From: Geopseudomonas sagittaria
GTDB taxonomy: Bacteria; Pseudomonadota; Gammaproteobacteria; Pseudomonadales; Pseudomonadaceae
Direction: 5' to 3'
Assembly (NCBI RefSeq): GCF_900115715.1
Contig: NZ_FOXM01000022.1
Coordinates: 1-44,858 of the forward strand
DNA: 44,858 nt
Position 1 is the stretch's first letter; each line of letters begins with the position of its first letter. The position numbers were made by a program, and so were the translations under genes. Under the pieces are notes generated by a model. It was not told where the DNA came from. It ran no database searches and saw nothing but the letters and a program-made list of their open reading frames with translations. Positions 1-44,858 of the stretch are shown here, piece after piece.

Positions 1-1
1 C

Positions 2-292
2 TTGCGTACCCCACTGAAAACCGCCACGCGCCAAGTGGCGTTTTTCCTGCCCAGAGTCCGGCAGATGGACGACCCGTTGGAGCAGATGCGCCAGCGCATC
101 GACAGTCCGCAGGGGCGCGAGATGATCACCCGGCGCTTCGCCACGGTGGAACCGGTGTTCGGCAACCTGCGCCACAACAAGCGCCTGGACCGCTTCACGC
201 TGCGGGGCCGGGAGCGCGTGGACGGGCAATGGAAACTCTATTGCCTGACCCACAACATCGAGAAACTGGCTACCCACGGGGCCTGGCGATGA
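2..292 (+). CDS. IS1182-type transposase, C-terminal part (cut by window edge)
   Basis: The frame is open from the window edge, so the N-terminal part lies outside. The 96 visible residues carry the C-terminal block typical of IS1182-family DDE transposases: RFATVEPVFGNLRHNKRLDR, then FTLRGRERVDGQWKLYCL and HNIEKLA. The conserved glutamate in TVEPVFGN is probably the last acidic residue of the DDE triad (family knowledge). The gene runs toward the cassette array and ends about 190 bp before the first cassette junction, so the element probably inserted beside or into the integron. I could not identify the element's terminal inverted repeat. Confidence 0.85.
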   Translation: MRTPLKTATRQVAFFLPRVRQMDDPLEQMRQRIDSPQGREMITRRFATVEPVFGNLRHNKRLDRFTLRGRERVDGQWKLYCLTHNIEKLATHGAWR

Positions 293-482
293 ATGCCGTC
301 CCCCGCAACCGAGCCGACCGCGCCCATCGCCAGGGCTTGCCAGCCCTGCATGGGCGTCAACCGGGCCGACTTTCAATCCAGAGACTCCCGAACACCCTGT
401 TGATCACCCACCCCGGCCGCACGCAAAAAATCGCGGCGCGGGGAGGTGGCAGTGGTGTTTTCTGGGTTTTTCTACAGCTTCG
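293..482. other. IS 3' flank and junction with the cassette array
   Basis: No gene is supported here. The stretch holds a strong imperfect hairpin at 322-355 (GCCCAT and CAGGGCT arms pairing with AGCCCTG and ATGGGC), which could be a terminator or part of the insertion sequence end. A second GC-rich imperfect inverted repeat lies around 411-442. The attI site or the IS end should be in this stretch, but neither can be placed from sequence alone. Confidence 0.5.
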
Positions 483-504
483 TTAGACATTGCAGGTAAA
501 TTAC

Positions 505-942
505 GTGAACACCTCAACGAAGGATCGTACCGTCGCAGCAGCAACCCCCTTTATGGTTCTGGTCGTATCATATTTGCTCGCGCCCTGGTTACTCCTGCTA
601 CTGCCCCCGGCCCTATACTTTATCTACAGAAAACTATCACTTGATTTATCAAAAAATACTTCCTTGGCCATATTTGACCTGATTGTTTCATTGGTTCTTA
701 TAGGTCTTGCCGCTGGAGCAATAATTGGTTCACTATTAATTGTTGCTCGCGACGGCGAATTCACAATACCACTTATCTCAAGCGGATTGTTAGCAACCAC
801 TCTCACCATAGTTTTTGGGCTATATTTTTTGGGAAGCTTAATAAAACTAAGCCTCATGTCATATCAAGAAAAACCTTATAGACCAAAACTCTCTATGGGT
901 ATCTTCGAAGCCCTTAGAGGCAAACGAGCAAGCAATGTCTAA
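505..942 (+). CDS. Cassette 1: small membrane protein, unknown function
   Basis: An unrecognised protein of about 145 aa with three to four hydrophobic segments (residues about 10-40, 55-80 and 85-115, GTG-start numbering) and a basic C-terminal tail. GTG at 505 is preferred over TTG at 490 because an AGGT-like ribosome site (494-497) sits 7 bp before it. The stop codon overlaps the R'' core of the following attC, as is common for compact cassettes. Base composition is clearly lower in GC than the chromosome to the right. Function cannot be inferred; an inner-membrane location is likely. Confidence 0.7.
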   Translation: MNTSTKDRTVAAATPFMVLVVSYLLAPWLLLLLPPALYFIYRKLSLDLSKNTSLAIFDLIVSLVLIGLAAGAIIGSLLIVARDGEFTIPLISSGLLATTLTIVFGLYFLGSLIKLSLMSYQEKPYRPKLSMGIFEALRGKRASNV

Positions 943-1012
943 CAACTGGTTCAAATCGATCGCTTCGCTCACTGGGACGGGCTAAAGCTCGCCCCTTAAC
1001 CAAACGTTATAA
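937..1012 (+). repeat. attC site of cassette 1 (76 bp)
   Basis: R'' is GTCTAAC (937-943) and the right core is GTTATAA (1006-1012). The central stem is ACGGGC-TAAAGC-TCGCCC-like, and a CGCTTCGCTCACTGGG block is shared with the sites at 2714 and 3338. R'' is the exact reverse complement of GTTAGAC at 482-488, so the cassette is intact. Confidence 0.9.
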
Positions 1013-1033
1013 ATTTCCACTTGAGCCAGCAGA

Positions 1034-1762
1034 ATGCACATAACCTTAGATTGCTCTAGCTATGAATCAGCAAAAGCCTCGGTCAGCCGAATATTTAATA
1101 CGGATGAAACAACGCTTATAGGAGCATTGAAAACCCTACCCCCATATCAAGATACTAGCCAAAGCCCAAGCACACACATCTACCAGCAGATTTTCCTCAA
1201 GATTGGCTCACCAATTGATGATTTCAAAACAATTTGGTTTCACGGCACAAGAGTGGACAGTCCCGCCTCTTTTCACCTAGACGGAATTCTTCCAAAAAGC
1301 GTAATGAAACCAAAGCTTAAAGCCACTCTAGCTTCTTTGGTCGATGGCCTTGCTCACTCCGGAAGAAATCCATTCTCACTATCCTTGGCAGGCAAGCAAA
1401 CTAAGGCAGATGAAGGGCCATTTGCAGTTTTATTCAAAGACGTAGCTATTCATGCGCCAGGAGCCAATCATAGCTACATAGAGGCTCCTGAAATGGTGGA
1501 AGATATTGCAGGATCGCTATTGGGGGAAAACTACCACCTACTTGTCGAGCGCTATAAAAAAATCACCAAGCCATACATAGTTTCATTCGTTGAGCAATCA
1601 TCGGGATACGAGTTACCTTGTGTGCTGTGGTATATCCACCTGATTGAAAATGGCGAGACATTTATCGATGCGGCATCAATTGCTAACACATGCTTCAATG
1701 CGGGCGGAAAGCTCATAGCCCCACAACAAATTCACAAAATAGAACCAGTTGAAAATGTATAA
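1034..1762 (+). CDS. Cassette 2: protein with ADP-ribosyltransferase-like signature
   Basis: 242 aa, not assigned to a family with confidence. Residues about 67-86 read IWFHGTRVDSPASFHLDGIL. The FHGTR followed by a GI(L)P turn resembles the first strand of ADP-ribosyltransferase-fold toxins and effectors, where HGT lies in the NAD pocket. This is a motif resemblance only; no confirmed catalytic Glu is visible, although several acidic residues follow. No signal peptide or membrane segment is seen, so it is probably cytoplasmic. ATG at 1034 has only a weak ribosome site. The gene is AT-rich and runs almost directly into cassette 3 with no full attC. It could be a stand-alone toxin, a defence effector or an unrelated enzyme. 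Confidence 0.65.
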   Translation: MHITLDCSSYESAKASVSRIFNTDETTLIGALKTLPPYQDTSQSPSTHIYQQIFLKIGSPIDDFKTIWFHGTRVDSPASFHLDGILPKSVMKPKLKATLASLVDGLAHSGRNPFSLSLAGKQTKADEGPFAVLFKDVAIHAPGANHSYIEAPEMVEDIAGSLLGENYHLLVERYKKITKPYIVSFVEQSSGYELPCVLWYIHLIENGETFIDAASIANTCFNAGGKLIAPQQIHKIEPVENV

Positions 1763-1781
1763 TTATAGTTATGCGTTTTGA
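1763..1781 (+). repeat. Degenerate attC remnant between cassettes 2 and 3
   Basis: Cassette 2 begins TTATAA, so its attC should open with TTATAAC. TTATAGT is found at 1763-1769, and a GTTTTGA core-like sequence follows at 1775-1781, with no stem region between them. The site looks internally deleted, leaving cassettes 2 and 3 fused. Confidence 0.45.
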
Positions 1782-1788
1782 GGGTCCG

Positions 1789-2217
1789 ATGTCGCGATTT
1801 CTCAGAATCATGAAGTGGTCCGCTATTTCCTCTGCGGTGTTGCTCGTGCTGCTTGTTCTGTTTTGGAAGCCAATTCTCCGTTTTGTCTTTCACGACCTAC
1901 CATTCATGGGGAATAGCTTTGACCGTACAGTCTGGTCTTCCGCGCTGAGTTGCAAGAACGATCAAGACTGCTTAGACAAAGAGATGGCTTGTCTCCGCGG
2001 CCCGATGTACCGAGATTTGGAGAAAAATCACTTGGTAATGGAAACGTCCAAAACAAAAGTCACAGGCCTAATCGGTGAGCCTACGCGGCCAGCAAAGAAC
2101 AACTGTCTTGACTACGAGCTTGGCTACTGTTCGGGCTTGAAAATCGATACTGACTACTTGCGCGTCTGCTTCGATAACAGTGAGAAAATTACGAGTGTTT
2201 ATCACTGGCAAAGCTAA
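1789..2217 (+). CDS. Cassette 3: membrane-anchored protein with BamE/SmpA-like region
   Basis: About 142 aa. One hydrophobic segment near the N terminus (residues about 9-29) is followed by a soluble part likely in the periplasm. The C-terminal half (SKTKVTGLIGEPTRP, DYELGY, LRVCFDNSEKITSVY) follows the pattern of small BamE/SmpA-like folds: a helix, a LLGEP turn, then strands ending in a FD-x-I-x-V strand. Five Cys residues could form disulfides. ATG 1789 is preferred over ATG 1771, because GAGGG at 1780-1784 precedes it and 1771 would start before the presumed cassette junction. The function is unknown. Confidence 0.65.
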   Translation: MSRFLRIMKWSAISSAVLLVLLVLFWKPILRFVFHDLPFMGNSFDRTVWSSALSCKNDQDCLDKEMACLRGPMYRDLEKNHLVMETSKTKVTGLIGEPTRPAKNNCLDYELGYCSGLKIDTDYLRVCFDNSEKITSVYHWQS

Positions 2218-2247
2218 GCTGCATAGGCCGGCAGTCGAGAGGGATAG

Positions 2248-2316
2248 TCAAAAAGCTGCGCTTTCGGGCTCCCTCCGCGATTCGCGCTCCGGCTGCCCAT
2301 CACTTTTACGTTAGGA
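2248..2316 (+). repeat. Divergent attC site of cassette 3
   Basis: The right core GTTAGGA (2310-2316) is clear. The left core is probably TCAAAAA (2248-2254), close to the TCAAAAC expected from the cassette start GTTTTGA. The intervening GC-rich sequence can fold, but it is unlike the 76-bp sites. The true left edge could be further left, near 2212. Confidence 0.5.
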
Positions 2317-2323
2317 TGACACG

Positions 2324-2719
2324 TTGAGCCGCATCATATTATCCATAGAGTTAGTTATTCTTTGTGGACCAGCGATCACTCTTCTTGCCCTGGGAATACT
2401 GTTCTTGCCAGCATCGTTGACTGCTTTGTTTTTTCATCCATTCAATAGTGGTGATTGGCCGGCAGCCGCATTAATTACAATCTGCGGGGCGTGGGGCGTA
2501 GTTTCGCTAGCAAATTTAGCGCGCTATGCATATAAAAAAGAGGGGAAATGGCCTGGGCGGCCAACACAATGGCTTGGTGTTTTAATGGGGCTTTCTGCTT
2601 GTGGTGTTGGAATTCTGACTAGCACGGGTAATTATATTATTCTTGCCGTGTTCGCCGGTCCAGTAATCGCCACAGCACATCTTTTATACTTGGCAAAGTT
2701 TTGTGAGGTTGCATCCTGA
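2324..2719 (+). CDS. Cassette 4: four-helix membrane protein, unknown function
   Basis: 131 aa with four hydrophobic segments (about residues 7-35, 46-68, 82-100 and 104-125), likely an inner-membrane protein. No family is recognised. The start is TTG at 2324. The only ribosome site is AGGA at 2313-2316, which is part of the cassette's own recombination core TTAGGA, so translation depends on the cassette end. The stop overlaps R'' of the following attC. The base composition is AT-rich like its neighbours. Confidence 0.65.
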   Translation: MSRIILSIELVILCGPAITLLALGILFLPASLTALFFHPFNSGDWPAAALITICGAWGVVSLANLARYAYKKEGKWPGRPTQWLGVLMGLSACGVGILTSTGNYIILAVFAGPVIATAHLLYLAKFCEVAS

Positions 2720-2789
2720 AAAATAGTTAAAATCGCTCGCTTCGCTCACTGGGGCGGCCTAAATCCCGCCATTTAACAAAGCGTTGGCG
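2714..2789 (+). repeat. attC site of cassette 4 (76 bp)
   Basis: The left core is TCCTGAA (2714-2720) and the right core is GTTGGCG (2783-2789). The central CGCTCGCTTCGCTCACTGGG block and the GGCGG...CCGCC stem match the attC sites at 937 and 3338, with identical length. The left core differs from the expected TCCTAAC, so it may be a weak substrate. Confidence 0.85.
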
Positions 2790-2821
2790 GCCACTGGCTG
2801 ATGCATATATAGGGTGGTTAA

Positions 2822-3334
2822 ATGTTGGCCCGTAAAATTGTCAAATTAACGATCATTGCAATAATTTTTGGACATGCCATAGGAAACCTCCCAGTCATTA
2901 GTGAGCTATATTTTTTTGTCAATCTAACGCCGTCTTCCCAAGGAATTTCTTCAGGAATTAACACGGCAGCAGCCTCTGGCTTGAGCCTCTCAATGATATT
3001 CTGTCTGATCAGTACAGTTATTTACTCCCTGCTGAACAAAGAGGACATTGCGCTAATTCAGGTATTTGAATGGTATGGGTGCCTCATATTTGGTGGCGCA
3101 TTATTTGTATTTTTTTACTGGCTAGCATTAAATATATGGTCAACCACTTTCCCTGAGATACAGTATGGTCGTGGTGCTCGGGCGCTGTATCGCGCCAGCT
3201 TAGAAAGTGAACTATGGCTTGGTGCTGTAAGTTTTCTTCTTCTGCTGATGGGTAATCTGGGGTTGTACTTATTGGCTAAAATTCCATTTTCCTTGAGGGA
3301 TTCATCACCGCAAAGTGGCAGTAATAGCCAATAA
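2822..3334 (+). CDS. Cassette 5: four-helix membrane protein, unknown function
   Basis: 170 aa, with hydrophobic segments at about residues 9-33, 50-68, 85-108 and 133-153 and a polar tail rich in Ser and Gln. No family is recognised. The ATG at 2822 is preceded by AGGGTGG (2811-2817). The gene fills most of the cassette (2784-3407). It is probably an inner-membrane protein; no catalytic motif is visible. Confidence 0.7.
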   Translation: MLARKIVKLTIIAIIFGHAIGNLPVISELYFFVNLTPSSQGISSGINTAAASGLSLSMIFCLISTVIYSLLNKEDIALIQVFEWYGCLIFGGALFVFFYWLALNIWSTTFPEIQYGRGARALYRASLESELWLGAVSFLLLLMGNLGLYLLAKIPFSLRDSSPQSGSNSQ

Positions 3335-3337
3335 AAT

Positions 3338-3413
3338 TGCTAATAAATGGTTAAAATCGTTCGCATCGCTCAGTGGGGCGGGCTAAAGCCCGCCCCTTAA
3401 CCAAACGCTAGCC
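3338..3413 (+). repeat. attC site of cassette 5 (76 bp)
   Basis: The left core is TGCTAAT (3338-3344) and the right core is GCTAGCC (3407-3413), a GTTRRRY variant. The stem GGGGCGGGCT-AAAG-CCCGCCCC is nearly perfect, and the same TTCGCATCGCTCAGTGGG-type block is found in the other 76-bp sites. Confidence 0.88.
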
Positions 3414-3455
3414 TCTAGAGCCAGTCATCCACACACCAACACACAAGGAAAGTAT

Positions 3456-3827
3456 ATGCAGTGCCCAAAATGCAAATCGAATATGGAAAAGGTCCCAACT
3501 CAAGACGGCGTTATTGATCGCTGCGTTTCTTGCAAAGGACTTTGGTTTGACATGCTTGAGCATGAAGACCTCAAGTCTTACGCCAATATTCTTGATATTG
3601 GCAGCCCGGAGGTGGGTGAGACTCATAACAAGATTGATCGTGTAAACTGCCCGGTGTGCCCAAACAGCCCGATGACGCGCATGGTTGATCCAGGTCAGCC
3701 ACACATATGGTTCGAGCGTTGCCCGAACTGTTTTGGTAGCTTCTTTGATGCTGGAGAATTCCGTGATCTGGCAAAGTTTACCTTTAGCGATTTTATCAAG
3801 CGTTTTTCTTTAACTGCTCGGGGTTAG
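3456..3827 (+). CDS. Cassette 6: double zinc-ribbon (zf-TFIIB type) protein
   Basis: 123 aa with two copies of a TFIIB-like zinc ribbon. The first is CPKCKSNM...CVSCKGLWFD (residues about 3-32) and the second is CPVCPNSP...CPNCFGSFFDAGEF (about 66-102). Each has paired CxxC knuckles and the (W/F)FD-x-x-E signature of PF13453-like proteins. These bind zinc; their partners are generally unknown. The start ATG follows AAGGAA (3446-3451). The stop lies inside the left core of the next attC. It is probably cytoplasmic. Confidence 0.85.
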   Translation: MQCPKCKSNMEKVPTQDGVIDRCVSCKGLWFDMLEHEDLKSYANILDIGSPEVGETHNKIDRVNCPVCPNSPMTRMVDPGQPHIWFERCPNCFGSFFDAGEFRDLAKFTFSDFIKRFSLTARG

Positions 3828-3916
3828 CCCCCTGGCAACAGCATTCAACGCCGTTCGCTCCGCTCACTGGACTCGCAAAAGCTGCTTTTGCGAGTCTTTT
3901 AGCTTGATCGTTATAG
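3822..3916 (+). repeat. attC site of cassette 6 (95 bp)
   Basis: The left core GGTTAGC (3822-3828) matches the cassette start CTAGCC except for one base. The right core is GTTATAG (3910-3916). The stem is ACTCGCAAAAGC-TGCTTTTGCGAGT, different from the 76-bp sites, although the CGTTCGCTCCGCTCACTGG block is retained. Confidence 0.82.
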
Positions 3917-3926
3917 GCCATTTCAG

Positions 3927-4025
3927 ATGCAGTGGCAGTTTGACAAGGCAGAGAATGTCGCCGCCATTCCAAATAAATGTGGGCAGGTTATTTCTATCGT
4001 CCGTGAAGCTGCCAGTCACCCGTAG
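3927..4025 (+). CDS. Cassette 7: short ORF, probably a truncated cassette gene
   Basis: A 32-codon ORF opens 16 bp after the last junction (3910/3911), in the usual position for a cassette gene, starting MQWQFDKAENVAAIPNK and ending SHP. No attC follows: the expected CTATAAC core is absent before the chromosomal terminator at 4043. It is either a tiny protein or the remains of a longer gene cut off when the array end was lost. No ribosome site of note. Confidence 0.4.
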   Translation: MQWQFDKAENVAAIPNKCGQVISIVREAASHP

Positions 4026-4042
4026 AAGTTGATTCCTCAGTG

Positions 4043-4069
4043 AAAAACGGGCAGCCCGCAGGCCGCCCG
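4043..4069 (-). terminator. Rho-independent terminator of the TPP enzyme gene
   Basis: Read on the minus strand, CGGGC-G-GCC, loop TGCG, GGC-T-GCCCG (4048-4069) is followed by TTTTT (4043-4047). It lies just 3' of the gene ending at 4077 and marks the border between chromosome and cassette array. Confidence 0.8.
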
Positions 4070-4076
4070 ATCTATT

Positions 4077-5759
4077 TCAGCGCCCCCGCAACGCCTGCTC
4101 GCGGATCTGCTCCAGACTCTGCCGCGGAGTCAGCGCCTGCGGATCGACGCGGATCTCCAGCAGCGCCGCCTTGCCGGCCATACGGGCGCGGGTGAAGGCG
4201 CCGGGGAAGTCGCCGGTGTGCTCGACCACCTCGGCGTACAGGCCGTAGGCCTGGGCCAGGGCGGCGAAGTCCGGGTTGTGCAGTTCGGTGCCGCTGACCC
4301 GGCCGGGGTAGTGGCGCTCCTGGTGCATGCGGATGGTGCCGTACATGCCGTTGTTGACCACGATGAAGATCACCCGCGCGTCGTGCTGGATGGCGGTGGC
4401 CAGCTCCTGGCCGTTCATCAGGAAGCATCCGTCGCCGGCGAAGCTCAGCACCGTGCGCCCGGGCGCAGCCAGTGCGGCGGCGATGGCCGCCGGCACGCCG
4501 TAGCCCATGGAGCCGTTGGTGGGCGCCAGCTGGGTGCGGAAGCCCGGGTACTGGTAGAAGCGATGCAGCCACACCGCGTAGTTGCCGGCGCCGTTGCAGA
4601 GGATGCTGTCCTCGGGCAGGTGTTCGCGCAGCCAGGCCATGATCTCGCCCATCTGCACCGGGCCGGGCGAGGGCGGGCAGTCGAGATTGCTGCGGTAGTT
4701 CTGGTTGAGTTCCTCGATCCAGGCGGTGTGGCGCCGGCCGTTCACGACGGGCAGGGCGGCGGCCTGGGCGGCGAAGGCGGCCGGGCTGCTTACGATGGCC
4801 AGCGCTGGCTGGTAGACGCGGCCCAGTTCTTCCAAGCCGGCGTGGACGTGGATCAGGGTCTGCCTGGGGGTGGGGATGTCCAGCAGGCTGTAGCCGCTGC
4901 TGCTGATCTCGCCGAGGCGACTGCCGACCACCAGCAACAGGTCGGCCTGTTGTACGGCCTCGCGCAGTTCTGCGCTGGCAGCCAGGCCGAGGTCGCCGGC
5001 GTAGTGCGGGTGGCGGTTGTCGAACAGGTCCTGGCGGCGGAACGACAACGCGACCGGCAGGCGCTGGCGTTCGGCGAAGGCGCGCATGTCGGCGACCGCG
5101 GCGGCAGTCCAGCCACCGCCGCCGAGCACCAGCAGCGGGCGCTGGGCCTTGTCCAGCAGGGCCTGCATCTCGCGCAGCTGGTTGGGCGCCGGGTGGCTGT
5201 CGATGCGCCGGCTGGGCAGGGCGTCGGCCACCTCGACCACGTCGGTGAGCATGTCTTCCGGCAGCACCACCACCACCGGGCCGGGGCGACCGCTGATGGC
5301 GCGCTGGAAGGCCTGGGCCAGCTGCTCCGGCAGGCGCCGGGCGTCGTCGATCTGCACCACCCACTTGGCCAGCGGGGCGTACATCTGCCGGTAGTCGACT
5401 TCCTGGAAGGCCTCGCGGCCGAGCTGGTCGCGGGCCACCTGGCCGATGAACAGCAGCATCGGCGTCGAATCCTGGAAGGCGGTGTGCACGCCCACCGAGG
5501 CGTTGGTGGCGCCCGGGCCGCGGGTGACGAAGCAGATGCCCGGCTGGCCGGTGAGCTTGCCATGGGCCTCGGCCATGTAGGCGGCGCCGCCTTCCTGGCG
5601 GCACACCACCAGGTCGATGCGTTCGCGCGCGTCGTGCAGGGCGTCGAGCACCGCCAGGTAGCTTTCGCCGGGCACGCAGAAGGCGCGCTGCACACCGTTG
5701 AGCAGCAGGGCGTCAACCAGGATCTGGCCGCCGCTGCGGGGTTTGATAACGGAATTCAC
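4077..5759 (-). CDS. Thiamine-pyrophosphate enzyme, acetolactate-synthase-like
   Basis: 560 aa, the usual length of the acetolactate synthase / benzoylformate decarboxylase superfamily. The N-terminal pyrimidine-binding domain shows GVQRAFCVPGES and the catalytic glutamate in VVCRQEGGAAYMAEA (E56). The C-terminal domain shows the GDG...NN cofactor and magnesium motif (FAGDGCFLMNGQ to VVNNGMYG). The start is GTG at 5759 with AAGGAG 7 bp upstream. The substrate is open: no ilvN-like small subunit is adjacent, so branched-chain biosynthesis is unlikely. It lies downstream of an amino acid racemase and a saccharopine-dehydrogenase-like gene, which suggests action on a 2-keto acid derived from an amino acid. 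Confidence 0.85.
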   Translation of the reverse strand: MNSVIKPRSGGQILVDALLLNGVQRAFCVPGESYLAVLDALHDARERIDLVVCRQEGGAAYMAEAHGKLTGQPGICFVTRGPGATNASVGVHTAFQDSTPMLLFIGQVARDQLGREAFQEVDYRQMYAPLAKWVVQIDDARRLPEQLAQAFQRAISGRPGPVVVVLPEDMLTDVVEVADALPSRRIDSHPAPNQLREMQALLDKAQRPLLVLGGGGWTAAAVADMRAFAERQRLPVALSFRRQDLFDNRHPHYAGDLGLAASAELREAVQQADLLLVVGSRLGEISSSGYSLLDIPTPRQTLIHVHAGLEELGRVYQPALAIVSSPAAFAAQAAALPVVNGRRHTAWIEELNQNYRSNLDCPPSPGPVQMGEIMAWLREHLPEDSILCNGAGNYAVWLHRFYQYPGFRTQLAPTNGSMGYGVPAAIAAALAAPGRTVLSFAGDGCFLMNGQELATAIQHDARVIFIVVNNGMYGTIRMHQERHYPGRVSGTELHNPDFAALAQAYGLYAEVVEHTGDFPGAFTRARMAGKAALLEIRVDPQALTPRQSLEQIREQALRGR

Positions 5760-5778
5760 GGGTCACTCCTTCGCATGC

Positions 5779-5804
5779 AAAACGGGCGCCCGCGAGGCGC
5801 CCGT
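5779..5804 (-). terminator. Terminator-like hairpin after the racemase gene
   Basis: On the minus strand, an 8-bp GC stem CGGGCGCC/GGCGCCCG (5783-5803) with a 5-base loop is followed by TTTTG. It lies between the racemase (ends 5826) and the TPP enzyme (starts 5759), so it may attenuate readthrough rather than fully stop it. Confidence 0.65.
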
Positions 5805-5825
5805 AGATGGCTGAGGTCGGTCGCG

Positions 5826-7073
5826 TTACTGCGCCGCCTGTTGCGGTTTGAGGAACTTCGGATTGGAGTTGCCCCACACCGTGTAGAGGTCGGCGAGCAG
5901 GGCGTCGTTGAACTCTTCCAGCTCGCCCTGGGTGATCTCCTCGCTGCCTTGCTTGCCGAACAGCACCACCTCGGCGCCCGGAGCCACGTCGGGGATGTTG
6001 GTGACGTCGACCATCAGGGTGTTCATCGACACCTTGCCCACCACCGGAGCGCGATGGCCGTTGATCAGCACCGCGGCCTTGTTGGTGAACAGGCGGCGGT
6101 AGCCGTCGGAGTAGCCCACCGAGATGTTGGCCAGGCGCGAGTCGCGGCTCAGGGTGTAGGTGCCGTCGTAGCCGACCTTGTTGCCGGCCGGGTATTCGTT
6201 GACCGAGGCGACGCGCGACTTGAAGTTCATCACCCGGCGGTATTCGGTGAAGGACGGGATGGTGTCGCCGTACAGCGCGCCGCCCGGGCGGACCAGGTCC
6301 AGATTGGCTTCCGGCACCGACAGGGTGGCGAAGGAGTTGGCGCAGTGCAGCACCAGCTGGCTGCGATCCAGCTTGCCGTGCTCGATGACCCAGGCGGACT
6401 CTTCCTTGAATTTGGCCAGGCCCTTGAGCACTTCCTCGCGATCCTCGACCGGGAAGTGGGTCATGATCCCGGCTACCTGCAGGCCCGGCATGTTGACGAT
6501 GTCCACGGCGGCCAGCTTGCCTTCGGTGGTGCTCATTTCCAGGCCGTTGCGGCTGATGCCGGCGGAGTTCAGGCCCAGGTGGATGCGCAGGGTCTTGCCC
6601 TCGGCACGGGCGGCTTCGGCGACCTTCTCGGCGAACTCGAGGTCGCCGACCAGTTCTTCCATGTCGTACTGCAGGGCGCCCTGGACTTCGCCCAGGGTGG
6701 CGGTGCGCACGCGCATCAGCCGGCCATTGAAGCCATTTTCACGGGCGATGCGCGCTTCTTCGTTGCTGGCCACGCCGATGCAGGGGATGCCGCTGGCGAT
6801 CACCGAGGGCATCAGCAGGTCGATGCCGTGGCCGTAGGCGTCGGCCTTCATCACCGCGCAGATCTGCGTCTTGGCGCCGACGTGCTTCTTCAGTGCAGCG
6901 ATATTGCTTTCGAAGGCGACCTTGTCGACCTCGATCCAGGCGTTGGCGGACTGCGCCGTGGCACTGGCGGCGTCGGCGGCGCCGGTGGCGTTGATCAGGG
7001 TGGGCGCAGCCAGTGCATGACCGGCGAGCAGGGTGAGGGATATGGCGGCGGCGAGGGTGCTGCGCTTGAACAT
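5826..7073 (-). CDS. Periplasmic broad-specificity amino acid racemase (Bsr type)
   Basis: 415 aa of the alanine racemase fold type III PLP family. A signal peptide covers residues about 1-22 (ends GHALAA). The PLP lysine is K76 in CAVMKADAYGHG. C72 and C98 are 26 residues apart, the spacing of the disulfide described for periplasmic broad-specificity racemases such as BsrV; cytoplasmic Alr lacks the signal peptide. The C-terminal catalytic region includes NKVGYDGTY and GKVSMNTLMVDVT. Such enzymes interconvert L and D forms of several non-beta-branched amino acids, including Lys and Arg, in the periplasm. Its neighbours suggest use in D-amino acid catabolism or release. Confidence 0.9.
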   Translation of the reverse strand: MFKRSTLAAAISLTLLAGHALAAPTLINATGAADAASATAQSANAWIEVDKVAFESNIAALKKHVGAKTQICAVMKADAYGHGIDLLMPSVIASGIPCIGVASNEEARIARENGFNGRLMRVRTATLGEVQGALQYDMEELVGDLEFAEKVAEAARAEGKTLRIHLGLNSAGISRNGLEMSTTEGKLAAVDIVNMPGLQVAGIMTHFPVEDREEVLKGLAKFKEESAWVIEHGKLDRSQLVLHCANSFATLSVPEANLDLVRPGGALYGDTIPSFTEYRRVMNFKSRVASVNEYPAGNKVGYDGTYTLSRDSRLANISVGYSDGYRRLFTNKAAVLINGHRAPVVGKVSMNTLMVDVTNIPDVAPGAEVVLFGKQGSEEITQGELEEFNDALLADLYTVWGNSNPKFLKPQQAAQ

Positions 7074-7121
7074 CCTTGAATCTCCTTGGCGTTGTTCTTG
7101 TAGGAGCCAGCGGGTATGAGA

Positions 7122-7150
7122 CTGCCCCGGCCGGTTTCCGGCCGGGGCAG
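7122..7150. repeat. Perfect 13-bp inverted repeat in the racemase leader
   Basis: CTGCCCCGGCCGG, loop TTT, then the exact complement. It lies 49 bp upstream of the racemase start on the transcribed minus strand. A second GC palindrome, GGGGCGCC-A-GGCGCCCC, is at about 7188-7204. These could be attenuators, RNA-stability elements or REP-like repeats. Confidence 0.6.
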
Positions 7151-7227
7151 TGAGCCCGCAGGGTGCGCAGGGCGCAGCCCATCCCCCGGGGCGCCAGGCG
7201 CCCCCTGCGGGTATTGCAAAGGAATCA

Positions 7228-7257
7228 AACGGAACAACTGCCCGCCGAAGCGGGCAG
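7228..7257 (-). terminator. Terminator with UUCG-type tetraloop after the saccharopine-dehydrogenase-like gene
   Basis: On the minus strand, CTGCCCGC, loop TTCG, GCGGGCAG (7238-7257) is followed by TTGTTCCG. It directly follows the gene ending at 7267. The U tract is imperfect, so partial termination is likely. Confidence 0.65.
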
Positions 7258-7266
7258 GGGGCTGAC

Positions 7267-8364
7267 TCAGGCCGCCTCGCGGGCCTCGTCGGCGTGTTCC
7301 TGGTAGGCCTTGCCGAAGCGGTTGGCGAGGAAGTCGTCCAGGGACACCTGCTCCTGGCTGATGAAGCCGGACTGCGGCAGGCGCTTGGCGCGGAACAGGT
7401 CCAGGGCGGCGCAGATGCCGGCTGCGGTGGTGATCTGGATGGCGCTGGTCAGGCGGCCGCCCTGCATGTTGGCGAAGATCTTGCGGCTGAACACTTCCTG
7501 CACCAGCTTGCCGTCCTTCAGGCCGTTGACGGTGACGAACACCAGCACCACGTCCTGCATGGTGGTCGGCACGGCGCCGCGCAGGATGTCCTTGAGCTTG
7601 TCCTGGTTACCGGCCAGACGCAGGTCCTCGAGGAGGAACTTCATCAGGTCGCGGTGGCCCGGGTAGCGCACGGTCTTGTAGTCCAGAGTCTCGACCTTGC
7701 CGCTCAGGGTGTCGCACAGGGTGCCCAGGCCGCCGGAGGTGTTGAAGGCTTCGTACTCGACGCCGTCGAGGGAGAAGTGCTCCAGGCCTTCCATCGGCTG
7801 CACCAGCTGCAGGCGGCCATTGCGGATCGCCTCGCACGGGTGGCAGTACTCGTTGACCAGGCCGTCGACGCTCCAGGTCAGGTTGTACTTCAGCGAGTTG
7901 GTCGGGAACTCGGGCAGGGCGCCGACGCGCATCTTCACTTCGCGCACGCTGTCGAAGCGGGCGGCCAGCGAGTGGGCGGCGATGCCGATGAAGCCCGGTG
8001 CCAGGCCGCACTGCGGCATGAACGCGGTCTTGGCGTCCTTGGCCAGCTCCATGATGGTCTTGGTGGCGTGCACGTCTTCAGTCAGGTCGAAGTAGTGGGT
8101 GCCGGTGTTCTTGGCCGCCTTGGCCACGCCGATGGCCATGTGGTACGGCAGGGCGTTGAGCACGGCGTCCTGGTCGGCCATGGCCTTTTCCAGGGCGGCG
8201 CCGTCAGCCGAATCCAGCTCCAGGGTGGCGATACCCAGTTCGGCAATGGCGCCCAGCGAGCTGCGGTCGCGGTCGGCTACTAGCACTTTGTAGTCACCGG
8301 TGTTGTTCAGCAGTTGAGCGATGGTGTAGCCGATGTGACCAGCGCCAAGCAGGAGTACGTTCAT
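7267..8364 (-). CDS. Saccharopine-dehydrogenase-family oxidoreductase, candidate lysine dehydrogenase
   Basis: 365 aa. The N-terminal Rossmann fold starts with VLLLGAGHIGYTIAQLL (GxGxxG, residues about 7-12), followed by the acidic VADRD that favours NAD binding. The mid part, with CGLAPGFIGIAAHSLA, is typical of the saccharopine dehydrogenase / lysine 6-dehydrogenase group. The length fits single-function lysine dehydrogenases (about 365-390 aa), not the long bifunctional enzymes. The start ATG follows GGAGA. It is first in a minus-strand series with the racemase and TPP enzyme, so a role in lysine or related diamine oxidation is plausible. It could equally be another NAD(P)-linked imine-forming enzyme. 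Confidence 0.75.
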   Translation of the reverse strand: MNVLLLGAGHIGYTIAQLLNNTGDYKVLVADRDRSSLGAIAELGIATLELDSADGAALEKAMADQDAVLNALPYHMAIGVAKAAKNTGTHYFDLTEDVHATKTIMELAKDAKTAFMPQCGLAPGFIGIAAHSLAARFDSVREVKMRVGALPEFPTNSLKYNLTWSVDGLVNEYCHPCEAIRNGRLQLVQPMEGLEHFSLDGVEYEAFNTSGGLGTLCDTLSGKVETLDYKTVRYPGHRDLMKFLLEDLRLAGNQDKLKDILRGAVPTTMQDVVLVFVTVNGLKDGKLVQEVFSRKIFANMQGGRLTSAIQITTAAGICAALDLFRAKRLPQSGFISQEQVSLDDFLANRFGKAYQEHADEAREAA

Positions 8365-8685
8365 TGTTGTTGTCTCCGGGTTCGGTTGAATACGGAGCCA
8401 GTCTAGGTGGGGCGTCTGTTCGTCGATAAGACGTAAAAAGCCGCGTTTCGATGACGCAACAAGTCAATCTGACGAGACTGACGGACAATCTGTCGCAAGT
8501 GCGCAGGCGAGGCAGATTTTTCCGGCTTCGCTGGCCGAGGTGGTTGAACTGGCGCCTTGCTCAGGCGGCAGCCACCGCATCGCGGGCGTGATCCACGCCC
8601 CTTCCGGCCGGCCAATGACTCTGGCCAAACCTCCGCTGCAGTGCCAGCATGACCTGAAGCTATCCGCATCATCCGGGGGCAGCGC
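8365..8685. other. Divergent intergenic region, no gene seen
   Basis: 321 bp between the minus-strand saccharopine-dehydrogenase-like gene and the plus-strand PhyH gene. It should hold both promoters. The first 100 bp (8400-8500) are AT-richer and are the likely promoter area for the leftward genes. I see no RNA gene or convincing operator. Confidence 0.5.
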
Positions 8686-9456
8686 ATGGCCAGCAGTGAA
8701 CTCTTGGCATCCCTGACCGCCAGCCGTCTGCAGGCCTTGCACCGCGACGGTTTCGTACTGCTGCCGGGGGTGCTGGATGCTGGCCAGATCAGCACCCTGC
8801 GCACGGCGATCGACCACCTCGAACCCCAGCACTGGGACTACAGCGGCCTGTGCGACCACTACAAGTGCGTATTCAACCGCGACCCGCTGTGGCTGCCGTT
8901 TCTCGATCTCGGCGGGATCATCGAGCTGGCCGAGGCCGCTCTCGGCGCCGATTGTCACATCATCGGCCAGACCGCCTGGCGCAGCCATCCCGGCTTCGTC
9001 GGCGCCGCACTGCATCTGGACTACCTGGTGATGGAGCTGCCGCCAAGCCTGCTGGCCGATCCTGCCTTCGAGTTGCCGATGCAGATCTGCACCGCGCATC
9101 TCTACCTCGACGACATCGATGCCGACCTCAGCCCCACCCGGGTGATCCCCGGTAGCCACCGCGCCGGGCGGCCGCCCACAGCCGGCGAAAGCCACTGGCA
9201 GGGCCGTACCCTGCAGCCGGTGCTGTGCCGGGCCGGCGACGTGCTGATGTTTCGCAGCGAGCTGTGGCACGCCGGCAGCAACAATCTGACCCGCGACCGC
9301 ACGCGCTACCTGCTGCAGGTGCACTACGGTCGGCGCATGGTGGCGCAGAAGTTCTCGCCCTACCTGCTCTGGCGCTTCAATCCCGCGGTGCTGGCTGCCG
9401 CCACGCCCCGGCAACGGCGCCTGCTGGGCGAGCACGAGGAAGCCGAATACGACTGA
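8686..9456 (+). CDS. Phytanoyl-CoA dioxygenase (PhyH) family protein
   Basis: 256 aa, the normal length for bacterial PhyH proteins, which are Fe(II)/2-oxoglutarate-dependent hydroxylases of varied small molecules. The iron ligands fit H and D in ALHLDYLV (residues about 108-110) and H in SELWHAGSNN (about 195). The downstream Arg in RTRYLLQVHY would hold 2-oxoglutarate. The N-terminal LHRDGFVLLPGVLD is typical of the family. There is no signal peptide. The gene stands alone, divergent from the racemase group, and meets the AttH-like gene tail to tail, so its substrate cannot be read from context. Confidence 0.85.
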   Translation: MASSELLASLTASRLQALHRDGFVLLPGVLDAGQISTLRTAIDHLEPQHWDYSGLCDHYKCVFNRDPLWLPFLDLGGIIELAEAALGADCHIIGQTAWRSHPGFVGAALHLDYLVMELPPSLLADPAFELPMQICTAHLYLDDIDADLSPTRVIPGSHRAGRPPTAGESHWQGRTLQPVLCRAGDVLMFRSELWHAGSNNLTRDRTRYLLQVHYGRRMVAQKFSPYLLWRFNPAVLAAATPRQRRLLGEHEEAEYD

Positions 9457-9485
9457 GCGGTTGCCGGTGCCATTGGCAACCCGCT
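9456..9485. terminator. Hairpin between convergent genes
   Basis: AGCGG-TTGCC and GGCAA-C-CCGCT arms flank a 9-base loop between the stops of the PhyH and AttH-like genes. It lacks a clear T tract on either strand, so termination is possible but unproven. Confidence 0.4.
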
Positions 9486-9487
9486 GT

Positions 9488-10558
9488 TCAGTAGCCGGTC
9501 ATTTCCAGGTAGCCGCGCCCGCCGGGGCTGCCCTTGAGGCGTACCGGTCCTTCCCAGTAGGGAAACGAGGTTCCCATCCAGGCGCGCGGCTGGATGGCCT
9601 CGACCTGCACATCCACGCCGTGATCGGCAACCTGCACGCGCCAGCGGGTCGGCACCTTGCGGCCGTTGGCCTGGCGCGTCCAGGCCTGTTCGTCGAGCTG
9701 GATCTGTTCACCGCGCAGCGCCTGGCTGCGACCGTCGGCGGCGATCCATGTGCCGGCGCGGTAGTGCTGGCCGTCAGCCTGACGCACGCGGAACAGCATC
9801 AGCTTGCTGCCACCGTCCAGGTGCAGGGAAAACCAGTCCCAGCCCTTTTGATCGGCGGCCAGCGGCTGGCTGCTCCACTCCCGATCCAGCCAGGCCTGGC
9901 CGCTGACCGCGTAGCGCTGACCCGCGCGCTCGATCTCGCCGCTGACCCGGTAGAACGGCTGGCTGTAGTACCAGGACGCCTGGCCCTGGCCGGATTTCAC
10001 GCTGTAGCCCTGCTCGCCGTGCAGCACCAGCGGGCCGTCGCTGTCGAGCTGCAGGCGGTAGCGGAAATCCCTGCCGGAGGCCTGCATCTGCAAATGCTGC
10101 AGACCTTCGCCGGCGGTGCTGTGCAGCGACCAGTCGTCGATCCAGGCGCGGAAGGGCTGCGCCTCGACGCCGGCCTGGCCGATGCCGCCGCGAGCCAGGG
10201 TTTCGCCGGACTGATGGCCGAACGGACTGGTCAGGCCAGCGTGGCCCATCCACAGGTTGGGGCTGTTCCAGCCGGGCTCGTCGGGGCCCGGGCGCAGCGC
10301 CGAGCGGAACAGCGTCCACTGCACGCCCCAGTCGCGGCCCTGCGCGTCGCTGAGGTTGGCGGTGACGTACCACCACTCGATGCGGTAGCCGGGATGGGCG
10401 CCGTGGTCGGCCGGGAACTGCAGCGGCCGTCCCCGCTCGACCTGGGTGAAGGCGGCGGCCTCCGCGCCGAGGCCGGCGAAACCGGCGGATGGCTCCGGCG
10501 CCTGGTCGCAGGCTCCCAGCATGAGCGCGCCGAGGAGCAGGGCATGCCTAGCGTTCAT
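9488..10558 (-). CDS. AttH-like lipoprotein (CrtC/AttH lipocalin-like domain)
   Basis: 356 aa. A lipoprotein signal is clear: LLLGALMLGAC with the lipid-bearing Cys at residue 17. The rest matches the AttH / hydroxyneurosporene-synthase-like double lipocalin: HPGYRIEWWYVTANL near residue 55, WGVQWTLFRSAL, LDREWSSQ and WDWFSLHLDGG. It shares 11 bp with the upstream permease gene, so the two are translationally coupled. Known AttH proteins accompany ABC transporters of the AttEFGH type. The lipoprotein may bind or process a lipid-like compound at the outer face of the inner membrane or at the outer membrane. Confidence 0.85.
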   Translation of the reverse strand: MNARHALLLGALMLGACDQAPEPSAGFAGLGAEAAAFTQVERGRPLQFPADHGAHPGYRIEWWYVTANLSDAQGRDWGVQWTLFRSALRPGPDEPGWNSPNLWMGHAGLTSPFGHQSGETLARGGIGQAGVEAQPFRAWIDDWSLHSTAGEGLQHLQMQASGRDFRYRLQLDSDGPLVLHGEQGYSVKSGQGQASWYYSQPFYRVSGEIERAGQRYAVSGQAWLDREWSSQPLAADQKGWDWFSLHLDGGSKLMLFRVRQADGQHYRAGTWIAADGRSQALRGEQIQLDEQAWTRQANGRKVPTRWRVQVADHGVDVQVEAIQPRAWMGTSFPYWEGPVRLKGSPGGRGYLEMTGY

Positions 10559-13028
10559 CGGCGAATTGCCTCAGCAGCTCGGCGGGCTGGCGCCGCGCCA
10601 GTTGCCAGAGCGGCCCGGCGGCGGCGAGCAGGCTGGTGAGCAGGCCGAGCAGGCCCAGCTGCAGCAGCTGAGCGGGAAACACATGCAGCGGCAGGCGCCA
10701 GCCGAAGGCCTGCACGTTGACCACCGCCACCAGGCACCAGGCCAGCAGCACGCCCAGCGGCATCGCCAGCAGCACGGTCAGGCTGGCCAGCAGCAGCGTC
10801 TGTCCCAGGCTCAGCCAGGCCAGCCGCGTGCGGCTGACGCCCAGCGCCCAGAGGGGCGCCAGCTGGCTCAGGCGGCTGTGGCCAAGGGTCAGCAGGCTGA
10901 TGAACAGGGCCACGCCGGCGACCAGCAGGGTCAGGCTGTTGAGCGCGGCGGTGGCGGCGAAGGTGCGCTCGAACACCGCGGCCGACCAGCGCTTCAGCGT
11001 GGCCTGCTCGCTCAGCCGCGTGGCGTCCAGGCCATAGCGCTGTTCGAGCTGTTCCTTGAGCGTTGCGACCTGCCCCGGCTGCAGGCGCAGGCTGAGATTG
11101 ACCAGCCGCGCCTCGCGCCAGTGGCGGCGCAGCCACTCGGCGTTCACCAGCAGATGCCCCCTGGGATTGCCGTAGTCGGCGTACAGCCCCACCACGCTCA
11201 GCGGTTGCTCGCCCTCGGCGCCCGGCAGCGCCAGGCGGTCGCCCAGCCGCAGCTTGAGACGCCGCGCCAGTTGCTCGCTGAGCATGACGCCCTGGCCGGC
11301 GGCCAGTTGCGTCCAGGCGTCGGCGCGTTGCTCGAGCAGTGGCCAGTGCTGGCGGTAGCTGGGGTGGTCGACGATGCCCTGCAGCTGCACCGGCCAGCCC
11401 TGCAGGCGCAGGTCGACTCGCCAGCTCGGCAGGACCGCGTCGACGCCCGGCCGGTCGGCGAGCCAGGTACCGATGTCCAGCGCCTGCGCGGTATCGCGCG
11501 GGGTCAGGTACAGGTCGGCGGACAGGCGCTGGTCGAGCCAGCCGACGAAGGTCTGGCGAAAGCCCTCGGTCATGCTACCGACCCCGACGCTGGCGGCCAG
11601 CGCCAGCAGCAGGGCCATCAACGCCAGCGCCAGCGCCGGCAGTTGCTGGCGGCTGTCGGCCACGAACCACTCGGCCAGCGGTCCGCGGCAATGCCGGGCC
11701 AGCAGGGCCAGCGCGGCGTCGAGCAGGGCCGGCAGCAACAAGGCCGCCGCCAGCAGCAGGGCGGCGAGCAGTGCGAAGGCGCCGAGCAGGCTGTCGCCGA
11801 ACCGCCAGCTGGCGGCCGCCAGCAGCCCGAGCACGCCGGCCAGCAGCGCCTGGCGGCGCAGCCAGCGACTCTGTGCCGCGCGCCAGGCCTGCGGCTGCGC
11901 CAGCGCGAGAAGCGGCAAGCGGGCGGCGCGCAACAGGCTGTTGGCCCCGGCCAGCAGCGCGCCGAGCAGGCTCATGGCGATCCCGGCCAGCCACCACTGC
12001 GGCGCCAGGCTCAATTGCCCGGCGACTTCCGCGCCATACAGGCCGCGCAGGCTGGCCGCGACATCGTCGAGCAGCAGGCTGGCCAGCAGGTAGCCGCAGG
12101 CCACCCCGGCCAGGCCGCCGAGCAGGGCGAACAGGCCCAGCTCCACGGCCAGCGCGCCGATCAGCCCGCGCAGGCTCACCCCGCAGGCGCGCAGGGTGCG
12201 CAGCAGGCCGCGGCGCTGCTCCAGGGCCAGGCCGATGGCGGCATGCACGATGAACAGGCCGACGAGAAAGGCCAGCAGGCCGAGGGCGCTGAGGTTGAGG
12301 TGGAAGCTGTCGGTCAGGCGCTGCAGGTCGTCGCCGGCGCTCGCCGGTTGCAGCTGCAGCAGCGCGGCCAGCTCGGCCGGCAGCGCTGGCGGCCGCGCCG
12401 CGAAATCCGCCGGCAGCAGCAGGCGCGAGAGCTGTCCCGGTGCCTGCAGCAGCGTCTGCGCATGGCCGATGTCGACGACGATCACTCCGGGCGCCAGTTG
12501 CTCGTGCACCTGCAAGGGCGGCAGGCGTTGGCCGTCGCCGCTGACTGCCCGCTCGCCGGGCTGCAGGCCGAGGCGCTGCAGGGTGTCCGCGGCGATCCAG
12601 GCCTGGCCCGGCGTGCCGATGAACGCGCGCAGATCCGGCATGCGAGCGGGCTGTCCGGCCAGCTGGGTGCCCGGCGGCAGGCTCAGTGGCTCGATACCGA
12701 GCAGTCTGACGCTGAGCGGCTCCGCACCGGCAAAACGCAGGCGTCCTTCCAGCACCGGCGAAACCGGCCAGCCGCTGCGGCGCAGCTGCACGTACGCCGC
12801 CTGGTCGAAGCGCTCGCCCCGGCGCGCCACCAGCTGGGCCTGCGCCGGCCCGGCCAGCAGCGCACTGGCGCGCGCGTAATCGGCGCGGGCCTGGCTGTTG
12901 AGCGCCTGCACGCCGGTCCACAAGGCGGTGGCCAGCCACAGGCCGGTGAGGATGCTGAAGAACTGCAACGGATGCCGTCGCCAGTGACTGAGCAGTGCCA
13001 GCAGGCTGATGCGCAGCATGGCCATCAT
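10548..13028 (-). CDS. FtsX-type ABC transporter permease (AttF/AttG-like)
   Basis: 826 aa. One N-terminal helix (residues about 16-37) precedes a large periplasmic domain. Three helices near 250-370, more near 395-440 and a second periplasmic domain follow, with a final FtsX block of three helices (about 700-815). This is two FtsX-like units in one chain. Such permeases do mechanotransmission or lipid/lipoprotein extraction rather than ordinary import. The start overlaps the ATPase stop by 4 bp (ATGA) and the end overlaps the lipoprotein gene. The chain is extremely Leu/Ala-rich. Confidence 0.88.
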   Translation of the reverse strand: MMAMLRISLLALLSHWRRHPLQFFSILTGLWLATALWTGVQALNSQARADYARASALLAGPAQAQLVARRGERFDQAAYVQLRRSGWPVSPVLEGRLRFAGAEPLSVRLLGIEPLSLPPGTQLAGQPARMPDLRAFIGTPGQAWIAADTLQRLGLQPGERAVSGDGQRLPPLQVHEQLAPGVIVVDIGHAQTLLQAPGQLSRLLLPADFAARPPALPAELAALLQLQPASAGDDLQRLTDSFHLNLSALGLLAFLVGLFIVHAAIGLALEQRRGLLRTLRACGVSLRGLIGALAVELGLFALLGGLAGVACGYLLASLLLDDVAASLRGLYGAEVAGQLSLAPQWWLAGIAMSLLGALLAGANSLLRAARLPLLALAQPQAWRAAQSRWLRRQALLAGVLGLLAAASWRFGDSLLGAFALLAALLLAAALLLPALLDAALALLARHCRGPLAEWFVADSRQQLPALALALMALLLALAASVGVGSMTEGFRQTFVGWLDQRLSADLYLTPRDTAQALDIGTWLADRPGVDAVLPSWRVDLRLQGWPVQLQGIVDHPSYRQHWPLLEQRADAWTQLAAGQGVMLSEQLARRLKLRLGDRLALPGAEGEQPLSVVGLYADYGNPRGHLLVNAEWLRRHWREARLVNLSLRLQPGQVATLKEQLEQRYGLDATRLSEQATLKRWSAAVFERTFAATAALNSLTLLVAGVALFISLLTLGHSRLSQLAPLWALGVSRTRLAWLSLGQTLLLASLTVLLAMPLGVLLAWCLVAVVNVQAFGWRLPLHVFPAQLLQLGLLGLLTSLLAAAGPLWQLARRQPAELLRQFADER

Positions 13029-13690
13029 GCCCCCAAGGGCTGGACGCGGCCCTGGCGCAGGTACAGGGTGCGACCCAGACGCGCGGCCAGGCGCGCGCTG
13101 TGGGTGACCATCAGCAGGCTGCTGCCCGCCTCGCCGACCAGCGCCAGCAGCAGCTCGAGCACCGCTTCGCTGCTGGCTTCATCCAGGTTGCCGGTCGGCT
13201 CGTCGGCGAGCAGCAGCGGCGGCCGCGTCGCCAGCGCCCGGCCGATGGCCACGCGCTGCTGCTGGCCGCCGGAGAGCTGCTCGGGATAGCGCGCCAGCAA
13301 GGCCGCCAGCCCCAGACGCTCGGCCAGATAGGCGACCCAGGCCGGGTCGTGGCGCCCGGCCAGGCGCGCCTGGAAGGCCAGGTTGGCCGCCACGTCGAGG
13401 CTGCCGATCAGGTTGTACTGCTGGAACACCAGGCCGATGCCTTCGCGCCGCCAGCGCGCCAGCTCCGCTTCGCGGCGCCCCTGCAGGGGCACGCCGTCGA
13501 CCAGGATGCGCCCGCTGTCGACGCGCTCCAGCCCGGCGATCAGGTGCAGCAGGGTGCTCTTGCCGCTGCCGGACTCGCCCATCAGCGCCAGGCTGGTGCC
13601 GGTCGGCAGTTGCAGATCGACCCCGCGCAACACCGGCAGGCTGCCCTGGGCGGTGGCGAACGACTTGCGCACATTCTCGACGATCAGCAT
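13025..13690 (-). CDS. ABC transporter ATP-binding protein (LolD/MacB class)
   Basis: 221 aa with a complete nucleotide-binding domain: Walker A GESGSGKST (residues about 38-46), Q-loop in VFQQYNLIG, signature LSGGQQQRVAIGRAL, Walker B LLLADEPTG and the H-loop in MVTHSA. This class pairs with FtsX-type permeases. An upstream extension to 13780 is open, but the start at 13690 gives MLIVENVRKSF and has GGAGT just upstream, so it is preferred. It forms an operon with the permease and the AttH-like lipoprotein. Confidence 0.92.
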   Translation of the reverse strand: MLIVENVRKSFATAQGSLPVLRGVDLQLPTGTSLALMGESGSGKSTLLHLIAGLERVDSGRILVDGVPLQGRREAELARWRREGIGLVFQQYNLIGSLDVAANLAFQARLAGRHDPAWVAYLAERLGLAALLARYPEQLSGGQQQRVAIGRALATRPPLLLADEPTGNLDEASSEAVLELLLALVGEAGSSLLMVTHSARLAARLGRTLYLRQGRVQPLGA

Positions 13691-13919
13691 GTGCGGAACT
13701 CCTGCACGCTGGAGTGAGAAGGATAGCTGGGCGGGCCGCCGCGAAGGTGATGACGGCCGGCGCCGATCCGCGCCTGGCATCGCGCCAGGCGGCCGAACTG
13801 CCGGGTGAAGAACGCGGCGGCGTATCGCCGGGGCTGCCGAGGCAGGGCCGCACCTTCACAGGCAGGGCCGACTGCACCAGAATCGAAGGCACCGGTGACG
13901 CGACGGGGAGGTGCCCAAC

Positions 13920-14303
13920 ATGAGCGTGCAGCTGAACCACACCATCGTCTGGTGCCGCGACAAGCAGCGGTCGGCGACCTTCCTCACGGAACTCCTCGGC
14001 CTGCCCAGCCCCAGCCGCTTCGGGCCGATGCTGGTCGTCCAGCTCGCCAACGGTGTCTCGCTCGATTTCTACGAGCACGCCGGCGAGATTTCCTCCCAGC
14101 ACTATGCCTTCCTGATCGGCGAAGACGACTTCGACCAGGTCTTCGCCCGCATCCGTGGCCTGGGCCTGCCGTACTGGGCCGACCCCGGCAGGCACCGTCC
14201 TGGCGAGATCAACCACAACGATGGAGGGCGCGGGGTGTATTTCGAGGACCCCGACGGCCATTTTCTCGAGGTCATCACCCGGCCTTACGGCAGCGCTGGT
14301 TAG
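13920..14303 (+). CDS. VOC-superfamily protein (glyoxalase/dioxygenase fold)
   Basis: 127 aa, a single-domain VOC protein with two beta-alpha-beta-beta-beta modules. Likely metal ligands are H in QLNHTIVW (near the start), H in QHYAFLI and E in GHFLEVI (about residue 118). GRGVYFEDPDGHFLE is the typical C-terminal strand pair. Family members include glyoxalase I, extradiol dioxygenases and fosfomycin or bleomycin resistance proteins; this one cannot be placed more finely. ATG 13920 is chosen over GTG 13911 because GGGGAGG (13905-13911) sits 8 bp before it. Confidence 0.85.
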   Translation: MSVQLNHTIVWCRDKQRSATFLTELLGLPSPSRFGPMLVVQLANGVSLDFYEHAGEISSQHYAFLIGEDDFDQVFARIRGLGLPYWADPGRHRPGEINHNDGGRGVYFEDPDGHFLEVITRPYGSAG

Positions 14304-14389
14304 TACCCTTCGATCCGGCACCCAGCGCGATTGACCGCACGGGCAGGTAAGGCAGGTAAACTGGCGGCGACTTCAGCAGAGACCGCCCG

Positions 14390-14743
14390 ATGAGTTGCAC
14401 CAGCCGCAAGATCGACCACCTGCGCCGGCAGATCCCGGGGTTCGCCTGCGAGCCCGGTTGCCACGATTGCTGCGGGCCGGTCACCGCGTCCTCCGAGGAG
14501 ATGTCGCGGTTGCCGGTGAAAAGCGACGCCGAGCATGACGCGGCGCTGGCCGAGTGGAACTGCGTGCATCTCGGCCCGCAGGGCTGCGAAGTGTACGAAC
14601 AGCGCCCGCTGATCTGCCGCCTGTTCGGCACCACGCCGAGCCTGCCATGCCCCCGCGGGCGCGGCCCCGAGGTGCCGACCGAGGCCAATGTGGAGCAGCA
14701 GGTGCATGAGCTGATTGCCAGCACCCGCCAGGTGCTGGTCTAG
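14390..14743 (+). CDS. YkgJ-family cysteine cluster protein
   Basis: 117 aa with the Cys pattern of the YkgJ (CxxCxxCC) family: FACEPGCHDCCGPV near residues 19-30, then a single Cys in NCVHLGPQGCEVY, and the RPLICRLFG motif. These are predicted zinc- or iron-binding proteins of unclear role. The start ATG is 23 residues before the cluster. It lies 86 bp after the VOC gene on the same strand and may be cotranscribed with it. Confidence 0.85.
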   Translation: MSCTSRKIDHLRRQIPGFACEPGCHDCCGPVTASSEEMSRLPVKSDAEHDAALAEWNCVHLGPQGCEVYEQRPLICRLFGTTPSLPCPRGRGPEVPTEANVEQQVHELIASTRQVLV

Positions 14744-14765
14744 CGGCCAGGCTGCCCCTGGGTTC

Positions 14766-15389
14766 TCAAGGTTTGCCGACCGGCGTGGCAGACGCCGCGC
14801 CGGCCTTCAGCGCGGCAGTCACCCGTCTCTGCATCGCGTAGCCGGGCGCTTCGACGCTGTCGTAGTCGCGGGTATAGCGTCGGGCGAACTCGGCTACGCC
14901 CCATTGCTGGTACTGCTGCACGTGCACCAGTTCATGGGCCCAGAGCGCGACGTCGTTGAGGGCGGCCTCCTCGCTGCGGAACACGATGATGTCCACCAGG
15001 GTGACGGCCTGCACGTCGGGGTTCTGCAGCATGGTGTTGGCGGCGTTGAACTCCGTGGCGTCGCCGACCTTGTAGCGGGCGGTCTCCAGCACCTGCAGGT
15101 CGAAGTAGGCTTCGAGCTGGACGCGGATGTTCAGCGGAATCGGCCGCACATCGCCGGCGGCCGCGGTGTTGCGCGACTGCACCAGCCAGCTCTCCAGCCC
15201 GGAGGCGGCCATCTGACCAACGCTGTCGTAGAGCTCGCCCATCTCCTCCCGGGTGCCGGGGGCGCAGAAGCAGGTGAGCATGCACACCTCGTGCTGCCCG
15301 GCCGGGCAGGCGGACGCGACGGCAGCGCTGTCGACGACGAACAGCAGCAGCGCTGAGCGGAAAAGATGGCGCAGGAAAACAGTTGGCAA
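14766..15389 (-). CDS. Secreted protein with DUF4157-like HELVHVQQY metalloprotease motif
   Basis: 207 aa with an N-terminal signal sequence (hydrophobic residues about 10-26, ending ASA) and a Cys-rich stretch after it (CPAGQHEVCMLTCFCAP). Residues 151-159 read HELVHVQQY, an HExxH-like site with valine and histidine, followed by WGVAEFARRY and DYDSVEAPGYAMQ, as in DUF4157 (eCIS core) proteins. The start is TTG at 15389 with GGAG 6 bp upstream; no ATG in frame would keep the signal peptide. DUF4157 domains often occur in larger toxins, but here the protein is stand-alone and short. A zinc peptidase activity is inferred only from the motif. Confidence 0.75.
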   Translation of the reverse strand: MPTVFLRHLFRSALLLFVVDSAAVASACPAGQHEVCMLTCFCAPGTREEMGELYDSVGQMAASGLESWLVQSRNTAAAGDVRPIPLNIRVQLEAYFDLQVLETARYKVGDATEFNAANTMLQNPDVQAVTLVDIIVFRSEEAALNDVALWAHELVHVQQYQQWGVAEFARRYTRDYDSVEAPGYAMQRRVTAALKAGAASATPVGKP

Positions 15390-15545
15390 GGAGGGCTCCG
15401 CGAGGTGAGGACGATCGGCAGGCGCTACGGGCGCATCGCCGCGCCCATTGTCGAATCAGCGGTTGGACCGCCGCAACTTGCGTTCGTCACCCGGGCTGGC
15501 GCCTTTTTCGCTGATTGGCGATGGCCCCGGGCTTTCGCGAAGCAC

Positions 15546-15579
15546 AAAAAAAACCGCCCGCACCTCTCGGTGCGGGCGG
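15546..15579 (-). terminator. Strong terminator of the indolepyruvate oxidoreductase gene
   Basis: On the minus strand, a perfect 11-bp stem CCGCCCGCACC/GGTGCGGGCGG (15554-15579) with a 4-base loop is followed by eight T's (15546-15553). Confidence 0.92.
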
Positions 15580-15625
15580 CAAACGGACACACGCCATCAA
15601 GTGTCCGGTCCACATGCTCGTTGCT

Positions 15626-18600
15626 TCAGGCGGCGGTCTTTTCTGCTTTCGCCGGCTGGATATGTACCACCTGCACCGGCACCGCCTCCACGTGGCTCTG
15701 CGGCTTGGCATAGCGCTGCGGGGCGAAGTCGTGCAGCAGGCGCGCCTCGCGGGCCTTGACGCGCTCGACGCTGGCCAGCTTGACGTGGCCGTAGCCGCGG
15801 ATCTCCTCGGCCAGCGCGGCGATGCGCACGGCGCCGTCGAGGTTGTCTTTGCTCAGCTGCGGCAGCAGTTCGCGGATGCGTGCGGCGTACTCCTCGATCA
15901 GCCGGCGCTCCATGCGGCGCTCCTCGGTCTTGCCGAACAGGTCCAGCGCGCTGCCGCGCAGCGCCTTGGCCTTGGCCAGCAGCGGGAAGACCTTCTGCAG
16001 CCACGGGCCGAGAGTGATCTTGCGGGCGCGGCCGTCCGGACCCGGGCGCGACAGCAGCGGCGGGGCCATGTGGAATTCGAGGCTGAAGTCGCCTTCGAAC
16101 TGCGCTTCCAGCTGGGCGCGGAAAGTCGGGTCGCTGTACAGGCGCGCCACCTCGTACTCGTCCTTGTAGGCCATCAGCTTGGCGTAGCCGCGTGCCACCA
16201 CCGGGCTCAGGCGCAGCTTGGCGTCCTTGCCGAGCAGGGCGCGTTCGGCGTTCGCCACCTCGTCGACCAGCGCGCGGAAGCGGCGGGCGTAGGCGGCGTT
16301 CTGGTAGTCGGTGAGCAGCAGCTCGCGGTGGGCGACCAGCTCGTCGAAGTCCTCGATCAGGCGGAATTCCTCCACCTCGGCGCTGCGGCTGAGCAGCTGG
16401 CGCAGGCCCTGCGGGTTGGCGCTGGCCAGGCGGCCGAGGCCGAAGGCGGCCAGGTTCATCGGCACGGCGACGCCGTTCAGCTCGATGGCGCGCTCAAGCG
16501 ACTCCAGGCTCAGCGGGATCAGCCCGGCCTGCCAGGCGTAGCCCATCAGCAGGATGTTGGCGCCGATGCTGTCGCCGAGGGCGCGCTGGGCCAGGCTCTG
16601 GGCGTCGCACAGGTCGAGGCCGGCTTCGCCGACGGCGTGGCGGATCTTCTCCAGCAGGCCTTCGGTCTGCAGGTTGGCGTCCGGGTTCTGCACGAACTCG
16701 GCGGTCGGCAGCACGTGGCGGTTGGCGACCACCCTGGTGCGGCCGTGCTTGACGCTCTGCAGGGCGTCGGCGGAGGCGGCCACCACCAGGTCGCAGGCGA
16801 GCAGGGCGTCGGCCTGCTGGGTGTCGATGCGCACCTGGTTGAGGCGCTCCGGCACGTCGGCCAGGCGCACGAAGGACAGCACCGCGCCGCCTTTCTGGGC
16901 GAAGCCCATGAAGTCGAGCACGCTGGCCGACTTGAATTCGAGGTGGGCGGCCATGCTGATCAGTGCGCCGACGGTGACCACGCCGGTGCCGCCGACGCCG
17001 GTGACCAGCAGGTCGTAGGGCGCGTTCCACACGTGGGCCGCCGGACGCGGCAGGTTGTTCAGCAGCTCGGCGAGGGCGCGCTGGCCGGCCTCGCCCTGCA
17101 GGGCGCCGACGCCCTTGCGCACGCGGCCGCCCTTGACCGAGACGAAGCTCGGGCAGAAGCCGTTGACGCAGGAGTAGTCCTTGTTGCACGAGGACTGGTC
17201 GAGCTGGCGCTTGCGGCCCAGTTCGGTTTCCAGCGGCACCAGGGACAGGCAGTTGGAGGCCACGCCGCAGTCGCCGCAGCCCTCGCACACCGCCTGGTTG
17301 ATGAACAGGCGGCGATCCGGGTCGGGGAACTCGCCCTTCTTGCGGCGACGACGCTTCTCGGCCGCGCAGGTCTGTTCGTAGATCAGCACGGTGACGCCGG
17401 AGGTTTCGCGCAGCTCGCGCTGCACCTTGTCCAGATCCTCGCGCGGGTGGAAGGCGGTGCTGGCCGGGAAGCGGCTGCGTTGGCTGTCGTACTTGGCGAT
17501 GTCGTCGCTGAGTACCACTACCTTGCGCGCGCCCTCGGCGGTGACCTGCTGGGCGATGGCGTCGACGGTGATGGTGCCGTCCACCGGCTGGCCGCCGGTC
17601 ATCGCCACCGCGTCGTTGAACAGGATCTTGTAGGTGATGTTGGCCTTGGCGGCGATCGACTGGCGGATCGCCAGGTAGCCGGAGTGGTAGTAGGTGCCGT
17701 CGCCGAGGTTCTGGAACACGTGCGGCACCTGGGTGAAGCGCGAGTGCGCGGCCCAGTCGACGCCTTCGCCGCCCATCTGGATCAGGCCGCTGGTGTCGCG
17801 GTCCATCCAGTTGGCCATGAAGTGGCAGCCGATGCCGGCCAGGGCGCGCGAGCCTTCTGGCACCTTGGTCGAGCTGTTGTGCGGGCAGCCGGAGCAGAAG
17901 TAGGGCGAGCGGCGCACGGCGTCGGCGAGGTTGCTCAGCTGCGACGGCGCAGTGAAGTCACGGACCAGCGGGCGGCGGTCCAGGCCGCCGGTCAGGCGGG
18001 CCAGCCAGTCGGCCAGCACCGGCATGATGCGCGACGGGCGCAGCTCGCCAAGCGAGGAGAGCAGCGGCTTGCCGTCGGCGTCCTGCTTGCCGAGCAGGCG
18101 CGGGCGCAGCTCGCTCGGCTGGTTGTAGAGCAGTTCGCGCAGCTGGCGCTCGATCACCGGCGCCTTCTCCTCGATCACCAGCACCTCGTCTAGGCCGCGC
18201 ACGAAGTCCAGCGCGCGGTTCGGTTCGATGGGGAAGGACAGGCCGATCTTGTAGACGCGGATGCCGGCGCGGGCCAGGTCGTCAAGGCTGATGTCCAGGC
18301 GGCGCAGGCACTCGAGGAAGTCGAGGTGCGCCTTGCCGCAGGTGACGATGCCGAAGCGCGCCTGCTCGCAGGCGACGATGGTCTTGTCGATGCTGTTGCT
18401 CTTGGCGAAGGCGCGCACCGCGTCGAGCTTGTCGGCCTGGCGGGCTTCCAGCTGCAGCGACGGCAGGTCCGGCCAGCGGTAGTGCAAGCCGCCGGCCGGC
18501 GGGGTGTAGTCCACCGGGGCGTCGAAGCGGGTCTGGATGCGGTCGAGGTCGACGGTCGAGCCGCTTTCCACCACCTCGGAGAGCGCGGTGAAGCCGACCC

Positions 18601-19219
18601 AGGCGCCGGAGAAGCGCGACAGCGCCCAGCCGTACAGGCCGAACTCGAGGTACTCGGCGATGGTCGCCGGGGAAACGGTTGGCACGCTCCAGGCCTGGAA
18701 GGCCAGGTCGCTCTGGTGCGGCATGGAGGAGGACACGCAGCCGTGGTCGTCGCCGGCGACGATCAGCACGCCGCCGTTGGGCGAGGAGCCGTAGGCGTGG
18801 CCGTGCTTCAGGGCATCGCCGGCGCGGTCGACGCCCGGGCCCTTGCCGTACCAGTAGGCGAACACGCCGTCGACGGTGCGCTGCGGGTCGGACTCGACCT
18901 GCTGGGTGCCGAGCACCGCGGTGCCGCCGAGTTCTTCGTTGATCGCGGGGAGGAATTCGATCTGGTTGTCGGCCAGCATGCGCTTGGCCTTCCACAGCGC
19001 CTGGTCGACCATGCCCAGCGGCGAGCCGCGATAGCCGCTGATGAAGCCGGCGCTGTTCAGGCCACGCTCGCGGTCGATGGCGCGCTGCATCAGCGGCAGG
19101 CGGACCAGCGCCTGGGTGCCAGTGAGGAAGATCTGGCCGCGGGTGGCCTTGAGGTTGTCACTCAGCTGGTAGTCGCTGCGCAGCTGCACGGTGCTGGCGC
19201 GATCGGTCGCATGGGTCAT
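15626..19219 (-). CDS. Indolepyruvate ferredoxin oxidoreductase, single-chain
   Basis: 1197 aa, the length of fused aerobic enzymes in which the alpha, TPP and gamma domains are one chain. The alpha-like domain at the N terminus shows ISGYRGSPLGMVDQAL. The TPP domain shows CSGCPHNSST and NLGDGTYYHSGY. A cysteine-rich iron-sulfur region (CEGCGDCGVASNC and CNKDYSCVNGFC) follows. The gamma domain opens with LLVTGVGGTGVVTVGAL. It should oxidatively decarboxylate indolepyruvate or other aryl or branched 2-keto acids from amino acid transamination. Start ATG 19219 (MTHATDRAST) has AGGA upstream; the frame stays open to 19327 but without a good start. The divergent Lrp-type gene is its likely regulator. 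Confidence 0.92.
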   Translation of the reverse strand: MTHATDRASTVQLRSDYQLSDNLKATRGQIFLTGTQALVRLPLMQRAIDRERGLNSAGFISGYRGSPLGMVDQALWKAKRMLADNQIEFLPAINEELGGTAVLGTQQVESDPQRTVDGVFAYWYGKGPGVDRAGDALKHGHAYGSSPNGGVLIVAGDDHGCVSSSMPHQSDLAFQAWSVPTVSPATIAEYLEFGLYGWALSRFSGAWVGFTALSEVVESGSTVDLDRIQTRFDAPVDYTPPAGGLHYRWPDLPSLQLEARQADKLDAVRAFAKSNSIDKTIVACEQARFGIVTCGKAHLDFLECLRRLDISLDDLARAGIRVYKIGLSFPIEPNRALDFVRGLDEVLVIEEKAPVIERQLRELLYNQPSELRPRLLGKQDADGKPLLSSLGELRPSRIMPVLADWLARLTGGLDRRPLVRDFTAPSQLSNLADAVRRSPYFCSGCPHNSSTKVPEGSRALAGIGCHFMANWMDRDTSGLIQMGGEGVDWAAHSRFTQVPHVFQNLGDGTYYHSGYLAIRQSIAAKANITYKILFNDAVAMTGGQPVDGTITVDAIAQQVTAEGARKVVVLSDDIAKYDSQRSRFPASTAFHPREDLDKVQRELRETSGVTVLIYEQTCAAEKRRRRKKGEFPDPDRRLFINQAVCEGCGDCGVASNCLSLVPLETELGRKRQLDQSSCNKDYSCVNGFCPSFVSVKGGRVRKGVGALQGEAGQRALAELLNNLPRPAAHVWNAPYDLLVTGVGGTGVVTVGALISMAAHLEFKSASVLDFMGFAQKGGAVLSFVRLADVPERLNQVRIDTQQADALLACDLVVAASADALQSVKHGRTRVVANRHVLPTAEFVQNPDANLQTEGLLEKIRHAVGEAGLDLCDAQSLAQRALGDSIGANILLMGYAWQAGLIPLSLESLERAIELNGVAVPMNLAAFGLGRLASANPQGLRQLLSRSAEVEEFRLIEDFDELVAHRELLLTDYQNAAYARRFRALVDEVANAERALLGKDAKLRLSPVVARGYAKLMAYKDEYEVARLYSDPTFRAQLEAQFEGDFSLEFHMAPPLLSRPGPDGRARKITLGPWLQKVFPLLAKAKALRGSALDLFGKTEERRMERRLIEEYAARIRELLPQLSKDNLDGAVRIAALAEEIRGYGHVKLASVERVKAREARLLHDFAPQRYAKPQSHVEAVPVQVVHIQPAKAEKTAA

Positions 19220-19354
19220 TGTTGTTGTCCTGCGCGGTGTTGTTCTGTGGGGAATAGTGTTCCGCAGCGGGCGCAGTTTTTTGTTTCTCTTTTCTCCTGC
19301 ATGGCAGTAGATTTGAGAAAAATACACTCGATATAAGTCGTTAAGGGGAATGAA
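19220..19354. promoter_or_regulatory. Divergent promoter region between indolepyruvate oxidoreductase and Lrp genes
   Basis: 135 bp, AT-rich at 19260-19345 (GATTTGAGAAAAATACACTC, then ATATAAG). It probably contains overlapping promoters and binding sites for the Lrp-type regulator encoded to the right. I cannot fix a precise operator. Confidence 0.45.
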
Positions 19355-19810
19355 ATGCTCGATAAGTTTGCCCGCCAGCTGCTCCGCGAACTACAGCGCG
19401 ACGCCCGGCAGACCATGCAGCAGCTCGCAGAAAAGGTCGGCCTGTCGACCACGCCCTGCTGGCGGCGCCTCAAGGAGCTGGAAGAAGAGGGGGTGATCCG
19501 CCGCTACACGGTGTTGGTGGATCGCGAGAAGGTCGGCCTGCAGAACTGCGTGTTCGCCGAGGTGGCGCTGAGCCGCCACGCCGGCGACGTGACCGCCGAG
19601 TTCGAGGCGGCGGTGGCCGCCACCCCGGAGATCGTTGCCTGCTACGCCACCACCGGCAAGGCCGACTACCTGATCAAGGTGGTCACCAGCGACATCAAGG
19701 CCTACGACGAGGTGCTGCAGCAGCGCATCTTCCGCCTGCCCGGGGTGGCCAGCGTGCACACCAGCGTGGTGCTCCGCGAGGTGAAGGACGAGGTGAGTCT
19801 GCCGTTGTGA
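19355..19810 (+). CDS. Lrp/AsnC-family transcriptional regulator
   Basis: 151 aa, the standard family length. The N-terminal winged helix shows LLRELQRDARQTMQQLAEKV and GLSTTPCWRRLKELEEEGVI, followed by the IRRYTVLVDREKVGL hinge. The C-terminal RAM ligand-binding domain contains CYATTGKADYLIKVV and ends LPGVASVHTSVVLREVK. The start ATG follows AAGGGGA. Divergent from the indolepyruvate oxidoreductase, it most likely senses an amino acid and activates that gene, as in related Pseudomonas pairs (inference from arrangement). Confidence 0.92.
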   Translation: MLDKFARQLLRELQRDARQTMQQLAEKVGLSTTPCWRRLKELEEEGVIRRYTVLVDREKVGLQNCVFAEVALSRHAGDVTAEFEAAVAATPEIVACYATTGKADYLIKVVTSDIKAYDEVLQQRIFRLPGVASVHTSVVLREVKDEVSLPL

Positions 19811-19914
19811 GGGGGCGGCTGGCCTCGCAGGCAGCAGGTTGTCGTGCGAATGACCCGAGCAAAAACTGACTTGGGTCAACACCCGCCGCAATCCCGCGGG
19901 AAATCTCGGGGATT

Positions 19915-19978
19915 AGTCATGAAATGAAAAAACGCTGTCGCCGAATGAAAGGTCGACGGCGTTGCGCGCTCATAAATT
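19915..19978 (+). promoter_or_regulatory. AraC-type operator and promoter of the TauD1-BKACE1 unit
   Basis: Half-sites AGTCATGAAATGAAAA (19915) and TGTCGCCGAATGAAAG (19936) are direct repeats with a 21-bp period. A -10-like TAAATT begins at 19973, 37 bp after the start of the second half-site. The second half-site would abut the -35 position, the layout of class II AraC activators. Confidence 0.75.
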
Positions 19979-20030
19979 CTTCCTCACGGCCCGTCCGGCC
20001 GAACGACCTTCGCCTGAGGAGAACAACAAG

Positions 20031-20879
20031 ATGCGCGTAGAACCACTCACCTGCAGTATCGGTGCCGAGCTGATCGGCGTGAACCTCGCCGATGCCGTCC
20101 ACGATGACGGCCTGTTCAACGAGATCAAGGGCCTGCTGCTGCAGAACAAGGTGCTGTTCCTGCGCGATCAGGACATTTCCCGCCCGGACCATGTGGCCTT
20201 CGCCCGCCGCTTCGGCGCGCTGGAGGACCATCCGATGGCGCCGACCCATCCGGAGGCGCCGGGCCTGGTGCAGATCTACAAGCGCCCCGACCAGCCGATC
20301 GACCGCTACGAGAACGCCTGGCACACCGATGGCACCTGGCGCGAGACCCCGGCGCTGGGCTGCGTGCTGCGTTGCGTGGAGTGCCCGCCGGTCGGTGGCG
20401 ACACCATGTGGGCGAACATGGCGCTGGCCTACGAGCGCCTGCCGGTGGAGATCAAGGAGCAGATCGAGGGCCTGCGTGCCAACCACAGCTTCGAGGCGTC
20501 CTTCGCCGCCGCCATGCCGCTCGAGCAGCGTCTGGCAATGAAGGCGCAGTATCCGGACGCCGAGCACCCGGTGGTGCGCACCCACCCGGAAACCGGCGAG
20601 AAGATCCTCTTCGTCAACGCCTTCACCACCCACTTCACCAACTACCACACCAGGGAGCGCGTGCGCTTCGGCCAGGACTACAGCATGGGCGGCAGCGACC
20701 TGCTGCGCTACCTGATCAGCCAGGCGTACATCCCCGAGTACCAGGTGCGCTGGCGCTGGAAGCCGAACAGCATCGCCATCTGGGACAACCGCAGCACCCA
20801 GCACTATGCGGTCATGGACTACCCGGCCTGCCATCGCAAGATGGAGCGCGCGGCCATCGTCGGCGACAAGCCCTTCTGA
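20031..20879 (+). CDS. TauD/TfdA-family 2-oxoglutarate dioxygenase, copy 1
   Basis: 282 aa, typical length. By eye against E. coli TauD, iron ligands are H98 and D100 (AWHTDGTW) and H258 (STQHYAVMDY); R269 and R273 occupy the places of TauD R266 (2-oxoglutarate) and R270 (sulfonate). H67 matches TauD H70, but the TauD Tyr73 position is Ala. The family hydroxylates sulfonates, sulfate esters, phenoxyacids, betaines and others at a carbon next to the leaving group, so the substrate is open. The start ATG 20031 follows GAGGAG. It is cotranscribed with a BKACE gene 46 bp downstream and is very similar to the protein at 23233-24081. Confidence 0.9.
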   Translation: MRVEPLTCSIGAELIGVNLADAVHDDGLFNEIKGLLLQNKVLFLRDQDISRPDHVAFARRFGALEDHPMAPTHPEAPGLVQIYKRPDQPIDRYENAWHTDGTWRETPALGCVLRCVECPPVGGDTMWANMALAYERLPVEIKEQIEGLRANHSFEASFAAAMPLEQRLAMKAQYPDAEHPVVRTHPETGEKILFVNAFTTHFTNYHTRERVRFGQDYSMGGSDLLRYLISQAYIPEYQVRWRWKPNSIAIWDNRSTQHYAVMDYPACHRKMERAAIVGDKPF

Positions 20880-20925
20880 TCATCCTGAACACCACGCACA
20901 ACCCCACCAATTTTAGGAGCACGCC

Positions 20926-21984
20926 ATGAATTTCCTCGATGGGTCCCTGTTCGTCGAAAACATGCAGAAACTGGTCATCACCGCCGCGCCCTACGGCCCG
21001 GAATGGCAGCCGTCCGACTTCCCGGAAGACATTCCGGTATCGCTCGACGCCCAGATCCAGAAGGCCGTTGACTGCTACAACGCCGGCGCCACCGTGCTCC
21101 ACGTGCATGGTCGCGAAGCCGACGGCAAGGGCTCCAAGCGCCTGTCCTTCACCAACCAACTGGTCGCCGGTATCCGCGAAGCCTGCCCGGACATGATCCT
21201 GCAGATCGGCGGCTCGATCTCCTTCGCCCCGGAAAACGACGGCGACGTCGCCAAGTGGCTGTCCGACGACACCCGCCACATGCTCGCCGAGATCAAGCCG
21301 ACCCCGGACCAGGTGACCATCGCTATCAACACCAACCAGATGAACGTGGTCGAGCAGATGTGCGCCGCGGACGTCAAGGGCACCTCGCTGGATGTCGGTA
21401 CCGCCGGCTACGCCGCCTACCGCGAGATGACCATCCCGGCCGGTCCGGAGTGGGTCGAGGAGCACATCAAGCGTTTGTCCGCCAACAAGATCCAGACCCA
21501 CTTCCAGCTGGCCAACATCGCCCAGCTGGAAACCGTCGAGCGCATGATGCGCCGCGGCGTGTGCAACGTGCCGCTGATCCTCACCTGGGTGGCCATCGGC
21601 GGCGGCTTCGAGGCGCCGAACCTCTACAACCTGGCCAACTTCGTGCGTGCCTGCCCGGATGGCTCGGTGCTGACCCTGGAAACCTCCATGCTCAACACCC
21701 TGCCGCTGAACATGATGGCCATGGCCCTGGGCCTGCACGTGCGTTGCGGCATCGAGGACAACATCTGGACCCAGCGCCGCGAGCGCAAGATGACCACCGT
21801 CGAGCAGATTGAGCAGCTGGTGCGCATTTCCCGCGAGTTCGGCCGCGAAATCGCCAACGGCCAGGAGGCTCGCGAGATCTACAGGATCGGCACTTTCTAC
21901 AAGGACGCTGACGAGACCCTGGCCAAGAACGGCTTCGCGCCGAACCGCAAGCCGGGGCAGGTGGGCTTCACCCAGCACGGCTGA
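20926..21984 (+). CDS. Beta-keto acid cleavage enzyme (BKACE), copy 1
   Basis: 352 aa, family DUF849. The zinc-binding signature is HVHGRE (H59, H61) and the third ligand glutamate lies in HVRCGIEDNIW, which matches the GLEDN-type motif of Kce. These enzymes condense a beta-keto acid with acetyl-CoA to give acetoacetate and a new CoA ester. V62 of the usual HxHVRE is Gly here, unlike the second copy (HLHVRE), so substrate choice may differ. The gene ends 39 bp before the first arm of a terminator, so this TauD-BKACE pair forms its own transcript. Confidence 0.9.
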   Translation: MNFLDGSLFVENMQKLVITAAPYGPEWQPSDFPEDIPVSLDAQIQKAVDCYNAGATVLHVHGREADGKGSKRLSFTNQLVAGIREACPDMILQIGGSISFAPENDGDVAKWLSDDTRHMLAEIKPTPDQVTIAINTNQMNVVEQMCAADVKGTSLDVGTAGYAAYREMTIPAGPEWVEEHIKRLSANKIQTHFQLANIAQLETVERMMRRGVCNVPLILTWVAIGGGFEAPNLYNLANFVRACPDGSVLTLETSMLNTLPLNMMAMALGLHVRCGIEDNIWTQRRERKMTTVEQIEQLVRISREFGREIANGQEAREIYRIGTFYKDADETLAKNGFAPNRKPGQVGFTQHG

Positions 21985-22022
21985 TTCCCTGAACGGCCAG
22001 CGCTGAGACTGGCCGGACCTTG

Positions 22023-22086
22023 GCCGGTGCGTGCGCCAGGACCTGCGAGAGACTCGCCGGACCTGCCGCAGGCACCGGCTTTTTTT
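22023..22086 (+). terminator. Terminator after BKACE copy 1
   Basis: Outer stem GCCGGTGC (22023-22030) pairs with GCACCGGC (22072-22079), with further pairing possible inside, followed by seven T's (22080-22086). Confidence 0.75.
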
Positions 22087-22122
22087 CGTCCGGCGCGGCG
22101 CAACGGGTGAATCGACGGCGAC

Positions 22123-22186
22123 TGTCATGAAATGAAAAGTCACTGTCGCCTGATGAGAAGCGCAGGCCGGGGCAACTCCCTAAATT
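22123..22186 (+). promoter_or_regulatory. AraC-type operator and promoter of the quinone oxidoreductase operon
   Basis: Half-sites TGTCATGAAATGAAAAG (22123) and TGTCGCCTGATGAGAAG (22144) repeat at 21 bp. A -10-like TAAATT begins at 22181, exactly 37 bp after the start of the second half-site, as at the other two promoters. Confidence 0.78.
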
Positions 22187-22238
22187 CCCTACAACACGAG
22201 CGGTATTGCTCAACAAGAATGCATTGGGGGAGACAAAC

Positions 22239-23219
22239 ATGGCCAAAGCCGTACGCTTCTATGAAACCGGGGGTCCCGAAGTCCTGCGCTACGAGGAGGT
22301 CGAGGTCGGCGAGCCCGGCCCCGGTCAGGTCCGCCTGCGCCATGTGGCGGTCGGCCTGAACTACGCCGACACCTACTTTCGCAACGGCACCTACCCGATC
22401 CCTCTGCCCAACGGCATGGGCGTGGAAGCGTCCGGCGTGGTCCAGGCGGTGGGCGAGGGTGTGACCAACGTGGCGGTGGGCGATCGCGTCACCTACACCG
22501 GCTTCCTCAACACCCTCGGCGCCTACTCGACCGAGCGCCTGATCCCGGCCGCGCCGCTGATCAAGCTGCCGGAAACCATCGCCTTCGAGACCGCCGCGGC
22601 GATGACCATGCGCGGCCTGACCTCGGCCTACCTGATGCGTCGCATCCACGACTTCAAGGCCGGCGACACCATCCTGCTGCACGCCGCCGCCGGCGGCGTC
22701 GGCCTGATCGTCGCGCAGTGGGCCAAGCTGCTCGGCCTCAACGTGATCGGCACCGTGTCCAGCGACGCCAAGGCCGAAGTGGCCCGCGCCCACGGCTGCG
22801 ACCACACCATCAACTACAGCCACGAGGATGTCGCCAAGCGCGTGCGCGAGCTGACTGATGGCGTGGGCGTCAACGTGGTGTTCGACAGCGTCGGCAAGAG
22901 CACCTTCATGGCCTCGCTGGACTCGCTCAAGCGCCGCGGCCTGCTGGTCTGCGTCGGCACCGCCTCCGGCCCGATCCCGGCCTTCGACCCGGTGCTGCTG
23001 GCGATGAAGGGCTCGCTGTACCTGACCCGTCCGGCGCTGGCCGACTACATCGCCGACCCGGCCGAGAAGGCCGACCTGGCTGGCGAGCTGTTCGACCACG
23101 TCGGCAGCGGCCGCATCAAGATCGAGATCAACCAGCACTACGCCCTGCAGGACGCCGTGCAGGCCCACCGCGACCTGGAGTCGCGCAAGACCACCGGATC
23201 GTCGATCTTCGTCATCTGA
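22239..23219 (+). CDS. NADPH:quinone oxidoreductase-like enzyme (zinc-free MDR family)
   Basis: 326 aa of the medium-chain reductase superfamily, QOR branch. It has VGLNYADTYFRNGTYP with no structural zinc Cys cluster, the nucleotide-binding motif HAAAGGVGLIVAQWAKLLG (AAxGGVG, residues about 149-155), and a final GRIKIEINQHYAL helix-strand. It would reduce quinones or enones with NADPH, and in this setting may process an unsaturated or keto intermediate. ATG 22239 follows GGGGGAGA; the in-frame extension to 22206 has a poor site. It is the first gene of a long operon with TauD2 only 13 bp downstream. Confidence 0.88.
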   Translation: MAKAVRFYETGGPEVLRYEEVEVGEPGPGQVRLRHVAVGLNYADTYFRNGTYPIPLPNGMGVEASGVVQAVGEGVTNVAVGDRVTYTGFLNTLGAYSTERLIPAAPLIKLPETIAFETAAAMTMRGLTSAYLMRRIHDFKAGDTILLHAAAGGVGLIVAQWAKLLGLNVIGTVSSDAKAEVARAHGCDHTINYSHEDVAKRVRELTDGVGVNVVFDSVGKSTFMASLDSLKRRGLLVCVGTASGPIPAFDPVLLAMKGSLYLTRPALADYIADPAEKADLAGELFDHVGSGRIKIEINQHYALQDAVQAHRDLESRKTTGSSIFVI

Positions 23220-23232
23220 GGAGGCCAATGCC

Positions 23233-24081
23233 ATGCAAGTCGAACAACTGACCTGCGCCATCGGCGCCGAGCTGGTCGGCGTCAAGCTGGCCGACGCCAT
23301 CCACGACGACGGCCTGTTCGCCGAGATCCGTGCCCAGCTGCTCAGGCACCGCGTGCTGTTCCTGCGCGACCAGGACATCAGCCGCGCCGAGCACGTGGCC
23401 TTCGCCCGCCGCTTCGGCGAGCTGGAGGATCATCCGGTGGCCGGCAGCGACCCGGAGCATCCGGGCCTGGTGCAGATCTACAAGCGTCCCGACCAGCCGA
23501 TGGACCGCTACGAGAACGCCTGGCACACCGACGCCACCTGGCGCGAGGCGCCGCCGCTGGGCTGCGTGCTGCGCTGCGTGGAGTGCCCGCCGGTGGGCGG
23601 CGACACCATGTGGGCCAACATGGTGCTGGCCTACGACAAGCTGCCGGCCGACGTGAAGGCGAAGATCGAGGGCCTGCGCGCCCGCCACAGCATCGAGGCC
23701 AGCTTCGGTGCGGCCATGCCGATCGACAAGCGCCTGGCGCTCAAGGCCCAGTACCCGGACGCCGAGCACCCGGTGGTGCGCACCCATCCGGAAACCGGCG
23801 AGAAGGTACTGTTCGTCAACGCCTTCACCACCCACTTCAGCAACTACCACACCCCCGAGCGCGTGCGCTTCGGCCAGGACGCCAACCCCGGCGCCAGCGA
23901 GCTGCTGCGCTACCTAGTCAGCCAGGCGTACATCCCCGAGTACCAGGTGCGCTGGCGCTGGCAGCCGAACAGCGTGGCGATCTGGGACAACCGCAGCACC
24001 CAGCACTACGCCGTCATGGACTACCCGGCCTGCCATCGCAAGATGGAGCGCGCCGGGATCATCGGCGACAAGACTTTCTGA
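23233..24081 (+). CDS. TauD/TfdA-family 2-oxoglutarate dioxygenase, copy 2
   Basis: 282 aa, closely similar to the protein at 20031-20879 over its full length with no gaps, so a tandem duplicate. The motifs are at the same positions: AWHTDATW (H98, D100), STQHYAVMDY (H258), R269 and R273, and H67 in LEDHPVAG. The copies differ most around residues 69-77, 135-170 and 215-221, regions that could line the substrate pocket. It sits in a separate operon, directly followed by BKACE copy 2. Translation starts at ATG 23233, 13 bp after the QOR stop. Confidence 0.9.
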   Translation: MQVEQLTCAIGAELVGVKLADAIHDDGLFAEIRAQLLRHRVLFLRDQDISRAEHVAFARRFGELEDHPVAGSDPEHPGLVQIYKRPDQPMDRYENAWHTDATWREAPPLGCVLRCVECPPVGGDTMWANMVLAYDKLPADVKAKIEGLRARHSIEASFGAAMPIDKRLALKAQYPDAEHPVVRTHPETGEKVLFVNAFTTHFSNYHTPERVRFGQDANPGASELLRYLVSQAYIPEYQVRWRWQPNSVAIWDNRSTQHYAVMDYPACHRKMERAGIIGDKTF

Positions 24082-24162
24082 TTCCCCCCCTACGTGCACG
24101 CACCTTGCGCCCGCCGGCTCGCCCCGGCGGGTGGCAACAACAAAAAGACCGAGGACCACAAC

Positions 24163-25215
24163 ATGCAATTCTTCGACGATTCCCTGCACCCCGAAAACAT
24201 GGAGAAGGTGGTCATCACCGTCGCTCCTTACGGCCCGGAGTGGATGCCCGAGGACTTCCCGGAGGACATCCCGCTGACCATGGACGAGCAGGTGCAGAAG
24301 GCCGTCGACTGCTACGAGGCCGGCGCCACAGTGCTGCACCTGCACGTGCGCGAGCTGGACGGCACCGGATCCAAGCGCCTGTCCAAGTTCAACGAGCTGA
24401 TCGCCGGCGTGCGTGAGGCCGTGCCGGACATGATCATCCAGGTCGGCGGCTCGATTTCCTTCGCCCCGGAAGGCGAGGGCGAGGCCGCCAAGTGGCTGAG
24501 CGACGACACCCGCCACATGCTGGCCGAGCTGACCCCGAAGCCGGATCAGGTCACCGTGGCGATCAACACCACCCAGATGAACATCATGGAGCTGCTCTAT
24601 CCGGAATACCTGGAAGGCACCTCCCTGGCCAATCCGGCCTACCAGGCCGCCTACAGCGAGATGACCGTGCCGGCCGGTCCGGCCTGGGTCGCCGAGCACC
24701 TCAAGCGCCTGTGTGCCAACGGCATCCAGCCGCACTTCCAGCTGACCGGCATGCACGCTCTGGAAACCCTCGAGCGCCTGGTGCGCAAGGGCGTCTACAT
24801 GGGCCCGCTGAACCTGACCTGGATCGGCATCGGCGGCGGCTTCGACGGCCCCAACCCGTTCAACTTCTTCAACTTCATCCACCGCGCGCCGGACGGTTGC
24901 ACCCTGACCGCCGAGTCGCTGCTGAAGAACGTGCTGCCGTTCAACATGATGGCCATGGCCATGGGCCTGCACCCGCGTTGCGGCATCGAGGACACCATCG
25001 TCGGCCAGCACGGCCAGCGCATGACCTCGGTCGAGCAGATCCAGCAGTGCGTGCGCGTCGCCCACGAACTGGGCCGCGAAGTGGCCAACGGCAAGCAAGC
25101 GCGCGAGATCTACCGCATCGGCGTGCAGTACGACAGCATCGAGGAAACCCTGCTGGCCAACGGCATGGCGCCGAACCGCAAGGCGGGGCAGAAGGGCGTG
25201 CCGCAGCGCGGCTGA
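24163..25215 (+). CDS. Beta-keto acid cleavage enzyme (BKACE), copy 2
   Basis: 350 aa, paralogue of the protein at 20926-21984, with the full canonical HLHVRE signature (H59, H61, E64) and GIEDTIV for the third ligand. It makes acetoacetate plus an acyl-CoA from a beta-keto acid and acetyl-CoA (family knowledge). The start ATG 24163 has GAGGA 7 bp upstream; an in-frame ATG at 24094 would add a non-conserved tail. The acetoacetate product would be handled by the CoA-transferase encoded 3.6 kb downstream in the same direction. Confidence 0.9.
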   Translation: MQFFDDSLHPENMEKVVITVAPYGPEWMPEDFPEDIPLTMDEQVQKAVDCYEAGATVLHLHVRELDGTGSKRLSKFNELIAGVREAVPDMIIQVGGSISFAPEGEGEAAKWLSDDTRHMLAELTPKPDQVTVAINTTQMNIMELLYPEYLEGTSLANPAYQAAYSEMTVPAGPAWVAEHLKRLCANGIQPHFQLTGMHALETLERLVRKGVYMGPLNLTWIGIGGGFDGPNPFNFFNFIHRAPDGCTLTAESLLKNVLPFNMMAMAMGLHPRCGIEDTIVGQHGQRMTSVEQIQQCVRVAHELGREVANGKQAREIYRIGVQYDSIEETLLANGMAPNRKAGQKGVPQRG

Positions 25216-25274
25216 TCCTGGGAGGGGCGGGGGGCCAGAGGCTTCCCGACCCCTCTACGCTCCATAGAGGTTGC

Positions 25275-25306
25275 GCAAAGGCTTCACCCTGCAGCGAAGC
25301 CTTTGC
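25275..25306 (+). repeat. Perfect 11-bp inverted repeat before the MFS gene
   Basis: GCAAAGGCTTC, a 10-base spacer, then GAAGCCTTTGC. It has no T tract, and a weaker hairpin (GAGGGG/CCCCTC) lies just upstream at about 25221-25257. It may attenuate or stabilise the mRNA between BKACE2 and the MFS gene. Confidence 0.6.
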
Positions 25307-25369
25307 AGAACCCGGTCAGGCATGACCCATAACAATAATTACCTTCGCCAGACAGATAAAGGAGGCAGC

Positions 25370-26701
25370 ATGGCCGCCTACCACCCGACCGCCGATGACG
25401 GCGAAGACACCTCGATCGGCATCCCGCGCCGCTATGCCTGGATCGTCTTCGCCCTGACCTTCGGCCTGCTGATCTCCGACTACATGTCACGGCAGGTGCT
25501 CAACGCCGTGTTCCCCCTGCTGAAGGGCGAGTGGGCACTCTCCGACAGCCAGCTCGGCCTGCTCAGCGGCATAGTCGCGCTGATGGTCGGCCTGCTGACC
25601 TTCCCGCTGTCGCTGCTCGCCGACCGCTTCGGCCGGGTCAAGAGCCTGGCATTCATGGCGGTGCTGTGGAGCCTGGCGACCCTCGGCTGCGCGCTGGCGC
25701 AGGACTACCAGCAGATGTTCGTCGCCCGCTTCCTGGTCGGCGTCGGCGAGGCCGCCTACGGCAGCGTCGGCATCGCCGTGGTGGTCTCGGTGTTCCCCCG
25801 CGAGATGCGCGCCACCCTGTCCGGCGCGTTCATCTCCGGCGGCATGTTCGGCTCGGTGCTGGGCATGGCCCTCGGCGGGGTGATGGCCCAGCACTTCGGC
25901 TGGCGCTGGGCGTTCGCCGGCATGGCGCTGTTCGGCCTGGCCCTGGCGCTGCTCTATCCGGTCATCGTGCGCGAGGCGAAGATCGCCCCCCGGCGGTTGG
26001 CCGACGCCGCCAGCCAGGCGGCCCTCAAGGCCCAGCGCCCGCTGCGCACCCTGTACTCCAGCCGCTCGGTGCTGTCCGCCTACATCGGCAGCGGCCTGCA
26101 GCTGTTCGTCGGCGGCACCGTGATCGTCTGGATGCCCAGCTACCTGAACCGCTACTACGGGATGGGCACCGACAAGGCCGGCGCCGTGTCAGCGATCATC
26201 GTGCTGTGCAGCGGTATTGGCATGGTCCTCTGCGGCATGCTCAGTGACCGCCTGTGCCGCAACCGTCCTGACCGCAAGATCGCCCTGGCCATCGCCTACT
26301 GCCTGGGCAGCTGCCTGCTGCTGTCGCTGGCCTTCGCCCTGCCGGTCGGCTCCGCCCAGCTGGTGATGATCTGCCTGGGCATGCTGATCGCCGCCGGCAC
26401 CTCCGGCCCGGCCGGCGCCATGGTCGCCAACCTGACCCACTACACCGTGCATGGCACCGCGTTCGCCACCCTGACCCTGGCCAACAACCTGCTGGGCCTG
26501 GCCACCGGGCCGCTGATCACCGGCAAGGTGTCCGACCTGATCGGCCTGGACAACGCCTTCCAGCTGGTGCCGCTGGTCAGCATCGCGGCGGCGGCAGTGT
26601 TCTTCTACGCCAAGCGCCACTACCACAACGACATGGCCCGCCTGCAGGGCGAGGGCGTCGAGGAAACCGCCACCGAAGCGGCACTGGAGGCCCAGTCGTG
26701 A
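25370..26701 (+). CDS. MFS transporter
   Basis: 443 aa with about 12 hydrophobic segments. The loop 2-3 signature LADRFGRVKS (about residue 84) identifies the major facilitator superfamily. The N-terminal half contains FLVGVGEAAYGSVGIAVV, resembling the anion/aromatic-acid carrier groups. ATG 25370 is chosen because AAAGGAGG (25358-25365) lies immediately upstream, while an upstream open frame to 25271 runs through an inverted repeat. The stop overlaps the next gene by 4 bp. It probably imports or exports the pathway's substrate or an intermediate. Confidence 0.9.
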   Translation: MAAYHPTADDGEDTSIGIPRRYAWIVFALTFGLLISDYMSRQVLNAVFPLLKGEWALSDSQLGLLSGIVALMVGLLTFPLSLLADRFGRVKSLAFMAVLWSLATLGCALAQDYQQMFVARFLVGVGEAAYGSVGIAVVVSVFPREMRATLSGAFISGGMFGSVLGMALGGVMAQHFGWRWAFAGMALFGLALALLYPVIVREAKIAPRRLADAASQAALKAQRPLRTLYSSRSVLSAYIGSGLQLFVGGTVIVWMPSYLNRYYGMGTDKAGAVSAIIVLCSGIGMVLCGMLSDRLCRNRPDRKIALAIAYCLGSCLLLSLAFALPVGSAQLVMICLGMLIAAGTSGPAGAMVANLTHYTVHGTAFATLTLANNLLGLATGPLITGKVSDLIGLDNAFQLVPLVSIAAAAVFFYAKRHYHNDMARLQGEGVEETATEAALEAQS

Positions 26702-27369
26702 GCCAGCCGCTGCATATCGAGGTGTTCTTCGACTTCATCTGCCCCTGGTGCCTGATCGGCAAGCGCCAGCTGGAGCGCGCGCTGGCCCGTCTGCGCGCCA
26801 CCCGGCCGGATGTCGAGGTCGAACTGGAGTGGCACGGCGTGCAGCTGCTGCCGGACCTGCCGGCCGCGGGCGTGCCGTTCGCCGAGTTCTACCTGCGCCG
26901 CCTCGGCAGCGAGCAGGCCGTGCGCCTGCGCCAGGCCCAGGTGCGCGAGGCGGCCGCCGCCGCCGCCGGGTTGAGCATCGACTTCGCCCGCATCGAGCGG
27001 ATGCCCAACACCGGAGACGCCCATCGCCTGCTCGAGCGCGCCGCCGCCATCGGTAGCCCGGCGCAGGTCGAGGCCCTGCTGGAGCGGTTGTTCGCGGCCT
27101 ATTTCCATAACGGCGAGGATCTCGGCGATCCCGCCACCCTGTTGCTCATCGCCGAAGACTGCGGCTTCGCGCCTGCTGAGCTGGTCGACAACCTGCGCGG
27201 CGATGGCTGGCCCTTCTTCGGCGACGCCGCCGGCATGGCCGGCAATGGCGTGCCCTATTTCGTCTTCGACCGCCACTTGGCGGTATCCGGCTCGCAGTCG
27301 GCCGAGGTGCTGCTCGGCGCCATGCGCGCCGCCCTGGCGCGCCGCGACGCCGAGGGACAGCTGGCATGA
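26698..27369 (+). CDS. DsbA-family thioredoxin-fold protein (FrnE / HCCA-isomerase like)
   Basis: 223 aa. The N-terminal VFFDFICPWCLIGKRQL has a CPWC active site (C15, C18) typical of FrnE-type DsbA proteins. The helical insert and the cis-Pro turn in NGVPYFVFD (about residue 182) follow, with SGSQSAEVLL at the end. No signal peptide, so it acts in the cytoplasm as a disulfide oxidoreductase or, as in related proteins, an isomerase with glutathione. Start GTG 26698 overlaps the MFS stop (GTGA), implying coupling. Its role in this operon is unknown. Confidence 0.85.
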   Translation: MSQPLHIEVFFDFICPWCLIGKRQLERALARLRATRPDVEVELEWHGVQLLPDLPAAGVPFAEFYLRRLGSEQAVRLRQAQVREAAAAAAGLSIDFARIERMPNTGDAHRLLERAAAIGSPAQVEALLERLFAAYFHNGEDLGDPATLLLIAEDCGFAPAELVDNLRGDGWPFFGDAAGMAGNGVPYFVFDRHLAVSGSQSAEVLLGAMRAALARRDAEGQLA

Positions 27370-27692
27370 CCGCTCGCTACGAAGTCCCCGCCGGCAAGGT
27401 GCCGGTCCCCGGTGCGCGCGCGCTGGTCGAATTCGCGGACAAGAGCCTGGCGCTGTTCAACGTCGCCGGCCAGCTCTACGCCATCGACGACGGCTGCCCG
27501 CACCAGGGCGCCTCGCTGTGTGGCGGCCGCCTGGATGGGCGGGTGATCCAGTGCTGCGCCCATGGTCTGCGCTTCGACCTGGTCAGCGGCTACCTACTCA
27601 ATTCGACCGCGCTCAAGGTCGCCAGCTATCCGGTCGAGGTGCAGGACGACCGGGTGTTCATCGTCATCGCTTCCGAGGAGTCCGCGCCATGA
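27366..27692 (+). CDS. Rieske [2Fe-2S] ferredoxin-type protein
   Basis: 108 aa, one Rieske domain with C44-x-H46 (DDGCPHQGAS) and C63-x2-H66 (VIQCCAHG), the full CxH...CxxH ligand set. It is small and soluble, like electron carriers of the NirD or dioxygenase-ferredoxin class. No oxygenase large subunit is nearby, so its partner is unclear. It may serve the nearby reductase or a distant oxygenase. It overlaps both neighbours by 4 bp, so it is tightly coupled to the DsbA-like and YeiH-like genes. Confidence 0.9.
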   Translation: MTARYEVPAGKVPVPGARALVEFADKSLALFNVAGQLYAIDDGCPHQGASLCGGRLDGRVIQCCAHGLRFDLVSGYLLNSTALKVASYPVEVQDDRVFIVIASEESAP

Positions 27693-28699
27693 GCGCCATC
27701 GCTCTCGTCCATGTAAACAGCCGCGTGCGCGAACTGGCGCCGGGCTTCATCGTCAGCCTGATCGCCGCCGCCGCGGCGAGCTTCCTCTCCGAGCACTACG
27801 GCGCGCCGGTGATGCTGTTCGCCCTGCTGCTCGGCATGGCGCTGAACTTCCTCTCCGTGGACGGCAAGTGCAAGGCGGGCATCGAGTTCACCGCGCGCAC
27901 CGTGCTGCGCATCGGCGTGGCCCTGCTAGGCATGCGCATCACCCTGGAGCAGATCGCCGGTCTCGGCTGGAAGCCGGTGGCGTTGGTGGTGATCCTGGTG
28001 GCGGTGACCATCAGCGTGTCGGTGCTGGCGGCCAAGGCGCTCGGCTTCCAGCGCCTGTTCGGCATGCTCACCGGCGGCGCCACCGCCATCTGCGGCGCGT
28101 CGGCCGCGCTGGCGCTGGCCGCCGCGCTGCCCAACCACCCGCAGAAGGAGCGCGCCACCCTGTTCACCGTGATCGGCGTGTCGGCGCTGTCCACCCTGGC
28201 GATGATCCTCTACCCGATGATCGCCAACTGGTTCGCCCTGTCGCCGCAGGCCGCCGGGGTGTTCCTCGGCGCCACCATCCACGACGTCGCCCAGGTGGTC
28301 GGCGCCGGTTACAGCATGTCCCCGGAGACCGGCGACACCGCCACCGTGGTCAAGCTGATGCGCGTGGCCATGCTGCTGCCGGTGATCGTCACCGCCGCGA
28401 TGATCACCCGCATGCAGGGCGCCGACCCCACCGGCAAGCGCCCGCCGCTGCTGCCCTGGTTCGCCGTCGGCTTCCTGATCCTCGCCTGCGTCAACAGCAC
28501 CGGCTGGGTGCCGGCGGCGGTGCAGGGCGGAGTCAACGAGCTGTCGCGCTGGTGCCTGGTCGTCTCGATCAGCGCGCTGGGCATGAAGACCCAGCTCAAG
28601 GAGCTGGCCTCGGTGGGCATCAAGCCGATCCTGCTGATGGTCGGCGAGACCGCCTTCCTGGTCGCGCTGGTATTGGCGCTGATGCACTGGGTCCTGTGA
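27689..28699 (+). CDS. YeiH-type integral membrane protein (putative sulfate exporter family)
   Basis: 336 aa with about ten membrane segments. Family markers are the LRIGVALLGMRIT segment (residues about 71-83), FGMLTGGATAICGASAALA (about 125-143) and GATIHDVAQVVGAGYSMS (about 193-210). The family is annotated as putative sulfate exporters on weak evidence. Next to TauD-type genes, it raises the idea of removing sulfite or sulfate released from a sulfonate, but other anions are possible. It starts at ATG 27689, with a 4-bp overlap with the Rieske gene. Confidence 0.85.
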   Translation: MSAIALVHVNSRVRELAPGFIVSLIAAAAASFLSEHYGAPVMLFALLLGMALNFLSVDGKCKAGIEFTARTVLRIGVALLGMRITLEQIAGLGWKPVALVVILVAVTISVSVLAAKALGFQRLFGMLTGGATAICGASAALALAAALPNHPQKERATLFTVIGVSALSTLAMILYPMIANWFALSPQAAGVFLGATIHDVAQVVGAGYSMSPETGDTATVVKLMRVAMLLPVIVTAAMITRMQGADPTGKRPPLLPWFAVGFLILACVNSTGWVPAAVQGGVNELSRWCLVVSISALGMKTQLKELASVGIKPILLMVGETAFLVALVLALMHWVL

Positions 28700-28712
28700 T
28701 CGCAGGGACGTC

Positions 28713-28769
28713 GTAGAGGCGAATTCATTCGCCTTGACGGGGCATGTTGGCGAATGAATTCGCCCCTAC
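28713..28769. repeat. REP-like inverted repeat pair
   Basis: GTAGAGGCGAATTCATTCGCC (28713-28733) and its near-perfect complement (28749-28769, one mismatch) flank a 15-bp spacer. Each arm is itself nearly palindromic around GGCGAATTCATTCGCC. It resembles the repetitive extragenic palindromes of Pseudomonas and sits between the YeiH-like and scoA genes. Confidence 0.75.
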
Positions 28770-28815
28770 AGAGAGTTCCCAGGCTGCGGGTAATCAACAA
28801 GAAAGAGACGATGCG

Positions 28816-29526
28816 ATGAACAAGCTTTATCCCAACTCCTACGCCGCCCTCGACGGGCTGGTCGAGGACGGCATCACCCTGGCGGTCGGCGGCTTCGGCC
28901 TGTGCGGCATTCCCGAAGCGCTGATCGAGGCGCTGCGCGAGACCGGCAAGCGCGGCTTCACCGTCATCAGCAACAACTGCGGGGTGGACGACTTCGGCCT
29001 CGGTCCGCTGCTGTACAGCCGGCAGATCGCCAAGATGATTTCCTCCTACGTGGGCGGCAACAAGGAGTTCGAGCGCCAGTACCTGGCCGGCGAGCTGGAG
29101 CTGGAATTCACCCCGCAGGGCACCCTGGCCGAGAAGCTGCGCGCCGGCGGCGCCGGCATCCCGGCGTTCTTCACCAAGACCGGCTACGGCACCCTGGTCG
29201 CCGAGGGCAAGGAAACCCGCGAGTTCGACGGCGAGTGGTACGTCATGGAGCGCGCGCTGACCGCCGATGTGGCGCTGATCAAGGGCGCCAAGGCCGACAA
29301 GGCCGGCAACCTGGTGTTCGACAAGACCGCGCGCAACTTCAACCCGCTGTGCGCCAAGGCCGGCCAGGTGTGCATCGCCGAGGTGGAGGAGATCGTCGAG
29401 ATCGGCGAACTGGACCCGGACCAGATCCACCTGCCGGGTATCTACGTGCAGCGCCTGGTGCTCAATGCCAACCCGGAAAAACGCATCGAAGTCCGCACGC
29501 TTTCCAAACCGGCAGAGGGGAACTGA
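28816..29526 (+). CDS. scoA: 3-ketoacid CoA-transferase subunit A
   Basis: 236 aa, the alpha subunit of a two-subunit succinyl-CoA:3-ketoacid CoA-transferase (family I). Motifs are [17 protein letters not shown] (residues about 23-39), [34 protein letters not shown] and [20 protein letters not shown]. It activates acetoacetate (or 3-oxoadipate in paralogues) with succinyl-CoA. Placed after two BKACE genes, the likely substrate is the acetoacetate they release. ATG 28816 is used; an upstream extension would run into the REP-like repeat. The beta subunit follows 2 bp later. Confidence 0.92.
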
Positions 29527-29528
29527 AC

Positions 29529-30158
<630 letters not shown>

Positions 30159-30351
30159 TCAGTCAGCCAACCAGTCCCGTTTCACCTGCTTTCCACGGTG
30201 GCGCCCGCCTCGGGCGCTGCCGGGAAACCAACCGCTCGCCCGGCCGCGCCGCGTGGCCGGCGGGCGGCTGCCCTGGCGCAATGCCAGGCACTGCCGATCA
30301 ACGGATCGGCCGCATGACCTGAGATAACAACAAGACCAGAGGGTAGGGACG

Positions 30352-31104
30352 ATGCGAGCGAAATCATTGCTGTGTGTACTGTTTCTACTGTGTTCGCCGG
30401 TCGGGGCCGACGAGCGCAGCGCCCTGCAGTTGAGCGAGCTGGACAGCCGCAGCCAACTGCTGTGTGCCAGCGCCATGCTCTACTTCAACCCCAAGGAGCG
30501 AACGCCCGACCCGCGCCTGCTGACCTCGGTATTCCATCACCTGCAGACGCTGGAGACCGCCGTCCAGCAGCTCGGCCAGCCGGCCGTACTGGCGCAACCG
30601 CTGGGCGAGATGAAGAAGGTGTTCGCCGAGCTGGACGGCCTGCCACCGGCAGACAAGCAGCGCTATCCGGCGCTGATCCAGCAGTTGCTGGCCCACCAGT
30701 TGCAACTGCAGCAGGCCGCCGCAGCAGCCTACGCCGGTGAGCAGCGCAACCTGACCGGCGAGGCGGCGTCGCCGCTGCTCAGCGAGCAGAGCCGCGCCCT
30801 GGCCAGCTTCCTGCTGGATTACCAGCTGCGCCACTACCCGTTGCCGGGCAAGGAGCAGCTGGTCATGACGTCAGCGCGCCTGCAGGCGCTCGACCAGACC
30901 ATCGAGGCCCGTTTCGCCGCGCTGCTGGCGCAGCACGCCGAGCATGCGGTTGCGCTGAGCAAGATCCACGGCAACTACCAGTTCGTGCGCGGCCAGCTGC
31001 AGCAGGACGGCAAGCGTGGCCACGGTGGCGCCGAGTTCTACCTCAGTCGCGCGGTGACCGATCTCGACGAGCTGGCGCTGACGGTCGTGCAGAACAGCCG
31101 CTGA
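30352..31104 (+). CDS. Secreted, mostly helical protein of unknown function
   Basis: 250 aa. A signal peptide (residues about 1-20, LLCVLFLLCSPVGA) is followed by an Ala/Leu/Gln-rich helical body with coiled-coil-like stretches (about 65-135) and no Cys after the signal region except one near residue 38. No family is recognised. The start ATG 30352 follows GAGGGTAGGG. It is 193 bp from scoB and converges on araC, so it may be an independent gene. A periplasmic role is likely but unproven. Confidence 0.75.
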   Translation: MRAKSLLCVLFLLCSPVGADERSALQLSELDSRSQLLCASAMLYFNPKERTPDPRLLTSVFHHLQTLETAVQQLGQPAVLAQPLGEMKKVFAELDGLPPADKQRYPALIQQLLAHQLQLQQAAAAAYAGEQRNLTGEAASPLLSEQSRALASFLLDYQLRHYPLPGKEQLVMTSARLQALDQTIEARFAALLAQHAEHAVALSKIHGNYQFVRGQLQQDGKRGHGGAEFYLSRAVTDLDELALTVVQNSR

Positions 31105-31191
31105 TCCCGCCGACTCCCCGCCAGCCAGCGCGGCTGGTGGGCCTGTGGCGCGTGGAGCCTCGCCGCGGCGAGGACCATCCGGCCTTGCCGC

Positions 31192-32211
31192 TCAGCGTTC
31201 CTTGCGCGGCACGATGTTGTGCTCGGCGCGCCAGGCCGCCGGCGGCATGCCGAACTGGGAGATGAACCAGCGGGTGAAGGAGCTGGGCATCGAGTAGCCG
31301 AGCATGTCGGCGATGCGCCCCAGCGAGTAGCCCGGGTTCTCCAGATAGCGGATCACCAGGTCGCGGCGCACGCCGTTGATCAACTCGCTGAAGGTGGCGC
31401 CGCCTTCCTCCAGGCGGCGCTGCAGGGTGCGTACGTTCATCCCCAGGCTCTCGGCGATCTGCTCGATGGTCGCGCGGCCCATCGGCAGCAGCAGGTAGAT
31501 GGTCTTGCGCACGTCGAACACCACCGAATGCTCGCCTGCGGTCTGCAGCGAGTCCAGGTAGCGCTGCGCGTGGCGCGCCATGGCGGCGTTGGCCAGCGGG
31601 TTGGCGGTGTCCAGATCGGCGGCAGGGCAGACGATGCCGTTGAACTCGCTGCCGAACTCCAGTTTGCAGCCGAAGATGCGCCGGTGCACGGTCAGGTCGG
31701 CTGGCGCTTCGTGGGTGAAGTTCACGCTGAGCGGATGCCAGTGCGCGCCAAGCAGGGCGGCGCAGAAGCGATGCATCACGGCGACCGCCAGCTCGATGGC
31801 CTGGCGGCTGTGCGCCGGCCGGTCGGTGACCACTTCCTCGCGGATGATCACCGTCTTGCCGGCCTCCTCGATGTGGATCGCCAGCGACTCGTTGAGCAGG
31901 TGGCGGTACTGGACGATCACCTGCAGGGCGTCGCGCAGGGTGCGCTGGTGGCTGAGCAGCAGGCTGATCTCGCCGAAGTCCGACAGCTGGCGCAGTTCGG
32001 CCATGCGCAGGCCGAAGGTTTCGCAGCCGCTGACGCGCGCCGACTCCTCGAGCAGGCTGACCGCCGCGGCAACCGGGATGCGCTTATTGGGATCGTCCAG
32101 CTGCGAGACGCTGAGACCCGCCTGCGAGAGCAGACTCTGGCCGTTCAGGCCCAGGTGGCGGGCGACTTCCAGGTAGTTGGTGAGCACGGCGGCGCGGGCG
32201 AGGGCGGTCAT
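31192..32211 (-). CDS. AraC-family regulator (Arabinose_bd N-domain type)
   Basis: 339 aa, the size of the OruR/ArgR-like group, with an N-terminal ligand domain (ARAAVLTNYLEVARHLGL near the start, LLSHQRTLRDALQVIVQYRH near 90) and two C-terminal helix-turn-helix units (IEQIAESLGMNVRTLQRRL and LGRIADMLGYSMPSSFTRWF). Such proteins bind two direct half-sites about two helical turns apart and activate catabolic operons. The same 21-bp-spaced sites occur at three nearby promoters. ATG 32211 with GGGA upstream is preferred; ATG 32226 lacks a ribosome site. Confidence 0.9.
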   Translation of the reverse strand: MTALARAAVLTNYLEVARHLGLNGQSLLSQAGLSVSQLDDPNKRIPVAAAVSLLEESARVSGCETFGLRMAELRQLSDFGEISLLLSHQRTLRDALQVIVQYRHLLNESLAIHIEEAGKTVIIREEVVTDRPAHSRQAIELAVAVMHRFCAALLGAHWHPLSVNFTHEAPADLTVHRRIFGCKLEFGSEFNGIVCPAADLDTANPLANAAMARHAQRYLDSLQTAGEHSVVFDVRKTIYLLLPMGRATIEQIAESLGMNVRTLQRRLEEGGATFSELINGVRRDLVIRYLENPGYSLGRIADMLGYSMPSSFTRWFISQFGMPPAAWRAEHNIVPRKER

Positions 32212-32279
32212 CTTGTTGTTTCCCATGCTTTGTCAAATGGCGTCCCGCTACGCTGGCGGGGCCTCACTTATAGCCTTGG

Positions 32280-32296
32280 CGTCACGAAATGAAAAG
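32280..32296 (+). promoter_or_regulatory. Lone AraC-type half-site near the araC promoter
   Basis: CGTCACGAAATGAAAAG matches the first half-site of the three full operators, but no partner is found 21 bp on. It lies 65 bp before the full site at 32345 and 69 bp from the araC start, where it could mediate autoregulation or DNA looping. Confidence 0.5.
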
Positions 32297-32344
32297 CCAT
32301 CCGCTGTCCAGCTCCCTGGCAGGCCCCCGCCAGTGGGGCAGCGC

Positions 32345-32408
32345 TGTCATCAAATGAAAAGTGCCTGACGCGCAATGTAAAGCGACCGGGGGGAGGGCTC
32401 TTTACTGT
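32345..32408 (+). promoter_or_regulatory. AraC-type operator and promoter of the hydrolase/DUF1302 operon
   Basis: Half-sites TGTCATCAAATGAAAAG (32345) and TGACGCGCAATGTAAAG (32366) repeat at 21 bp. A -10-like TACTGT starts at 32403, again 37 bp after the start of the second half-site. The downstream gene starts at 32465. Confidence 0.72.
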
Positions 32409-32464
32409 GGGTCTCGAAGGCTGGCTATCCAGCCGACCTCGAGATTCAGAGCAAGGGTGCCGAA

Positions 32465-33076
32465 GTGGAAAAACTGCAAACCGCCGCTACCGTCCTGATC
32501 GTTCCCGGCCTGCGCGACCACGTTGCCGAGCATTGGCAGACGCTGCTGGAGGCCCGCCTGGCCAAGGTCCGCTCGGTGCCGCCGCTGCAGACCGACAAGC
32601 TCAGCTGCGTCGCGCGGGTCGAGGCGATCCAGCGCGAACTGGCGCAGATCGACGGTCCGGTGATCCTAGTGGCGCACAGCGCCGGCGTGTTGATGGTAGC
32701 CCACTGGGCCGCCCGCCATCGCCACGACATCAAGGGCGCCCTGTTGGCCGCGCCGCCGGATCTCGAGGCCGCCTGGCCCGAAGGCTACCCGACACCGGAC
32801 ACCCTGCGCGCCAACGGCTGGGACCCGCTGCCGAGCGGCCCGCTGCCGTTCCCCAGCCTGGTCGCGGCCAGCAGCAACGACCATCTGGCCAGTCTCGAGG
32901 CGGTCGCCCGCATGGCCGACGGCTGGGGCAGCCAGCTGGTCAATGTCGGCGCGGTCGGCCACCTCAATCCGGCTGCCGGCTACGGCCCCTGGCCGCAGGC
33001 AGAAGAATTCATCGAAGTGCTGGATCGCCAGGAGGGGAGTTGCCCGGCAACCCTTTCCGCCGCAATCGGCCGCTGA
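32465..33076 (+). CDS. Alpha/beta hydrolase, RBBP9/YdeN-like
   Basis: 203 aa, a short serine hydrolase. IVPGLRDHVAEHWQTLLE near the start is the RBBP9-type entry. The nucleophile is Ser in LVAHSAGVLMVAH (residue about 70), with Asp in SSNDHLAS (about 139) and His in VGHLNPAAGYG (about 163). The start is GTG 32465, the first usable start after the AraC-type operator. No signal peptide, so it is cytoplasmic; it may cleave an ester or thioester intermediate. It is the first gene of a long plus-strand operon. Confidence 0.85.
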   Translation: MEKLQTAATVLIVPGLRDHVAEHWQTLLEARLAKVRSVPPLQTDKLSCVARVEAIQRELAQIDGPVILVAHSAGVLMVAHWAARHRHDIKGALLAAPPDLEAAWPEGYPTPDTLRANGWDPLPSGPLPFPSLVAASSNDHLASLEAVARMADGWGSQLVNVGAVGHLNPAAGYGPWPQAEEFIEVLDRQEGSCPATLSAAIGR

Positions 33077-33125
33077 ATTGCCAACACCAACGTTAACAAC
33101 AATAAAAATAAGCGGAGATAACGCA

Positions 33126-35081
33126 ATGCATCACCACCAGAATCACGGCGTAAGTCCACTGCGCCTCAGTCTGCTGGCCTCGGCCATCATGCTGGCATCC
33201 GTGCCCGCCGCCCAGGCCATCGAGGTTGATACCGGCAGCGAGGACTGGGCCGTTCGCTTCGACAACACCGTCAAGTACAACTACGGCGTGCGCACCGAGA
33301 GCGCCGACAAGCGCCTGCTGGCCACGCCGAACAACAACGACGGCGACTACAACTTCCGCAAGTCCGGGACTAACATCACCAATCGCGTCTACCTGCTGTC
33401 CGAGGTGGACGTGATCTACAAGGAGTCGATGGGCTTTCGCGTCAGCGGTGCCGCTTGGTACGACAAGGCCTATGACAACACCGGTTCCAATTCCAATCCG
33501 TTCGTCAACGGCAACGGCGCCCAGTCGGGCATCAACCCGAGCCTGATGGGCCTGCCGGGCACCGGCATCCCGCTGGGCAGCCCGCACCTGAGCAACTACG
33601 CGCAGCGCTACTACAGCGGCCCGTCCGGCGAAATCCTCGACGCCTTCGTGTTCTACAAGACCGAGGTGGGCGAGCAGTCGGTGTTCAGCACCAAGATCGG
33701 CCAGCACAACCTGTTCTGGGGCGAGACCCTGCTCAACCCGGTGCACTCGCTGAGCTACGGCCAGTCGGGCCTGGACCTGGCCAAGCTGGCGGCCTCGCCG
33801 GGTACCGAAGCCAAGGAGCTGTTCGTTCCGCGCAACCAGATTTCCGCCTCCTTCCAGGTCAATCCCGAGCTGACCCTGGGCGCCCAGTACTTCCTCGATT
33901 GGGACGAGGCGCGCCTGCCGGAGGCCGGAACCTACTACGGCGGTTCCGACCTGGTCGGCGAGGGCGCACAGAGCTTCCTTCTCGGCCATACCGGCACCCC
34001 AGGACTGATTCCCGTGCGTGGCGCGCTGACCACCATCCGTCGCGGCGACGATGCGAGCCCCGACAAGCGCGGCGACTGGGGCGTGATGGCCAAGTGGTCG
34101 CCGGAGTGGCTGGACGGCACCCTGGGTGTCTACTACCGCAACAGTTCGGAGATCCTGCCGCAGGCCTGGCTCGATGCCCGCGGGCTGACCGTCGCCACGG
34201 GGCCCTTCGGCACCCCGCCCGGCAGCCAGTCGGCCGCCATCGGCAACCTGTACAACTCGCTGCAGAGCGCCACCTACCAGTTCGCCTACGCCGACGACAT
34301 CGACATCTACGGCCTGAGCCTGTCCAAGGACGTCGCCGGCATCAGCGTCGGCAGCGACCTGAACATCCGCCACAACATGCCGCTGTCCAGCATTCCGGCG
34401 ATTCTCAGCTCCACCAGCCCTGCTGGGCTGGGCTCGGGCTTCGGCGTGCTGCCGGACCGCTCGCCGGCCACCGGGATCATCTATACCGCGCCGAGCGACG
34501 GCAACGGCATGAGCGCCACCGGCGACACCCTGCACTGGACCCTCAACGGTCTGATGACCATGGGCGACACCCCGCTGTTCGATGCCGCCACCCTGCTGGG
34601 CGAGCTGTACTACAGCAACCTGCTCGAGCTCGATAGCGAGAACGAGGCGCTCTACAAGGGCAAGAGCAGCTACCGCGGCATCGACAAGCCGACCCGCGAC
34701 AACTGGGGCATCGGCGTCAACTTCACCCCGACCTGGTACCAGGTCTTCCCCGGCGTGGACCTGAGCATGCCGGTTTCCGTCAACCTCGGCCTGGACGGCA
34801 TTTCCCCGGTGCAGGGCGGCGGCGCCGAAGACACCGGCAACTACTCGATCGGCCTGAGCGCCGCGATCTACAACCAGTACTTCGTCGACCTGAAGTACGT
34901 GGATGCCTTCGGTGAAGCGGAGGCCTGCCATGACGGCCAGACCGACGGTGCCACCCCGAACGCCTTCGATGGCGAGCAGGACTACACCTGCTACGGCGGC
35001 GGCTACTCGTCCTTCTCCGGTGGTGGCTCGACCACGGAAGACCGCGGCGCGGTCTACCTGACCCTCAAGACCACCTTCTGA
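33126..35081 (+). CDS. DUF1302 outer-membrane protein
   Basis: 651 aa. An unusually His-rich start (MHHHQNHG) precedes a signal peptide ending PAAQA at about residue 35. The mature part is rich in alternating strands and aromatic girdles, as expected for a beta-barrel, and ends in a terminal strand YLTLKTTF with final Phe, typical of outer-membrane proteins. DUF1302 genes usually accompany DUF1329, YCF48-like and MMPL genes in operons for hydrophobic substrates. ATG 33126 has GGAGA upstream. It probably forms a channel or receptor for the pathway substrate. Confidence 0.88.
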   Translation: MHHHQNHGVSPLRLSLLASAIMLASVPAAQAIEVDTGSEDWAVRFDNTVKYNYGVRTESADKRLLATPNNNDGDYNFRKSGTNITNRVYLLSEVDVIYKESMGFRVSGAAWYDKAYDNTGSNSNPFVNGNGAQSGINPSLMGLPGTGIPLGSPHLSNYAQRYYSGPSGEILDAFVFYKTEVGEQSVFSTKIGQHNLFWGETLLNPVHSLSYGQSGLDLAKLAASPGTEAKELFVPRNQISASFQVNPELTLGAQYFLDWDEARLPEAGTYYGGSDLVGEGAQSFLLGHTGTPGLIPVRGALTTIRRGDDASPDKRGDWGVMAKWSPEWLDGTLGVYYRNSSEILPQAWLDARGLTVATGPFGTPPGSQSAAIGNLYNSLQSATYQFAYADDIDIYGLSLSKDVAGISVGSDLNIRHNMPLSSIPAILSSTSPAGLGSGFGVLPDRSPATGIIYTAPSDGNGMSATGDTLHWTLNGLMTMGDTPLFDAATLLGELYYSNLLELDSENEALYKGKSSYRGIDKPTRDNWGIGVNFTPTWYQVFPGVDLSMPVSVNLGLDGISPVQGGGAEDTGNYSIGLSAAIYNQYFVDLKYVDAFGEAEACHDGQTDGATPNAFDGEQDYTCYGGGYSSFSGGGSTTEDRGAVYLTLKTTF

Positions 35082-35121
35082 TTCGCGTGTTTCTCAGCCT
35101 TTGAGCAGGAAAACAATAATT

Positions 35122-36480
35122 ATGAAATTCGTGCATACCCTGATCGCTGCTTCCCTTGCCCTGGCCATCGCCGGCCAGGCCCACGCTGCCGTATCCGCTG
35201 GCGAAGCCGCCAAGCTCGGCACCAGCCTGACCAAGGTCGGCGCCGATGCGGCCGCCAGCGCCGATGGCGCCATTCCGGCCTACAAGGGCGGTTTGACCAC
35301 CCCGCCGGCCGGCTTCAAGAACGGCGATAGCGTGCGCCCCGATCCCTTCGCCGGCGAGAAGCCGCTGCTGAGCATCGACGGCAAGAACGTCGACCAGTAC
35401 AAGGACCAGCTGACCGCCACCACCATCGAGCTGGCCAAGCGCTTCCCGACCTTCCGCGTCGATGTCTATCCGACCCACCGCTCGGTGGCGCTGCCGCAGG
35501 CGGTGCTCGACAACACCCTGAAGAACGCCGTCAACGCCCAGTCCAAGGAAGGTGGCAGCGCGGTGGACAACGTGCTGCCGGGCATTCCGTTCCCGATCCC
35601 GAAGACCGGTGCCGAAGCGATGTGGAACTTCCTGCTGCGCTACCAGGGCGTGAGCATCTCCTCCAAGTACGACTCCTGGAACGTCGACGCCGCGGGCAAG
35701 CCGACCCTGTCCACCACCGGCCAGGCGCACATCAGCTACCCGATCTACGAGGACCTGTCCAAGCCGATCGGCGCCAAGGACACCTACTACCAGATGAAGC
35801 TGGCCTACACCGCGCCGGCCCGCCGCGCCGGCGAGGCGATCATGCTGCGTGACGCCGCCAACCCGCTGGTGCAGCCGCGCAGCGCCTGGCAATACCTGCC
35901 GGGCCAGCGCCGCGTGAAGCTGGCGCCCAACCTGGCCTACGACACCCCGAACCCGGGCACCTCCGGCTCCGGCACCTACGACGACGTGTTCGTCTTCAAC
36001 GGTGCGCTGGACCGCTACGACTGGACCCTGGTCGGCAAGAAGGAGATGTACGTCCCGTACAACACCTACCAGCTGACCTACGCCAAGGATCCCAAGCAGC
36101 TGACCACGCCGAATCATCTGTCGCCCGACTTCGTGCGCTGGGAGAAGCATCGCGTGTGGGTCGTCGAGGGCAAGCTGAAGTCCGGTGCGCGGCACATCTA
36201 CCACAAGCGCCGCTTCTTCCTGGACGAGGACAGCTGGGTCGCCCTGGCTTCCGACCAGTATGACGCCCGTGGCCAGCTGTATCGCGGCTCCTTCGCCTTC
36301 CTGACCCAGAGCTATGACAAGCAGACCCCGGATGCCACCCCGTTCATGATCTACGACCTGATCGGCGGCACCTACAACATCAACGGCGTGGTCGGCCCTT
36401 ACGGCGGTATCCGCTACATCGAGCCGCTGTCCAAGACCCAGTGGTCGCCGGAGTCCCTGGCCGGCGCCGGTATCCGCTAA
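35122..36480 (+). CDS. DUF1329 periplasmic protein (LolA/LolB-like fold)
   Basis: 452 aa with a signal peptide ending GQAHAA (residue about 21). Conserved DUF1329 features are GGLTTPPAGFKNG (about 54), the central WQYLPGQRRVKLAPNLAYD (about 256) and the C-terminal GPYGGIRYIEP. The family resembles outer-membrane lipoprotein-sorting proteins and may carry lipid-like molecules across the periplasm. It is 40 bp after the DUF1302 gene, in a conserved pair. The start ATG 35122 lies after AGGA. Confidence 0.9.
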   Translation: MKFVHTLIAASLALAIAGQAHAAVSAGEAAKLGTSLTKVGADAAASADGAIPAYKGGLTTPPAGFKNGDSVRPDPFAGEKPLLSIDGKNVDQYKDQLTATTIELAKRFPTFRVDVYPTHRSVALPQAVLDNTLKNAVNAQSKEGGSAVDNVLPGIPFPIPKTGAEAMWNFLLRYQGVSISSKYDSWNVDAAGKPTLSTTGQAHISYPIYEDLSKPIGAKDTYYQMKLAYTAPARRAGEAIMLRDAANPLVQPRSAWQYLPGQRRVKLAPNLAYDTPNPGTSGSGTYDDVFVFNGALDRYDWTLVGKKEMYVPYNTYQLTYAKDPKQLTTPNHLSPDFVRWEKHRVWVVEGKLKSGARHIYHKRRFFLDEDSWVALASDQYDARGQLYRGSFAFLTQSYDKQTPDATPFMIYDLIGGTYNINGVVGPYGGIRYIEPLSKTQWSPESLAGAGIR

Positions 36481-36605
36481 GCGCAGCGTGCAAGTCCCCC
36501 TCCGGTCGGCGCACAGCGGGTCGGAGGGGACCGTTGCGACAGCTCCCGATTCGACGCCGGGCGGCACCCCGTGCTGCCTGGTGCGGTTCCCCAAGAGGAC
36601 GCGGT

Positions 36606-37679
36606 ATGGGTTCCTTCAAGAAGTGCGCGCTGCTGGCGCTGGGCATCACGCTGGCCTCCCTGCAGGGCGTGGTCCAGGCGGCTGGATACGTGGATGTACT
36701 CGACCTGCCGGCCAAGCCGAGTGCTCTGGCGGTGCGCAGCCCGCTGCGCGATGTGGCGCAAGCGGGCGAGCGCCTGGTGGCGGTCGGCCAGCGCGGCCAC
36801 ATTCTCTACTCGGACAATGGCGGCAAGGACTGGCAGCAGGCCCGTGTGCCGGTGAGCGCCGACCTCAACGCGGTGCATTTCCCCACGGCCAAGCAGGGCT
36901 GGGCGGTGGGTAACGATGGCGTGGTGCTGCACAGCGCCGACGGTGGCGCCAGTTGGGTGAAGCAGCTGGACGGCCGGCAGATCGGCGAGCGGGTGCTCGC
37001 CCACTACCGCGCTCTGGCCAGTGCGGAACCGGCCAACGAGCGGTGGGCCCAGTTCGTCGCCGAAGGCCAGCGGCTGGTCGACGAGGGCGCCGACAAGCCG
37101 TTCCTCGATGTCTGGTTCGCCGACGAGCAGCGCGGCTACGCGGTCGGCGTGTTCAACCTGATCCTTGCTACCCGCGACGGCGGCCAGACGTGGGTGCCGA
37201 TGCAGGACAGCACCGACAATTCGCAGGGCTTTCATCTGAACAGCATCTCGGCGGTCGACGGCGAGCTGTACCTCGCCGGCGAACAGGGTCTGCTGCTCAA
37301 GTGGGATGCCGGGCAGCAGCGCTTCGCGGCCCTGCCGACGCCCTACCAGGGCACCTGGTTCGGCGTGGTCGGCAAGCCGGGCAAGGTGCTTGCCTACGGC
37401 CTGCGCGGCCATGTGTTTCGCAGCACCGACGGTGGGCAGAGCTGGAGCCAGGTGGACACCGGGCTGCCGGTCAGCATCACCGCGGCCACCCTGGACGATG
37501 CCGGGCGCTTCTGGCTGTTCAGTCAGGCCGGTCACCCGCTGCTCAGCAAGGACGGCGGCGCGAGCTTCGCGCCGGTGGCGCAGGACAGCCTGGCGCCGGT
37601 CGCCGGCGTGGCCGTCGATCGTGCCGGTGAATTAGTGCTGGTGGGTGAGCGTGGCGTGCGCACGCTGGCCCTTCAATAA
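36606..37679 (+). CDS. YCF48-like beta-propeller protein (BNR repeats)
   Basis: 357 aa with a signal peptide (residues about 1-25, ending VVQAA). It contains several propeller blades with Asp-box motifs: YSDNGGKDWQQ, HSADGGASWVKQ, ATRDGGQTWVP, STDGGQSWSQ and SKDGGASF, at about 40-80 residue intervals. Such secreted YCF48/HCF136-like proteins are often found between DUF1329 and MMPL genes and may act as assembly or scaffold factors in the envelope. The start is set at ATG 36606 after AGAGGA. Confidence 0.88.
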   Translation: MGSFKKCALLALGITLASLQGVVQAAGYVDVLDLPAKPSALAVRSPLRDVAQAGERLVAVGQRGHILYSDNGGKDWQQARVPVSADLNAVHFPTAKQGWAVGNDGVVLHSADGGASWVKQLDGRQIGERVLAHYRALASAEPANERWAQFVAEGQRLVDEGADKPFLDVWFADEQRGYAVGVFNLILATRDGGQTWVPMQDSTDNSQGFHLNSISAVDGELYLAGEQGLLLKWDAGQQRFAALPTPYQGTWFGVVGKPGKVLAYGLRGHVFRSTDGGQSWSQVDTGLPVSITAATLDDAGRFWLFSQAGHPLLSKDGGASFAPVAQDSLAPVAGVAVDRAGELVLVGERGVRTLALQ

Positions 37680-37712
37680 GACCCATAAGAATTACAAAAA
37701 GAGTACCTAGCG

Positions 37713-40271
37713 ATGGCCAACATCAAGCAAGACACCATGCCGGTGATTCGCGACCTCAGCGAGTTCGATCAACGGTCCGGCAACCTGCTGGAGCGGCTGG
37801 TCTTCAATTACCGCCCGATGTTCGTGGTGTTCATGGTGCTGGTCACCCTGGTGCTGGGCTACATGGCGCTCACCCGCCTGGAGTTGCGTCCCAGCTTCGA
37901 CAAGATGATTCCGCAGAGTCAGCCGTACATCCAGAACTTCCTGGAGAATCGCCAGTCGCTGCGCGGCCTCGGCAACTCGGTGCGCGTGGTGGTGGAGAAC
38001 ACCGAGGGCGACATCTTCGATCCCGAGTACCTGAACGTGCTCAAGGAGATCAACGACGAGCTGTTCCTCGCCGAGGGCGTCGACCGCGCCTGGATGAAGT
38101 CGCTGTGGAGCCCGGCGGTGCGCTGGACCGAGGTCACCGAGGAAGGCTTCCAGGGCGGCACGGTGATGCCCGACAACTATGCAGGTTCGCCGGCTGACAT
38201 CGAGCAGTTGCGGCAGAACATCAACCGCGCCGGCATCATCGGCAGCCTGGTAGCCAAGGACCTCAAGTCGAGCATGCTGATCGTGCCGCTGCTCGACCAG
38301 GACTCGGCCACCGGCCACGGCATCGACTACCACAAGTTCTCGCGGATGCTCGAGGACAAGCTGCGCGCCAAGTACGAGTTCGCTGGCGACACCGAGGCGC
38401 TGGCGAGCGGCGAGGAGGGCAGCGGCAAGTACAAGATCCGCGTGATCGGCTTCGCCAAACTGATGGGCGACCTGATCGATGGCCTGCTCCAGGTGATGAT
38501 GTTCTTCGCCCTGGCGGTGGTCACCTCGCTGGTCATCATCTACCTCTACACCCGCTGCGTGCGCAGCACCCTGCTGGTGGTGTTCTGCTCGCTGACCGCG
38601 GTGGTCTGGCAGCTGGGCATCGTCGCCTGGCTGGGCTACGCCATCGATCCCTATTCGATCCTGGTGCCGTTCCTGATCTTCGCCATCGGCGTGTCGCATG
38701 CGGCGCAGAAGATGAACGGCATCATGCAGGACATCGGCCGCGGCACCCACAAGCAGATCGCCGCGCGCTACACCTTCCGCCGCCTGTTCGTCGCCGGGGT
38801 CACCGCGCTGCTGGCCGACGCGGTCGGTTTCGCCGTGCTGATGCTGATCGACATCCCGGTGATCCAGGACCTGGCGATCACCGCCAGCATCGGCGTGGCC
38901 GTGCTGATCTTCACCTCCCTGCTGCTGATGCCGGTGGCGCTGTCCTACATCGGCGTCGGCCGCAAGGCCGCCGAGCGGGCCATGATCATCGACTCGCGGG
39001 CCGCCGAGCACCGCGGCTTCGGCAAGCTGTGGGACCTGCTCGACCTGTTCACCACGCGCAAGTGGGCGACCGGCGCCGTGCTGGTGGCGACGCTGATGGG
39101 CATCGGCGGCTTCGTGGTCAGCCTGCAGCTGAAGATCGGCGATCTCGACAGCGGCGCTCCGGAGCTGCGCGAGGACTCACGCTACAACCGCGACAACGCC
39201 TACATCACCAGCCACTACGCGCTGTCCAGCGATACCTTCGCGGTGATGATCAAGACCGCGCCGGAAGGCTGCCTGAACTACCAGACCCTGGTCCTCGCCG
39301 ACCGCCTGGCCTGGGAGCTGCAGCAGCATCCGGGGGTGCAGACCACCGTGTCGCTGGTCAACGCGGTGCGCCAGATCACCGCCGGTACCTTCGAGGGCAA
39401 CCCGAAGCTGAACAGCATCCAGCGCAACCAGGACATGCTGAACTACGCCGCCCAGCAGGCCTCGGTCAACGCCCCGGAACTGTTCAACACCGACTGCTCG
39501 GTGATGCCGGTGATCGCCTACCTCAAGGACCACAAGGCCGAGACCCTCGACGAAGTGGTGGCCATCGCCGACCGCTTCGCCCGCGACAACAGCACCCCGG
39601 AGCGCCAGTTCCTGCTCGCAGCCGGCAGCGCCGGCATCGAGGCGGCGACCAACATCGTGGTGCGCGAGGCCAACCGCACCATGCTGCTGTTCGTCTACCT
39701 GGCGGTGACCATCTTCTGCCTGTTCACCTTCCGCAGCTGGCGGGCGACGCTGGTGGCGCTGCTGCCGTTGGTGCTGACCTCGGTGCTGTGCGAGGCGCTG
39801 ATGGTGGCGATGGGCATCGGCGTCAAGGTGGCGACCCTGCCGGTGATCGCCCTCGGCGTGGGCATCGGCGTCGACTACGCGCTGTACCTGCTCAGCGTGC
39901 AGTTGCACTACCAGCGCCAGGGCATGTCGCTGTCCGACGCCTACGAGAACGCGGTGGCCTTCACCGGCCGGGTGGTCGGCCTGGTCGGCATCACCCTGGC
40001 CGCCGGCGTGGTGGGCTGGGTCTGGTCGCCGATCAAGTTCCAGGCCGACATGGGCATCCTGCTGACCTTCATGTTCCTGTGGAACATGCTCGGCGCGCTG
40101 ATCCTGATCCCGGCGCTGTCGTACTTCCTGCTGCCGGACAAGCGCACCGGCGCCGTCGCCGCCAAGCCGGTGGAGCGCGCTTCCACCTCGAGCTCCACCG
40201 AAGTCCACCCGCAAATCCACCTCAAGGTCGAAGTCTGCGCCGAGGGTGGCTTGCTACAAAACCAGCGGTGA
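37713..40271 (+). CDS. MMPL/RND-family transporter
   Basis: 852 aa. One N-terminal helix (about residues 32-55), a periplasmic loop, five helices (about 255-415, with FAIGVSHAAQKMNGI), a second helix near 450-470, a second loop, and five C-terminal helices (about 650-810, with LGVGIGVDYALYLLS). This is the RND/SSD-like layout of MMPL lipid transporters, without an adjacent membrane-fusion protein. Proton-coupled transport of a hydrophobic molecule is likely, working with the DUF1302 and DUF1329 proteins just upstream. It follows the YCF48 gene by 33 bp. Confidence 0.9.
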   Translation: MANIKQDTMPVIRDLSEFDQRSGNLLERLVFNYRPMFVVFMVLVTLVLGYMALTRLELRPSFDKMIPQSQPYIQNFLENRQSLRGLGNSVRVVVENTEGDIFDPEYLNVLKEINDELFLAEGVDRAWMKSLWSPAVRWTEVTEEGFQGGTVMPDNYAGSPADIEQLRQNINRAGIIGSLVAKDLKSSMLIVPLLDQDSATGHGIDYHKFSRMLEDKLRAKYEFAGDTEALASGEEGSGKYKIRVIGFAKLMGDLIDGLLQVMMFFALAVVTSLVIIYLYTRCVRSTLLVVFCSLTAVVWQLGIVAWLGYAIDPYSILVPFLIFAIGVSHAAQKMNGIMQDIGRGTHKQIAARYTFRRLFVAGVTALLADAVGFAVLMLIDIPVIQDLAITASIGVAVLIFTSLLLMPVALSYIGVGRKAAERAMIIDSRAAEHRGFGKLWDLLDLFTTRKWATGAVLVATLMGIGGFVVSLQLKIGDLDSGAPELREDSRYNRDNAYITSHYALSSDTFAVMIKTAPEGCLNYQTLVLADRLAWELQQHPGVQTTVSLVNAVRQITAGTFEGNPKLNSIQRNQDMLNYAAQQASVNAPELFNTDCSVMPVIAYLKDHKAETLDEVVAIADRFARDNSTPERQFLLAAGSAGIEAATNIVVREANRTMLLFVYLAVTIFCLFTFRSWRATLVALLPLVLTSVLCEALMVAMGIGVKVATLPVIALGVGIGVDYALYLLSVQLHYQRQGMSLSDAYENAVAFTGRVVGLVGITLAAGVVGWVWSPIKFQADMGILLTFMFLWNMLGALILIPALSYFLLPDKRTGAVAAKPVERASTSSSTEVHPQIHLKVEVCAEGGLLQNQR

Positions 40272-40349
40272 ATGGCCGGTTCGTGACTCCGTCAGCGCGC
40301 AAGCAACGGCTACGACAAAAACACAAATAAATCAGGGTGAGAGTTTCCA

Positions 40350-42128
<1,779 letters not shown>

Positions 42129-42208
42129 TCGACAGTCACGGGAGGTCGGCAACGGCCTCTCCGTTTCACAAGAACAAGAGTCAAAGAATAGAGTTGGGAG
42201 TAAAGATC

Positions 42209-43870
42209 ATGGCGAAGACAAAAATAATTCCGCCAGCACCGGGTGCCTACGACTACTCGCTGCTGATCAAGCGCCTGCTGCTGTCCGGGGTGCGCTACCA
42301 GCCGGATCAGGAAATCGTCTACTCCGACAAGCTGCGCTATAGCTACCGCACCCTCAACGAGCGCATCCAGCGCCTGGCCAACGCGCTGAGCGCGGCCGGC
42401 ATCAAGGCCGGCGACACCGTTGCCCTGCTGGACTGGGACAGCCACCGCTCGCTGGAATGCTTCTTCGCCGTGCCGATGCTCGGTGCGGTGCTGCACACGG
42501 TGAACGTGCGCCTGTCGCCGGAGCAGATCGTCTACACCATGAACCATGCCGAGGACGATATCGTCCTGGTGCATGACGACTTCCTGCCGCTGCTGGAGCA
42601 GATCCACGGCGAGCTGGCCACGGTGAAGGGCTACGTGCAGCTCACCGAGAGCAATGCCAAGGCCACGCAACTCCCGGTGGTAGGCGAGTACGAGGCGCTG
42701 CTGGCCGGCGCCGCCAGCCACTTCGAGTTCCCCGACTTCGACGAGAACTCGGTGGCGACCATGTTCTACACCACCGGCACCACCGGCAATCCGAAGGGCG
42801 TGTACTTCACCCACCGCCAGCTGGTGCTGCACACCCTCAACGAGCTGGGCACCTTCGCCGCCTACGAGGGCCAGCCGCTGCTGCGCTCCAACGACGTGTA
42901 CATGCCGATCACGCCGATGTTCCACGTGCATGCCTGGGGCGTGCCCTACGTGGCCACCGCGCTGGGCGTCAAGCAGGTCTACCCGGGGCGCTACGAGCCG
43001 AACACCCTGGTCAGGCTGTACCGCGACGAGGGGGTGACCTTCTCCCACTGCGTGCCGACCATCCTGCAGATGCTCCTCGAGTGCGACGAAGGCAGGCACA
43101 CCGATTTCGCCGGCTGGAAGATGCTCCTCGGCGGCAGCGCGCTGACCCTCGGTCTGGCCAGTCAGGCGAGCCTGAAGGGCATGCTCATCCATGCCGGCTA
43201 CGGGATGTCCGAGACCTGTCCGCTGCTGTGCCTGACCCACCTGCGCGGCGAAGATCTGGCGCTGCCGATGGAGGAGCAGCTGCCGCAGCGCATCAAGACC
43301 GGCGTGCCGATCCCGCTGGTCGACCTGCGCATCGTCGACGGCGCGGGCAACGAGGTGCCGCACGACGGCCAGTCGCTGGGCGAGATCGTCGTGCGTGCGC
43401 CCTGGCTGACCCAGGGCTACCTGAAGGAGGCGGAAAAGGGCGCCGAACTCTGGGAGGGTGGCTGGCTGCACACCGGCGATATGGCCTCGATCGACGCGCG
43501 CGGCGTGGTGGAGATCAAGGACCGCATCAAGGACGTGATCAAGACCGGCGGCGAGTGGATCAGCTCGCTGGAGCTGGAGAACCTGATCAGTTCGCACGCG
43601 GCGGTCAACTCGGTCGCGGTGGTGGGCATTCCCGACGCGCAGTGGGGCGAGCGCCCGCTGGCCCTGGTGGTCTGCAAACCGGGCGAGAGCCTCGACCAGC
43701 AGGCCATCGAGACGCACCTGCTGCAATTCGTCGACAGCGGGCGCATCAACAAGTGGGCGATCCCACGGCAGATCCGCTTCGTCGCCGACATTCCCAAGAC
43801 CAGCGTCGGCAAGATCAACAAGAGGCTGATCCGCGAGACCGAGCAGGCCGGGGCTGCATCCAGTGCATGA
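42209..43870 (+). CDS. Acyl-CoA ligase (AMP-forming, AlkK/medium-chain-like)
   Basis: 553 aa of the adenylate-forming superfamily. The P-loop-like motif YTTGTTGNPKGVYF is at residue about 186, MFHVHAWGVPY about 240, YGMSETCP about 331, the ATP-binding LHTGDMAS about 420, and the KTGGEWISS hinge region follows. The terminal catalytic Lys lies in KTSVGKINKRL. Such enzymes activate medium- to long-chain fatty or related acids. The start ATG 42209 follows GGGAG. It is last in the operon and should feed the acyl-CoA dehydrogenase. Confidence 0.92.
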   Translation: MAKTKIIPPAPGAYDYSLLIKRLLLSGVRYQPDQEIVYSDKLRYSYRTLNERIQRLANALSAAGIKAGDTVALLDWDSHRSLECFFAVPMLGAVLHTVNVRLSPEQIVYTMNHAEDDIVLVHDDFLPLLEQIHGELATVKGYVQLTESNAKATQLPVVGEYEALLAGAASHFEFPDFDENSVATMFYTTGTTGNPKGVYFTHRQLVLHTLNELGTFAAYEGQPLLRSNDVYMPITPMFHVHAWGVPYVATALGVKQVYPGRYEPNTLVRLYRDEGVTFSHCVPTILQMLLECDEGRHTDFAGWKMLLGGSALTLGLASQASLKGMLIHAGYGMSETCPLLCLTHLRGEDLALPMEEQLPQRIKTGVPIPLVDLRIVDGAGNEVPHDGQSLGEIVVRAPWLTQGYLKEAEKGAELWEGGWLHTGDMASIDARGVVEIKDRIKDVIKTGGEWISSLELENLISSHAAVNSVAVVGIPDAQWGERPLALVVCKPGESLDQQAIETHLLQFVDSGRINKWAIPRQIRFVADIPKTSVGKINKRLIRETEQAGAASSA

Positions 43871-43928
43871 ATGAAAACCGGTGACTGACTGGCCGCCCCT
43901 CGGGGTCCCGGTCACTGCAGGAGCACAG

Positions 43929-43959
43929 GCAGAAACCGGGGGAACTCCCCGGTTTCTGC
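43929..43959 (+). terminator. Terminator-like perfect hairpin after the acyl-CoA ligase
   Basis: A 13-bp perfect stem GCAGAAACCGGGG/CCCCGGTTTCTGC around a 5-base loop, 58 bp after the ligase stop. It lacks a T tract, so it may be a transcript end stabiliser. Confidence 0.6.
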
Positions 43960-44149
43960 GCTTGCGCAGGTCTTGCAATAACGTCACAGGGCGTTGTTGC
44001 GAAAGAGTTTCAAAAAGACGCCAATCCTGTCCAGAAACCCTCGCGCCAGAACTAGTCTGAAAGGGCCGCCGGGATGCGCTCAACCGTCCCGTACGGTCGA
44101 TGCTCGTCCTTTGTCGGTCACAGCGATGTTTTCGTGGAGGACACGAGCG

Positions 44150-44578
44150 ATGAACAGAAAAGCTTGGCTGGCGTTGATGGTTGCAGCAGTAGCGAGCCAG
44201 AGCTACGGAATGAGCGAAGAACGAGGGCTGGTTTCAATCGAGCTGGAGGCCAGCCCTCAGAATACCGCCGAGATCGGCCGGGCGACCTTGGTGGCCGAGA
44301 GGGGCAGGACGGCGATCGTCTTCGCACTCAGTGGCGCACCGTCCCATGTGACAGTGCCCCTGCATTACTACACCTACATCTATCCTGGCAGTTGCAAGGC
44401 CCTCGGCGCGCAACCTGCCTACGACATGAACAATGTCGTGCGGGTGGAAAGCTTCGGACACCTGTCGAAGCGAGTTCCGGTCGCCCTCGAGCAATTGCGG
44501 GGCGGAAACTACAGCATTGTCGTGCGCAGCAGTCCCGCCGATGGCCGTCTCGACCTTTTTTGCGGCGAGATCATCTGA
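44150..44578 (+). CDS. Small secreted beta-rich protein, unknown function
   Basis: 142 aa with a signal peptide (residues about 1-20, LALMVAAVASQSYG). The mature part shows alternating strands (IELEASPQNTAEIGRATLVAE, TAIVFALSGAPSHVTVPLH) and two Cys (CKALG and FCGEII) that could pair. It vaguely resembles CHRD or SodC-like beta-barrels, but no metal-binding set is evident. ATG 44150 follows GGAGG by 9 bp; longer in-frame upstream sequence is unlikely to be translated. It is probably periplasmic and independent of the operon upstream. Confidence 0.65.
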   Translation: MNRKAWLALMVAAVASQSYGMSEERGLVSIELEASPQNTAEIGRATLVAERGRTAIVFALSGAPSHVTVPLHYYTYIYPGSCKALGAQPAYDMNNVVRVESFGHLSKRVPVALEQLRGGNYSIVVRSSPADGRLDLFCGEII

Positions 44579-44613
44579 GTCGCCGGCGGTGCGACCTGTA
44601 GGAAGGGAGTAAA

Positions 44614-44638
44614 GAGCTGCCCCTTCTCGGGGCAGCTC
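44614..44638 (-). terminator. Terminator-like hairpin 3' of the ETF-QO gene
   Basis: On the minus strand, GAGCTGCCCC, loop GAGAA, GGGGCAGCTC is followed by TTTACTCC. It sits just beyond the ETF-QO stop, and may also end transcription from the plus-strand gene. Confidence 0.6.
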
Positions 44639-44648
44639 TCCTGCCTGG

Positions 44649-44858
44649 TCACATGTTGGGGTAGTTCGGCCCGCCGGTGCCTTCCGGGGTGACCCAGGTG
44701 ATGTTCTGCGCCGGGTCCTTGATGTCGCAGGTCTTGCAGTGCACGCAGTTCTGCGCGTTGATCTGGAACTTCTTCTCGCCGCTTTCCAGGCTGACCACCT
44801 CGTACACCCCGGCCGGGCAGTAGCGCTGCGCCGGCTCGTCGTACAGCGGCAGGTTCTT
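44649..44858 (-). CDS. Electron transfer flavoprotein-ubiquinone oxidoreductase, C-terminal end
   Basis: Only the last 69 residues are in the window. They end [16 protein letters not shown], and include [10 protein letters not shown] and [17 protein letters not shown], the [4Fe-4S] ferredoxin-like C-terminal domain of ETF-QO. The enzyme passes electrons from acyl-CoA dehydrogenases, through ETF, to ubiquinone at the inner membrane. It is oriented against the operon containing the acyl-CoA dehydrogenase. Its start lies beyond the right edge. Confidence 0.93.

What the first reader, a model, noticed from the sequence alone, without database searches (positions are those of the whole stretch)
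19915..32408. One operator with 21-bp direct repeats at three promoters defines an AraC-family regulon
The sequence shows paired half-sites (TGTC-N5-AATGAAAAG-like) starting at 19915/19936, 22123/22144 and 32345/32366, each exactly 21 bp apart. In each case a -10-like hexamer (TAAATT, TAAATT, TACTGT) begins exactly 37 bp after the start of the second half-site. The AraC-type gene (31192-32211) lies next to the third. Class II AraC activators with two HTH units recognise this kind of two-turn direct repeat. The constant geometry over 12 kb makes chance unlikely and links the two TauD-BKACE units and the envelope/acyl-CoA operon into one regulon.
Basis: partly seen in the sequence, partly recalled or inferred. 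Interest (0 to 1): 0.82.

Follow-up and report, generated by a model that had tools for sequence, protein, structure and literature searches.

The report
Shared switch for an uncharacterised Pseudomonas pathway
A repeated DNA control site next to a regulator gene marks, in this bacterium and its relatives, the promoters of a conserved set of breakdown, transport, storage and chemotaxis genes of unknown substrate, so one regulator probably switches them on together.

Summary
Three tandem operators, (TGTC-N4-AATGAAAAG)x2 with a 21-bp period, lie at 19915, 22123 and 32345, each with a -10 hexamer 58 bp from its first base; 0.00 are expected by chance in the window. The half-site gap is N4, not N5. 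Of 80 loci fetched by the regulator, 79 carry the operator. All 144 sites scoring 30 or more there precede a gene of the cluster, and 139 of 146 have TAnnnT at exactly +58, with a poor -35, as in an activator-dependent class II promoter. Among 298 family genomes the regulator, the BKACE gene and the operator share the same 57; 2 others have a site only. Sites also precede PHA synthase (a fourth site in this genome), acyl-CoA ligase and chemoreceptor genes, and occur in Beta- and Alphaproteobacteria. A lone half-site over the regulator's own promoter, present in 40 of 80 loci, suggests autoregulation. The mechanism is a known XylS/ArgR-like kind; the regulon and its substrate appear uncharacterised in the papers I could search. 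Binding, activation and inducer are inferred.

The parts
19915..19952 (+). Operator 1: half-sites 19915-19931 and 19936-19952; -10 TAAATT at 19973-19978; in front of TauD1-BKACE1
   Evidence: E 3.0e-10
22123..22160 (+). Operator 2: half-sites 22123-22139 and 22144-22160; -10 TAAATT at 22181-22186; in front of the QOR-TauD2-BKACE2-MFS-DsbA-Rieske-YeiH-ScoAB unit
   Evidence: E 2.0e-15
32345..32382 (+). Operator 3: half-sites 32345-32361 and 32366-32382; -10 TACTGT at 32403-32408; in front of the hydrolase-DUF1302-DUF1329-BNR-MMPL-acyl-CoA dehydrogenase unit
   Evidence: E 5.4e-15
32280..32296 (+). Lone half-site CGTCACGAAATGAAAAG, reversed with respect to the regulator gene; covers the -35 position and part of the spacer of the regulator's promoter; probable autoregulatory site
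   Evidence: 40 of 80 loci have one; TATA at +24 in 37 of the 40
32267..32272 (-). Predicted -10 hexamer TATAAG of the regulator's own promoter
   Evidence: sequence
31192..32211 (-). AraC/XylS-family regulator, 339 aa (PF12625 + HTH_18)
20031..20879 (+). TauD1, Fe(II)/2-oxoglutarate dioxygenase family
20926..21984 (+). BKACE1, beta-keto acid cleavage enzyme family
22022..22087 (+). Strong hairpin followed by a T-run: probable terminator of unit 1, just before operator 2
   Evidence: -45.4 kcal/mol, z -6.63 for 22018-22092; not listed by the simple scan, whose loop limit is 8
22239..23219 (+). NADPH:quinone reductase-like zinc-type dehydrogenase (QOR)
23233..24081 (+). TauD2
24163..25215 (+). 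BKACE2 (start inferred from relatives; longest ORF from 24094)
25271..26701 (+). MFS transporter (start uncertain)
26698..27369 (+). DsbA-like thioredoxin-fold protein
27366..27692 (+). Small Rieske [2Fe-2S] protein
27689..28699 (+). YeiH-type putative sulfate exporter (PF03601)
   Evidence: 248 bits, cut-off 24.5; TIGR00698 172.4 bits, below its cut-off of 232.6, on a longer ORF that includes it
28744..29526 (+). 3-oxoacid CoA-transferase subunit A (ScoA)
29529..30158 (+). CoA-transferase subunit B (ScoB)
32465..33076 (+). Serine hydrolase (PF06821), first gene after operator 3
32943..35081 (+). DUF1302 protein (start uncertain)
35101..36480 (+). DUF1329 protein (start uncertain)
36441..37679 (+). 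YCF48/BNR-repeat protein (start uncertain)
37713..40271 (+). MMPL/RND-type transporter
40350..42128 (+). Acyl-CoA dehydrogenase
42209..43870 (+). AMP-forming acyl-CoA ligase; its ortholog has its own operator in sister genomes, not here

Best explanation
The three sites are the operators of the AraC/XylS-type regulator at 31192-32211. Two regulator monomers bind head to tail, one per 17-bp half-site, each placing its two helix-turn-helix units on TGTC and on AATGAAAAG. The downstream half-site ends where the -35 element should be, and that position has no TTGACA-like sequence, so transcription from the fixed -10 needs the bound activator (class II). On an inducer, probably the substrate or an intermediate of the pathway, the regulator switches on the TauD1-BKACE1 unit, the QOR-TauD2-BKACE2-MFS-exporter-CoA-transferase unit and the envelope/acyl-CoA unit; a distant phaC gene in this genome and, in relatives, acyl-CoA ligase and chemoreceptor genes also have the site. 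A lone reversed half-site over the -35 region of the regulator's own promoter probably damps its expression. Shown by sequence and comparison: sites, geometry, conservation, co-occurrence. Inferred: binding, activation, autorepression, inducer, pathway chemistry.
For: Three composite hits in the window against 0.00 expected. 79 of 80 loci fetched by the regulator carry a site. All 144 sites scoring at least 30 in those 80 loci precede a reference gene of the cluster: 79 serine hydrolase, 57 QOR, 5 MCP, 2 MFS, 1 TauD1. Spacing test from 10 to 40 bp: 135 half-site pairs at 21, none at any other spacing up to 32, 14 in all at 33 to 40. TAnnnT at +58 in 139 of 146 sites, at +59 in 4; these sites were chosen by the half-sites alone. 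The hexamer at +35 to +40 matches TTGACA at 1 base in 129 and 2 bases in 17 of 146. 57 of 57 family genomes with the regulator have a site against 2 of 241 without. In the first set of 56 relatives, 10 of 10 genomes with an ortholog of 69% identity or more have sites; of the other 46 none has one below E 1e-4, and 5 have weak matches at E 0.02 to 0.1. The stretches NVRTLQRRL and SFTRWF, which I take to be the two recognition helices, are invariant in 24 of 24 aligned sequences (window and 23 of the 80 loci). In plasmid loci of Beta- and Alphaproteobacteria with 43-60% regulators, 8 sites (7 distinct sequences) were found in 7 loci against a mean of 0.05 in 20 resamples. A terminator-like hairpin separates unit 1 from operator 2.
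Against: No binding, footprint, transcription-start or mutant data. Regulator and BKACE occur in exactly the same 57 genomes, so co-occurrence cannot separate regulator from target as the reason for the site. Genomes are related, so counts are not independent events. Two of 241 genomes without the regulator have a match: G274 (E 3.2e-8, no reference gene downstream) and G105 (E 5.8e-4, place not looked at). One of 80 loci (L074, a second regulator copy) has no site. C. metallidurans (L191, 45% regulator) has the genes nearby but no site by my criteria. Of 46 sites scoring 24 or more in the extra loci L146-L184, 6 have no reference gene downstream (L160, L161, L170, L173, L174, L176), although those loci were chosen for their model hits. 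In 7 of 146 sites the -10 is not at +58.
Confidence: 0.88

Rival explanations
1. The sites are real class II operators but are bound by another PF12625/AraC paralog (for example an ArgR-, OruR- or PhbR-like protein), and the adjacent regulator is coincidental.
For: This genome has 5 matches to the regulator at E<=0.001, itself included, and the ARG box TGTCGCN6GNAA is also tandem with 5 bp between, hence a 21-bp period (PMC10963909, passages), so related proteins use similar sites.
Against: Site presence follows the adjacent ortholog in 57 of 57 family genomes, and 239 of 241 genomes without it lack the site; in the 56-genome set many of the latter do have other paralogs. The G at ARG-box position 13 is absent from all six tandem half-sites of the window (read). 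The regulator's own promoter carries a matching half-site.
Confidence: 0.07
2. The tandem sites mediate repression: the bound protein blocks RNA polymerase, and an inducer releases it.
For: The proximal half-site reaches the -35 position; a lone half-site lies over the regulator's own promoter.
Against: The tandem promoters lack a TTGACA-like -35 (1-2 of 6 matches in 146 of 146 sites), so they would be weak without help, whereas the regulator promoter has TATAAG and TTTTCA. The distance from half-site to -10 is fixed, as expected of class II activation.
Confidence: 0.06
3. Chance recurrence, or sequence kept only because the loci diverged recently.
For: The 80 loci are all from Pseudomonas and share ancestry.
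Against: 0.00 expected in the window; columns outside the half-sites and -10 are mostly variable while half-site columns are near invariant; the site is kept where the phaC target stands at another place than in sister genomes and in other classes of bacteria.
Confidence: 0.01

Closest known systems
XylS at the Pm promoter (Pseudomonas putida TOL plasmid)
   Same: AraC/XylS activator; two homologous 15-bp direct repeats, each a box A and a box B, with the proximal site filled first (PMC5481539, passages). That the proximal repeat overlaps the -35 and that the period is 21 bp is recalled
   Different: Boxes are TGCA-N6-GGTA there, TGTC-N4-AATGAAAAG here; regulon and inducer differ; the two regulators' sequences were not compared here
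ArgR of Pseudomonas and its ARG box
   Same: TGTCGCN6GNAA repeated in tandem with 5 bp between, hence 21-bp period (PMC10963909, passages); 2 of 3 downstream half-sites in the window begin TGTCGC
   Different: G at position 13 is absent from all six half-sites here; the genes behind the sites are not arginine genes; the protein sequences were not compared here
PhbR of Azotobacter vinelandii and Pseudomonas sp. 61-3
   Same: AraC/XylS activator that binds a couple of almost identical 18-bp sites and activates PHB genes; phbR expression depends on PhbR itself (PMC7204398, passages)
   Different: phbR lies beside phbBAC and PhbR activates its own gene; here the regulator lies in a TauD-BKACE cluster and the site is in front of a second phaC gene; site and protein sequences were not compared
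VirS of Mycobacterium tuberculosis
   Same: Best solved-structure relative, aligned over residues 3-331 (8rcx, E 3e-29; the organism is recalled)
   Different: Targets differ; operator not compared; papers seen only as a search listing
AmeABCD of Castellaniella defragrans
   Same: DUF1302 outer-membrane, DUF1329 periplasmic and RND inner-membrane proteins together (PMC6394551, passages), as in the envelope unit
   Different: There tied to monoterpene metabolism; the term AraC does not occur in that paper's main text

Membership tests
AraC/XylS family regulator (PF12625 branch) | PF12625 N-terminal domain and AraC-type HTH domain above Pfam cut-offs | tested here: met
   PF12625 172 bits (cut-off 27.6), HTH_18 64 bits (33.6)
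AraC/XylS class II activator | Tandem direct-repeat operator whose proximal half reaches the -35 position, with a poor -35 and a fixed -10 | tested here: met
   (sequence geometry only)
AraC/XylS class II activator | Direct binding and activation | not testable with these tools
   needs gel shift, footprint and reporter assays
ArgR / ARG box | Half-site consensus TGTCGCN6GNAA | tested here: not met
   G at position 13 absent from 6 of 6 window half-sites
QhpR (NF049968) | Score above the curated cut-off | tested here: not met
   204.2 bits against 250
GliR (NF050186) | Score above the curated cut-off | tested here: not met
   150.3 bits against 570
PhbR | Gene divergent from and next to phbBAC | tested here: not met
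   the phbBAC-like genes of this genome lie on contig 22 (L169), the regulator on contig 28; no sequence comparison with PhbR was made

The most novel reading that the evidence does not exclude
The regulon runs an undescribed proteobacterial pathway for amphiphilic organosulfur acids (sulfonates or sulfate esters at the beta position): import through the DUF1302/DUF1329/MMPL or TonB route, oxidative removal of the sulfo group by TauD to give a beta-keto acid, export of the sulfur oxyanion by the YeiH-type exporter, BKACE cleavage and CoA transfer to acetoacetyl-CoA, and banking of C4 units as PHB through a co-regulated PhaC, with a chemoreceptor steering cells to the substrate.
Probability: 0.2. 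Interest if true: 0.75.

Novelty: new member of a known kind. Interest (0 to 1): 0.55.

Why it matters
It gives a well-bounded, testable regulon for a regulator and a set of enzymes (two TauD, two BKACE, CoA-transferase, exporter, envelope transporter) whose substrate I did not find described in the papers I could search. One inducer screen with a reporter on any of these promoters could identify the substrate. The site also ties a PHA synthase and, in relatives, a chemoreceptor to a catabolic pathway, and is a compact AraC-type promoter with strict geometry that could serve as an expression tool.

Tried and rejected
The first genome pattern used a wrong half-site spacing and found nothing; corrected. 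Chance and mere recent ancestry were rejected. ArgR, QhpR and GliR identity were rejected. The lone half-site was first read as a remnant of a chemoreceptor operator, because in five loci (L035, L036, L041, L050, L075) an MCP operator sits at about that place. A lone half-site is counted in 40 of 80 loci, with TATA at a fixed distance in 37 of them, which favours an autoregulatory site; one of the 40, L075, is in fact such an MCP operator with a weak second half. The simple terminator scan missed the hairpin before operator 2; folding found it. Rfam (gathering threshold) and tRNA scans of the window were empty. Literature: of 9 searches, five aimed at this regulon or its operator and four at related regulators; no listed title or abstract start describes this regulator, operator or TauD-BKACE unit. 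One search listed only 12 of 87 papers; several listed papers holding some of the terms were not opened (for example PMC10673610); the library lacks most subscription journals. Structure prediction was not run. Gene calls come from my own rough script; some starts are uncertain, and it works poorly on the lower-GC loci. The flanking window ORFs 8686-9456, 9488-10558, 15626-19327 and 19355-19810 were never scanned, because the calls that held them failed.
Full report
What was claimed.

Check of the observation. The sequence has half-sites at 19915/19936, 22123/22144 and 32345/32366. The half-site is TGTC-N4-AATGAAAAG (17 bp), not N5, and the two halves are 21 bp apart. The half-site alone at up to 3 mismatches gives 10 hits in the window against a shuffle mean of 3.26; the 38-bp composite gives exactly the three sites against 0.00 in 100 shuffles. 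The hexamers TAAATT, TAAATT and TACTGT start 58 bp after the first base of each site.

Surroundings. The adjacent gene is an AraC/XylS protein with a PF12625 domain and an AraC-type HTH domain; the best solved relative is VirS. Unit 1 is TauD1-BKACE1. A stretch folding at -45.4 kcal/mol, with a run of T at its end, closes it just before operator 2, which would explain why a second operator is needed. Unit 2 is QOR-TauD2-BKACE2-MFS-DsbA-Rieske-YeiH-type exporter-CoA-transferase A and B. Operator 3 precedes a serine hydrolase, DUF1302, DUF1329, a BNR protein, MMPL and an acyl-CoA dehydrogenase, followed by an AMP-forming acyl-CoA ligase. TauD1 is closest to the solved chain 5vn6 (E 2.8e-151) and aligns with taurine dioxygenase 3pvj through the HTD, QH and C-terminal R motifs (the role of those residues is recalled).

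Conservation. One scan of genome contigs with the regulator kept the best 80 of 115 loci, all Pseudomonas. 79 of 80 have a tandem site on the divergent side of the regulator gene; the exception, L074, is a second regulator copy. Half-site pairs counted by spacing from 10 to 40: 135 at 21 bp, none at other spacings up to 32, and 14 in all at 33 to 40; I take most of the latter, 11 at 37 to 38, to be pairs of a lone half-site with a tandem site. Columns within the half-sites are near invariant, columns between the operator and the -10 mostly are not (149 sites, the three of the window included). Sites chosen by the half-sites alone have TAnnnT at +58 in 139 of 146 and at +59 in 4; the hexamer at the -35 position matches TTGACA in 1 base (129) or 2 bases (17). 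With a score cut-off of 30, 144 sites were found in the 80 loci; the first reference gene downstream was the serine hydrolase (79), QOR (57), MCP (5), MFS (2) or TauD1 (1), and none lacked one.

Genome-wide. A sequence-only profile of 25 chosen sites finds in this genome the three window sites (E 2.0e-15, 5.4e-15, 3.0e-10) and then four weak hits from E 0.286 to 1.2. One of them (E 1.2) ends 74 bp before a match to PHA synthase; reading that stretch shows a degenerate but complete operator with TAGATT at +58 (L166). One is the lone half-site. For the other two no site scored 18 or more in the fetched stretches (L167, L168). In 56 relatives, the 10 genomes with an ortholog of 69% identity or more have sites; of the other 46 none has a match below E 1e-4, and 5 have weak ones at E 0.02 to 0.1. 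In 298 family genomes the regulator (E<=1e-60) is in 57, BKACE (E<=1e-100) in the same 57, and sites (E<=0.001) in those 57 plus G105 and G274. Because regulator and target share one distribution, this does not by itself prove that the regulator binds the site, and the genomes are related.

Wider regulon. I fetched further stretches around model hits and scored them: 46 sites of 24 or more in L146-L184, of which 40 precede a reference gene. Besides the known promoters these are acyl-CoA ligase (L147, L150, L151, L154, L180, L184), PHA synthase (L148, L149, L152, L153, L155, L157, L166, L175, L177, L178, L183), PAS-type chemoreceptor (L156, L159, L171), a DUF1329-like gene (L182) and a TauD-BKACE pair elsewhere (L165). 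Six sites (L160, L161, L170, L173, L174, L176) have no reference gene downstream; the gene after the L176 site is a chemoreceptor of another type. Among the eight genus genomes searched, a phaC of 83% identity or more to that of L148 is present in the six with the regulator and absent from the two without. The ligase operator is missing in the window: the gap before the ligase is 80 bp here and 296 bp in L147.

Beyond Pseudomonas. A plasmid search gave 21 records with a relative at E<=1e-40; I fetched 7 of the 10 listed. 8 sites were found in them (two are the same sequence) against a mean of 0.05, at most 1, in 20 resamples. Six of the eight precede QOR, BKACE, the hydrolase or, by annotation, a TonB receptor; the Azoarcus site lies between the regulator and an acyl-CoA dehydratase activase gene; one L188 site has no such gene. 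C. metallidurans (L191) had none. The Novosphingobium sp. ES2-1 plasmid carries a compact version: AraC, then QOR-TauD-BKACE-hydrolase-MFS-putative sulfate exporter-TonB receptor, with two sites.

Autoregulation. A lone reversed half-site with up to 2 mismatches lies upstream of the regulator in 40 of 80 loci, in 27 of them 68-73 bp from the start of the match, and TATA follows at a fixed distance in 37 of the 40. In the window it covers the -35 position (TTTTCA) of that promoter. Binding there would most simply block transcription; this step is inferred.

Mechanism. The layout resembles XylS at Pm, where each 15-bp repeat carries two boxes for the two HTHs of one monomer (PMC5481539, passages), and the tandem ARG box (PMC10963909, passages). 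The stretches I take to be the recognition helices are invariant in 24 of 24 aligned sequences. I therefore hold that two monomers on the tandem site recruit RNA polymerase to a promoter without a good -35 element.

What the pathway does. BKACE enzymes convert a beta-keto acid and acetyl-CoA to acetoacetate and an acyl-CoA (recalled), a 3-oxoacid CoA-transferase would then make acetoacetyl-CoA, and PhaC could store it after reduction; this chain fits the regulon but is inferred. The DUF1302/DUF1329/RND set matches AmeABCD of a monoterpene degrader (PMC6394551, passages). TauD together with a putative sulfate exporter, both also in the Novosphingobium unit, hints at a sulfur-containing substrate. 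The substrate is not established.

Verdict. A real, conserved operator and a regulon of known mechanistic kind with an apparently undescribed regulator and pathway, as far as five aimed literature searches in the held library can tell (listings only).

Noticed in passing
window 42129-42208: The acyl-CoA ligase gene has its own operator in sister genomes (for example L147:9943), but the window's gap is about 216 bp shorter and lacks it; a TTCACA-18-TAGAGT promoter-like site is present at 42165 (2 such sites found against 1.0 expected in that stretch).
   Followed up: partly
window 30352-31104: A 250-aa protein with no Pfam match; relatives at 50-62% are found in the stretches that hold chemoreceptor genes or sites in L156, L160 and L171.
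   Followed up: no
L166:5828 (G000 contig 30): Fourth, degenerate operator before a phaC gene in this genome; two genes further on lie relatives of DUF1329 (37%) and DUF1302 (27%).
   Followed up: partly
L171:14206-16128: In G183 a PHA synthase-like gene (69% to that of G017) lies in the run of cluster genes, between the exporter and CoA-transferase genes.
   Followed up: no
L170:9981 (G274): Good operator match in a genome without the regulator or BKACE; no reference gene found downstream; unexplained.
   Followed up: partly
sites, position +48: A G is kept in 115 of 146 distinct sites 10 bp upstream of the -10 hexamer; no explanation.
   Followed up: no
window 14766-15389 (-): ORF with an eCIS core domain (PF13699), next to a 1233-aa ORF at 15626-19327 (-) that was not scanned.
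   Followed up: no
L193 (Novosphingobium sp. ES2-1 plasmid p2): Compact version of the gene set on a plasmid typed as conjugative, with a TonB receptor and without hits to the DUF1302 set.
   Followed up: yes
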